From: Daphnia pulex | Lineage: Eukaryota > Arthropoda > Branchiopoda > Diplostraca > Daphniidae | Length of the DNA: 64,000 nucleotides | Direction: 5' to 3' | Assembly (NCBI RefSeq): GCF_021134715.1 | Contig: NC_060027.1 | Location: forward strand, 4,836,001-4,900,000 | Shown: piece after piece, positions 1 to 64,000 of the stretch | Layout: the number at the start of each line of letters is the position of its first letter | Numbering within the stretch: the first letter of the stretch is position 1 | Notes under the pieces: model-generated | Seen by the model: only the letters and a program-made list of their open reading frames with translations | Told to the model about the DNA's origin: nothing | Database searches by the model: none | Program-made: the position numbers and the translations under genes

Positions 1-602
1 TCCCAGAGTTAACCAAAAAGACGAAGCTTTTGAAAATGGATATTCGAAATAAAAGTTGTGCGGCACATTTAATTTGTTACATATGTAGAACACGGTTGTG
101 CAAGATGCGTTGCATTTTATATTATATAATTATGAATTACGAACACAAAATATACTCTTATCTATTTTTCTGTCTTCTTTTTTATGTCGTGGTGTCTTTC
201 AACTTCATACACGGGACTGCTGACCTGACAACAAACCAAAAAGCAAAATTTACACTTATCAACAAGTAACCAGCAAACAACACTACAACAGTTATCAGCT
301 AAAAAAAAACAGTCTGCAATAATATTTGAAATCATAAACGTAAAAAAAATATGTAAATGTACCATACAGTACTGATTTTTGAACATTATATTCAACCAGC
401 GATATTAACCATAAACGACGAGTGTTCACCACAAACGAGAGAAAGAGGTTGCTGTTCTAACATAATATTGTATTTATTTCTTCATGAAAATAGGTTTCAA
501 AAGTAGCGAAAAATAGCATTTTATTCCCGCCGCATTAGACCGACATCGAAATATATTCTCTCGCATGTGGATAATTTCTTAATTTGCGAAGCTGTGCATC
601 AC
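1..602. other. Intergenic, no gene seen
   Basis: A+T-rich DNA downstream of the first carboxypeptidase stop codon. It holds only short ORFs with no recognisable protein similarity and no clear repeat. The part next to position 603 is probably the 3' UTR of that gene. Confidence 0.5.
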
Positions 603-2743
603 TTAGATTGCGTTGATCATTGCTTTCAGTCCGTTCCATGTTTCGATGGCCGTCGGCACAATTTGATCAGGGGGCAACTGGAAGCCATAGGTTCCTGAGT
701 CACGAAGTTCAATGGTGTAGGAATGAACGATCCCTTCATTTTCGTAATAATGATCAGTGGTCACGCCAGAAGCAATATCTGGAAAATAATTGGAATTTTT
801 TAAAATTAATTCCGTCTTATTAGTCTAAAAACTATTCACGAAAAAGACTCAAACTCCTCACAAATGGTAACTGCAGTGTTTCCGTACGTGTACTTAGTCC
901 CGTAAGTAGCTGTCAACGCACCGACGGCGATTTCCATTGCACGGAACTGACGAGAAAAATAATTTATAATCACAACATGTATTTGAAACCGAAAATATTT
1001 CGATCACATTTTAAATTTTACCAAATTTTACCATTTCGGGGTATTCTGGAGGCAAATCAGTGGTGTAACCATAAGCTGACAAAAACATTTGAGAGTAGGA
1101 GTGCATGGACACAGCTGTTTTCACTCTCCCGCGGTCAGCGGCAATAAGGTCCTTTAATTAAAAATCGAGATAAGAAATTAAGATCCATGGATTTCATGCA
1201 TAGAATTTTCGTACAATTAATAATTTCTGAAAAATAAAAAAAAAATTACTTACTCTGAGTGCGCTAGACTCTTTCTCGGAAAATGCAACATTTCCTCGGA
1301 AAGCTAATCACAGAGAAATGTTGTAAATTCTGGAATAAAGAATGTCAATCTACAACTATTGAAAACAATTTATACTATTGGAACAGGGATCGCCTGATGA
1401 TCCAGTACCGCCAAACCCAGCTAGAAAGTTGCGATTGACATCTACACCAATACACGTGGAACCGTTGTTAACGATGCGAGTTTTTCTCCAATTACGATCC
1501 TATGCTTTTAGATTTTTAATTCAGTTAGAATAAGATATTTTCACACATTTTCAGGCAGTTTTTATCAAGTCTATTTACTTACGGTGTTCCAGGTATAAGC
1601 GTATCCATCTGGATTGGCAATAGGAATGAATTTCCAATCATATTGATCGACGAGCGCAGTAATTTCAGGATCGGATCCGTATCCACTTGTAATCTATGCA
1701 CATAAAAGTTTAGAAAATATTCAATTTCACAGTTTGATAAAACTAAAGATCCAATCGGTTTTATCAAGGAGAGGAGCTATTAAGGGACATCAGAAAAAAT
1801 ATTCTACTCATGCATAAAATACCTGATCAATAATCCAAATGCAAGTGGCACCGGTAATCCACTCACGGGCATGTATATTGCAGTCGAAGAAATGGACGGG
1901 TTTATTGGCAGAAAGGTCACTGCTAATAATTGCTTGGACAATATCGCGACCCTCTTCACTTGTACCTCCAGTCTTGAGTGAAACTATCGGATTGGTGTTA
2001 GCTAGGTCAGTCAAGTAAGCCATCACCTATATGCAGAACGAATGTATAACAGTAAAAGCCATGTATGATGTCATTTATTGGGCAAAGAGTTAGATTTTTA
2101 CCTCTTCGTATGTGTGATAATTTTCAACATCAATAGCTTTGTTGCCATTGTAGAGTGCACGGCGTAGGGCAATGTTCTGTTGTTCTTTTTTGTCTAGTTG
2201 ACCGAGATCAGCAATTAGGATTTTATGACTGATGTTTCTCTCAGCCAATAGCTGAGTGACGTGAGCGTAACTTGGGAAAGAATAGCAAAATTAGAATAAA
2301 ATCTACTAACGCACGTACCGTAAGATCAAAAAAATGAAAAATTCTGTAAGTTTATAATATATTGGCTTAAAGAGTAAAGACTCACGATTCTGCATTGATG
2401 CGAATATCTGCAAATTGCTTGACTGCTGCAGGCAAGATCCAGAAATCGATCGAACTAGTTGATTCCCAATCGCGCAAAAATTCTAATTGCTCAGGAGTTT
2501 CGGGAATAGCGCGTAACACTAAATTCCTATAAAAATAGTTTGATTATAAGGTCCCATCAAGTGTTAAAATCGAGTTCTGGGAGATTTCGATTTCAATTTA
2601 AAAAACAAATTATCCTTTCGTATACTTATGCATTATTCTTTAAAAATTATATTTTAAACCTTTTACCCGGAATAATTAATTCTGGACGCTGAAGAGATGG
2701 CTAAAATTAAGGCGAATATGAGTGCTATTACGCAAAGCTTCAT
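603..2743 (-). CDS. Zinc metallocarboxypeptidase, M14A (pancreatic A/B type), copy 1
   Basis: Secreted digestive-type carboxypeptidase that removes C-terminal residues. Ten exons (minus strand): 2667-2743, 2386-2526, 2102-2270, 1823-2026, 1583-1693, 1376-1499, 1254-1303, 1032-1151, 862-946, 603-778. Together they give 1257 nt, 418 aa, with every junction in phase. Residues 1-19 are a hydrophobic signal peptide, about 20-110 an activation propeptide, then the catalytic domain. Visible catalytic residues: zinc ligands H181 and E184 in NIHAREW, and H309 in SMHSYS; substrate residues R239, N256, R257 and Y361; general base E384 in TIELRD. The site equivalent to bovine residue 255 is Thr, neither the A-type Ile nor the B-type Asp, so specificity is open. 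It sits head-to-tail with a paralogue at 3637-5928. Length is normal for the family and nothing is broken. Confidence 0.95.
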
Positions 2744-3636
2744 TTTCAAACTTAATTATGAATCCTGGACTTGTAACCTTCAGCACGCAACCGGTAGAAA
2801 CTGGTGATAAAGAATTAAAGATCATGTAGCCGATCGTTCTCTTTGCTATTTGGCAATAATATCACACATCAGCCGGATCTGTTATCGCACGATAATCTTG
2901 TTTTCATGTACTTTTGTACTGCTGTGCCAGCATCAACAGTCAACAAACAAAATTGGTCCATGGTGAACGAGACGACTTTAGAACGTAAACAAGTCAACAA
3001 CAACAAACTTTCGATTATTTGCTTTAGCGCTATCAAAATTAGACTGTTCTAAATTGGGCCCAACCATCACTATAACCAAGTACAGTCTGCTGTACTGTAC
3101 CGTAACCCACGTCAACGAGAATCGAGCTCCAGACTTACGTAAAACGTTAAGCGACGCACACACGGACTTGCGATAAAAGAAAACGACGGGAAAAAACGTT
3201 GATATAAGACATACACTTTCTGTTGACACGAGGAAAGAGACGTTTTATAGATAAAGTGTATTTTGATGTAGACGTGCAACTAAACATTGTGATAGATTAA
3301 TTTCGTCCATTCGTTTTGACAACCCATATCGTTCCTTGCGACTAAATTAGAATATACCATACTGAAAATTAAATAAGGAGGTTAAATAATGGCTTCAAGG
3401 GAATTTAAAATTTTTAATAATGTTGAATAGATTTGGCGGGAATAAATCTTGCATAGAAAGGGATATTTATATGTTCAGCGAAATAAATTGTTCTTTTTGT
3501 GATGTAATAATAATATAGGATGCAAGACGGAATTCATTTATAAGGGTATATTATTTCATTTAAGTGTATACATATTTCTCATCATTATATCTGTATAGAT
3601 GCAGAAAGCTATATCTGTTTCGTTGCGGGTGTTTTT
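2744..3636. other. Intergenic region between the two carboxypeptidases
   Basis: About 0.9 kb that should hold the promoter of the gene ending at 603 and the 3' UTR of the one starting at 5928. GATA-like TTATCA/TGATAA words occur near 2805-2815, but I see no convincing TATA box. No coding sequence was recognised. Confidence 0.4.
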
Positions 3637-5928
3637 TTAAATGGCATTTATGAAGGCTTTGATTCCATTCCAAGTTTCGGTAGCTGTTGGCACAATTAGT
3701 CTTGGGGGGAGTTCAAAACCGTACAGACCAGTATCACGTAGCTCAATAGTGTACGAGTGTACAACCCCTTCATTCTTATAGTAATGATCTGTGGTAGTGC
3801 CGGATGCGATGTCTACGGTTTAAGCAGAATTATGATGGTTAACAACAAATAAAACATTTTTGGAACGCGTAATAGAAAGTAAAATCATTCAGGAATTTAG
3901 AAACTTACAGAGGACAGTGCCGGTGCTACCGTAATCGTATACAGTTCCATAAGTAGCAGTGAGTGCATCGACGCCAGCCCTCATGGCACGTAACTAAAGT
4001 GGAAAAAAAACGAATTTTAAACTCATCTCGACTCATCTCTATTGTGGTGCAAGATAATTATTTTTCTCGTCTTACCATTTCGGGGTACTCCGCTGGTAAA
4101 GCACTTGAATAAGAATAAGAAGATAGCCATAATTGAGAGTAGGAATGCATGGAGATGGCTGTTTTCACTCTTCCGGCATCGGCGGCAATCAGGTTCTTTT
4201 TTGACGAATAAGTACAAAAGATTTTTTGATTAATCGTCGAATTCAAATTAGTGAAGGTGATAACAAATTTGATATACTTTGAGCGTAATAGATTCCGGCT
4301 CGGAAAATTCTGCCGCTCCGTGAAAAGCTGATGGAGAAAGTGGTATTTAGCAGATTTCGAAAAAATTTTAAAGTCATACATGGTTTAAATAGCAAAAGCA
4401 ATATTTACTTTCTGAACAAGGACCATTTGAGGAACCAGTACCACCGAAGCCAACAGGGAAGTTACGGTTAAGGTCGACGCCCACACAAACAGAGCCAGGG
4501 TTGACCGCACGATTCTTTCGCCAAAGTCGATCCTATAAGCATTGCGGAATGAGTAATGGTTTAAAGAAAAAAAATTGTTGGATTTTACTACTTAAAAGAT
4601 TATTACAAAAAAAAAATAAAAAATTAATTCAAATTTTTTTCCCGGAGTCTTCTCACCCATCAATGATTTTATGGATTTTACTTACATTTTTTAGTTATAG
4701 CTACTTACATTGGTCCAGCTGAAGGCATACCCATCTGGATTGGCAATAGGAACAAATTTCCAGTCATACTGATCAACGAGCGCAGTTATCTCCGGATCAG
4801 AACCATATCCAGTAGTTATCTACATTATTTACGTATGAAAGCAAAAAATAAAATAAAATAATAATAATAATTACAAACTGAAATGAAATCCGACGAACAA
4901 ATAATTAACACCCTGGCAATAATAAATGTTACCATTCATACCGTGTCAATAATCCAAACGCAGGTGGCTGCGGTAATCCATTCTCTAGCGTGAATGTTGC
5001 AGTCAAACCAGGCGATTGGTTTATTAGCGGATAGGTCACTGCTGATTGTTGCCTGAACGATATCGCGACCCTCAATACTGGAACCTGCGACCATGGTGGT
5101 AACTAACGGGTTGGTGCTGGCCAGCTCAGCCAAATAGGCCATCACCTTTTAAATGATTTCAGTCTTAAGATTAAATATGGGTCGGTAAAGACCAAGAGAG
5201 TTGGGATTTAAAAGATTACCTCTTCATAGGTGTGATAATTTTCTACATCGATGGCCTTGTCACCATTGTAGAGCGCACGGCGAAGAGCAATTTCCTGTTG
5301 TTCCTGTCGTTCCAGCTCTCCGAGATTGGAAATCAAAATTTTGTGGTTCAATTTTTTATCGAGCAATATTTGGGCAACATGCTTGTACCTATTATCATCG
5401 TCATTACATTAAACAAAAGTATGTACAATGCATTATTTTTAACGTATATAATAAGCCAAGCGCATACGATTCAGGGCTGACGCGGATGTCGGTGAATGTT
5501 TTAGTTGTAGCTGCTCGGGACCAGAAATCAATAGAGCTGGTCGATTCCCAATCGCTCAAGAATTTTATCTGTTCTTCCGTTTTGGGGGATACACGGATCA
5601 CCATATGACTTTGAAAGGACAAAATTAATAAATTTTATTGCTCTTAATCCTAAAGTAATACAATTTGTTTTGTGGATGCTGCATGATTGATTGCTATATT
5701 TTTCCTACTTTCTTACAGATAGGGAGCAACGGTTACACATGACACGACTCGCTGGTAGAAAACAAACATTATCGTGCCTTGCATGACTGTTGAAAATGCA
5801 TTATTTTCTAATATAGGACAGATGATGCTGTAAAATGAAATAAAATACCCGGTGTAGTCGACTTTGACAGCTGTAGTACTGAGAGCCAGCAAAGCACAGA
5901 TACAGAAGACCGGTCCGTGAATTCTCAT
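3637..5928 (-). CDS. Zinc metallocarboxypeptidase, M14A (pancreatic A/B type), copy 2
   Basis: Paralogue of the preceding gene in the same orientation. Ten exons: 5849-5928, 5468-5608, 5220-5388, 4942-5145, 4709-4819, 4409-4532, 4278-4327, 4076-4195, 3909-3993, 3637-3812. They total 1260 nt and 419 aa. Exons 2-10 have exactly the same lengths (141, 169, 204, 111, 124, 50, 120, 85, 176 nt) and phases as copy 1; only exon 1 is 3 nt longer. It has a signal peptide, a propeptide, the HAREW zinc motif, DLNRNF, SMHSYS and TIELRD, so it should be active. Thr again occupies the 255-equivalent site. The pair is a tandem dupl­ication old enough for clear protein divergence while gene structure stayed frozen. 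Confidence 0.95.
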
Positions 5929-6026
5929 TTTGAAAAGTTTTACAAAAAATGTTGCGAATGAATTCAAAATGACAACGTACAAAACAAAACCAATGAACGT
6001 AATGCAAGGATAAATTGCCGAGTCAG

Positions 6027-6033
6027 TTTTATA
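6027..6033 (-). promoter_or_regulatory. TATA box of carboxypeptidase copy 2
   Basis: TATAAAA on the minus strand, 99-105 bp upstream of the start codon at 5928, with TCAGT-like initiator sequence nearby. Position fits a core promoter; start of transcription is inferred. Confidence 0.5.
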
Positions 6034-6456
6034 GTCTCACGATCAAACTTGTTATCATATTTAGAAAGCCTTTTTAAACATTAACGTATATTCATTTTTA
6101 TCATGATCCCATATTTATCGACTAAATCTACTAACACAACCAAAGTCTAATATTAACCTTCACAAACCTTTGTCATTGGCCCATTGCGTAATCAATGCGC
6201 TGCTATACACTTTTGGTTCGTCAATATCGGTTAATCATAACCAACATGTCCTACTTGTGTCGTTTGGTGTGAACTACTCGCGTCACAGAGAACAAAATAA
6301 ACGGTGAGACGACAAACAAGTTTTTTTATTTCACGAGACGTGAACACGGCAGACAGAAATATATATTTGTAATATATATTTGTATTTTTTATATTATTTT
6401 TTTATATTTAGTATTCTTTGTAATATATTCAGAATCGAGTTAATTCTAATTCTAAC

Positions 6457-6532
6457 GATGGCACGAAATTGCTTGGCATCACATTTTGCCCAACACGCAT
6501 TAAAACTGGGCCACAAAAGCCACAAAAACATG
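6457..6532 (-). pseudogene. Fragment of an Rh ammonium-channel exon
   Basis: About 76 bp that aligns by eye with the inside of the Rh exon at 46695-46770, with roughly ten substitutions. On the minus strand it still reads [13 protein letters not shown], then a diverged stretch ending QFRAI, matching the Rh protein. Homology stops close to the exon border and no other Rh exon is nearby, so it is a detached scrap of this or another Rh gene. A truncated foldback element begins 60 bp away. Confidence 0.7.
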
Positions 6533-6593
6533 TGCATTTGTTGCATTTTGCTGTCAACATTGCAGAGCTGCCGCATCATCCCAAATCCCCTTG

Positions 6594-6885
6594 TAGTAAC
6601 AGTCATTTTAGCATTTTCACCCAAAACAAATTTTTAAAAGCGATTTTTTTAATGAGCTTTATTTATACCGATGTTTTCTTACTCTGTGTAAAACCCGCCC
6701 AAGAAAAAATAAAGGCGTCATATTAAAATGCGTTAAAAAATTAACTATCTGCTAAATGGTTTCTTTTTATTTAAAATTTTTTATTTAAAAAATACAGGGA
6801 TAAAGAAAATTGGAAGATTAACTTAAGTTCCAATTTTTGTTTAATTTCAATGTAATTTAGTATTTTATTATTATTTTATTAGTAT
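6594..6885 (+). mobile_element. One-armed copy of the foldback element seen at 30132-30962
   Basis: Begins TAGTAACAGTCATTTTAGCA and follows the left arm of the complete element at 30132, including the conserved run around AAACCCGCCCAAG at about 6690. It then runs into sequence matching the inverted inner part of that element. The second arm is missing. Confidence 0.7.
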
Positions 6886-7815
6886 TTTTTAAACAAAAAA
6901 ATGAAAAATCCAAAGTGGGAAAAATAAAAGAAATTTCAAGATATTAGCAAAATACAGATTTGGAATGATTTGACAACTGTGCAAGAGGGGAAATGAAGGA
7001 AGAAAACGACTAAAATAAAAAAAAATTTATTTGAAATTAAATCGTCCCCTAATTTGGCACCACTGCTCCACCCCCTTTTCTCGTACTGGCCATGTTCACC
7101 ACCTTCAAGCCCTTTGTTCAACGGGGCAGTTAGAAGAATTTTTTTGATTAGAATTAAGACCTTCTAGATTTGGGGAGGAGCAAAAACTTTTCACACACAA
7201 TTTTCTCTGTCATGTAATTTTTCAGTTGCAAAAAACATACCCTCATGTATGGATTCTATATTGCTTTTCAATATGGAAATTGCTGTCACATATGAATTAT
7301 GCTTTTACTGATGCGTTTCTTATCCATTATTGTCTGTGCTAGTACGTTACGAAGCTGATTACGAAGTTCTTAGCGGTTCTTAGTCAATAAAAGGAGCATT
7401 TGAACACCCAACTTCCCAATGGGAAAACCAAAATAGCAAGCCTCCGATGGGTTTAACACTAAATTTTTTTCTGTACACCTTGCCCAAATGAGGTTAATTT
7501 TAGCAAAGTTTCTCATCTTTCAATATACGCAAAATTTAAGCAAAATCGCAAATTACGCAAATTGCATTGCAAAAATATACAAAATTAAATAAAACTCAAG
7601 TAAAAGCTAGGTTTCAACAAGTTTCAATACTGAAACTAAATAAAAAATTTGTGACAAAAGTACGGAAATAATAAAACTAGAACAAGTACGTGAATTACGC
7701 ACAATATGTGCAAATCTAGCAAATATGCGGAAATTACGCAAAAAATAAACAAATTACGCAAAAATAGCAAATTAAGCAATTTATAATCTTCCAAACTCCG
7801 TTTCTTTCATTTTTG
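6886..7815. other. A+T-rich low-complexity DNA
   Basis: Dominated by irregular repeats of ACGCAAATT/GCAAATTA-type words, densest at 7500-7790. No gene recognised. Confidence 0.4.
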
Positions 7816-7819
7816 CCTT

Positions 7820-8060
7820 CCGATTCTGTCACTGCAGTGACTTCCTGCTCATGAGCAGGAAGCGTTCATTTAACTCCTTGTCATGAAATTCCCTAGAAGT
7901 TTGGCCGGACCGGGTGGGTTGGTGGTTGGTTGGTTGGCTGGGTGGTTGACTGTATCCAAATGTTTTCTCTCCCATTAAGCCCTTTTTGCTCTCTTCTGTT
8001 TTGATGACCTAATTTTCCTGTTCCAGTCAACCCCCACTTCTTTTTCTTGAAAATATGTAA
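7820..8060 (-). pseudogene. Decayed third copy of the tandem coding module
   Basis: Resembles the coding exon at 8178-8410 (shared words around CTCTTCTGTTTTGATGACCT and the GGTTGG-rich stretch) but is broken throughout, and a GGTTGG microsatellite-like run at 7918-7950 replaces part of it. The companion upstream exon is absent. Confidence 0.55.
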
Positions 8061-8177
8061 GTAAACAATAACTGGAGGAAGTTTGACAATATAACGAACA
8101 CCAGTACAGAAATCTAAAAGGTTGAATCGGGAATTTGAACGTTTTTTTCTCTTATTTTTGTGTTATGTTTGGCTTTT

Positions 8178-8569
8178 TCAATTATATTGTTCTTCTTCCT
8201 CCTCGCTCGTGCTGCAATTATCCGAGAAGCTTTCGCATAACTTTTTTTCATCAAAGTCCTCTGAAGTTGTGGCTGGACTGGGTGGGTTAGTATCTGGATG
8301 ATTAAGTTTATCGGAATGTTTCTTTTCCCACGTAGCCCTTTTTGCCCTCTTCTGTGTTGCTGACCTCATTTTCCTCTTCCAGTCAATCACAACTTCTTTC
8401 TCTTGAAAATCTGCATTGGTTTGGTTAATTAATTATTCCTTGTTGCTTTTAATTTTTTTTTTCAAATATGTTACAGGTATACCTTTGATTGGAATATCGT
8501 TGTTTTTAGGATCAACAGAGTCTGGTGATTCCATTTCAGACTTTATGCAGTACGCTTCACATTCATCTT
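8178..8569 (-). CDS. Two-exon charged protein tail, module copy B (partial)
   Basis: Exons 8483-8569 and 8178-8410 join in phase 1 to encode about 106 residues: an acidic first part, a Lys/Arg-rich centre (WKRKMRS...KRAKRATWEKKH) and a Ser/Asp/Glu tail ending in a run of Glu. I do not recognise a family; the composition suggests a nuclear protein, possibly of a transposon. No upstream exon with a start codon was found, so this is the 3' part of a gene or a gene remnant. The same two exons recur at 8700-9088. Confidence 0.45.
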
Positions 8570-8699
8570 CTGTAATTACACAAAGTAAATTGGTATTATT
8601 ATATAAAGTAGCTTATTCAAAATATTTATAAGGTATGGCTCAACAAACAAAAAAAGAGAAAAAATTCTCTTTTTTTGTTTGTTTTGTTTTTTTCAATTT

Positions 8700-9088
8700 T
8701 ATTGTTCTTCTTCCTCCTCGCTCGTGCTGCAATTATCCGAGAAGCTGTTGCATAACTCACTTTCCTCAAAGTCCTCTGAAGTTTTGGCTGGACTGGGTGC
8801 GTTTTTGGCTGGATGATTAACTTTATCCAAATGTTTCTTCTCCCACTTAGTCCTTTTTGCTCTCTTCTGTGATGCTGACCCCATCTTCCTTTACCAGTCA
8901 ACCACCTCTTCCTTTTCTTGAGAATCTGCATTGTTTTTGTAAGTTAATTATTCCTTGTTTCTTTTATTTTTTTTTTAAAAATATTTTACAGGTGTACCTT
9001 TGAAGGGATGATCATTGTTTTTAGAATCATCCCCAGAGTCTGATGATTCAATTTCAAACTTTTTTGCAGTAAGCTTCGCATTCATCAT
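8700..9088 (-). pseudogene. Two-exon charged protein tail, module copy C (frameshifted)
   Basis: Duplicate of the module at 8178-8569, offset about 520 bp. Exons correspond to 8998-9088 and 8700-8930. The first exon carries one extra base relative to copy B, and the second has a stop codon soon after its start (a TGG-TAA where copy B reads through), so it is broken. The shared Ser/Glu tail is still well preserved. Confidence 0.6.
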
Positions 9089-9099
9089 CTGTAAATACA

Positions 9100-10156
9100 C
9101 AAAGTAATCAATGTTGCACTCTGCTGCTGATTCAGCTTATCTATTTATTGATTTTTTTACCCAAAAAACCTAAATGTTTTATTTTTAGCCTATTAATGTC
9201 TCAGGAATCGAATTAAAAATGGTTATAATTAAGTCTACGATTTAAAAAATAACGAATTGAAGGATTTAAACCACTGACAAGGAACCTTGATGGGTATACT
9301 TTCAGAAATTATCGTATACATCCCATATTCTTGAAGAAATTTAGATAATAGGATAATAATAAACATAAAAACAATCGAATCTTTTAGATGAGAAGTTCAG
9401 TTTCAATAATGCGATGATGGATGCGAAGACAAGCTCTTGCTCCTTCGATTCGTTGGAAGACTTCCACTTTATGGGGCCTTTTCAACAACCGTTTCACTTC
9501 CAACGGGTTCGCTTATAAAGAAGCACACTGGTTTTATAACTCGTATCTATATTACAAACCGTGTCCCACTTATCATTTAGGGGGAACTCAATGATCACTT
9601 TGTCACTATCCCATGCATCATATTGTTTATAGTTCAAGCATCCTACTTTGTTGACGCCCTAACCACTAGACCATGGGCACTTTAACAGTTTACTTATTTC
9701 CAATCTATTTATATTTGCCTTTTGACTTTCAATTTTCTGGACAAGATACATCAGTATCTTGTAAAATAACACGCTACCTGAAAATAAATTATTTATTCAT
9801 AACAAATAGTTTGTCTCCCTATTCTTTTGAAATAATTAGGGGGAGGGTTAGTTGATGAAATGTATTAACTGGACTGATTCTAAAATTTCCGGTATCCCAA
9901 TATGCAATGTGTTACACACAAAAATGGTTTTTTGAGCAAAAAAATAGATCATACGTCTTATATTTTCAGAAATAAACTTGATAACATTACTTGAGCATGA
10001 TTACAAAAAAATTGGTACAAAATAAGTAAAGATTCACCATTAAAAATCTCTCCGAAAATCATTGTTTCTTCATTTTTAAATCAAGTGACAAAATCGGAAG
10101 GTGAAAATTGAAGAAAAGGAGTTTGGAAGATAATAAATTGAAGATGTAGAGGTCAG
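9100..10156. other. Intergenic with a weak tRNA-like SINE head
   Basis: At about 9656-9676 the minus strand reads like a tRNA-derived A box (CATGGTCTAGTGGTTAGGGC), but the following B box is degraded. Otherwise A+T-rich DNA without recognisable genes. Confidence 0.4.
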
Positions 10157-11051
10157 ATGAAAGATGAATCTGGTAAATCGTACTTTAAAACCCTTCAAAA
10201 AAATGTCAAAGTTTAAGTTTTGCTTGAAACAATTACCTTAGTTTTATTTGCAGAAACTGACAGCGAACAGAAGTTTCCAGAAAGTGAAAATTTTTATAAT
10301 GGTTCTTTTGTGTGTGGTAAGATTTGGTATGCCACTTAAATTTAAAATCTCAACACAAATAATTAATTTTTTCTTCAATTTCAAACATAAACAATGCATA
10401 TATTGAAGAACAAAAAAATCATTCTTCCATTTTCATAAGATGTCCTGATTGTCCTGGTATAACAAATCCATGATAATATTGAGGAAATTCTTTAACATTC
10501 ATACCTTTAGAAGAGGATCAAGAAATCTTGGATGAAGATGACTTATTGTCCGACGGTTTTGCTACAGATAGTGATTACTCCCCCGAAGATAATGAGAGTG
10601 TGAACTTGAATGAAACCGAACTGGATTCTGCTTTATTCCTGGCACATAAAGCATATGGTTCAGCATACGGTTCGTACCTTATATATATATTGAATAAACT
10701 ACCTTATATAATACCTAATTATTCATTCCCTAATGGGCATACGGTATACACGAAATAATTTTTTTTTAATGAGTAATGTGTTAAACTTAGGATTCTCAGA
10801 AATTGTTCTTTCTGCATTTTTCTTTCAATCAGTATCAAACGAAATTTTGTGCATTTTTATTTGAAATATCTAACTAAACCCTTACAAAACGTTCAGAACT
10901 CTATAAAGGCTAATAAAACAAATGCTCAACGATCTGTATTTGTGATAAACATTTTGCAGCAGCTTGGTGTGCTGATGCTTTTCTAACTAGAAAGAAACTG
11001 GAAACGGCTAGAACCACACTTAATTATAGTTACAAGCATTTTGAAAAATAA
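10157..11051 (+). CDS. Small acidic hypothetical protein, four exons
   Basis: Exons 10157-10172, 10254-10316, 10511-10657 and 10960-11051 join with all borders in phase 1. They encode 105 aa, starting MKDES and ending KHFEK. The middle is strongly acidic (DEDDLLSDGFATDSDYSPED) and the last exon basic. I recognise no family; acidic N-termini of this kind occur in piggyBac-like transposase remnants, which is only a guess. The model is hand-built; consistent phase over three introns is the main support. Confidence 0.4.
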
Positions 11052-11221
11052 ATGCAGTATTTAAAATTACAATTTTTTAATTTTCCGTTTACTTTTTTCC
11101 AAGGTTTTATACATCAATTAACTACTTTGATATAAACAAAGTTCATTTAAAATAAATTTAATGATAATTTCTTTGGTGTCAAATGGCTGTTCTGACCATA
11201 CCATACATGGGTGAGACAGGA

Positions 11222-11275
11222 GGTAATCATACCGGTAATCATACCGGTAATCTTACCGGTAATCATACCGGCACC
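11222..11275 (+). repeat. 12-bp tandem repeat (ACCGGTAATCAT)
   Basis: About four consecutive copies of ACCGGTAATCAT with one variant unit (TCTT). No gene overlaps it. Confidence 0.8.
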
Positions 11276-11639
11276 CTTCAATTACAAATTTAAAAAGCTT
11301 GCAAATCTTTCGACTTTTTGAACCCCAAGTTCTCAATTCCAAGATATTTAATAATTAGAAAAGGCTTTTTGAATTTATCAAAATGTTGGAAATTATTGAA
11401 AAAAAACTCGGAGAACTTGTCAGAAGTGTGAAAAGTATGTTTATTTATGTATAAATCTTTATGAAAAAATAACAAATAAGATTTCCCAGGTAAGAGAGAA
11501 TAATTTGTAATTTTTCAGATGTAGTTTGATGAACCATTCATCAAACACTGCTTGCGATCCACAAACCAATAATCGTACAAACTAATAAAACTAATAAAAT
11601 ATTTCGAAAAATAAAAGATGATACCTTTAATTTAGGGAA

Positions 11640-13570
11640 TTTTAAATAGAATAAAACATTTGCTCAGACAAGATTAAATAGAAAAGAATACAGAGACAAA
11701 GTTGCTGTTAACGATGCCATAGACACATTTGATGACGTTAAGGAATGGTGGAAAAAACACCAAGCTACAGGCCAGGAAGATGTAAGATATCTTGCTTTTA
11801 AAGAATACAAAACATATGAAGGTGAAACTTTAATAGAGAAATGGGTACCAGGAATGTTTATGTTCCAATATATTAAATCGGCTGGTACGTTTATTATAAA
11901 TTATCACGGAGACGATGGCAAAATTTAGCCAATTTATTTCGTTCACGATCACGTGTAACCGATGTGCTACGGTCTTGAAGTCAAAATCCTAATACGATGT
12001 CCCAAATGTCCCATATACAATCCATAAAAGTTATGAATCAAGGGATCATAAAAAAGGAATTAATTGGAAACCTGTTTACTCTTTCTGGTCCACATTAGAA
12101 GATCCATCAAGACAATCCATAGAAATTCAGAAGAAGCAGAGGCTGCAGAAAAACAGTTAATAGCAAAGCAACCACTTGAACCTGGTAGAATGGTTAAAAA
12201 CATTCAGGAACAGATAATACTGAGAAAGAATACGAGGAAAAAAACCACGGTTGACAGAATATGTTGAAAATGTTGATCCTGATGAAGTAACTCGTGGACC
12301 CGATTCAGAATAGGTTATTCGTCCTGCAAGCCCCGAGACAGCCAGACGTGTAGGAGAAGAAGCTCTATCGAGTGCTAGAGACAGACAAAGATCTGAGGAA
12401 ATGAGTGAAAATCAAAGAAATAATCAAGCGGCAGCTCCTACTGCCGCTGCTGCAGCACCAGCAGGAGCTGCAACAACAACAAGAAGAACTAATTCAACTT
12501 CAGATTCTTTAAAGTCTTCCAAAGAAATGCAATTGGTAGGTGGTATGTCTATTGATCTTGGGCCAACAAGGAGTCTTATTTCACTTTAAAACTACATTTT
12601 ACTTGTGATGTTATTATTCGTGATTTTCATCTATTGAATTGGTCGGTTGGTGATTCTATATTTGAAGGACAATGGGCAAAACGTACTGGAATTGTAGAAT
12701 CTACAGCGGATGGAGATTAAAATAAGTTAGATTGATTTATTTACGCAAAAAGGGTTGCTGCCCAATGTATTCGTTAGATATAACTGCAATGTGTTTAGAT
12801 AACAAAGGAAAATGTGATTTGGATAAAATTACTTGGAACAAATGTAAATTTTTAGGTGGTTCAATTCAAAGTCATGCACCTCGACACAAGGAAATCAAAC
12901 AATCAATGGAACAAGGTTAGCGTATACTGATGGTGGACCTGGCCTTAAAAACACAGAGATCAAAACATTATGTGGAAAATATATGACAGAGAAAGAGATT
13001 ATAATAGAATATACGACGCTAATAATCAAATTGGGTCAATTACTGCAGGCGTTGGAATGGATACAGCTGAAGGTTGGACACCAGTATCATTTTTAATGAA
13101 TCTGATGATGATCGAAGAAAAGTGCGTGTTGGTAAAAAAAAGAGTAATTTTAATTTTATTGCCCCAAGAAAAATTTTTCCATAATTAAACAAGTTATCTA
13201 CAGACATGGATGGAATTGATGGTACCAATTGTAATGGTGACCGTCTTTACGAATCTATGCAAGACCAAGCTTTAACCGAAAGACAACTTACATTTCCCAT
13301 TATGGGTTGGCCATACTACGTAAAAACCCAAGAAAAGAATTTTGTTTTGATGATTTGTTACTCGGCAAGATGCAGACGCTACTTATACTCCACAACAAGT
13401 AGCTAATATTTAATTTTTAGGACTTAGATATCATACTATGAGTGAAATGTGGGGTGGCAAATTTAGCTTGACTCATAACGGGCCATACAAAAGTGATTTA
13501 AATATAAATCAGAAAGCTGATGGTAAACATATCACTTTTCCAATTTCTATGAAAAATTACCGAATTTAGT
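11640..13570 (+). pseudogene. Broken capsid-like half of a densovirus-type endogenous viral element
   Basis: A series of open stretches on the plus strand, interrupted by stops and frame changes (for example stops near 12311, 12588, 12718, 12918 and 13566). They encode virus-like, intronless low-complexity segments, including an Ala-rich linker around 12425-12480. I infer a structural-protein region mainly from its position: it converges on the helicase-like region on the opposite strand at 13800-14150, the arrangement of ambisense densoviruses. The sequence itself was not matched to a capsid family. Non-functional as it stands. Confidence 0.4.
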
Positions 13571-13739
13571 AATTGTTTTGTCAAGTCAGTTGGCTGATTA
13601 TAAAAATTTTTTATTTATAGTAATGGATGTAATTTTGTTTACAATCGATGAATTCATCACAAGTAAAAAACGAAAACATGTAGCAACGGTTCTTAATAAC
13701 TGTTGCTTCTTGCATGCAATAGTGATATAATGCTTTGTT

Positions 13740-13790
13740 TTAGCAAAATACTAAAGGGGTGCGTGGTAAAGTAACCCCCTTTTTTTATTT
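13740..13790. other. Short GC-containing inverted repeat at the junction of the two viral halves
   Basis: GGGGT and ACCCC words about 15 bp apart around 13756-13780, followed by a T-run. It lies just where the two convergent viral transcription units would end, so it may be a remnant of a shared termination region. Confidence 0.3.
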
Positions 13791-13799
13791 TTTACATTA

Positions 13800-14150
13800 A
13801 TTACTATTACTTGCTACGGCTTGTCCTTCCATAATTTTTGCAACAAATTCTATTCTAAGTTCTCCAATATCTGGCTCATAAATCAATATTAATCGTTTAA
13901 CGGGTGCATCATTCAATGGAAAAGAAGTTTTTTCGTCAAAATCCATAATATCACAATAGAATCTAGATGATTTTACAATGCTATTGGAAAATTAACTTTT
14001 TCCAGCGTTTGATGGCCCATAAAACCATAATTTGTTAATTTTAATTACTGATTTATCCACTACTGCTTTTAATTCTTCAAATAATCGTATTTTATCTATA
14101 CCATGAAATGTCAAAAATTTTTTAGCCAAATTACTGAAGTGTCTACGTGT
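13800..14150 (-). pseudogene. Broken parvovirus NS1-like SF3 helicase
   Basis: On the minus strand an uninterrupted reading frame leads into the Walker A motif GPSNAGKS (about 13995-14018), with a stop codon directly after it. The frame then goes on to FPLNDAP and a YEP box spaced as in the superfamily-3 helicase of parvovirus replication proteins. The N-terminal endonuclease region is not recognisable upstream. Only a fragment remains and it cannot make a full protein. Identification rests on motif order; a Rep helicase of another small DNA virus is the main alternative. Confidence 0.6.
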
Positions 14151-14218
14151 ACGTCGTAATATGAATTATCGTATTTGCAATGATCTTTATTACTTTTTAA
14201 TCATGTTTTCCAATTAGA

Positions 14219-14518
14219 TCATCTCAAATCTTCATTTACAAGTCCGATTGCTTCTTCAACTACTTCCTTGAACTTTATTGAATGTAATAACGCTTGGAAT
14301 TCCTGGCATAACTCTGGTTTCGCTGTAATCCACTGTCGTAACCCTGAGACGTCTACTTTGCCTGACTCGTTTGCAATTCTTTTACCTGCGGATATTATTG
14401 CCAAACCACTTGCTGATCCTGCAACTGCTGACTCAGTAGCTGTTAAAATTTGGGACTGAATCTCATCATTAGAGATCCCTGTGGTAGCGGCATGTGAAGG
14501 TCTAGGACAATATGACAT
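14219..14518 (-). CDS. Hypothetical 99-aa ORF beside the viral remnant
   Basis: Open frame of 99 codons starting MSYCPRPSH and ending VNEDLR, Ala-rich in the middle (TESAVAGSASGLAIISAGKR). No family recognised. It could be a last exon of a minus-strand gene, since nearby ORFs at 14443-14655 and 14722-14973 carry plausible splice sites, but I could not join them convincingly. Confidence 0.25.
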   Translation of the reverse strand: MSYCPRPSHAATTGISNDEIQSQILTATESAVAGSASGLAIISAGKRIANESGKVDVSGLRQWITAKPELCQEFQALLHSIKFKEVVEEAIGLVNEDLR

Positions 14519-14519
14519 T

Positions 14520-17460
14520 TTGTTCGTGCTCTCACATTTACTGTTATCAGGTTTGACAGGTTATGAGTCTCGACAATAAGACCATGTTTTCTTGATGAAT
14601 CCCGCGTCACCTTCCGCGATGTAGATATTTTCAGCACCCATGTGAGTCTGTACATCTGCTGAAAGTCCTGTGACCTGCAAACAACACAAGCATTTAATTA
14701 CATATTAACAATGAAATGCTTTTATTGCTTACCTGGAAACTTCCTAAAACAGAAGAAATTTTTTAGAAGTCCTTTTTTTGACCTTGTAATCTCTGGAATA
14801 TCAGAATACGTGAATGTAAGGCTGTCGTTTAAGTCCATCTGAAATACGTTTGTCGTATTCGTATATATGGAATACGATGCAGAAAACTTCTGAAAAAGGG
14901 GCTCTGCGTACGACTGACACGAGTTCGATTGCAATGCGTTGAATAAATGCTGATTTTTCATCGTAAGTAGCAACAGATTCTAACTTGTGATAATAATTAT
15001 CAAGGCTTAAACTATACGTAAAACATCCATGTCACAAATAAGAATTTTTGTTTGACGTTTTCATTTTGCCACGAAAGCACAGGTCAATTCTTGTCTACGC
15101 TGGAAAAGGACTGAGTGAGAAACTGACATCACCTGTTGCACAACCTACTATGTGATATGGAGGCTAGGGTGGAAATTTTTTAAAAATAATTTAAAGAGAA
15201 ATTCACGAAAAAAAATAACCGAGTGTATTTCCCCGGCTATACCTGTTGTTCTTCCACTGCTTCGTTTACTTTTTCTTCCTCTTCTGTTTACATCTTGGCA
15301 ATTCCAAATTGGCCATTTAAAACCCACTATACGTGAAAAGCACGACAGAAATAAACATTTTTGACTCTCAGTTAAATTATTTACGTGAAAGAAATCTCTC
15401 CTGTCAAGATGCTTCATTTGCGAACAGGGAAAATAACTAAATTCTATTGGCAACTTATGGCAATCTGTCCAGAAAATCATGGGGGATCTTCGCTTCTTAT
15501 ATTTTCCATGTTCATGACAACAAAGAGAATAAATTCTCATAAACGGTATTACCAGAGATAAATTGATTCATAATCATGTGTCGTCATTTTCTTCCAAAAA
15601 ACATTGTTAGCATTTTTTTTTTCTCTTTTCAAAGCTAAGGCTTCGAGCTCGAGCATCTTTTTGAACGGAAGTTTCAGGCACTGTTGTCCTAGGCATCATG
15701 CATTCAAACAATTTGTCTTCTTCGATGTTATCATCCAAATCTGGTTGTTTTCTTGCTGAGGCAATATTTTTTAACACAAAACAGACCAATATAATTCTGA
15801 AAAAGAGATTTTTTTAGATTATTTCTCATCAAGCCCAAATGTTTATAAATTTGTCTTATATAACACTTGCATGTACAGTACCCACTCTAAGTTTGGAAAC
15901 ACGACGAGTGTTTCCGCGCTTTTAGTACGGCGGTTTACGAACCAAAGTGTTCCCCTTTTTTATGATAACTCACGTTTATCGCAAAGAAAAACTTTAAAAA
16001 ATCCTCTTGTAGACGGAATAACAAGCTTTCATCATGGTTTTTTTGAAATCATTGTGAAAAGCACTTTATTCGCAAATTAATAGATTTTAAGTTTGGAAAC
16101 ATTGGCTCTTCCGCCATATGTTTTCATACTAAAATGTAAGGCACTTGAAACATTGCCACACAGGAATTTCACTTTCACTTTGCATTGCACTTTGCAAGTA
16201 AACAACACGCCAAACAAAAAGTTCGACTGCTTGTGTGTGCCAAACAGGCTTTTGAAGGAAGATTAGGTGTGAAAAGGGAGGAAAATGTTTCCTAATAAAT
16301 ATTAGATTAGAAGGGCCAAAATTAGAATCCAGTGATTCTTTGGATTGAACCCAAATCTGTTCCGAATAGAGATTGAAGTATACTTAGAATTGAACTACCA
16401 ATCCTAAGCTGGATTGGGTTTCAATAAAAGTTCAGAATACGGCCCCAGGTTGGCAATGGTTGAATACTAATTCAACTAACAAGTAAATTCTATGTGTGTT
16501 TTTATCTGTAATTTTTGTGTGCATTGTGATTGGATTGGAGTTTTCAGAATTAGAGCAAAACAAAATTTTCCCACAACTTGCATTGGTTTTGGATAACCAG
16601 GAATGTTAAAATAACCATAAAGACCAGAGTTCCTATAATGAAACAAAAATGTTAGATTCCGTACAAAGGTTCTCAAAGATGTTTACTCATTCTTCGCATT
16701 GTTCTAACGATATTATCAGATTTTTTAGGCAGTCATAAATAGGTTCATTACTTCCAGATAATCTGGCACACAAGAAAGCTAAGATTACAGCTTTCCTGTG
16801 TGTCTTTTCCACCACAGCAGGCCAAGTTAAATTTTTATGAGAATCACTGTTAGCAAGGTATGGTACTTCTATGACAATCAGTGTACGTATCAAGTCCCGA
16901 GACTTGCAATTCACAAAGTTAACAATATGGACCGGCAATTAGCAGTGATTTCTTTCTAACTAAATGTTCAGACTGCAGAATTTCCAATATTCTGCGTAAT
17001 GGGCTAAATTGCCTAATATGAAAATAATTGTATTAGTACTGAACGCAAAAGTTTTTCTTTAGAAATTACACACCATTCAAGTTCTTCTACAATTTTCTGC
17101 AGAGGAAATTTCATTCCATTTATATTGTGAGATTGATTTATCAACGCTTGGAAAATAGTTATACTCAGTGATTCAGCATTCACTCATTCTTCATTCATGT
17201 AGCAACGGCCTAGATGTTTAAATCCCACATTTTCTGAGAACAATACGACATCATCTGGTATAGCACCATGCTCGGAGCCTAAATTATCATCACAAGAATT
17301 TTATATTTTAGCAAGTGGTGTCTTTTCTACAAATAAAAAACATATGTTAATGATTGTGACGACGATTAAAAACATGTGTTCTGTTACCAGGTTGGTTAAA
17401 ACTTACCTTTCAAAGTTATACGCAACAGCAATTGGTTCTTCGAATTGTTCCTACTTTTTT
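14520..17460 (-). other. Unrecognised ORF fragments, minus strand
   Basis: Several exon-like open stretches: 14722-14973, 15148-15540 (130 codons, basic and Ser-rich), 15607-15789, 16476-16676, 16687-16938 and about 17060-17290. The last three resemble consecutive pieces of one protein, but an in-frame stop at about 17190 and unclear splice sites argue for a decayed gene. No known family was recognised. Confidence 0.3.
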
Positions 17461-18540
17461 TTAAAGGTTTATTTGTAACTGCAAAGAGATTGTGGAAACT
17501 ATTTGGCACCAACAAGTTTTTCTTCACCGTGAAGGTTTTTCAAAAATTTCCAAAGTCTTAATTTCAAAATTTTTGGTAGACGAACAACTTAAAAAATTCA
17601 AGCAACCATTTATATTCAAGTTTTCTGTGACATTCCAGAATAAACCATGATGACGAATTTTAAAGAAATATTGGAATTGAGATGCTCATGCAGTCACCTC
17701 GAAATGATAACTTTAGTCAGGAGGAAAAAATGTCGGTTGTTTCGGCAAGGCAACTTGCCTGTCACACTTCTAAATTGAGAAGGATTTCTCAAGTGGTTTC
17801 CACCCCAAATGAAATTTTGTCATACGTAAAATAAAGAGATGGTATAATACCCAAATTCTTTTAGAGCAAGTGGCTTTTGTGCAGTAAAAAAGTTACTTAC
17901 TTACATCAACAAATATGTGAACCATTACGATGGATTTGTTGCAATTACACTTCAGTTGTTTCTTGGCCCTAAAACAAATTCCAAAAATTCACATCGCAGT
18001 TGAAAATTGCAATACTTTCGGAGTACATCATTGTATGAAGAGTGGAATGTAAACCCAAATGATATCTTGTAATAAAAAACTTCTAAAAGTAATTTTTTAG
18101 TTTCGTCACTTCACTTATAATGCTCTAAATGCCTACAACTTGTTTGAGTGATGTAGCATCAAAATTATTGTTATTAAATTTGAAAATATTTCTTTCTTTA
18201 TTTCAAATCTTTCTTTTTTAAATCTATCGCCATTAAGCCTCAAGTTCACTTACGACGTTACCCAGCTAGCAGAGTATATTTCCCAAATATTGCTAAAATA
18301 TTATATTCCTACAATTGAGATGTTGGTAAAATAATTGTTTTAAATATTTTTCCAATATATTTTTGCACCCAAATTTGTTGGCTCACAATATTTTTTCAAC
18401 TTGTTTTACTTATTTTACTTTTATTGGTGAAATAACAGTTTACTACTTTTAAAATTTTGACGGAAATCTGGTTATTGTGTTTATGGTTATATAGTACAGC
18501 GTGGACAATTGTTCAACTTGTTATTAGACAAGTTCTTGTT
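17461..18540. other. Intergenic, no gene seen
   Basis: A+T-rich DNA without open frames of interest. A stretch near 18266-18300 (CTAGCAGAG context) resembles, inverted, the sequence at about 32350, suggesting a dispersed repeat. Confidence 0.35.
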
Positions 18541-18549
18541 TTTGGTCTT

Positions 18550-18612
18550 ATGTGGGTTTGAACCATCACACCTTAAGTCATCAATCGAATGCTGTAACCA
18601 CTACACCAACAG
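18550..18612 (-). mobile_element. tRNA-derived SINE head
   Basis: On the minus strand an A box (TTGGTGTAGTGGTTACAGC) is followed 35-40 bp later by a B box (GGTTCAAACCC). The arms do not fold as a complete tRNA, so this is a SINE head. It is the closest in-window relative of the site where the 12.5-kb transposon inserted. Confidence 0.6.
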
Positions 18613-18794
18613 CGATATTACAAATGTTTTTCGACTTGAAGCAATAAAAGTTTTTAACTTCTAGAAGCCACGTAAACAAGGGCTAAGAAGTGATTCCCTA
18701 TAGGGGTTTGTCCCGACAGGCAATAGACAGATCCAGAGGATCTCGCCAAGGATGTCCCTACGGCCAGAAAAGGGATAAGTCTAGTCCCGTAATG

Positions 18795-19035
18795 TTAAAT
18801 ATTGTTTTCCGAGAATGTTCTTCGGTCGATAACCCACATATTGGTATAATATTAGATTATTACTTTGCTGCGTCAAGGTGGCTGTTAAATTGTTTTGTTG
18901 TTTTCCCAATGAATGACTATTATGAAAGATGAATAAATCAATATTACTTTTTGTTATTTTCCCAATAACGGACCATTAAAAAAGTAATAAATCCTTTTTT
19001 TATGAAAAAGCTATAGTCTTTTACATTTAACATGC
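18795..19035 (-). repeat. Dispersed repeat, inverted relative to 32100-32345
   Basis: Read on the minus strand, this aligns by eye with 32100-32345 at roughly 80% or more (shared words GTAAAAGACTAT, GTTATTGGGAAAAT and CAATATGTGGGTTATCGA). It lies outside the transposon end, so it is an older repeat family and not part of the terminal repeat. Confidence 0.65.
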
Positions 19036-19450
19036 GTTCAAAATCCTAAATGTTTTATATCGTATTCAATTCGTTAGTTTTGCATACAATTGCCTAAATG
19101 AACAATCCAATTGTCTTAAAATCCAAATCTTGCACAAGTCTCGAACAACTAACTTACGTACTTCGAAATTAAAACTCTACCTTCACGCTAACGTGATATA
19201 ATTTATCTTAAACGTTAAGGAGATGAAATGTTAAAACTGCTATTAATATATATCTATATAGGTAATTCTATGGAGGTTGGTTCAAACCCACTTTCAGCAA
19301 ACAAATGACTTATGAAACAAATAGTCTCAATAATCATAAATTCCTACACTGATGTAATTAAATCGATTTTGCTCACGCTGGGCTATAACCATGACAATGT
19401 GTAAGTATGCACTATCCATCTGGTCACATCGTGACTTTATTATCATCTCC

Positions 19451-19458
19451 GTTGCTGG
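19451..19458 (+). repeat. 8-bp target site duplication, left
   Basis: GTTGCTGG directly before the left terminal repeat; the identical octamer follows the right terminal repeat at 31988-31995. Confidence 0.9.
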
Positions 19459-20057
19459 CAACCTAGCCTCCACATCTTGAGACAAACCTTTGTCTTAGTT
19501 AGGGGTCACCCATTCAGACAAAGGGTTTTCTCAAGATTAGTTTTATTTGTTTTCATTTTTTGTTTTTTTAATCTTTGAACTGATATTTTTCTTCGGAATT
19601 ATAGAATTTTTTCACACCCTTTTTACGTCTTCTTTTATGTATCCACTTCCGAAAATGCTTCTTGAGACAAAGCTTTGTCTCAAGATTTTAAATGTGTTAT
19701 TTTACCGAGCCAATTCATTTAAAGCTCTAGTGTTAATAAATAGAGTAGTTGGACATCCTGCGTTGCGCATTCTCCGCAAATGCGAAAATGAAATTTATGT
19801 CTTTGCTGGTCTGTGTCGCCTACAGCGTCTTATGGAGAAACAAACTTCTTTTCGTTGAAAAAGTTGTTTTCTTACCTGTAACTTTGATTTTTCCCCTTTT
19901 CTTCCTAACAGTGAGTACTTTATTCATTTCTCTATTAACTAATTTTTATTTCTATCCCCAATTCCAACTGGTTAATTTTTAATTAATTTCTGTATGTGAC
20001 TGATTTTTTTTTTTTCTTGAAGCAGGAGAATTTCGTTTTTTGCGTGGTCGATTCTGT
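19459..20057 (+). repeat. Left terminal inverted repeat (599 bp)
   Basis: Reverse complement of 31389-31987; I found a single difference (GCAGGAG here, GCAGAAG in the other arm). Contains an imperfect inverted pair at 19475-19495 and 19516-19536 and a perfect 26-bp palindrome at 19660-19685 (TCTTGAGACAAAG plus its complement). All are built on the word CTTGAGACAAA and are candidate transposase-binding sites. Two overlapping ORFs here, identical in both arms, are probably not genes. Confidence 0.95.
19660..19685. repeat. Perfect 26-bp palindrome in the terminal repeat
   Basis: TCTTGAGACAAAG followed immediately by its exact reverse complement. Present in the mirrored place of the right arm. 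The same half-site recurs closer to the tip at 19475. Confidence 0.9.
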
Positions 20058-20109
20058 CTAGAAACGTCTAGAAACGTCTGCTACAGAAGACGAACAAATA
20101 AACCAGTCA

Positions 20110-20365
20110 AAAACCAAAATTAATTAAAAATGAACGTGATTGCATCGGGGATGGAAATACAAGTTAGGTAATAAAGAAATGAATAATGTATTCACTGTTT
20201 GGAAGAAAAGTGGGAAATCAGAGTCATAGATAAGAAAACTATTTTTTTACCGAGGAGAAGTTAGTTTTCCCATAAGACGCTGTAGGCGACACAGACCAAC
20301 TTGGACAAAAATTTGATTTTCGCATTTGCGGAGAAAGCGCAACGCAGGATGTCCAACTACTCTAT
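20110..20365 (-). repeat. Diverged internal copy of the terminal repeat
   Basis: Inverted relative to the adjacent left arm: it aligns with 31445-31710 (shared words AAGACGCTGTAGGCGACACAG and CGCAACGCAGGATGTCCAAC) with many changes. Probably the trace of an older end or of an internal duplication. Confidence 0.75.
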
Positions 20366-21315
20366 AGCTTGGAAAAACAGGTGTTTTTACATGTAAAAAA
20401 TTACCGAAAACAATTTGATTTTTGGTATCTTGCATTCAATTGTTGAGAGAATTATTTGTTTCATTATGGATTGAAATATATGAGTTTGTTTGGTCGTAAA
20501 ATACCGTGGTGTATTGTTGATGCTCTGACATATTCACGTATGCATTGAATGTGAGGTTTTCGTAGTCTGTTATAAAAAATCTTTAAAAAGTATATGTGTG
20601 GAAGTGTATATAATTATATTGTGATATTTATTACTGCAATTGTGCTTACAGCATCTTGAGACATCGGTTTTTCTGAAGTTGATATACTATGTGAATAATT
20701 ACTTTTCTCAATTTTCAAACGACTTTAAATTTTTCTGCAAATAAATAACTTACTTACTTTATAACGCTTATAAATAAACGGCATTATACATTTTTATTTG
20801 GTTTTGTCAGTAATTTTCGTTGCGTAGCAGTTCGAATTTCCAAACAAAAATTTAAATTGAATATTTATCGGAACACGGTGAACGAACGCTTTTAGCGGGG
20901 GAAATCCGGAAATGGCGGATGTACAGTTCTACACACTCCAGATTACCAGGTTCGCCGACTTTCCCAGTTGATTGTTCGAACGACCGTAGCGCCCCAAGTG
21001 TTCAGTCACATACAGAAAAGATGGTATTGAAAATTTTTTTGAAACTTGTATCTCAAAATTCTTTGTTTCATTCCTTTTTTATTATGAATAATACGTACAT
21101 TTTTTACTATTGTATATTTATGTAGTATTAAGCTATTATCTTCAATTTGACGATATTATTTCAACTCGCAATTACGCAACTCCACTATTTGCGTATGTGA
21201 TAATCGCCATTACTTGTTTGGATGCTGTTTATCATAACTTCGGTTCTTGATTTTCTGATCTCAAAAATCAATTTCTCTTCTAAAATTCTCGATCAACTAT
21301 TAAGTGTAATCTGCA
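20366..21315. other. Non-coding part of the transposon, probable passenger-gene promoter
   Basis: No ORF of interest. The segment 20870-21020 is distinctly more G+C-rich than its surroundings (GCGGGGGAAATCCGGAAATGG context) and may hold the promoter or 5' UTR of the gene starting at 21316. Confidence 0.35.
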
Positions 21316-23578
21316 ATGGAATCGAATGACCATTGTGAACTAGATCAAAGTGAAATGGTTAAGAGACTTAAAAAGAAAAAGAAAACTCTCGGAAGAGTTT
21401 TGTCAAAAAAAAAAGACAAAGCAAAAAAAGAAAGATTGGCAGCGATAAAGGTATGAATTTACAAACTGTTGGCTGATACTTAGATTGAAATTTTTTTTGG
21501 AAACTTTAGATTAAGTATGGGAATGTTACAAAGAAAAAGTCTTGTGGACCTCCAGCTGATTGGGATTTGCACTGGGGTAGTATGAGTGAAAAAGAGCAAA
21601 GAAATCTCTCTAGGCGTCAAAGTCATGCAGTAGCATCATTGTTAAAAAAGATGGAGGACATGGAAACCCAATTTGGAGCCAGTATTTTGGCAAACATACG
21701 TTTCCCAAATGGATCACAACAATCACTTTATACAATGAAAGTTGGTGAAGGAATCAAGTTTGCTGAAAGTAGTGAAGGCTTGTTGTTTATTTCATCCTTC
21801 AAACGTTACTTCAATAAGATTCAGAGTAACAAATATAGTTTGTCTTTAAAATTTCAGTATTTATTGATCATAATTTTGTCGACACTTTATAGAAAGGAGA
21901 ATGGAGACTGTAGAGGAAGTAAGAGGACTTTCCACGAAGAAAAAAAAGTGTAAGGCTAAATTTATCTGTCAATTCTTCTATAAATATTTTTAATATTATT
22001 CAATCTACATTTCTTTTTTCTTAAAGGTTTTGCAGACAAACAGCTAAGGAAGGAGCTCCGAAAGGATAAGACTACAACTCTACCTGAATATTCAGATTCA
22101 GAATCAGCACATGAATTAAAGAGTGATGAAGAAGAAAATAGTGTTCAAGAAGGAAATAGTCGTCAAGAAGTAAACAGTGATCAAGAAAGAAGAATTGAGA
22201 CTGTAGAGGAAGTAAGAGGACTTTCCACGACGAAAAAAAAGTGTAAGGCTATAATTTATCTGTCAATTCTTCTACATATATTTGAAATATGTGAAATGTT
22301 ATTCCATCTACATTTATTTTTTCTTAAAGGTTTTGCAGACAAACGACCAAGGAAGGAGCTCCGAAAGGATAAGACTACAACTCTACCTGAATATTCAGAT
22401 TCAGAATCAGCACATGAATTCAAGAGTGATCAAGAAAGAAGAATTGAGACTGTAGAGGAAGTAAGAAGACTTTCCACGAAGAACAAAAAGTGTAAGGCAT
22501 CTGTCAATTCTTCTATATATATTTGAAATATTATTCAATCTACATTCCTTTGTTCTTAAATGTTTTGCAGACAAACGACTAAGGAAGGAGCTCCGAAAGG
22601 GTAAAACTACAACTCTACCTGAACATTCAGAATCAGGAAATGAATTCAAGAGTGATGAAGAAGGAAATAGTTGTGAAGAAGTAAACAGTGGACAAGAAGT
22701 AAACAGTGATCAAGAAAGAAGAATTGAGACTGTAGAGGAAGTAAGAGGACTTTCCACGACGAAAAAAAAGTGTAAGGCTATAATTTATCTGTCAATTCTT
22801 CTACATATATTTGAAATATGTGAAATGTTATTCCATCTACATTTATTTTTTCTTAAAGGTTTTGCAGACAAACGACCAAGGAAGGAGCTCCGAAAGGATA
22901 AGACTACAACTCTACCTGAATATTCAGATTCAGAATCAGCACATGAATTCAAGAGTGATCAAGAAAGAAGAATTGAGACTGTAGAGGAAGTAAGAAGACT
23001 TTCCACGAAGAACAAAAAGTGTAAGGCATCTGTCAATTCTTCTATATATATTTGAAATATTATTCAATCTATATTTCATTTTTCTTAAAGGTTTTGCAGA
23101 CAAACGACTAAGGAAGGAGCTCCGAAAGGATAAGACTACAACTCTACCTGAACATTCAGAATCAGGAAATGAATTCAAGAGTGATGAAGAAGGAAATAGT
23201 CGTCAAGAAGTAAACAGTGGACAAGAAGTAAACAGTGATCAAGAAAGAAGAATTGAGACTGTAGAGGAAGTAAGAGGACTTTCCATGATGAACAAAAAGT
23301 GTAAGGCTATAATTTATCTGTCAATTCTTTTATATATATTTCAAATATTATTCAATCTACATTTCTTTTTTCTTAATGGTTTTGCAGACAAACGACAAAG
23401 AAAGGAGCTCCTAAAGGGTAAGACTACAACTCTACCTGAACATTCACAATTAGAAGGAAAGGTTAGTCGTCAAGAAGATCAACTTTTGCCGTCAACCCCC
23501 ATGATGCAGCCAATAGTTCTTGTAAAAAAGTTGGATTTGTCTCTTATTAATTCCCTCATTAATAATTGGAAAAAATAA
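21316..23578 (+). CDS. Passenger protein of the KDZ transposon, tandem-exon array
   Basis: Nine exons: 21316-21450, 21510-21825, 21893-21949, 22036-22242, 22339-22491, 22571-22771, 22868-23020, 23100-23300, 23388-23578. Total 1614 nt, 537 aa, no internal stop. The N-terminal 45 residues are Lys-rich (nuclear-type); exon 2 encodes a unique part (PPADWDLHWGSMSEKEQRN). Exons 4-9 are six homologous copies of one phase 1-1 exon (KELRKDKTTTLPE ... ERRIETVEEVR), with sizes alternating 207, 153, 201, 153, 201 nt before a diverged last exon. Exons 5 and 7 encode identical protein; the array grew partly by a 529-bp two-exon duplication. Function unknown; no enzyme motif seen. It converges on the transposase gene. 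Confidence 0.75.
22036..23578 (+). repeat. Tandem array of duplicated exons with their introns
   Basis: Six exon-intron units of alternating long and short type. The unit pair has a 529-bp period: the ORF at 22296-22526 recurs unchanged at 22825-23055. All exons are phase 1-1, so gain or loss of a unit keeps the frame. Confidence 0.9.
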
Positions 23579-23931
23579 AGTGTGTTTGGGATTTTGTATT
23601 CGTTAAATGAATCAAACTTATTTTCAGAATTGGCGGTTAAACTGTCATGTTTACTTTGAGGTCGCGACATCTATTATTCATATCATAGTTCAGTATCCTT
23701 CAATAAATTCCGAGGGGGGTGCTTGGAAAATGAAGACATCTGTCGGATCCCAAGTAAACTCTTTGAAAATATTTCGCGCAAACTTGATGCATTGCAGACG
23801 CAAACTTGACGTGTAGACCGAAAAGGTAATCATAACAACTCAGAACAGCAGGTAATTGTTTGACTATTTACAACATGGCGTTTTCATATTGTTTAATGGT
23901 TTTTAACAACGTGATTTTGAATAGATGCTAA

Positions 23932-24682
23932 ATGATTTTGCTTTCGGTTTTGACTTGGCGTCTCATTCCTAGACTGTTTGTGAATGGGCTTTTAACATTC
24001 TTCAAAGTCATTCAAGGATTCAAGGAGGAATTGAACAAGAAACTGGAAGAAGAAAGCAAGAAAACAATTCATTCAAGATCTGAAACGCAAGAATTTATCC
24101 AGCAACTGACGGTATAAATACGTGTTAGTCAAAACGACGCCATTTTATTTAATTTTTTGTTGTAGGCCTAGACATATGTCAACAAATGTTGGAGGAGACA
24201 ACGACCAAAATGGAGGATCTTTGTAATCAGTTGTCGATTTAGAATGAACATGATAGAGATCTTGACAGGAAGACTCGTAGAGCAGAATACATATTGGCTG
24301 GCCAAGCAATTAATATCTGATATGGAAAAACAAATTGCTGATCTCAAGTTTCAGTTGTCTGAAAAGGCTATTGAACTCCAGTGTAAGAAAAAGAAGATTG
24401 AAGAAACTGTGAATGCCTTGAAAGACTTGTCGCTACATTCTCATAGCAATGAACAGGTATTTTTAGAAACATTTTAAAGGAAACTAACACTTAAGTTATC
24501 ATTTTGATTTTAGTTGGCCATTGTCGAAGAAAGCAATCGCGAACTTTAGGGCAAATTTGATGAAAAGGCCCAGGAACTTGAAGCTGCTCTTGTTTGTCGA
24601 GAAAATTCACAGCGATTAAAAGACGATCTCGATAAGGAAGTTGCTGATCTCAAATATGCCAGCTTATGTCAAAGTCAATAGA
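23932..24682 (+). pseudogene. Decayed coiled-coil gene inside the transposon
   Basis: Exon-like pieces 23932-24114, about 24168-24459 and 24514-24682 with recognisable splice signals encode heptad-rich sequence (EELNKKLEEESKKT; DMEKQIADLKFQLSEKAIEL; EKAQELEAALVCRE). In-frame stops occur near 24239 and 24548 and the frame shifts near 24310. It looks like a captured host gene that has died; the parent gene was not identified. Confidence 0.55.
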
Positions 24683-24942
24683 ACTCCAGTAGAAGTTCTT
24701 TTAGAAATCTTTATAATAAACTGGCTTTTACATATGTATGCTCGCGTTTTGTGTAAATTAGTTTATCTATAATGTTAGAAAAAACGGCCTAAAAATAGAA
24801 GAAAGCGTCACACTTGAACTGCAATACAGGCAATTTTCAAATTTTGAGGTGGTTGAACTAATCGGAACTAATGCTAATGCGTCATAAGCGGATAAGAAAG
24901 TTAATGAATGCATGATTCAATGCTAGCATCAATCTTTTATTA

Positions 24943-25932
24943 GGCTCATCATAATGAAATCCACTTTAATTAAGGAGCGTGTCTCCCGTTCGACCTGTTT
25001 TTTTTAAATTTCTCATCAGATATTCAAATTACCCGCTATTCAAAAATGGCCTTCAGCTGCTAGTAGCTGATTGGCCGTTAATCATTTACATTTTTTCATA
25101 ATAAAAACACCCTATAAAATTGATTATTATGCACCACTAGATGCACTGTTCTACGAGGATTCCAAAAATCATAATTTTAAAGAAAAATAACAACGATAAA
25201 TGCCCAAACGAGCATGTCAAAGTTTCGTTGTTTTGACTCATCCCCCCTCCTCCCAGATTTGGGCCAAAATTTTAAACTCTGATTGCGTCTAAATTATTGA
25301 TCAAAACTTGAAAAATTTAACAGAAATGGATAGGTCTTGCTGAGACCTATCGTTTGGTGTAAAAATTGAATTGGAAAAAGTAAACAGAAAAATTTTTCGA
25401 ACAAGTTTCTATTTTTTCGTTTTTTCGGTTCAGCGCAGTATTCATCTTAACTGAAAAAAACCAAAAAGTAGAACTCGTTCTGAAATTTTTTTGTGATGAG
25501 TTTTTTACACACAATTTTTACATCAAACGATAGATCTCAGCTAGACGTATCCATTTCTATTAAATTTTTAAAGTTTTGACCAATAATTTAGTCGCAATTT
25601 AATTTTTTAATTTTTGCCTAAATCTAGGGGGAGGGGTGATGAGTCAAAACAACGAAACTTTGACATGCTCGTTTGGGCATTTATCGTTGTTATTTTTCTT
25701 TAAAATTATGATTTTTGGAATCCTCGTAGAACAGTGCATCTAGTGGTGCATAATAATCAATTTTATAGGGTGTATTTATTATAAAAAAATGTAAATGATT
25801 AACGGCCAATCAGCTGCTAGCAGCTGAAGGCCATTTTGATTGGGGGTAAATTCGAATGTTTGATGATAAATTTAAAAAAAGCTCATAAGGCAGACACAAA
25901 CTTACAACATATGGAGTTGATTATGATGAGCC
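24943..25932. mobile_element. Foldback element (990 bp) nested in the transposon
   Basis: Long arms of about 400 bp are inverted around roughly 25430, for example the words GCACCACTAGATGCACTG and AACAACGATAAATGCCCAAA recur in reverse complement. Ends are GGCTCATCATAAT / ATTATGATGAGCC with TA on both sides (24941-24942 and 25933-25934), as in Tc1/mariner-type MITEs. No ORF of its own. Confidence 0.85.
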
Positions 25933-25963
25933 TAATGAACAGATTGATAATATAGGGTTTGTA

Positions 25964-26206
25964 ATGTATTACTTCACTTACTTTTCCACTTATGGCGCAT
26001 TAGTTCAACCGGCTTTATTGTATTACCTCTCATTGATGTTCAACCGTGATGATATTAAAGACGGAGCAAGAAATTTTTTAATTTTTAGCACGGTATATTC
26101 TGACATCACATATCTTTTCAGTACAAAACGCACCAACGATAGAATTCATCTTATTAACGTGATACATTTTGTTTTATTCGGAACCGTGTTTTACAATCTG
26201 ACGTAG
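25964..26206 (+). CDS. Hypothetical 80-aa hydrophobic ORF
   Basis: Open frame beginning MYYFTYFSTYGALVQ with two hydrophobic stretches (about residues 8-25 and 65-80). It starts 30 bp after the nested foldback element and ends 1 bp before the transposase stop codon. Unrecognised; may be chance. Confidence 0.2.
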   Translation: MYYFTYFSTYGALVQPALLYYLSLMFNRDDIKDGARNFLIFSTVYSDITYLFSTKRTNDRIHLINVIHFVLFGTVFYNLT

Positions 26207-26207
26207 C

Positions 26208-29200
26208 TTAATTTTGTTCGCTATCAGTAAACTCGAATGATTCCTGGCTTTCTTCTTCAGTGTCTTCATCCAATTCATCGGAATCTTCGGTCAGCGAGCT
26301 TTCAAAGTCATGTGGTTCCTCAGAAGTGTAAGACTCGAGGTCACTTTCAACCTCTCCTGCAGAATGAACTTCAATTGCTTCAAATTGGGTGAGACGAATA
26401 AAGTCGGCTTCTGAATACAGCTGAAATGTTTCCAGAGACTCTTGAATCTTAACATCTAATCTGGCGATTTCACATCGCATCAAGATTGCTTTACCAGCTA
26501 TAAACTCATTAGTTTCCTCGCATGAAACGTTCTGGTCAATGAGATTTCTATTCAAGGAGGAGCGAGTTGAGTCAAGGTACAAGATATACTCTTTCATCTC
26601 CATTTTGCAGAGCGTGATCTCCTCCTCGGCTCTTTGCAGTAGCATCCAAGCATCAACGAGTTCATACTTCTGACTAAGTGACACTGTTTACCAAGAACAA
26701 TTAGATAACATTGCGTACCACTAGTGCAGAAAAAAAATAAAGAACTTACAAGTTGAAGATTCATTCTCTGAATCATCTTCGGAGTTGACATCCCAGGGGA
26801 AAATGCCCTTCTCAAAGTCATCCATCGAAATTATTCCATGTATTGCTCTGTATTTTGAATTAATTAGTGAAAGTAATTTCACAGCTTTTCCTTTAAGTTT
26901 AGTTAACACTCCCCGGAACTTCGTACGAGTCTTGCAGGATTCTAATTGTAATTTTACAATTAACTGTGGAAAATTATAAGTAAGATTATTTTCTGTAAAG
27001 TCACCGGCTTGAGTGGAGATAAAAATAGAGACATTCTTCATTTGAATGAAAAGCCCCTCAAGGTTTCGTTTCAGCTTATTAAAAGGAGTCTTTCTGTTTT
27101 GTCGTGATCCAAGATTAGCCAGGGCTTTTGTTTTCAATTCTTTTAAGATTTCTGGAAGATCTTCAATGTTACACTGATTGGAGTTCAACAGAGAGGTCAA
27201 TTTTTCATTATATACCGCTACACACTTCGAAGCCTTTACGAAAAAAAAAATTACCTATAAATAGTTATACACATTTTTTAAAAAATTTATACCCTTTTTA
27301 ATCGTTTACTGAGAATCGAAGGCATTCTTTCAATTTTACCCCAGTTCCAGTACAGAATTGCAGCAGAAAGTAAATCCATCCGGTCTAAGAACATACAATC
27401 GTAAATCAACGAAGAATAATAATGGATGGGAATGTAATGGGGAATGACTTACTTGCTTTGCTCATATGCTTCGTTACATAACCATACAGAGACAGTTTAG
27501 AAAAAACTTGCTCGTGCTCCTCACCAACAGTGAGACCAGCTCCTTTCTGCCAGTGGGGATTATAGAGAATCTAGAACTTCAAAAATTGAATAAATCTGTA
27601 ACTGAACTGTAACTGACACATTACGGTATCACCTGACACGGCCAATGATGAGCTTTGGCGTGCATTCTGGGTAAAATGCCTTTCATTTTACTTGTCATCT
27701 GCTGATACTCCGGAAAAGCTATAGCCACTTTTCTTACAAATTTTTCGTATCTGCAAATGACATCATTGCAGAAAAATTTGCAGTTCAATCCAAATACAAG
27801 TTTTTGGAGAAATAAAGTGTATGTCATAGATTCCCCTTCGTGCATGTTGATTGCACCCAGCCCTATTCCATGACGGCAGACACTGAGAAGAAGACCGGTC
27901 TCATCGGATTTTGACCTTTTACAAGAATCCACCTTCGCAGCTTTAAAAGCTGAGCCTCCGCACATCTCCTTTTTTTGTGTCTGAAGAAAAAAATTCCTTT
28001 AATCAGCTGTGTTAAATAATTAAATATTATTACTTTTTTTATTTTGGTGTAAATTCTGTTTCGAAAATTTGCTACGTCCTTGTCCGATTTAATTACCAAG
28101 TCACCAAACCTCAGTGCTTCTTCTTGGATGCTAGATATCAAATTAAAGTTATCAATTGTATAAATGGATTCTTTAATTAACTAAAAATAAACCTTTCTCT
28201 TTCGTTTTGTGGATTTAGAACCTTTCCAGCAGAGGCATGGCGTTTCAACTTGACATTCCCGTCTGAAGAGCCCATTACGGGAGATTTCCCACAAGGGGGA
28301 CAAGACACTGTGCTCATATTCTTTATTTTCACCTTGATATTTAAGCGACAAAGCTCCCATTCCTTAAAGGCCCTTGAGAACAAAGGGTCATTCACAATTG
28401 GACTCTAAATAACAAAAAAAATTATGATTTACTTTTTTATGAATCATATAGCTTATTTAAATTCTAAACAATTTACTCTCCCAGATTCCTTTGAAATTTC
28501 TTCTATAGTATTGATAAACATTTTTTCAGAATTCAAAGGGGATTTATGCCTCAGATGATACCACATAGCAAATAATTCTTCGCAAAACAGATAACTGATA
28601 GATGTTGTGGCACGTGCAGGCCAAAATCCAGAAAAAATATAGTCGTTTTTGTCAGCGTCTGTTATCTCTCTGCAATCCTTGCACAAGAAGCTTGCAGCTC
28701 TTAAATCAAAACGGCCTTTTTTAAATAAGAAAGTAAAATGTTTTATCATTAGACCAGATATATACATAGAAAATAAAACATCAAATACCTTGATGCATAA
28801 CAACTGCTATTTGAAGATTTGGGTCAGGGTTAGGTATGAGTTTCATATTTCCTTTGCCGCTACATTTCACACACTGAGTTGGAACAAAACAAGGAACACA
28901 AATATCTAAAAAAAAATGAAGTTGAAAAATATGAAATACATTTGGTTTAAAAATACATCACCTTTCAATACAGATTTCCAATCTTTGTCCCAAAACTCAC
29001 AAGGTTTCAATGGCTGCAAAATTTCCTTATTGACCAAATATCTATGGTGAAATGGTTGTCGACAATGCAAAACATCATCACAATCCCAGCACAGGTGATT
29101 TTTGCAGGTCATGCATCGAACAGCAGCTAACTCCAAAACTTTTTGACATACATTACAACAAGTATTTCTGAAAGGTTGCTTTGAGACATAACTTTCAAAA

Positions 29201-29759
29201 ATGTCAGTTCGAACATTTTCCCATTCTTTTCTCTGATCACATTGCCTTTCTTGCCAAGTTTTCCTTACGAACTGGTTTCTTGAAGCAGCTCTAAAGTCTT
29301 CTTTTAAATTTTCAATCAGTTTTTGGTGAACTTCATCTAACTCTTCTGAAACAAAAAATAAATTATAACGTAAATATTAAGAGACCACTATGTTTGGAGG
29401 AGACACATTTATTAGAATTACATACCAAATAGAGGAGAAGTATCTGTGAGTTGTTGGTGAATTTGAGAGGTTGTGGCAGAAACCATTTCATGGCAATTAA
29501 CGTTACCAATTTTATTATTTGAACATTTTTCTTTTTTTTCACGTTTCCTACCAGTATAGTTAAATGTTTTCCCACCAACCTTGCTGTTAATATTCCTTTT
29601 TGTTTTTTTTCGATTGTTTTTTTGTTTTTCAACAACTTGTCTGTCAGCTAAAGATTCTCTTGTATATTTACGTTTTCCCTTCTTAGACCTGGAAAAATTA
29701 ACATCTATTTCCTCGCAAGGTTCATCACTTGAATTTGAAGTTTCACATTTTTTATCCAT
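26208..29759 (-). CDS. KDZ-superfamily (Zisupton-like) transposase
   Basis: Eleven exons: 29426-29759, 28962-29345, 28789-28905, 28477-28715, 28193-28404, 28034-28130, 27633-27980, 27453-27570, 27293-27384, 26750-27233, 26208-26683. They total 2901 nt, 966 aa, with all phases consistent and no stop. Order: Lys-rich N-terminus (1-110); Cys/His cluster typical of KDZ proteins (C174, C175, C178, C189, C192, C197, C200, C206, H211, H212) plus further Cys pairs to about 260; a CPPCG...DGNVKLKR segment; the KDZ core with DETGL (D487), VCRHG, INMHEGE, CNDVICRYEKF (D534), HAKAHHWPCQ and LTVGEEHEQVFSKLS (E594-E597); then coiled-coil and an acidic tail. D487, D534 and one of E594-E597 are the candidate RNase-H-fold acids. 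It should bind the terminal repeats and move the element. Confidence 0.9.
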
Positions 29760-30129
29760 AATGTTTAGATAACAAATTCAATCAAATGTGTTTCGAAATG
29801 ACAGAAATCAATTAAAGGATATTCATAGGAATATTCCACTTTGAATATGTCCGTTAGGTGGCACCATACAGTGACAATGTAAATAAACGAGATAGGAAAA
29901 ACAATGGATTTAGTATTTCTATAATTATTTTTTATTTACTTTTTAACAGTATTTCGATATTTACAAAATAAAAACCTGCATAAATTTTGTTTCTAGGTAG
30001 GGGTTCTATCTCGTTTCATTTTATAAAAGATTCAAAGTGTTAAACTCACTTCCTAACATCTCATAAGATGGCGCAGTACCTCTTAGACGTATAGGATAGG
30101 TTCATAGCCTACTTAAATGAGTAGCCTAT
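29760..30129. other. Upstream region of the transposase gene
   Basis: A+T-rich sequence before the transposase start codon, presumably its promoter. No TATA box stands out. Confidence 0.35.
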
Positions 30130-30131
30130 TA

Positions 30132-30962
30132 GTACAGTCATTTTAGCATTTTCACCCAACACAAATTTTTAAAAGCGATTTTTTAATGAGCATTATTAAT
30201 ATCAACGTTTTATTACTCTGTGTAAAACCCGCCCAAGAAAAAATAAAGGGATTATAATAAAAAATCTGTTTAAAAATTAACTTTTTGGTTTATGGTGTCT
30301 TTCTATTGAAAATTTTAAATTTTCAGTTTTTGTAATCAACAAACCCGCTGGGGGCTTCTTGTTGCAAAAGTTGCAGCGGCTATGACAAGAATTCCCCCCC
30401 CCCCCCCAGCGGGTGTGTTGATTACTAAAACTGAAAATGACGATTGGGGGGGGGGGTCTCTAAAAACACGAATAACTTAAAGAAATATCGGTCTCGCCTT
30501 CAAAAAACTAATAGAAACTTGAAGTAGAAGAAACAATGAATAAAACGAGACTAAGTTTGTAATTTTAGGTCGTTTAGGTTACAAATGGGAGAGATTTTAA
30601 AACTGTCGTTTCCCCATAAGCGCCATGTTAAAACGCGCAAAGAAATTTTCGACGGCTCACCGATTTTTCAATAGATTTTCATTTTTTAAAATACTAAATT
30701 ACATTGAAATTGAACCAAAATTGAAACTTAACTTAATCTTTTAATTCTCTTTAACCCTGTATTTTTAAAATTTAAAATAGAAAGACACCATAAACCAAAA
30801 AGTTAATTTTTAATCAGATTTTTTATTATGATCCCTTTATTTTTTCTTGGGTAGCTTTTACACAGAGAAAGAAAACGTTGATATAAATAATGCTCATTAA
30901 AAAAATCGCTTTTAACAATTTGCTTTGGGTAGAATCCCTTTTTTGGATAAAAGTGACTGTAC
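30132..30962. mobile_element. Foldback element (831 bp) with nested inverted repeat
   Basis: Ends GTACAGTCA / TGACTGTAC flanked by TA (30130-30131, 30963-30964). Arms of about 150-170 bp share AAACCCGCCCAAG-type sequence in inverted orientation. Inside, a second inverted pair (GTAATCAACAAACCCGCTGGGG at about 30329-30350 against CAGCGGGTGTGTTGATTACT at about 30407-30427) surrounds a long C run (30397-30411) and a G run follows at 30446-30457. A truncated copy lies at 6594-6885. Confidence 0.85.
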
Positions 30963-31388
30963 TATATGGATAGGGTGAAAGTATAATGTAATTCTAAAAG
31001 TCTGAAATTCTATTTGCGAACTATTTTACAACCATGTTTTTCAATTTGAAAAAAAATATATTTCTTGGTTCTTATTTCGCTTACTATAACCACTTATCTC
31101 CCTTTAACAAAAAAAAATCAATTATGTTTAAAGGCAAAGGGTAAAAATTTCAACGAATAATAAAAATAATAAAGCAATTTATGATATTTAATCGTTTCAA
31201 ATCAAAATGTTACCGAATTAAAAAAAATTAAATTTGAAGACAAAGCAGTTTCTCAAGAAAAATTAACATGAGAGACAATGGATATTCTCAAGATATAAAC
31301 AGCAATATATTACAAATCTAAACGAATAGTAGGAATTGGTTTCATTTTAAATCATCTGTCATACCTGAATTATTTCAATCTATAGCTT

Positions 31389-31987
31389 ACAGAATCGACC
31401 ACGCAAAAAACGAAATTCTTCTGCTTCAAGAAAAAAAAAAAATCAGTCACATACAGAAATTAATTAAAAATTAACCAGTTGGAATTGGGGATAGAAATAA
31501 AAATTAGTTAATAGAGAAATGAATAAAGTACTCACTGTTAGGAAGAAAAGGGGAAAAATCAAAGTTACAGGTAAGAAAACAACTTTTTCAACGAAAAGAA
31601 GTTTGTTTCTCCATAAGACGCTGTAGGCGACACAGACCAGCAAAGACATAAATTTCATTTTCGCATTTGCGGAGAATGCGCAACGCAGGATGTCCAACTA
31701 CTCTATTTATTAACACTAGAGCTTTAAATGAATTGGCTCGGTAAAATAACACATTTAAAATCTTGAGACAAAGCTTTGTCTCAAGAAGCATTTTCGGAAG
31801 TGGATACATAAAAGAAGACGTAAAAAGGGTGTGAAAAAATTCTATAATTCCGAAGAAAAATATCAGTTCAAAGATTAAAAAAACAAAAAATGAAAACAAA
31901 TAAAACTAATCTTGAGAAAACCCTTTGTCTGAATGGGTGACCCCTAACTAAGACAAAGGTTTGTCTCAAGATGTGGAGGCTAGGTTG
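31389..31987 (-). repeat. Right terminal inverted repeat (599 bp)
   Basis: Reverse complement of 19459-20057 with one observed difference; ends in the shared tip CAACCTAGCC read from the right. Confidence 0.95.
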
Positions 31988-31995
31988 GTTGCTGG
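31988..31995 (+). repeat. 8-bp target site duplication, right
   Basis: GTTGCTGG, identical to 19451-19458. Confidence 0.9.
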
Positions 31996-32345
31996 TGTAG
32001 TGGTTAAAGCATTGGATTGATGACTCAAAAGATGATGGTTCAAACCCACTCTCGGCAAAAAAGGCAGCAGCTAATCAATCATTTGGAATTTTGAACGTGT
32101 GGTAAATGTAAAAGACTATTGCTTTTTCATAGAAAACGATGTATTCCTTATTTAATGATCCGTTATTGGGAAAATAAAAAAAAAATTATATTAATTTATT
32201 CATCTTTGATAATAGTCATTTATTGGGAATATAACAAAAAAATTTAACAGCCATCTTGTCGCAACAAAGTAATAATATAATATTATACCAATATGTGGGT
32301 TATCGATTGAAGAATATTGTCGGAAAAAAATATTTTTCCAATAAA
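31988..32345 (+). mobile_element. tRNA-derived SINE interrupted by the 12.5-kb transposon
   Basis: A box TGGTGTAGTGG (31993-32003) and B box GGTTCAAACCC (32037-32047), followed by a body related to 18795-19035 read on the other strand. The transposon inserted right at the start of the A box: the octamer GTTGCTGG is the first part of the tRNA-like head. Confidence 0.65.
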
Positions 32346-33250
32346 GACATGCTAGCTGGGTATATACAAGTTAGACACAACTGTCTGCATTACATTTTGC
32401 ATTTCGAAAAAATAAAACCACATCAAATTAAAAAAATAGCAAATTTAAATATTTCATATTTAACTGTTTCATGAATAATTTAATGTTTGTGTGCTTACAT
32501 CTTGCATAAATAACTTCTTTTTGCCAAGTACTGCAGAACTGGTCAATTCATTTCTATTGATTTCACATCGATATTGTCAAAGTTTTATTTTTCAATCAAT
32601 TGCGATTGCGGTTATGCCAATAGATTTCTCACTATACTTATATCTTTTTAAAAGAGGCCATTCCTTTCCTGGATTCCGGTTTGGGTTGACCTGGAAAATA
32701 TAACTGATTTGCACTTCTTTATGAGACTTGTTGAGCAGCTGGTTGGCTTGTCCCCCTCCGACAATGCGGTAGAGTGGCCGTTGTGTCTGCTCTCAGTTCT
32801 CGGAATCCTAACATATGGACGGCTAAACACGAAAATTTTTTGAGGATGTGAAAAGAGCGCAGGTAAACCTCTTATTCTGGAGAAAATTTACCTACATCGC
32901 GTAACAAATTCAGGTGGACGCATTGCGTGCATTTCGAACCACTATTAGTTATCATAAACGAAGAGAGCAAAAAAACTAACAAGGAGGTTTAAAAGTTTAA
33001 GTTACGTAAAATACAACAAATCTGGGTGGAGAATAGGATTATATAGTCCAACGAGCTACTTAAAAACCATAGCTATGGTCATGGCGGCTATGCGCCTCTC
33101 TACGCTATGTGCTGGGTGAGGCACATAGCGATTATTGAATTATATTCACAAAATTTGGTCCATCGGATTCGCAATAATCCATCCATCCATCACTAAACCA
33201 GTAGCAGTGATGGAGTGGGAGAAGGGTGATGGAGTCACATGGTCTACTTG
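32346..33250. other. Intergenic, no gene seen
   Basis: Unremarkable A+T-rich DNA. An inverted pair of GCACATAGCG/CGCTATGTGC words lies at 33102-33130. Confidence 0.35.
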
Positions 33251-33290
33251 CCGCCGATGCGAGACTGCAGTGGCCGTGTGGACATCTTGA

Positions 33291-33350
33291 TCGGTTTGGA
33301 CCATGCATCCCTAATCACTGCGAGCGAGTCTCGATATGGCAGAGATGACA
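33291..33350 (+). repeat. 60-bp direct repeat, left of the captured segment
   Basis: Pao pol sequence that recurs at 34020-34079 with two differences; it brackets the captured segment. Confidence 0.9.
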
Positions 33351-34019
33351 CCGTAATTACCTTGATCCCTCACCAAAATTTCAGCACTTAACCTATATTC
33401 ATTTGGAAGTGATCAATTAAATTATATTTTGTGAATTACAGCAGGAGTTTTAGTCAGCACGCTCTACGACAAGATGTTGAACAGCAAACAACTTTGCCGT
33501 TTCCGGGTGCATCGGAGATTTCTAACGAGATTGCCGTCGTACAGCCTGGATCATCTTCGGATGCCGGACTGGAAGGAAGAGCTTCCATTAACCAGGCCAT
33601 GGAAGAGTGACAAATTGGTTAGAATTGCCATCTGTTGTACATAAATTTTTTGTTCCATTTAAGTTTCAATTGGGTCGTAATCTCATTTATGAATTCATTA
33701 TTCTGACTGTTCCAACTCTGGAATCACCTGCGTAAGCACGACAAAACTATTATTAAGTATATAAGTTATTTTTCGGGTATAATCGTAACACGGAATGATT
33801 AATACAGATTTTGTCATTTTATTACCCTTGCAAACGTCAGTGTTTTGGTTCTGCTGTGTTGCCTTTTCTTTTGTTACAATAAATTAGATCATGACAGTAT
33901 AATTGATAGTCTACAGTGTATTCATCACTCACTGTGTCAACAGCTTTGTAATTAAACAAGAACATCAAAAGGTAGAAAACATTTTATTTTCAAGAGTTTA
34001 TGCAAGGTGGTCTCGACCG
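33351..34019 (+). repeat. Copied spinster 3' region (duplicate of 56008-56680)
   Basis: Starts CCGTAATTACCTTGATCCCT and follows 56008 onwards with few changes, including the intron end, the candidate alternative last exon of spinster and its 3' flank. The exon is broken here: two extra T residues follow CAGGAGTT (about 33454), shifting the frame. Intron sequence is retained, so it was not copied from spliced mRNA. Confidence 0.9.
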
Positions 34020-34079
34020 TCGGTTTGGACCATGCATCCCTAATCACCGCGAGCGAGTCTCGATACGGCAGAGATGACA
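34020..34079 (+). repeat. 60-bp direct repeat, right of the captured segment
   Basis: Second copy of 33291-33350 (58 of 60 positions equal). Confidence 0.9.
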
Positions 34080-34969
34080 AACCGACCGCCTCAAAGACTT
34101 GGCTTGAATGGAAGCTGCAGGGAGCAGTGGCAACCATAACGGAACCGATATTGTTAGGATCGATCAACACGTGTAGGCGTCAGCTTATTGTACTTTTATA
34201 CTAGCCGAGCAGATCCGACGATTCTGTGACACAGAGTCGTTCGGCACTGAATTCAAGTCGGAGTGTATTTCGGCTGAACACCAGAGAGTGGTGACAAAGT
34301 TGGAGACGGAAACGGAAAAAACTAAGTGTAGGATATGCGGCGCCCGTATTGTGGATCGATGACGTAACTCCTGAAATCCCTGATATGCCTGTCTGGCAAA
34401 AATATGCCAGACAGCTCACGCCAGAAGAAATTCAGTGAAGCCCAAGCAAGTATTTCCTTCCGCTCTTTGGAGTGCCGAAAGGCCGGGCGGCTGGATTTAC
34501 GTCTTGTGTTTGATGCTGCCGCAAAACCGCACGGAAGATGTTTGAACGATTTTGTCACCAGTGTCTCTGCGTTTTAGAACCCCTTGCCTGCCGTTTTGAT
34601 TTGCTTCAGAGAAGGAGAGAAATCATTTGTTACAAGTACCACCGTTGGAGCTCTCTGCGCACAAATTATTGGCGAGCCATGCACTCAAATGACCCTAAAG
34701 CCCTTTTAATTGGCTGGTGTTTCTTCTATGAACATATATTTTATTCTATTTCTTATTCCATTTTTGAATTTTTTTTATTTTTTTTTATATAAATAAGAAA
34801 AAATGTTCATTTGAATGATTCTGTATTGATAATTCTTTATTGAAATAAATAAATGAATGAATATATTACTCGTGTTTCAAAATTGTTCACACGTTGTGTT
34901 TCAAAATTGTTCACACATTGTGTTTCAGGTTAGGCTTGAATACTTTATAACACGACCGAATCTTGAACG

Positions 34970-36846
34970 AGTCGAAGTGGTTCTTCCTCGGTAACAGAAT
35001 GCTCTTGGATGTTTTCTTTGTCTGCCTTATCCTCTTTGTTCTTGTTTTCCCGTTGGATCCTGCGTTTAACTGTAAGGGCGTGTAGCAGGAATGTTACTTG
35101 GGTGTTGGGTTACTTCCTTCAATGGAAGTAAACGACGTTTAACTGCATCTTTCTTGTTCTCCTTATCTTTTTTCTTCATGTAATCTTCTTCAATCTTTCT
35201 GATTTCTGGTAAATCTATCAAGATCCGTGTACAGTATCTTGCATAAAAACTGGGACAGCCGCTAGGTGGTTCTTACGAGTATCCTGCGTAGAACCCCAAA
35301 AGCTGTCCAAGTTTCCATGCAGGATACGATACTTCCTAATTTACCAGACGCCCTGCGTGAACCCTTGGATGGTATTACCTTGGAAAACGGTCGAATATTC
35401 TCCAGAATCTCACATCATCACCTTAAAAAATGTTTAATGATCAAATGGAATTGAAATCGGTGAAGTTTATGATTACTGTTGTCTTTATCATACCGTTTGT
35501 GGAATTTACGTTGTTTATCTCAATTGCTGAACCAGCGGAAGCCTCATCGGTGACGTCTTTAGTGGTGGTTGTAGGCTGAGTTGGATCTAAGAAACGAAAC
35601 AAAATATTGAGGAATGCTAAGAAACACTAAGCGTCAAATACAAAATGCATTATTTAACTACCTGGTCTATCCGTTACTCGACTAGGAGTGAATTGAGACG
35701 AAGTAATTCCATTTCTATTAAACGGCCAAATTCCATGATTTTTTAAATCCTGCAATGATGTTTTCGGCAACAATTTTGGTGCCAAATGGAACTTGTGAAA
35801 GAGCGGCAATATCTTTTATTCCAATGTGTTGACCAGGATTAGCTTGTAATCACTCATTTAGGCTGTGTCCCAATGCCCGATTGAATGGGAAATACACTGA
35901 AACGTCAAGAGGTTGCAGTTTGTCTGAACAGTGCGGGGAAAGTTAGTAAGATAATCCCATTTTCTTTTGCAAATTTCACACATGGAAATTCAAGGCGACT
36001 GGAATGAATTACCATTAGCTGTAATACTGGATCCTTCTTTGTGGCCTTCACGTGGTATTGGAAATGAATTAAGCTTTCGGGAAAATTTCCCCCAGTCACC
36101 CAACCAGATTCATGATATAATCCTAATAACGATCAAACGACAGTGCCTAGTAACAGATTGGGATTTGGTTTCTTGCAAGGAAAGACGAATATTGGTGGAA
36201 TCGTAGAACCACTGGCACTAACAAATACTAGCATAGTTATACATTTTACCCTCTCTCCGCAGAAACTGTTTCCTGAACCTAATAAAGAATTAACGTTAGA
36301 GTAACTTTTCAACAACTAATTATCTATTTATTCATTACCTGTTTCCTTCCTGTTGGTGTTATGACTTCTATCGGTGGCATAACTGTATGGTTTCCGGTTT
36401 CATCTCAATTCCGATCCCTGTGTGCTGGAAATTTGTGCTTGACGCATAATTCGTCTAATTTCTCGTAGAATATTTGCACAACAGGCTCATTACATCCAGC
36501 AGCGCGGTTTTGACTGGTGGCTTCTGGTTTCCTTGTTGACAACGACTGATTACGTTTTAAAAAACCTCCCAGCCACTCTTTTGACGCCTCTTCTTTTTCT
36601 TTCCAACTTTCAGGAATATTAAGATTATTTGCAATTGCATATGACAACGCTAGCTTCTTTGTCTCTTTTGTAGAGAGGCTATGATTGAAAAGGCAGCATT
36701 CCTTTAAATACGAAACAAGCTGGCCTTCTTGTTTGGAAGTGAATATTTTAAGGTGATGATCTTGTCTATTGATAGATGTGGCCGCCATGACACTCGCATA
36801 AGTATGCTGTGATTTTTTAAAAAAACACAGTAGATTTCTTGACATT
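34970..36846 (-). pseudogene. pogo/Tigger-type transposase pseudogene
   Basis: From 36846 downwards: CENP-B-type HTH region (KEWLGGFLKRNQSLSTRKPEA), then DDE-domain blocks DETGNHTV, SGSTIPPIFVFP, HESGWVTGGNFPE, AKENGIILLTFP, LQPLDVSVYF-like and AGF...GIWPFNRNG, then a Lys/Glu-rich C-terminal exon. Breaks: a TGA just before DETG (about 36405), another stop after GTVV (about 36133), frame changes near 35905-35930 and one extra A near 35740. It belongs to the Tc1/mariner-related pogo group and is no longer functional. Confidence 0.8.
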
Positions 36847-37210
36847 GTAAATTTCTGGACCTTTTATAGTTGTGCAGCGTCCACTAAGAACATCTGTGAC
36901 AGCAGAATAAACCATGAATGGTTTTGCAGGTAGATTTTCAGTTCCAACGATGCTTTTTAGTTTGAATTGTTCAAGTAGCTTACAATATATTCTTTATCCT
37001 GAATAGTTTGACTGCGCAAACACTCTGAGTGATAAGCTGCAGGAAACCTTGAATGTCGCTGTTGAGGCACCAGCAGGATTTGATGTTCTCTTATCCATTC
37101 TGTGTCAAAAATTGGAGTACAGTGTCTTGGGTCTGTCAACTTTCTACGTTGCTTTATCTCTTCCAGACTAAAAGATAGACTAAAAGAAATATAACAATGG
37201 CAAAGCATTC
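36847..37210 (-). other. Unrecognised ORF region
   Basis: An 83-codon open frame at 36957-37208 (MLCHCYISFS...) without family resemblance, lying between the pogo pseudogene and the coatomer pseudogene. Confidence 0.25.
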
Positions 37211-37224
37211 AATTATTAAATATG

Positions 37225-37800
37225 TTTGCAGAAACTTGCAGTGCTAAGCTGAAATTTACCGCCAAGAATTGTGACTCGACTACGGGTCTACCTGATTCAG
37301 ATGACGGCTATGAGGATGACTATGTGGTAAGCAATTGAATATCATCAAAATTATTTCGGCACCTCCACTGATCCTCCGACTTCTTTAGCTTGAAGATGTT
37401 GTGATTTGAGTATCCGACCACATTCAACGATCGGCTAAAGCCTCATTTGGCACTGCATAGGGAGGAGATGGGTTGTATGAATGAGTTGCAAGAGACCTTT
37501 TCGTTGTCTGCTATTCGTACCCTGGATGAAGCAGTTTGTAACATCAAATCTTTCCTTTGCTTGCAGCCTTGTGAATGGTTGGACAAAGTAACAGAAGGGA
37601 AAAGTGCCCACTTTGTCCTGTTTTCAGGTAGACCATAATTACATTTTTAGTTTGACAAAAATATTATATAATTTCGTTTAATGTCACTGTTGCAGGAGTT
37701 TTTCGGGGTGGATACAAATAATTGGTGAGATCCAAATTGGTCCTTTCACCTGAAGGAGGGGTTACCATACAGTTGTCTGTTCGTTCTGGCGACGCAGACG
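37225..37800 (+). pseudogene. Coatomer gamma subunit pseudogene (3' exons)
   Basis: Three exons with introns kept: about 37229-37326 (KNCDSTTGLPDSDDGYEDDY), 37389-37627 (ETFSLSAIRTLDEAV ... QPCEWLDKVTEGKSAHFVLF) and 37696-37800 (GVFRGGYK, stop, LVRSKLVLSPEGG ... QLSVRSG). These match, in order, the C-terminal appendage of gamma-COP (COPG), which normally sits in the COPI coat at the Golgi. Stops after LEDVVI, near the centre of exon 2 and inside GGYK-LVRS make it non-functional. A retained intron structure indicates a segmental, not reverse-transcribed, copy. Confidence 0.8.
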
Positions 37801-37809
37801 TTTCTGAGT

Positions 37810-38045
37810 AGGACATTTATACGTTATCCGTTTGTTCCACTATTATCTACGGAATAAATTAACCAATAAAATATAATTTAGCATAAACAAACTTCACTAA
37901 TTTATTTTTAAAAAGATTTGCTTTCAGCTGTGAAATTATCGTACATTACCTGTTTAAATGTTTCTTTCAATGCATTCTATTAACCGATCCTTAGCTTAGC
38001 TTAATATTTTATTTGCCTAGGAGTGCAAATTTAAAGGGGGGAGTG
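37810..38045 (+). other. Region ending in a polypurine tract
   Basis: The last bases before 38046 (TTTAAAGGGGGGAGTG) look like the polypurine tract that primes plus-strand synthesis just before a 3' LTR. No ORF upstream is recognisable as retroviral. Confidence 0.45.
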
Positions 38046-38685
38046 TGTAAGGATCGGGTTAACTCACCGCTCTGGTAGAGAGTAGTACCCGAACCCAGCC
38101 ACGGGAGGGCACCCGTAACCAGCAAACAAGCGGCGCATCTATAGCACCAACAGCCATAAGCGCGCAATTCAAAAGGCGTATGCGCAAACGAGTCCGTTGA
38201 GCAGATAGGATCCGCTCACGGACACCGGGAGGTTGACTCACGGGAAGTATCAAGTCCCGACACCGTGAGGTTGACTCACGGGAAGTATCAAGTCCCGACA
38301 CCGTAAGGCTGACTCACGGGAAGTATCCATTGCCGACACCCTGATGTCGACACACGGGAGGTATCCAGTCCCAACACCGTGATATCGACATCAGCCAGAG
38401 TATCAATCCCAACACGGCAATAACAGCAATAACGAGATCAATCTACGACGCTGACTTCCGCCTTGACCAGTATAAAAGCCCCCTTGTTTCCCTTGTATAA
38501 CCAGTCTTCCCCGAGCAGGCCTTCACGCTGGTAAACTCTTTCTCTCTTATTATTCTAACATTGAATAAGTCGTATTCGTGTATCTGATGTTAAAACTTGT
38601 GTATTCAAATACAAAACGTCATCCTCTTACAAGTCGTTGCGTCTCCATTTTGTACAAGTAAAGTAAGGCTGGAACGAGCCTTACA
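38046..38685 (+). mobile_element. LTR of a retrotransposon (640 bp)
   Basis: Begins TGTAAGG and ends CCTTACA, a perfect short terminal inversion. It contains a TATA box TATAAAAG at 38471-38478 and a 38-bp tandem array (38215-38390). The polypurine tract just upstream suggests a 3' LTR, while the downstream ACACGGCGGTGGAGGCGG could be a leader or primer-binding region, so orientation within the parent element is unsettled. The five bases on each side differ, so it is not a simple solo LTR. Confidence 0.7.
38215..38390 (+). repeat. 38-bp tandem repeats in the LTR
   Basis: About 4.5 units with core TTGACTCACGGGAAGTATC and CCCGACACCG; later units diverge. Located upstream of the LTR TATA box, as expected for a U3 enhancer array. 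Confidence 0.85.
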
Positions 38686-41100
38686 ACTTTTACACGGCGG
38701 TGGAGGCGGTAATTAAATGACACGATAAAACGTATACGGCAAGCAAGTAAGTGAGCCCAATTGTTTTATTTTTTAATTTTTATAATTTACAATGCAAAAT
38801 ATATGTCAAACTTGACCCAATGTCAATTTGTACCCTATTTTCTTCGACCACAACCATGTTAATTTCAACATTGACGAAGAATATATTTTCTTCAGTCAGC
38901 TGAACCTTTCCTCTTTCTAAATCGTCACCCGTAAGAATTTTTCTATGGCCGAGAATAGGTTCTTGGAAGCGCCAAACGCTGTGGATCTAAAATACTGTGA
39001 TAGTTATAAAATTATTTCGATTTTTTTATTTCTATTTACTCATTTTGCAAATGTACCTTTAATTTGTTTATGATGTTTAAGTTTACCCCGGTATAACCAA
39101 ACGACATGCTAGTTTTTCCGAAGTATCGCCTTGCATAAAATCATTTTTCCATGGCCATGGGCCATGGCCTATGAGTTATTGCGTAAATCATTCACTGGTG
39201 ATTGGCGTAGCATATAGATGATGAACAGACTGGACAATAAATTACAATTAGCGAGCTCTAGGAACCAATTAATTTTTCGGAGATTAATTAATTAGTCGGG
39301 AGAATGCGTAGATAGACAATCACTTTTTTGGGTCATTCCAGTTTTTTTAATATATTTTGCCGTACATCATGTCACAGTTAATATCTGTCTGAGACTCACG
39401 CTCGGGGTCTCGTGACAGCTCAGATGCTTTTTGAGTTGTTTCCCTCAGCCTTGTGGCAAAGTTCATTTCTTCAGGGCCGTCTCCATTTTACTGTGGTTTT
39501 TCTAGTTCATTAGAGCGGTTGACTAATCGTTCCGCATCGCTCGTAGTCACTAGAAGTCGTCATATATACGTACACCTTGCTTCAGAAAAAGAACAACGTA
39601 CTAGCTACCCATTTTGACTCAGCCGAGCGTGTCAAATGTGGCTCTGTCAAGCACGTCATCGACCGCAAGTGATTTTGATGTCTCCGGTATTGCTTAGATT
39701 TGAACTACTTGTATACTAATCAATTAACAAGAAAGCTTTTGCGGTTTTATACCACTTATTCGGAAGCTGTCATAGCAAAAAATTTCACAATCACTCTTCT
39801 CCTTCTTCTTCTATTTCTTGAAGAAGCTGTCAATACAATACAGACAACCAAAACAATGGCACAAAATGGCGGACATCGAAACAATTGACACGCGAAACCG
39901 CGATGTGAATAGCTCCTATTACAAACTCTACCTAAAAAACTACGCATTTTTTCAATCGCTATAATGTTCACCATGATACACCATGTCCTGGTAAGTGAAA
40001 AAGAAAATACTAATTATGTTAACAACGTTTATAAGATTTTACCTAATCTAATTGGTAGCTTACGAATACATAATTTTGGAAGATAACGAAGTGTCGGTTG
40101 ACTATGATTATAATGACAAAAGTTCTGATCATTATTCTGATTCAAGTACCTCTAAAGAAAACATCTCCGTTGCAGAACTGGACACTGAATCTAACATTGA
40201 AAGTATCGAAGGTAAACAGAAGTTGTATAATACCTTAAAAAAATAACCGATGACGAAGTGTTGGTTGACATAAATAACTTTATTCCCTGACTTTCTCTCG
40301 TTTGATTTAAAAAAAATAAAAAAAATAAAGAAATAAAAAAGTAGATAAAACAGCCGAATCTGATAACGATGATTTAAAAATAATTTCTCTGAGTCATGCA
40401 GCACGTCTGATTTGGAGTGGGATTTCATGTGTGACTTTACCAAGATGCGAATCCGACCACTTCATATGGAGCCCATATTATGAGCAACACAATGTAGTAA
40501 GTAAGTAACAATTTCAAAGAAATTTCGAGTATAAAAATGAAATTACTTAAAGGTTCTGATAACAAGAATAAAGGGATGAAGATGTTCACGAATATGAAGA
40601 GTGCAAATTGTCAACATACAGTCTGAAGATAGTAGATTGAATATTTCAATTTTACATACCTGAACTTTTCTATTTGCAGAGCATAAATTTGAACCTTTGG
40701 TTTGTTATTTGTAGTAGATACTTCTGATCCTTCGGAACATCGAAAGGAGTTGAATGATGCTGATGATATTGAAGAATTTTAGGGTATGAACATTAAACCT
40801 AAGTAAAACAGTTAAAAATATTGCAATCAGCAAAATAATTTTCAGGGAGTGATGGAGACAACGAAGAAGATGAAAATGAAGTGAAGAAACGAAAGAAATC
40901 ATAACAGAGAATGAAAGATAAGAAAAGAATGAGAAAGATGGAAAAGGAATGATCAGTAGCAGTAGATGCAGACAACAATTTGGGCGACCTTTCGGATTGA
41001 TTTTCGTCATGTAACTCGTCTGATTCTTACTCAGACTGGGGCTCGGACTGGGATGTTTAAACAAAAGAAAAAAGCTATGCTTTTCTCTCGAGAGATATCC
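38686..41100. other. Accessory DNA with unrecognised coding scraps
   Basis: Minus-strand open stretch about 38780-38990 (ends of the form VWRFQEPILGHRKILTGDD) behind an acceptor site; plus-strand acidic fragments at 40052-40246 (DNEVSVDYDYND...) and 40715-41050 that resemble N-terminal debris of piggyBac-like ORFs. None could be assembled into a gene. Confidence 0.3.
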
Positions 41101-41129
41101 CCAACCCATATTGAAATGGTTTAACTTAA

Positions 41130-41610
41130 GATATCCTACAGGGGTTTGGGTTCTCATTGGAACCTCCGAATCTTGGAATCGACAAAATATTCCAGTACAC
41201 CGACAAGAAAGTGTTGGGTATCCTTCGGAATCCACAGACGGGCGAGTTCTCCTTCAGTCCAGATTGCATCATAAGCGAGACATCAAGGACGGGTTGACAA
41301 AACGTCTGTCATTTTAGCGTGGCACTAACTACGTACGGCCCATTGGTTCTCATGATCATGAACCTAACAATGCTAAAAGGAAAACAATCCATGAAAACCA
41401 ATGGTTAGACGATACCAAATTGGACCAGCTCGTGAAATCAGAATTGATCGAGATTTAGGAGAAATTCATTTCCGAACTCATCTCTACCAGATAAAAATTC
41501 CCCGATGGACGCAGATAGACAAAAAGAAGACTAGCAAACTTTACATTTTCTGTGATGCCAGCGAAACTGCCTATGGAACGGTCGCTTATGAAAGCAAGAA
41601 GGCCCTATAA
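41130..41610 (+). pseudogene. BEL/Pao pol fragment (region after the reverse transcriptase)
   Basis: Encodes KVLGILRNPQTGEFSFSPD-like sequence near 41208-41260, LVKSELIEI near 41428 and LYIFCDASETAYGTVAYES near 41540-41595, the A17-type stretch and RNase-H-like entry of Pao elements, in shifting frames with stops. It may be the distal part of the element seen at 33250-34730, split by later insertions. Confidence 0.65.
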
Positions 41611-41619
41611 TCGCTCTAG

Positions 41620-42600
41620 TCACCGTTTAAAGTAACCCATAACGGAGAAGTAAGTAAGTGACTAAGTAAGTTTGGAGGTAAGTTAACCTTTAAGGATTAT
41701 TATTGAAAATAAACTAATGTTAACTTTTTTTTTAAATTGAGTTGATGACAAAGACTTTGGAGAAGATACTAAACATGTTAAGACAGAAAACTCACTTCAA
41801 ACCCTAAAAATTTCAAAAAGACGGAGAAAAATGGGAAAAAAGCTGGGCCTCAGGACAGCAAATGCGATACTGATAGCGATACTGATAGCGACAGTGAACT
41901 CTATTGTCCATAAGAAAGTGTACGAATGGAAAGACAAAGGGAGAGTGAAAAAAGAGGGACCGACCCCTTTCTTCCCCCTTCTATTCATCCCTTCCTTGAC
42001 TGTCCTTCCTTTCGTACCCTTTTCTTATGGGCAACGTCAATGCTTTTTTGTTTGAGGTTGCACAAAACTGGGTTAAAACCCATCCAAGATGGCAACCTCG
42101 AACCACTCTATAGAATACTGGTAGCACCACTCATATGGCGAGCCCTTCCATTCCTTTTTTCTCTGGGAGTGAAGCCTGCTTCCCTGCCCTGCTCCTTAGC
42201 TATAAGCGCCACGGCGGGTGTGTTAGGAAGTGGTGAATAGGAGGGGTTGTGGAATGGAGGGAAAAGTGAAGGAATGGCAAGTGGCGAGATCGATATCTTA
42301 GCTCCTATTTTCAATATCGATTCGCAAACTTGGCTTCAGCTCCAGAGAAAATATCTGAGAGGAGTTAAAATGGCTTTGTGCTACCAGTATTCTTTAACTC
42401 TGATGGTTTCCAAAAAAACGATATCTCCTCCATCTTATTATAATCGCAAACACTTTGCCGATTCAACAAAAACGTTGACTTTTGAATTTTCAGTCTCTAA
42501 TTTTCTATTTCTGTTCTTATCGCTTTTAGTCCCTTCTATCTTAACATTGATCTTAGCGAGACAGAAATTCTAATAAAAAGAAAAAATTGGAATAAATGCT
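41620..42600. other. Intergenic, no gene recognised
   Basis: Contains ORFs of 60-110 codons on both strands (for example 41926-42240 and 42247-42573) that show no family resemblance and overlap one another. Confidence 0.3.
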
Positions 42601-42615
42601 GTTGCAACTTGTTGT

Positions 42616-43496
42616 CCCTACTATCACACGTACGTCCATAGGACGCTTCAAAGTCGTCCGCTTCGTTTGGGGCTGGACATCCAAGCCGGACGTCATTTTT
42701 CATTGCTTTGGACGTCGAAATGTCCTCTCCAATGGACGTCCAAACTGGTACTCCATTTGGCGTCCGAAAACGAACGTCAAATGGATGATGAAAATGATGA
42801 TGATGATGATGATGAAAGAAAGAAAATAAAACTGAGCGAAAAAAGATTCGATCCGTTCTCGCATCGAACCCTGGCCGTCAAGCATTCCGATCTCCCGCTC
42901 TATCAACTAGCCCATTTTACTTATTCGATACGTTGATTATGTTATGTATTGACTTGACGAAGCCATTCCACCAATATAAAATACTGATGCAACTCCATTA
43001 TGGGTATGGAATAATTATGCAATACCCGGAAACAACAACATAAAACAATAATTTCAATTTTTTTTAACTTTATTTTATTATTTTATTATTTATTTTCTTA
43101 AAACTAAATAAAAACATATAAAACTATAGAAACTAACCTGTTAGCACAGTTTGATAGGCTAACAATTGGTCTTTTTCTATCAACTGATAGAAAAAATTAA
43201 TGTTTTGGCTAGGGATGTCTCGTGGATGTCCACTGGACTTCCAGTTTTGTCGTTAAATGAACGTACAAAACTGGACGTAAATGGGCGTTCAATTGCCGTT
43301 CCAACGAACGATTAGTGAAACGTCCAAAGTATGGTACAAGCTGACCATCTGATGGATATTCCTACTAGGACATCAAAAACAGAGGATCAAAATCGTCTGT
43401 TAGAAGGATGTCCACAGCTGCCGGAAAACGGACGGACCTAGTTTGGATGACCGGACGTTCTATGGACGTCCTTTTGGAAGACTTGTGCTAGTAGGG
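42616..43496. mobile_element. Terminal-inverted-repeat element rich in GGACGTCC words
   Basis: Ends CCCTACTA / TAGTAGGG. The outer 100 bp of each side are packed with ACGTCC/GGACGT words in inverted order (for example TACGTCCATAGGACG near 42631 against CGTTCTATGGACGTCC near 43457). The inside holds a GAT microsatellite (42784-42815) and a tRNA-like head. No clear target duplication and no ORF. Confidence 0.6.
42836..42916 (-). mobile_element. tRNA-derived head (SINE or pseudo-tRNA)
   Basis: Minus strand shows GGGCTAGTTGATAGAGC (A box-like) and GGTTCGATGC (B box-like) at tRNA spacing. Mismatched stems argue against a working tRNA gene. Confidence 0.5.
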
Positions 43497-43499
43497 GTA

Positions 43500-44227
43500 T
43501 TTGTCTTGTTTGTGTAATTTGGAAGTATAAACAGCGAAATATCCAAACTAGGTAACTACTTACTAGGTATAACTAGGTAGGGGAGAGGGGGGCTAGTTGG
43601 CAGGTGGGGTTAGTTCAATCAAGAAAGCCTTTTACCAAGTATGAAAGACAACACCCAGATTGCTCATACAAAATTTCAAAAGTATACGACTTCCGCAACA
43701 GGAGTTATAGCAAAAAGAAAAAAACGGCAATAAGTTTTTTTTGGGCCTCTCAGCACTTTTTATTTTTCTCATAGTATAAAACCCTAAGAGTGTCAGAAAA
43801 CCCATTAGCAAAAAAATTAATGTTGGTCTTATTATTAAAAGAAACCCGACACTTTTACATTAAAAAGTTATTTAGTTATCAATTTATTTGTTCAAAAAGC
43901 ACCCTTTGGGGTTAGTTGTCAGAAATTTTGAGGGGCATGTTGCCATACGTAATTCTCACCAGATGCTGAGTTGTAAGTTTTCAAAATTCGACCTATAAAT
44001 TTTGGAGCAATGGAGATTGGAGAATCGTCAGCAGCCAACTTACCCCGTAGTTGGGGGAAGTTGGCAGACTTTTTTTTGCAGTTTTTCTCAATTTCTCAAT
44101 TTCGTGTCAATGAACATTGTAAAATACGATTCATAGAGAATTGAAATCTGAATCTCATTCATTCATTCATTTTACCAGTAGTGTACTCAAAAAATTCACT
44201 ATTGATGAGTAAAAAAAAATTTCTTCT
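43500..44227. other. Intergenic with dispersed GTTAGTTGGCAG-type words
   Basis: The word family GGGG(C/T)TAGTTGGCAG / TAGTTGGGGGAAGTTGGCAGA appears near 43587, 43915 and 44047, suggesting an unclassified repeat. No gene seen. Confidence 0.35.
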
Positions 44228-44727
44228 AATCATCTATTTAGAATTCAAATTAAATTTTAAAAAAGTAAGAATATTGGGGTTTAAACATTTTTTTAAAGGC
44301 CTTATCGAAGATATGTGTGCGCATCTCGTGTAAAATTTTCAAGTTTTACCCATGCTTTGTTAATTAGTTATGCATTTTTAAATATTTATTTATTTGCCAT
44401 ATCTTTTGCACAGAGAACATTAGCGCCACTCAACGGGCACCGTGGCAACTCTAGGGACACCCTGCCATGACAGTGAAGGGGTCTGTGCAATTGAAACGGA
44501 GAATTGAAAAATATTTAAACATGCATAACTAATTAACAAAGCGTGGGTTAAAACTTGAAAATTTTACGCGAGATGCGCATACATTAGAGCTATTGATGAG
44601 TAAAAAAAAATTTCAAATCGAAGTTAACATATCTTCGCTAAGGCTTTTTTTAAAAACAAATGTTTAAACCTCAATATCCTTACTTTCTTTTAATTTAATT
44701 TAAATTCCAAATAGATGATTAAAAAGA
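44228..44727. mobile_element. Foldback element, about 500 bp
   Basis: Arms 44228-44395 and about 44510-44727 are inverted copies (TAATCATCTATTTAGAATTC against GGAATTTAAAT...ATAGATGATTA; TTAATTAGTTATGCAT against ATGCATAACTAATTAA). The centre holds a G+C-richer unique loop (44405-44490). Confidence 0.75.
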
Positions 44728-44729
44728 GA

Positions 44730-45500
44730 AAAAATTATCTATCTTTCCTTTGTTTTTTAAATCTATAGCAAAAACGGTATCGGAACAAATTGAATTTTAA
44801 CGAAAAAAATCAATTTTTTAAATTTAAAAAACCAAAACTTTAAAATTTTTTTATCTCCCACTCTGTAAACGGGAAAAAATTTTTCCCTTTACAGAAAATG
44901 TTACACAAACACAATGAACACACTGTAAAAAATAAAAAAAATCGGTGATGTCGAGCGCCAAAATTAATTCGATTTCAGCGGAATTACCCTTATGAAAACA
45001 TGTTCTGAATGATATTCAAATGTGCTTTAAAAATATTTTTGAATTATATTGTCAAGCGGACTTTTTAAAAAATTCAAACCTTCGCGCCAGGCGAATGCGC
45101 CATTTTTTTCAAAATCACTCTGGGAATTTTTTTTTAATTATTATTATGAATCAAAAAAGCCTAGTGGCGATCAAATCCGTGAGATGGTCACCACAGGTTT
45201 TGGTCTTTTTCATATGGAATCACTCAAGAGAAGCACGAACAAAGTGGAAACATTGCGGATTCCACAGGAGTGCGTTCACAAACCAGGGGGAGGTGGGGGG
45301 TACGTGTCAGTCACTTTCTCTATTATAATGAATTTTTAAATAAATATTTTTTATTTTTATATATTACAATTTGTATTTCTTTTCTTAAACTTAGGAGAGA
45401 AAAAGAAACGTAAAGTTTCGCTTTGAAAAGTAATAATAAAACCTAACGTCAGCATTTGCTTTATCAGTTTTAGTGTTTTACCAGCTAAAATGGCTTTACC
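44730..45500. other. Intergenic, no gene seen
   Basis: A+T-rich; two overlapping ORFs of about 100 codons at 45020-45339 have no recognisable similarity. The part next to 45503 is likely the Rh gene 3' UTR. Confidence 0.35.
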
Positions 45501-45502
45501 AG

Positions 45503-47977
45503 TTAACAAGTGGACGACAAATTATCGGTCAAAATAACGATTGGATTAGTTTCGCTGGTTGCATCAATAACGTTTAAACGTCTTTCAGAGAGCAATAACT
45601 GGTCAACAACAAGCGTTAGCTGATCAGGTTGCGAGTCATTTTCTTCATACGGTTGACGGAAGAAAGACAACGAAAGAATCGTCCCTGAATTAGCACCAAA
45701 AGGCATCCATAATCAACAACTGATAAATCCACAATTATCAGACTTTAAAGAGTTGTATACATAATATATGTATATTCAATACGATAAATAAGACGGCAGC
45801 TAAATTATTCTCACCTGTTACAAGGCCTCCTATAATTGCGATAACTAGGGTCACGATAAGTGTAACAATCTGAAATCCTGCTTGTTGTAAAGCTGTTCTT
45901 TCTCGACCAGGGTCAATTTTTAAATCGTAGTACTGAATTTTTGAGAACTCGCTGGAACTATTGAGTGGAGATCGTGCTGGAAACTGTCGGTAAAGGCTGT
46001 CGTGATCCAAGAAAATTTCTTCTTCAAATCAACACCCAGCAAAATTATTTGTTACTCTAGATCTAGAACCTGAAACCATAATCTTCCTTAGTCGCAGCGG
46101 CCGATACAATTGCGCCCACAAAACCAGCTACAATACCTGGGATTCCGTGCAAAGAGATTACTCCCCTTGACATCCGGAACCATATTTAAACATTGTTTGT
46201 TAGCACAGCAGCGTTTTGTGAATCTGACAATTAGATGTTTCAAAATGATCTATACCATGCGTTGCGCATTCCAATTATACGGTGAACAGCTTTCGTCTTA
46301 AAGTAAGAACACGCCATTAGAAACTTAATTGAACTACCGAAATTTAATGCCATGATATCTAAATTGTCACTTACAGTTGAAAAACGATTGATGAATATAG
46401 ATCCTGCTCCAGCTAAACCACCAATTATCATGGCTCCCCATATGTTGATCATCATATCGGCAGATGTACCGATCACCACTCCACCAACCAGGGTCGAGTT
46501 TTGAAAAACAACCTGTATATAGGCATACAATTATCCTAACCAAATTTCATCCGACTTGAGTAGGCTAGTAAGATATTTGCCATGTTAAAACTGCGTCGTC
46601 TGTTATCTTCAGCGCACACGAAGCAGTTGAAAACGAGAGACGAGACGGCAAACGCTGTCACGCAACTGGCCGATAGTGAATAATAGGTGTTGATGATGGC
46701 TCGAAATTGCTCGGCATCACCTTTTGCCGAACACGCGTTGAAACTAGGCCACAAAAGCCACAGAAACATAGTGCCTGTTGTTGTCCCCAGAATATTTTAC
46801 ATGAGAAATTCATTGGAGGATAAGTTATGCGTTATACCAACAGCAGTGGAAAGGGTTTCGCCAATTGAGTCATTGCTGGCTTCGTCTTTGCTGGACTGTC
46901 TCTCAGCGCAATAAGCTGTGCCGCGATATAAAACGAAACTAACAGCCAAACCAAAGTACGCCCCAAAGACGTGGACGAACATGGACGATCCGACATCTGA
47001 TGCCTGGTAATACATAATGGAATGAAATTTTTAATAAGGATGCGTTTGAAAAATATATAATATAGTAGTATAGTATATTGAAAACAAATGAATGCAGCCT
47101 AGGCTATTTTCCCTTTTTTTTTTTTAAAGTTACCTGGAACACTAAAGATCCGATCCAGTTATTGGTGGAATACAAGATAATTTCCAACAGAGACATCAAG
47201 AAGATTTGTAGCGGTGTCGTCAATTCCGCAACCGCTGCACACGAAATTAAAACTGCGGCGCAGGCAAAATCAGCATTTAATAAACTATGAATTTAAAAAA
47301 ATATTTCGTTCACTGGCATTCGTAAGTAGTATGTAATATTCAAGTAATATGGTATTGGTTATTTACGTATTAATGTTTAGATGAATTTTCCCATTGATGG
47401 TGCGAAAAAATCCATAGCAGAGGGTTCCCCATTGAAGACTGATTGCCGTGACCAGAAAATATGAAATTAAAGACTTGTGATCGGACCTTTTCATCAATAT
47501 TAGAAGGTATCCAAACCCGATGAACATCATCACGTGAACATCCTGAAACACTAAATATTTTCTCCGCATTAAAATACCTTCGAATACCTTCGTCAACATA
47601 TGCGTGGAATTATTATTATTATTTTTTTTGCAAGCTTTCATGATAACAAATACCGGTTGAACATGCAACCCCGTTGGAAATAGATAATTTCTTTTTATTA
47701 GGCCGTCTTACAGTTATGACACGATCAATATTTTCCAACTTGTTTTATTGAAAAAGGAAAAATTACTGTAATAGCTGTTGGGTAGCGAATTTTTTCCGGA
47801 TTTTGGTCCGCTCACTTGTACAAACACTCCATGTAAACTGTTTCCCAGGAAAGCTCCATTGGATTCGTTTCCGTATTCGACCAATAAAGTAAACGCACAT
47901 CCGAGAAGCAATTGCACAAGAATAGCGCAGACCAACAGTTTCTCATTCTTCAATATTTTTTTACATGTATTCATCAT
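45503..47977 (-). CDS. Rh50-type ammonium channel
   Basis: Plasma-membrane trimeric channel for NH3/ammonium. Ten exons: 47816-47977, 47367-47542, 47134-47284, 46838-47003, 46581-46774, 46375-46512, 46256-46296, 46077-46165, 45815-46021, 45503-45684. They total 1506 nt, 501 aa, all in phase. Signature blocks: [39 protein letters not shown] (first pore His), [44 protein letters not shown] (second pore His), [10 protein letters not shown] and a cytoplasmic tail. I chose the start MMNTCKK; an in-frame ATG at 48022 would add 15 residues. Intron 5 must use a GC donor (ATG|GCAAAT). The usual Asp-Thr-Cys before GV is replaced by Asn-Ala-Trp here. Confidence 0.92.
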
Positions 47978-48070
47978 TTTGGCTGATGTGAAACAAAATA
48001 CTTTATTGTAAGCGCGTAACACTGAGTAGGTAAGAAACGTGATTGAACAAGCAGGTCGAGAGAAACTTTC

Positions 48071-48077
48071 TTATATA
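48071..48077 (-). promoter_or_regulatory. TATA-like box upstream of the Rh gene
   Basis: ATATATAAG on the minus strand about 95-100 bp upstream of the chosen start codon. Confidence 0.4.
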
Positions 48078-48079
48078 TG

Positions 48080-50873
48080 CAATACGCGCAAGATTTTTTG
48101 TCCTTTTACCAACGAAACACACAGTTCCGTTTTGGGTTTTGGCCTCTGACACTTAACCTCGACCTCGTCCTCCGCAGTTTGTTCTTTTCTCCGATAGATG
48201 TACCGGTATTGTTATGTGATACGATTTTTTTTATTTTATTTCTAAAACTGATAACACTTTAAGATAACTGAACTTACTGAATAATGCCAGCATATTCTAG
48301 CATCACAGATATTTATACTTAAGAACTATCGATTTGACTAAATATCAGTGTACATTATTTTTCCATGGTTATGAACTGCTCTTAGAGGCAACGGGACAAC
48401 GGGAGACAGATTGACATCTTCCTCAAAATTGATTTAATGAATGAATGAATTCCTTTGTAGGTTGATTTCAGCCCATCGCAACCCAGATAAAAAAAAAAAC
48501 AGTATGCGCCAGTTTTACGCTGACGTGTCTTTATCTCATTGGACTTAAAGGGCAGAATCTGTGCCGCAATTAAAAGAATAAATCAAGCCTAGCACGCGTA
48601 TATTTCGGTGAAACCAGTAGAACGTGAGAAATATAGAGAAGAGAAGATGCAATGCTATTACGGGACGAGCCATGCTTGCCAACAATTCCACAATATCCGT
48701 ATTATCGTCAGCAGACTTTTTCGTCTCAGATCAACGATGACGCAAGCATGATTCATACCGTTACCGATCGATTTCGTCGCCAATTTTGAGTTGCGCGCGC
48801 AAAATGGTATATATGCGAGTTTGCATCGATGACAGAAAAACATAAACCAATATCTCGTGTTCAATTTTATTTTAAGACTGATTAGTAGATGCTGATAAAA
48901 ACCTTGACTTCGATACCACGGCTTTGAATTGAATAGAGTATTTGAAATTAAAAATAGACTGGTGAATGCGCATGACTGATACTACGTTGCATGGTCCTAG
49001 AATAACCATATGAATAAAGTATTAACCACTTTGAATAACTCTGCTTATGAGATGTCATGAAATTGATTTGCAATAAAAACAGTTTACGACTTTACTAAAT
49101 TCGACTAAATTCTCTTTTTTTTAAAGATTAATCCTTATGAGTTCAATTTTGCTAATATTTTGTGGTGACAAAAATAAATGCTCGACAAAAAGTAGGAAAT
49201 TTTGAAAAGAAGGTTAATTTCCAGAGTCAGTGGATTTCTCTTGATTGCCATTTAAAAAAAATACATCTCCGTGTACGCTCCTACATTCCTTTTAAATGCT
49301 ATGAGGAATTGAGGACTAATTTATTTTACCAAAATTTTCTGCACCACTGACATCGGGGTTCGTGAATCGCGAGTTCGTGACCAGACTTCGTCATATTGCA
49401 AAATACGTGTAATTAATTAAATGAAGACCTTCCAACACTGTGCAGAGCTTATTATTGACGTCAAAAATGCTAAAAAGTAAACTATTGAATGTAAACGAAG
49501 CCATATTTTAATAATGGGCCGTTAATTATTTTCCGCCTTTTTTATGATCAGAGAAACCGAGACACGTGCGGGTGTTGATCAAAGTTCCTTTGATAGTTTG
49601 TTATTGTGGCCTTATTTGTAATCGAAAAGATAAAACAAGATTGAATGGGGCTACAATATCCGCCCCAGATAATCGTTTTCACATTAAAACTTGCATAGCT
49701 GGCATAAGAACTTAAAAAAATGTCTAATAATGTGAAATTGTGAATGAAACATTTCGGTTCTAAACTCTAAAGTGGCAGTTTTTCTACTGAGACACTTTGA
49801 TTGCGCGGTAGATGGCATTCTAGCGCGAATAGATGACGACGACAGTATTTTTCCCATTCCCCCCCCCCCCTTAAATAATAATACTGCGCTTAAATACTAG
49901 TTAAATGCAATACAAGCTCGTTTTTTTTACGGTCATGTGAGATCTATTTACAACTAGCTGCACTTTCTCTTCTTCGCCCCAAAGAAATTTAGAAAGCAAG
50001 CTGTAGCCTATATTTTCTCATTTTCTCTGTAACATCGTATAGCTGAACAACACCAGCAGCAAGAAACCTACTAAAAACGTTGTTTTTGGCAGAGTTTGTT
50101 TCTCCCTTCACTTTCCAACGCAGGTAAAATAAGAAAAACTATTTCAGCATTTTTTTTATCTCGATTTAACCACATTGATGTGTCGACCACAAGACGTTTC
50201 CTTTTCGCGGAATATGTTCGAGGTCACGCACAGTCTAATTTATTTGATTTCTCAATCCCCCTTGTGGCACAGAGAGCCTCGCGATAATGTTATCTATTCG
50301 GATTAGAGATTACAGTTGCAGTAATATTTATCCATGTGTGAATATGTATTCACGTGTATAGTTTTTTCAACCTGTTTCCGTAAACTACATGTTTTAGTGC
50401 TAAACTGCGCCAATTTGTTTGAAAATTTGGAAATTTGACAATTTGGATGAATGACGTTGAGACAACGTTAGTCAAATCCATGCATCATAACAGAGGATTT
50501 TTTAAAAATTTACAATGATCATTAATTCTCTAGTTTAACGACTGTTAATAAAAATGTAAAGAAAAATCGATTGTCAGCAAAATATGTCATACATTGCATT
50601 TTTACTGACTAGAGAGTAGGGACTCGGAGCTCGCTCGTCACTGGCCAAAAGCATCGTACGACACAGAAAACCGTTGAAAAGTGGGCGGGGCGTCCACAAT
50701 TCCGACGAAAGCAGTCTGCTACTGGTACTCTGCTTGGCCCCCATTCCAGGTTTTAGTCGATTCCAAAAGCCGGTTCAGAGTCAGTGACAGATAGTTCATA
50801 TCACGGTGCATATCTTCGGTCCGTTTTTTAACTAACTTTCGCGGTTTATTAACAAAACAAATAGGAAAGGACC
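48080..50873. other. Intergenic region between Rh and spinster
   Basis: About 2.8 kb without recognisable genes. A C run lies at 49860-49871. The last 250 bp are G+C-richer, with GTGGGCGGGGCG at about 50682-50693 and TCAGTGACAG near 50780, and probably form the TATA-less spinster promoter and 5' UTR. Confidence 0.45.
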
Positions 50874-53800
50874 ATGGATTCGTCCGGAATTCGTGCTAAT
50901 ATGTCTGCTCAACAGTTGATCGACCATGAAGTATACGAGCGTTCGTTAAGGAACCCCAATAGTCGGCAAGATGGAAAAGTGTCAACAGATTCCAGCGGAT
51001 CAAGTTCATTATCCAGTTCGAACACAAAAATTGACGGCAAAGGAATTCCCTCTGCAAGTGATTCTTCTGCCAACAGCTCTTCAGGAGAAAACCGAACAGT
51101 TGAGCATCCCCTGACCAAACGACAGATAATCACAGTCACCATTCTCTGTTTTGTCAACTTAATCAACTACATGGACAGATATACAATAGCTGGTACATAG
51201 TTTATCATTATCTATAATTTTTTGTAGGATTTTGTTTATCTAGTCATCTTTCGAGCAAAATGCAAATCCCATTATCTATGTAGTATGTGATCTCTTTTTG
51301 GTAAATCTTTCAAGCATACTAATTGCATCATTTCGTTTGCTCGCGTGCACCGGTGTCAGTGACGTGGTGGTCATGTGGGAGTGGCCAGTGTTGGAAAAAT
51401 TTCCATCATTCCATGTGTTGGCCCTAATATTTTCACGTGAGGGTTCAGTGACGTCAGATGGCGTGGTCCTTGTTCTTCTTCCGATTGGCTCTCAGCTGAC
51501 GTGGGACGATCCGCTATACACTCACTCCACAACTTTGAATGCCTATTTGTGACACTAGGAAGCAGCATTTGTTATTGATTTTGTTTTGCTTCCTCCACTC
51601 GATTTGGGCTCTTTCGCGTAGACTACTAGTTTTGATGACAATTTGCAACTTTTCAATGAGTAGTTGAGCGGAAATAGCCGCCCCATTTTCAAAATTGCCT
51701 CGCCCAACCTATTGGCATATGTTCAATAGATAAAAAATAGCCACGTTGCAGGCATAAAAAAAAAACATACAACTTGGAAAGTCGCCTATTTAGCGCTGTC
51801 TAAAATTGTTTCTTCTGGAAAATGTATATGTGTGAAGGTTATGTTATTTGTATCCTCATCCGTCGCAGCGAAGTAAAGCGTCACGTAAACACTTTGATAT
51901 TTAGTTATTCACATTTTAATCTTGATTTTTTGTTTTAACAGGAATTTTAACCCAAATACAATGTGATCTCAATATCGGAGATACAGAGGGTGGCCTGCTT
52001 CAAACAGCTTTCGTCGCGATTTACATGATATGCGCTCCCGTATTTGGCTACCTGGGTGATCGATACTCTCGAAGGTATTTTTGTGTTATTTGATTTCCGG
52101 ATCGTTCGTTCCAATATCATTTTTATCCTTCCAGGCTTATCATGGCTGCCGGTATTTTCGTCTGGAGCCTGACAACATTACTTGGCTCTTACATGACAAA
52201 TTTCTGGGCTTTCCTGGTCATGAGGAGCCTTGTAGGTGTGGGAGAAGCTTCCTACTCAACCATAGCACCTACCATCATTTCAGACTTATTTGTTGGCGAT
52301 ACTCGCTCAAAATTCCTAGCCCTATTCTATTTCGCAATTCCGGTCGGGAGGTAAATGATTAATCTTCGTCCTCGTTACTCTTGACGGAGCTTGTGTCTAA
52401 TCGTAGTATCAAAAACTTCCAGTGGACTAGGTTACATCGTTGGCTCAGAAGCATCTAGAGTGATGGGATCGTGGCATTGGGGCCTTCGAGTCACGCCAGT
52501 TTTCGGGGCCGTAGCCGTGCTCCTGATTTTGCTGGTCGTCCAGGATCCTCCACGCGGCGAATCTGAAGGCGCCCATCTTTCAGCCACGAGCTGGTGGGAC
52601 GACATTAAATCACTCGGCAAAAAGTCAGTCAAGAGTTATTTTTAATTATGGCCTTGTGCGAGTGTGTCGCTTAATCAGCGTTTTTTAATTTTTCGTTTTA
52701 TTTGTCACGACAGCAAAAGCTTTGTGATGTCCACAGCAGCTTGCACAGCGGTGGCCTTCGTCGCTGGAGCTCTGGCATGGTGGGGTCCCAAGTTTATCGC
52801 ATTGGGTTTGGCCACTCAACAAGGTCACCAGGATGTTTCATTGGATGAGTACGTCAACTTCCATCTTAACTCGTTTGATTTTGCTAGACTATATTTAAAC
52901 TGATTTATTGAACTTGAAAATTAAATGGGGTTGCCAATTAATTATGATTAGCGTTCCGCTCATCTTCGGCGCTGAAACTGTGTTGGCCGGAATTCTGGGT
53001 GTCTTAGTTGGATCTCTTTTAGGGCAGAGACTTCGTCGGGACTATCCGACTGCCGATCCGCTTGTTTGCGGAGTGGGCCTATTGTTAAGCGCACCCTTCA
53101 TGGTGAGCACCTTGATTCTGGCCTCAGGTGCATCGGCCATTACTACATTCACCCTCATGTTCTATGGCCAGTTGTTTTTAAATTTGAACTGGTCCCTCGT
53201 AGCTGACATTACTTTGGTAAAAATTAAAATCGTGTCGATTACGTTGTGGTCGTGATAATGGGTTTTTATCAAGTGATAGTGAAAGTGTTTCCCATGCTTT
53301 ATCCGTCAAAAGTGTCGTCATTAAATATTGTTTGTGTTTGATTTGTGTACCCTAGCGTATCGTACATTTTCGGCTTGATTGCCATGATCGCTGGTTTGCT
53401 GGGCGTTCCCCTTGGATCTTTCCTCGGCCAAAAATTGCGCGTCCGCTATCAGCGGGCCGATCCCATCGTTTGCGGCATGGGTATGCTGTTTTCCACTCCG
53501 CTCATGCTAGCTGCGTTGTTTATCGCCGGATGGAACACTACCACTTGCTTTGTGGTCGTCTTCTTTGGTCAAGTTCTGCTCAATTTGAATTGGGCAATTG
53601 TGGCTGATATCCTGTTGGTATGTGATTATTGTCATTGTTCTTCCGTTCGTTTGGTGGTCGGTTACTGTTATTTTTCCGCTTATGTCTAACTTTGTTTTAA
53701 ATATTTTTTCCAGTATACGGTAATCCCAACGCGACGATCAACCGCTGAAGCGTTCCAAATTCTATTTTCACACGCACTGGGTGACGCCGGCTCTCCTTAT

Positions 53801-55357
53801 TTGATTGGCCAGGTAAAACGAGAAATTATCATCATATGATTTTATGCTCTTTTAGTTTATCAATCTATTTCAAATATTGTCATTAGATCTCCGAAATTCT
53901 GAAGAAATCCTTTTCGACTCCGGCTGCATTCGTCGAAGGCGCCATGGTTCTAAACTCGACTGTTTCGTCAATTGTGAGCGACTTTGTTACGAGTTCACCT
54001 GATATGAATGTCAGCGCAAACTGTTCCAGTTCAGGAACGTCATCTATAGATCTCACCACTGTTGAAGGCGACTTCAAAGCCCTACAGTGGGCCATGTCTA
54101 TCACGATAGTCGTGGAAGTTCTCGGTGCTCTCTTCTTTTTCGGAACAGCATGGTATGAATTGTTTTCATTAAGAGAAATCCAAGTTTCCCAACTGAAAAG
54201 ATTCTTTGTTAAATATAGGTACATCGTGGAGGACAAAGCCAAAGTTGATCGCGCAGTAGCAGGTCAGTGCCGTTTATACTAACATTTCATTGTCAAAATT
54301 GATTGTATCGCTTTAAAGTGAAGACGCATGATCGTTTTGATGGTACGTCGGTGAACTAATACTCTTTCTGGTGGCTTTTGTCTTTTTATGTATGTGGCTC
54401 CTTCTGCTTTCTATCGGTTCTTTCTTCCCGACTGGATTGTGTGTCCTGTGTGCATGTTTTTAATCAACGCTCACCATAAAAATAAAACACACAGACGGCC
54501 CACGCGGTTTCCGAGCCGTAAGCATGAAGGAGTTGCCCGCGTCCTTGATGTGGAACGGCCATCCCTCTGACTTGGTGACGTCTAAAAAAATAGGTTAGTC
54601 GGGCCGACTTTATCGTCGAACCTATTAGACAAATGGGAAATGAGATCGTATTGATAAGATTTTATACGTAGATCTGTGATGTTTTTATTTGATTTGATTT
54701 TCCATTTGCGTTTGGTTTCAAAGTACTGAATTTTCTCTACTTTTAAAGTGATGTCACAGTGCACGAGTGTCCTTTATGCAGAGTTTTGGCTTTGTTTCAA
54801 TAACACACACTTCAGCTGAAGGGCTATAAACTTTGATGTTGGGTAATGGACTTAAAAGAAAAGAGAAGTGGATGATGGCACGAGTTTTTTCATTGTCTTG
54901 GTTTCCAGAATTATCTGTGAATTTGTTTGTCAGCGTGAATGGGTGAAATTTTGCCCAATTTGATTCCTTTTATTTCTCTATTTTTTCAAGTCCCTTGCGA
55001 GTATGCCATTATACTTGATTTTTTCATTTTTGTTTACATCCCGTATGTTCTTGCGTTATCTATTTCGTCATTGACTTGTGGATGGTGCAAGGTGTATTTT
55101 GTTTATCTGCGTTGTGATCCATTCGTGGTTTAATCTGTCGATCGGTGTCGAGTGTCAACGTTTTGACATGCGGGGAAAGCCGATGAGTCAACGATACTAT
55201 TTTTCTTTCTGAAATCTCTGTAGGTTTGGGATTCGATGATGAAACGAGGCAACTATCGCCGTCAAGAAATCGGCGGCCAGACAGCAATGGAACACCCGAA
55301 GAAGAGCAACCCATCACCATCATCGCTCCAGCTTCCGATTATCTTTCGGTCATTTAA
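50874..55357 (+). CDS. spin: Spinster, MFS transporter of late endosomes/lysosomes
   Basis: Twelve-helix major-facilitator protein of the Spinster family (lysosomal lysolipid/sphingolipid-type carrier). Exons: 50874-51192, 51942-52074, 52135-52350, 52423-52623, 52714-52848, then 52952-53216 or 53356-53617 (mutually exclusive), 53714-53812, 53887-54152, 54219-54262, 55224-55357. Gives 603 or 602 aa. A Ser-rich cytoplasmic N-terminus is followed by [13 protein letters not shown] (first helix), [38 protein letters not shown], and [27 protein letters not shown], all family hallmarks. The loop in exon 53887-54152 has Asn-X-Ser/Thr sites. The intron at 54153-54218 is 66 bp, in frame and without stop. 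Confidence 0.93.
51433..51456. promoter_or_regulatory. E-box (CLEAR-like) and CRE palindromes in spinster intron 1
   Basis: TCACGTGA at 51433-51440 and TGACGTCA at 51449-51456, both perfect palindromes, 8 bp apart. TCACGTGA is the core bound by TFEB/MITF-type factors that control lysosomal genes; TGACGTCA is the CREB/ATF site. Function is inferred from position in a lysosomal gene. Confidence 0.45.
52952..53216 (+). other. spin: Spinster mutually exclusive exon 6a
   Basis: 265 nt, enters in phase 2 and leaves in phase 0, like 6b. Encodes [28 protein letters not shown] ... [17 protein letters not shown] in shortened form; about half the residues equal those of 6b. Joining 6a to 6b would shift the frame, so only one can be used. 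Confidence 0.85.
53356..53617 (+). other. spin: Spinster mutually exclusive exon 6b
   Basis: 262 nt with the same phases as 6a. Encodes [20 protein letters not shown] ... [17 protein letters not shown] in shortened form. The duplicated exon covers a helix-loop-helix segment in the second half of the transporter, so choice may alter substrate or gating. Confidence 0.85.
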
Positions 55358-56103
55358 AAAAGGAACAAGAAAAGATCCCTCCTGAACATATTAAGAGTTG
55401 TTGCGCATTCTTTGTTGATGGACCCTTTTGTTTCTTCATGGACAAACCCAACCCCTCGTCTAGTCTTTCGTGGCTCCGTGTTTAGACTCATCCAAATCAG
55501 GACCCCTTCCTTAATTATCCGTCTCTCATTCCCGACCTGTTCCCGACTTGAGGCAAAAGGCTGTACGCATTGACTTAATTTATACGATTGTTATCAACCG
55601 AGATGCTCAAAACATCACTGTTGTAGACAACTCCTCTTCCTAGCACCGACTAGATTTTTTTTTTCGTTGTTAAGATTCTCTTTGTGTGTGTGCTTTTTTC
55701 AAATCCTCCATAAAAGTCTAATTTTTTATGCCTGTATGTTGTATAGGTGTACATTTGTCTGGCTTAAAAGGATTTATTGTATTAAGGTGTCATATCGCCA
55801 CGGAATCAAAAGAAGATCGAAGACTGTTTAAAGTCCACGAGTCTCGTGGTAGTATGAAAAAGGAAAAAAAATTATTCTCTGTATGTCATATTGTTCTGCA
55901 TATTCTTCCACATTGGATATCATTGAATAGATCGATGTTGATTATTTAAAATTGCGCTTCTTAATTAATGTGACTAACAATACCGTCTTGGGATTTTTGC
56001 ACGCTGCCGTAATTACCTTGATCCCTCACCAAAATTTCAGCACTTAACATATTATATTCATTTGGCAGTGATTAATTAAATTCTATTTTGTGAATTACAG
56101 CAG
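55358..56103 (+). other. Spinster 3' UTR and intron before a possible last exon
   Basis: No separate gene. Follows the TAA at 55355-55357; T-rich with no long ORF. From 56008 on it is duplicated at 33351. Confidence 0.45.
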
Positions 56104-56267
56104 GAGTTAGTCAGCACGCTTTACGACAAGATGTTGAACAGCAAACAACTTTGCCGTTTCCGGGTGCATCGGGGATTTCTAACGAGATTGCCGTCGTACA
56201 GCCTGGATCATCTTCGGATGCCGGACTGGAAGGAAGAGCTTACATTAACCAGGCCATGGAAGAGTGA
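56104..56267 (+). other. spin: Candidate alternative last exon of spinster
   Basis: After the acceptor TTACAGCAG a 164-nt frame in the phase required by the spinster donor at 54262 encodes 53 residues (GVSQHALRQDVEQQ ... YINQAMEE) and a TGA. Like the regular last exon it starts with Gly and is hydrophilic. Choosing it would replace the tail ending SDYLSVI. Not proven; a detached relic exon is the alternative. Confidence 0.5.
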
Positions 56268-56752
56268 CAAATTGGTTATATTTGCCATCTGTTGTACATA
56301 CATTTTTTGTTCCATTTAAGTTTCAACTGGGTCGTAATCTCATTTATGAATTCATTATTATCCTGACTGTTCCAACTCTGGAATCACCTTACGCGTAAGC
56401 ACGACAAAACTATTATTAAGTAGATAACTTATTTTTCGGGTATAATCGTAACACGGAATGATTAATACAGATTTTGTCATTTTATTACCCTTGCCAACGT
56501 CAGTTTTTAAGACATTGGTCAAAAGGGTTCTGCTGTGTTGCCTTTTCTTTTGTTACAATAAATTACATCATGACAGTAAAATTATAGTCTACAGTGAATT
56601 CATCACTCACTGTGTCAACAGTTTTGTAATTAAACAAGAACATCAAATGGTAGAAAACATTTTATTTTCGAGCGAAGTATATGCGACGGTCTTCCCAATG
56701 AGTAATATGGATTTCATTTTGTATCATTGTACCGTTAGGCAAACTAAGGACT

Positions 56753-59700
56753 CTAAGCTACGGTCACGTTTGAAACAGCAGTAACATTAGTATTGGAATT
56801 TGAAGCAGGATTGGTGTTCTCTGTTTCGCCACGCTTCTCAATGGTATTGGGGTTTATCGCTACGGATTTGGTGGTGTTGTGAGTCTTGTAGATGCCAACC
56901 AATCGATCAGCAAGCTCGAACATGTTGGAACGCAGGGAAATGATGATGAACTGGGCGTTGCGAGTCCGCTCCTTGATGTAGTTTCCAACAATGGAGACGT
57001 TTTTGAAATCGAGGGCGGCATCAATCTCGTCCATGACGTACAGTGGTGTTGGCTTGTAATAGTGAAGAGCAAAGACGAGGGCCAGCGAAGAGAGAGTTTT
57101 CTCGCCTCCAGATAGATTGGAAATATTCTTCCACGTCTTTTTCGGTGGTCTGACGCTAAAGACGATGCCCTCGCTGAATGGATCAAGCGAATCGACTAAT
57201 TCCAGCTCAGCATCACCTCCCAGCGTAATCATTTGGTAGAGTTCTTTCAATTTGGTGGTGATGATGGCGAATCCAGTCATAAACTCGCTCAGTCTGGCTT
57301 TGCGCAGACCGTCGACATGTTTTCGCTGTTCGTCGCGCTGTTGAGTGACCTCGTCCAGTTCGGCAACTCGCGCTAAGTAGATTTCTTCTTTCTTTCTGTA
57401 ATCCGCAATAGCCTAAAATAAACGTTTGAAACCTTTATCGTTTCGGGATGAATGAAAACAAATAAACGGATTCTTACCTGCAAATTCGGAGACATTTTTC
57501 CTAATTCTGCCTCCGTTTTGGTTATCTGATTCTGAAACGTATCCACTCGGATTCCATCTAACTCTTCCTCTGCGATTTGCTTGATTTCTGGCGCCGGATT
57601 CCCATCTACTGCGGTTAGTTTGATTTTGCTCATTTCTCTCTTCCAGTGCTCAACTTTGGCTCGATGAGATGCGATCGCTTCGTCAAACTTTTCCATTTTC
57701 TGGTCGTAGTCGATCTTCTCAGCTCGAACTTTGTTCTCCTCCCTAAACAAGAAAATTTGGATTAACTCAAGTTTTGTTGGCGATAACTAATGAGGGTTGA
57801 CAAACTTGAGAGCTGCATCACGTTCGGATCTGAGGTCAACCAATTTGGTCTTCATCTCTTTTTCATTTGCCTCTAGTGTTTGTTGAGAAGATTTGAGATT
57901 CGTGGCCTCCTCTTCGACCTCCTTACGGCGTTCTTGCAACTTCCGTAAATCGTCCTCAGCATCTTTCACCTCCTGTTCCAGAGTGGCGATTTTGTCTTCC
58001 GACTTTTTGGCATTGCGCTCCGAAGTTTTGATTGCCACACCAAGTTTTGTTTTTTCCGAGCTTACCTATGGTGAAATAAACAAAAATCGAATTTGTTAGC
58101 CATACTGTAGCCGAGTTAACACGAATTAATGTTGTGTACTCACTTTGGATATCTGGGAAGTGAAAGCATCTAATTTTTCCCTTGCTTTACTCATTTTACC
58201 CTCTGTCAATTCCATGATTTGACTGTGGACTTTTTGAACTTTGGACTGTATTTTGGATGCCGTTTCCGTAGCGGCATCGTATCTTTTACGTTTTTCGGCG
58301 ATGGACATCTCCATTGTCTTAACCTGCTTCTTATCCGCCATCGAATCAGCCACTATCTTCTCTTGCATGTTAATCTGCTCCTTTAGAGTCTTTTGTTGTT
58401 CCTCGGAAGCCTAAATCAATCGAAAAAATATCTATTGCAACAATCCGGCCTTCACAATCCACACGTGTAGCTCTGTCTTACCCTAATTTCCATTTTCCAC
58501 TTCTGAAGGTTGGTCGTTCCATCCCGGGTTAATTTGTTAAGTTCAACCAACTCATCTTCAAGGGTCTGTTTCTTCTGACGCAGTTGGCTGCACTGTTCGG
58601 TAAGTTGCTGCATCTTTTCTTCCATCAAGGCAATATCTTTGGCAGAGGTCTCGTTGCCCGAAGTGTCTGTAGTGACATTCCGGCCCATTCTTCCGCGCTG
58701 ACATCCATTACCTCCTCCACTCATGGTTCCAGATGGCTCAATCAACTCACCTAGACGACGGAGAAAACACATTTTTGATCATTAAGCGACGAAGAACAAA
58801 AGCACCGAGATAGGGACCGACCTTTCAACGTGACAATGCGGTGTCGGGTACGAGAACCATAGCCGATGCGAGTCGCCTGTTCCAGATTTTCTGCCACCAG
58901 CGTGTTTCTCAGACCGCTATAAAAGGCAGGTTTGACTCGCTCGTCTTTGACGCGGATCAGGTCGTAAAGTCGTGGGACGCTCTCGGGAGCGTCAAACGGT
59001 TGCCGGGCGACGTCGATCAAGTGATGCTGCAGGAATAGTGCACGGCAAAATTAAATTGACAGCAATTCCCCGCAAAATAAAAATCAATCACCAACCATTT
59101 TCTCCAGTGCGATAAAAGAAGCTCTGCCCAAGTTGCCGTTTTTCAGGTACGCGATGCATTTTTGGGCGGTATCAACGGTATCGACGACGATGTTATCTAA
59201 AGGGCCACACGCTGTCGAGACGGCTCCGTCGAACTTCTCATCAATAGCGCCGAGATCACCCAGGCGTCCATATATGCCGGGTAACGTTCCTTTTCGTTTC
59301 TGCTCCATTAAACCGTCAAGGATGCGTCCTCGGCTAGTGTTGGCAGAAAAAGTCGATCGGCTTTGCTCCAGTCGGATGCGTATATTCCTGAGTTCTTCGC
59401 TTTTCGATTTATCCTCGTTAGTGACCTTTGATAGAAACGAGTTAAAGTTACTAAAAATAAACAGAAATAAGAAGGAAATATAGGAAAGAAAAAACAAAAC
59501 CTTTTGCAATTCAGTCTGTTTTTCCGAAAGGGACTTTGCCCACTTGGGATTATTGGATTCAAGTTCTTGAAGATTACGATGACGTTCCGTGTAATTTTGC
59601 GATGCTTTTTCAAGTTGCTCCTTCATAGAGTCGAGGACATTTTTTTCTTTCTTTTCTGTGCTGAGGTAAATATCCAACTCGGACTGGGCAACGTCCATCT

Positions 59701-61456
59701 GAGCTTGCGTTTCATTTACAGCTTTCTACATAATTTTGAAAGTTTAATTAAGGGGAATTGGCATCGATTAATTGATAGTTTCGTTACCTTGAGTTGAACC
59801 AGTTCCAGTTCATGTTGTTGCTTCTCGTCTTGAAGTCCCTGCGTTTCCGTTTGCAAATTTGACATAATCTCGTTGAAGTGTTTTTCTTCTTTTTCCTTCT
59901 TCTTCTCCAAATCCACCAGCACTTTCTCTAATTCTGCAATTTCTTTTGTATTTTTTTCGGGAATTTTGCTCAACTCTTCAAACTTGGCCTTCTCGCTCAC
60001 GATGGTTTCTTTGGCTTTTTTGCGGCTCGTGTTGATGAGACGGTAGTCTTCAAACATCTTCTCGTCATCTTTGATCAAACTTGCCATTTTTTCCACGGAT
60101 TTCTCTAGCTTCCGGTTGGCTTCTTCGTGTTCTTTGGAGCATTGCTTTAAATCCTTTTCCTTTTGGGATTTGAACAAAGTCAGTTCCTCTAGTCTGGTCT
60201 TCAAATCGCCCATTTCTTCGTTCACCTTTTCTTTCTTTTGTTCACTGTCGGCGATCACTTTCAAGGATTGATGAGTGTAGAGCTAATTAAATAATAAACA
60301 GTGTAACGTTTAAATGCAGTAAGATTAACCTGTAACTTATTTCTTACTTGCTGGAGATTATATTTAAACTGTGCGAGATCATTTTCCAACTTGATATAAG
60401 CCACTGCTTCGTTCTTCGGGCCCTCAAGTTCGTCCTTTTCTTTCTCCACCAGCTTAACGCGATTAAGCTTTTCAGTTCTTAGGGTGTTTAGCGATTCTAC
60501 TCTTTGACTGAGTTCCTCGGTCGGCTGTTTGTACCTATATCGATGGCCAGCAAATAGTGATAACATTTTACCATAATTTGATTATAAACAATCCCTACCT
60601 TGAAGTTCCCATGATGTCTTCTAAAAATTCAAGCATGCCACCTTCATGCTCATTGGGGGCTTTTGGTTTCATCATGGCAATCTGCTCTACTTCTCCTTGT
60701 AAGATGAGAAATCTGTTGTGATCAAGATCAATACCTTGATTTCTCAAAAGTTTGGCGACATGTTTAAACTGAACTCGTTTTCCATTGATTTGATAAAATG
60801 ACGAATTATCCTGCATGTTAAAAAAAGAAATTTGTTAGTATGAAGAAAATATGGTAGATAAAAATGACATAAATAGTATTTTTTATTACCTTGAAAGCTG
60901 TTCTAGAGACAACAAATTGGGACCCAGGAACCACGTTAAATTCATCGTCATTAATATCTTCAATCATCTGAAAGTGGACAGCTACTGAGCAACTTTGTAC
61001 ATTTGGATGGTTTTCAGAATTATGGATAAGGACTGCTACACTTTTGGATCGAATTTTGTTGGCACGATAACCAAAGACAAACAGCATGGAATCAATGACA
61101 TTGCTTTTCCCACTGCCATTAGGACCAATGATGGAAGTGAAACTCTTGTGAAATGGACCCAACACTTGTTTCCCAGCATAACTTTTGAAGTAGAAGTTTT
61201 CAATGTGGGTGATAACTAATCTTGGGCCACTGGCATCCATTGTAAGAGATGGGGCTGGCGCTGGGGGGATGTAAATATCCCCAAAGTACATTCCACCCTC
61301 ATTTCGATCTTCACCATCTTCATCTTCACCACCTTCATCGACAACATCAGCATCTGGATCCTTTAAAGTGTCAGAAGCAGGTTCCTGTGTTTTCTTCTGA
61401 CGCTTATCCACAACATGATCCTCATTACCTTCCAACCTATTTTTTCCAGGTGGCAT
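56753..61456 (-). CDS. SMC4: SMC4, condensin core ATPase
   Basis: Twelve exons: 60890-61456, 60599-60810, 60348-60534, 59788-60282, 59501-59725, 59096-59425, 58822-59026, 58482-58750, 58144-58410, 57806-58065, 57478-57742, 56753-57412. They total 3942 nt, 1313 aa, as in other animals. Acidic N-tail; Walker A GPNGSGKS at 111-118; two long coiled coils; hinge around GIYGRLGDLGAIDEKFD; C-terminal signature LSGGE at 1194-1198 and Walker B PLYVMDEIDA at 1217-1226. SMC4-specific blocks include KSYAGKQVLGPFHKSF and HNRFLILQGEVEQIAMMKPK. It pairs with SMC2 in condensin I and II to compact mitotic chromosomes. No break seen. Confidence 0.96.
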
Positions 61457-62225
61457 TGTGTTTTAGATAAAATTTTTCTGGAAGATCTGTCAAGAAAAAG
61501 TATGGAATAAATCCCTGAGATTCATAGTTCACTTGTCTACGGGAAAATTTGAATAAACGCATTAACTTATACCTTATACGAGGAACTTTCCACTAAAAAA
61601 ATTGCAGGTTGAAACCAGAAAGTAAAAAAACGAACTAGTCTATTCACTCTATTGCAACAGTTGCGACAGACGCTTCGCGCCAATATTATGCCAGACGATA
61701 AACCGTTGTTTTTGTGTTCGAATTGGTGTCACCTAGCGGTAAAGATAAGCACCATCAACGCAGTATACTATGAGAACTCGACTTTCAAAAGCGACTCGGA
61801 AGTCGGAAAGTCAGAGTCTTTAATTTCCTATTTCGATTTTGTCATCCATTGCTCATAAAACAATAAAGTCATAACTTAAAATAAAAAAGAATAAACCTTT
61901 AAAATGAAGTAGACAGTTTTCGTAATGAAAGTTGAAACTGCGAAAATAAGAGATTTATTTAATTATTTGAATATTTGGCCAATTTTTCAAGGTTTCACCG
62001 TTACATGTACATACAAGGGTTTTTTTAATACGAGAACAGAACGAATTTTTTAGTCAGTTGATCTGAAAATTGCATTAGCCTCGATCCATCTCATCACATT
62101 TAGTTCTTGAAGTTGATCGATTGGTTGACACTGACTGACGCCCCAACGTGAGAAAGAAATACTGAAAACAAAAAAAAAATCATGACTTGTCTGCTAGTTT
62201 AAGGAATCGATTCGAAAAAATTTCT
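61457..62225. other. SMC4 promoter region / INTS6 downstream region
   Basis: Contains no gene. Holds the E2F-like site at 61674-61683 and otherwise A+T-rich DNA. Confidence 0.45.
61674..61683. promoter_or_regulatory. E2F-like site upstream of SMC4
   Basis: TTCGCGCCAA, matching the E2F/DP core (TTTSGCGC-type), 218 bp upstream of the SMC4 start codon. Fits a mitotic gene; binding is inferred. Confidence 0.4.
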
Positions 62226-63939
62226 TTATCGAGTCTTTAGTGGTTTCGATTTTTGAATAAGCCTCAATATTGTACCATTTTCAGTCAAAGTTTGGAGTGG
62301 AGAAGGCATAACTATATTACCACCTGGAGGATCTTCCGTAAGCGTACACTTTGAAGTCCCATTTAGAAGAGATGTCTCAGCCGGTGGATCAATACTATAA
62401 TCAGCTATGACTAATAGAGAATCAGATTCATCTTCGCTGTCTACACGCCCAACAGTTGGCGAAGAGAACATAGGAGAATTAACATTAGGCAAAGGACTAT
62501 CAGGTCTGATTTCCATGTCTCCAAGCAACATTGGAATAGGAGAAGGTTGCGGAGAAGGAGACGCCAAAGACAATGGTGAGAACGGTCGTCGAAAAAAAAA
62601 ATCGCGAGGCAACGGACCAGCTTTCCGTTTGGACGGCCTAACAGGAATTGGATTAGGAGATTCAGAAGGACGCTTGGCTCCATGTCCACCACTTTGTGAA
62701 GAACTGCCACCAACTAGGTCAATATCAGCTTCATCCACCATCATCTGCTAAACAATAAAAATAAAAAATCAACAAAACTATGAAATGATCACCTAAACAT
62801 AAAATGCATTAACATATTTAACAAGAATTATTGCTAGTGACACAAATAAACCGATGGGGTATATAATAGAGCGAACCGCAACTAAATCACCAAATTAACG
62901 ATAATTGCTATGACTAATAAATTTCACACAAACCTTGTCAATTTTGAAAGAATTTTCAAACATATGTTGTCTAACCGGTGTCGATTCGATCTCTCTCAAA
63001 GGAGGGGCTATTCGCTTCAAATATTCCCGACCATTTCTGGTTTGACCAACAGGCATACTGTGTACATCATCTATAGGAAATTTAAACAAACACACATTTC
63101 ATCGCGAGAAACAACAAATTAAGAAATAACAACCTTCGTCTTGCAATTTTGTGAGTGCTGCTGGAGAAGGTTGCAAAAAGTTCGCCCTCATTCTGGCAAC
63201 TTGATCCAGAAGCATGGATCGAGGAATATCAAAAGGATTAAGAAAATTTTGAGCTCGCATTTCTCGTTCTTTCAAAGCTAAAGCAAAACCAGGAAATTCA
63301 TTCATCTGCTCACGTGAATTCAGACATTTTTCTGCGATAGAGATAACAAAATTAATACAAAAAAATTTAAATACTATAAATATACTCGACCTTACCAATA
63401 AGGTTGGGATTGGTAATGAAGTCTTTACAAAACGCAGATCTTGGAATGACTTCAATAGAATCAACAACGACCTGCCGAGTTCCTCCAACTTCGGAACAAA
63501 CTCTGTCGAATTCAACCTTGGCCTGATGTTTCAGCCTTTTCAGATAATTAACTATGCTATAACTCATGTAATTGTCCAATGACTCAGGAATCAATGTAGA
63601 GGCTAAATTAGTGGCACCCATCCTGGTCAAAGCACGCCGCAGTGGCTGTGAGATGAGAAAATAAAACATGAAATAGAATTAAATAAGGCATTTTTTTTTA
63701 AATCTTACTGTGGCATAATAAGGTGGCATAGTTCGCAGGTAGTTTGCGAAATGACCTCGCCATTCAGCTGTTGGTTTCAAACGATGCACTCGGAAAAGTT
63801 CGTCCAAAAGTGGGAGTAATGCAGGATAGTTATAAGGCATCACAATAAGATTGACTGATTGAAGATTTCTGCTTGCTTTAAGATATCCAAATGGATGCTG
63901 GCCAGACTCAGAACTCCTGTAGCTGTTGGGAACAAATAC
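62226..63939 (-). CDS. INTS6: Integrator complex subunit 6, C-terminal half (partial)
   Basis: Subunit of the nuclear Integrator complex, which attenuates RNA polymerase II transcripts and processes snRNAs; INTS6 helps tether PP2A. Visible exons: 63709-63939, 63396-63645, 63134-63331, 62934-63070, 62226-62747; earlier exons lie beyond the right edge. Diagnostic blocks: VMPYNYPALLPLLDELF, NYLRTMPPYYAT, ALTRMGATNL, NPFDIPRSMLLDQVARMR, REYLKRIAPPLREIE, NSFKIDK and MMVDEAD. The last acceptor is TAGCAG, so the last exon may start at 62747 or 62744. The protein ends 26 residues after GGNIVMPS; the helical C-terminal domain known from vertebrate INTS6 is not seen here. Confidence 0.92.
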
Positions 63940-64000
63940 CTAAGTAATGGAAAAGAGAGAGAGAAGTTTTGCTCGTTAAGATACGTATTTAACATCGTTA

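Follow-up and report, generated by a model that had tools for sequence, protein, structure and literature searches.

The 64,000-nt stretch of the Daphnia pulex genome analysed here (the window, C11:4836001-4900000) very probably contains a complete, autonomous-type KDZ (Kyakuja-Dileera-Zisupton) DNA transposon, whose features are collected in Table 1. In the assembly searched (133 Mb, 13 contigs), the element occupies C11:4855459-4867987. The range 19451..31995 given in the first-pass annotation is that of the element together with both copies of its target site duplication. The claim made there that the element is complete agrees with its ends, its duplication, an empty site and two open genes, each of which is considered below.

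Table 1. Features of the KDZ-type element and of the sequences nested in it (positions in the window).
Feature	Position	Strand	Description and evidence
Left target site duplication	19451..19458		GTTGCTGG, 8 bp; flanking letters and sibling sites
KDZ-type DNA transposon	19459..31987		12,529 bp; ends, duplication, Pfam domains, empty site
Left arm	19459..20057	+	599 nt; match to left ends of L019 and L020
Nested palindromic MITE	19740..20366		Family at many genome places; genome matches
Passenger gene LOC124207076	21316..23578	+	9 exons; splice model and NCBI protein match
Passenger exon 2	21510..21837	+	Conserved domain common to distant loci; genome matches
Foreign segment of ~1 kb	23689..24692	+	92% like two places on contig C8; sequence comparison
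Palindromic, MITE-like stretch	25000..25880		Arms of 383 nt, 89% complementary
Transposase gene	29759-26208	-	11 exons, 973 aa, CxC3 and KDZ; splice model and Pfam
Nested MITE	30130..30964		Flanked by duplicated TAT (3 bp, read by eye); L019 and L020 lack it
Right arm	31389..31987	-	599 nt; probable inverted left-arm copy replacing the native right end seen in L019/L020
Right target site duplication	31988..31995		GTTGCTGG, 8 bp; flanking letters and sibling sites

The tips of the element are CAACCTAGCC on the left and GGCTAGGTTG on the right, and it ends in CA..TG. Its two arms are inverted copies of each other with a single mismatch, at element position 568, and the 8-bp duplication that flanks them is perfect. 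Both features had been proposed from the letters alone and both stand, the duplication having since been found to recur in kind elsewhere in the genome and to be single at the empty site. When the tip pattern was searched for with up to 3 mismatches, it was found at 13 places in the genome, as against 0 for the reversed control.

The empty site comes from the DNA into which the element has inserted. Bases 31988-32340 are part of a repeat with 40 scored matches (132 candidates), the window's own among them. The two flanks were joined, with one octamer kept, and aligned to six fetched sibling copies of this repeat. All six alignments continue through the joint, over 1,120-1,131 columns and at 95.3-98.7% identity, and each sibling carries a single octamer there, which is exactly GTTGCTGG in three siblings and has one change in the other three. 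Because these siblings provide a clean paralogous empty site, both ends of the element and its duplication are fixed to the base. Furthermore, since the element interrupts this particular copy of the repeat, its insertion must be younger than the copy; the closest of the six fetched siblings is 98.7% identical to it (~1.3% apart). We also considered whether the arms might be unrelated insertions, or a segmental inverted duplication, with no single transposon between them, a reading to which the length of the arms, greater than that of the native ends of the element family, lends some colour. Its probability is close to nil: the duplication is exact, identical tips occur at other sites, and the empty site in 6/6 fetched siblings rules it out.

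The host DNA that received the element is one copy of a multicopy repeat, and the insertion falls at the 5′ edge of a sequence that resembles a tRNA. Targeting of tRNA genes, an idea taken from Dada elements as presented in the available portion of PMC3706591, was examined and rejected: the right flank (31990-32058) is tRNA-like at 22.7 bits, below the Rfam cut-off of 29; ARAGORN finds no tRNA in the window; the tRNA-like stretch belongs to the multicopy repeat; and the transposase is of the KDZ type. No tRNA-like flank was seen, on inspection by eye, in the letters beside the C1 and C8 insertions described next.

When part of the transposase gene was used as a DNA query against the assembly, seven matches were obtained: four main copies, plus three short pieces on C10 and C3. 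The main copies are the window copy, two on C1 (L019 and L020, 94%) and one on C9 (97% over 1,638 query bases). L019 and L020 run from tip to tip, each flanked by the duplication GTAATTGC. Their left flanks are 96% alike over 608 bases (95.7% for the left flank with the first 209 element bases), and their right flank falls within an alignment at 93.0%. We take the two to be a single insertion that was later duplicated and, because their flanks are alike, they are counted as one. For the C1 insertion, a search for an empty sibling gave two partial matches to the flanks, neither of which reaches the tip. Both C1 copies have lost the passenger gene through different internal deletions (element bases ~566 to 6447 and 244 to 7485, respectively). 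The C9 copy retains remains of passenger and transposase together; on its right side it breaks off within exon 2 of the transposase, no tips could be located, and a different 500-bp stretch stands at the place of the ~1-kb segment listed in Table 1.

Two of the tip places bound a 905-bp non-autonomous relative on C8, with tips CAACCTATCC and duplication ATCTGGTA. At a third, on C3, there is an end that matches the right end of this 905-bp element at 92.7%. Further insertions with such ends, for which a search was suggested in the first-pass annotation, include the C1 pair and the short relative. With the C1 pair counted once, there are three independent insertions with perfect 8-bp duplications (GTTGCTGG, GTAATTGC and ATCTGGTA, the last from a sister family). 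Taken together, the 13 tip places against none in the control, the independent duplications and the empty site exclude chance as an explanation of the ends.

The transposase gene is open throughout, as had been read from the letters. Its introns are all GT-AG and there are 0 internal stops; the present splice model gives 973 aa, compared with 966 in the first-pass annotation. The assignment to KDZ, for which a Pfam search had been proposed, is borne out by that search, in which both CxC3 (PF18804; 141.8 bits, E 9.5e-42) and KDZ (PF18758; 118.3 bits, E 5.2e-34) exceed the cut-off of 26.6. The motifs DETGL, CRHG and HAKAH, which we take to be putative catalytic-core motifs, are found at residues 494, 503 and 575. 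A structure search by sequence returned no PDB match for the transposase up to E 1. When residues 130-830 were searched against 5.8 billion proteins, with the 7,990 candidates sharing most words being scored, four matches were obtained, all from Daphnia magna (P0001-P0004). The best-scoring of these has 45% identity over 99% of the query stretch, and another has 52% over half of it. All four contain KDZ, and P0001 and P0002 also contain CxC3; the comparison with them was made at the level of protein records. A D. pulex transposase record is absent from the four proteins returned from those 7,990 top word-sharing candidates, which is why the gene may lack annotation or expression in this species.

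At the level of the genome, 18/20 of the KDZ matches listed score above the Pfam cut-off, although one of these 18 does so only together with its in-frame neighbours, and 49/49 of the CxC3 matches listed are above theirs; these are numbers of matches, not of elements. The KDZ family is plainly present in the D. pulex genome, its copies being few and many of them broken. In a published survey, Zisupton makes up 0.04% of the assembly for D. magna and 0.00% of that for D. pulex (PMC8594854, in the part available). Given copies that are few and often broken, this figure and the presence of KDZ here need not conflict.

The right arm of the window copy appears to have a history of its own. The native right ends of L019 and L020 closely match one another and are ~76% like the window left end over 234 columns. 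Similarity between the window copy and L019/L020 ends at element base 11931 (window 31389), beyond which the window copy continues with the inverted left end. On the left, the outer 281 bp of the arm, before the nested MITE, correspond to the left end of L019 and, as far as base 244, to that of L020, and the remainder of the arm is about half of the palindromic MITE. Comparison of these copies suggests that the right arm was copied from the left one and has replaced the native right end; arms of 599 bp are a secondary condition of the window copy. The nested MITE is centred near element base 595, the copied sequence extends to base 599, and the joint shares ~1 base with the left-end source (read by eye). 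Because the break lies ~4 bp from the centre of a palindrome and so little is shared at the joint, the replacement most likely would have occurred by a template switch at the nested palindrome during DNA synthesis, in either repair or replication.

Insertion does not make the terminal inverted repeats (TIRs) of a DNA transposon identical. In this case, since the right arm would have been copied from the left, the 1-in-599 difference dates the copying of the end and not the insertion. The earlier description of the element as recently inserted, insofar as it was drawn from arm identity, is therefore not sustained: the near-identical arms reflect end replacement, and the age of the insertion is bounded instead by the host repeat, with its sibling at 98.7%.

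Whether the copy can still move was considered from the state of its genes. An alignment of the four copies shows that the transposase frame is free of stops in the window copy alone; L019 has 4 in-frame stops, L020 has 3 and C9 has 4. All three also carry deletions relative to the window copy, including 541 coding bases in C9, and the 3′ part of the L020 transposase is gone through an internal deletion. Over the codons aligned in all four copies, the window copy has 4 synonymous and 5 nonsynonymous changes of its own, as compared with 19 synonymous and 59 nonsynonymous, plus 5 stops, that are peculiar to the other three together. The direction is that of constraint on the window transposase but is not significant (Fisher p 0.24; 0.086 against a 4:1 neutral ratio). 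A copy that is real but stuck, having lost transposition through its two left ends, its nested insertions and possibly a silent transposase, is a substantial possibility that we rate somewhat below even. It is consistent with the distinct left and right ends of native elements, with the stops in the three other compared copies and with the lack of a D. pulex protein among the four returned by the search. On the other hand, the reading frame is open through the 11 exons and the introns are GT-AG, the 8-bp duplication is perfect, and the host repeat copy that the insertion postdates is itself only ~1.3% from its closest fetched sibling.

By the presumed mechanism, the CxC3-KDZ transposase would bind the CAACCTAGCC ends and cut the element out. 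The excised element would then be joined to target DNA whose strands had been cut 8 bp apart, and repair would produce the 8-bp duplication. The passenger gene is carried along with the element.

Within KDZ, the element has traits in common with those reported for Zisupton in the available text of PMC12730594, namely TIRs, 8-bp duplications and a KDZ transposase. The duplications are present at the three independent sites given above, and TIRs are present both in the native state (L019 and L020, with left and right ends ~76% alike over 234 columns) and in the longer form of the window copy; the replaced right end belongs to the window copy, and the likeness is one of traits. According to the same portion of that source, two fungal Kyakuja families have 7-bp duplications, CA..TG ends and no TIRs. 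The window element has 8-bp duplications and TIRs, though its ends are CA..TG. It is a substantial possibility, rated somewhat below even, that the transposase belongs to Dileera or to an unnamed KDZ lineage and not to Zisupton proper, given that the Pfam KDZ model is named for all three lineages and that Zisupton-1_PGr, a Dileera, is also reported to make 8-bp duplications (PMC12730594, available text). Against this, that text reports the combination of TIRs and 8-bp duplications for Zisupton, and the window element does not fit the pattern of the two Kyakuja families, in which duplications are 7 bp long and TIRs are lacking.

Elements of comparable design are known from other hosts. In Cryptococcus neoformans, KDZ1, KDZ2 and KDZ3 measure ~9.2 to 11 kb, with TIRs of 139-241 bp and a KDZ domain with a cysteine cluster; KDZ1, which is mobile, is ~11 kb long, has TIRs of 241 bp and makes 8-bp duplications, and the duplications of KDZ2/KDZ3 are 4-8 bp (PMC12810828, in the sections available). 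These resemble the window element in size class, TIRs, KDZ domain with cysteine cluster and, for KDZ1, the 8-bp duplication. They differ in being fungal, in having CxC1 where the window element has CxC3, and in that insertion into a reporter gene was shown; a passenger is not mentioned in those sections. The giant KDZ elements of Ectocarpus are similar in being generally >10 kb, with nested unrelated TEs and, in many giant families, extra genes, but belong to a brown alga, reach up to 30.3 kb and have many copies, making up 1.8% of the genome (PMC12477816, available text). The Zisupton elements of Pristionchus nematodes share an animal host, a multi-exon KDZ transposase and evidence of TIRs; their proteins, however, are 1166 and 1367 aa long and encoded in 18 and 31 exons, and no target site duplications were detected according to the available text of PMC9297572.

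The passenger gene is likewise open in all nine exons, as first read, and the present splice model gives 541 aa. From the nine window exons, the NCBI protein P0006 of LOC124207076 (552 aa) is reproduced letter for letter. It differs from the splice model in an earlier exon 2 donor and in five repeated exons, whose acceptors are moved forward by 9 bases to an earlier position; one of the five acceptors lacks a preceding AG. In a second NCBI protein, P0005 (482 aa), some repeats are missing. Exons 4-9 look like tandem duplicates. The locus is an annotated gene with several isoforms, which presumably rest on RNA evidence; its name was not found in the openly licensed literature searched.

The passenger has no Pfam matches. 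A structure search by sequence gave no PDB match below E 0.29 for its domain, and the domain model, a helix followed by a beta-hairpin at low confidence (mean pLDDT 50), gave a best Foldseek E of 0.58, with nothing relevant among the 50 rows shown. By eye, the domain has a possible likeness to the MADS box. Tried as an identification, this was set aside, the SRF-type family being absent from the Pfam matches and the model and Foldseek values being as just given; it may serve as a weak lead. Hits to OmpH (1/8 members, E 0.0013) and Methyltransf_15 (2/8, best E 0.038) were taken as chance.

The exon 2 domain also occurs at five distant places (C3:6335740, C10:4530066, C10:5498216, C8:3855144 and C8:2703984), in D. 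pulicaria and D. pulex proteins and in short unnamed ENA/JGI proteins. KDZ pieces lie <10 kb from it at 2/5 of these places (C10:5498216 and C10:4530066), and none was found at the other 3/5 within ~4.4-4.9 kb in the fetched loci. At both KDZ-linked places the relative orientation of passenger and transposase differs from that in the window element. Around the KDZ gene in C10:5486001-5501000, no 12-bp TIR (≤2 mismatches) with an exact 8-bp duplication was found. A two-gene architecture conserved across divergent KDZ elements was rejected on these two grounds. The sole TIR/duplication candidate, in locus L025, is low-complexity. For an estimate of chance, 43 merged KDZ/CxC3 loci were used (43/49 CxC3 rows and 20/20 KDZ rows, six CxC3 rows at already listed loci being dropped). 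Of the distant passenger loci, one in five has a listed locus less than 10 kb away, and the chance of at least one such case is 0.03, which is too weak to build on; the second association (L025) comes from a more sensitive search of fetched loci only.

Co-residence of the passenger with the transposase is thus shown in the family of the window element, and a wider association with KDZ elements is suggested. On weak grounds, an accessory nuclear protein is the likelier role for the passenger than that of a bystander. The chances are about even that it is instead an independent host gene, or a gene of another mobile element, captured once and without function here. Such a capture would agree with the three distant places at which the domain has no KDZ piece nearby and with the discordant orientation at the other two; it is opposed by the passenger standing beside the transposase in the C9 copy also, by the two distant relatives near KDZ pieces and by the annotation of the gene with several isoforms. 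TET/JBP proteins have been proposed to aid transposition or silencing escape in fungal transposons. More speculatively, and improbably on present indications, the passenger could represent a Daphnia family of KDZ accessory proteins with an undescribed domain, tandem exon duplication and a role in transposition or in escape from silencing.

In the openly licensed literature on Zisupton, KDZ, Kyakuja and Daphnia, to the extent of the text available, no description of the window element was found. The element is thus previously undescribed in the literature searched but of a known kind, and not a new element type. With it, the main crustacean model has a KDZ element that is delimited to the base and whose genes are open, together with an orphan passenger gene that is offered for testing. 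In addition, it indicates that near-identical long TIRs can come from one end being copied over the other, which makes TIR identity unfit for dating such insertions.

Most of the passenger gene (LOC124207076) consists of six repeated exon-intron units, and fewer of these units are found in the NCBI protein isoform P0005 than in P0006. The domain at 21510-21836 had been likened by eye to a MADS-box, with a helix and after it a beta-hairpin, and this likeness found no support in either profile or fold searches.

Other sequences are nested within or surround the element. Approximately half of the palindromic MITE is now also present at the opposite end of the element, having been carried there. 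The degenerate stretch is 92% like sequences at two places on contig C8 (13349257 and 13351981; orientation opposite). The copy of the family on C9 has a different 500-bp stretch in its place. The host repeat at the insertion has ~400 bp between its inverted arms and gave 40 scored matches in the genome search, with the right flank being 97% alike in the best of the others.

Features of the element, its surroundings and a short relative (L070, a fetched locus)
Feature	Position	Details
Multicopy repeat holding the insertion	18701-19458 and 31988-32400	Inverted arms and tRNA-like stretch
Palindromic MITE	19740-20366	Family on many contigs
Exon-intron unit, six copies	21870-23485	Spacing 232-303 bp
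Degenerate ~1-kb stretch within element	23689-24692	Frames coiled-coil-like
Non-autonomous relative, 905-bp	L070:44-948	Tips CAACCTATCC, duplication ATCTGGTA

Contigs C3 and C8 also carry tips like those of the non-autonomous relative; C10 has a variant of the tip. Finally, two family copies on C1, L019 and L020, lie ~211 kb apart. Since their flanks are similar (left flank 96% alike), they are probably a single insertion that was copied along with its surroundings, each copy then decaying in its own way.
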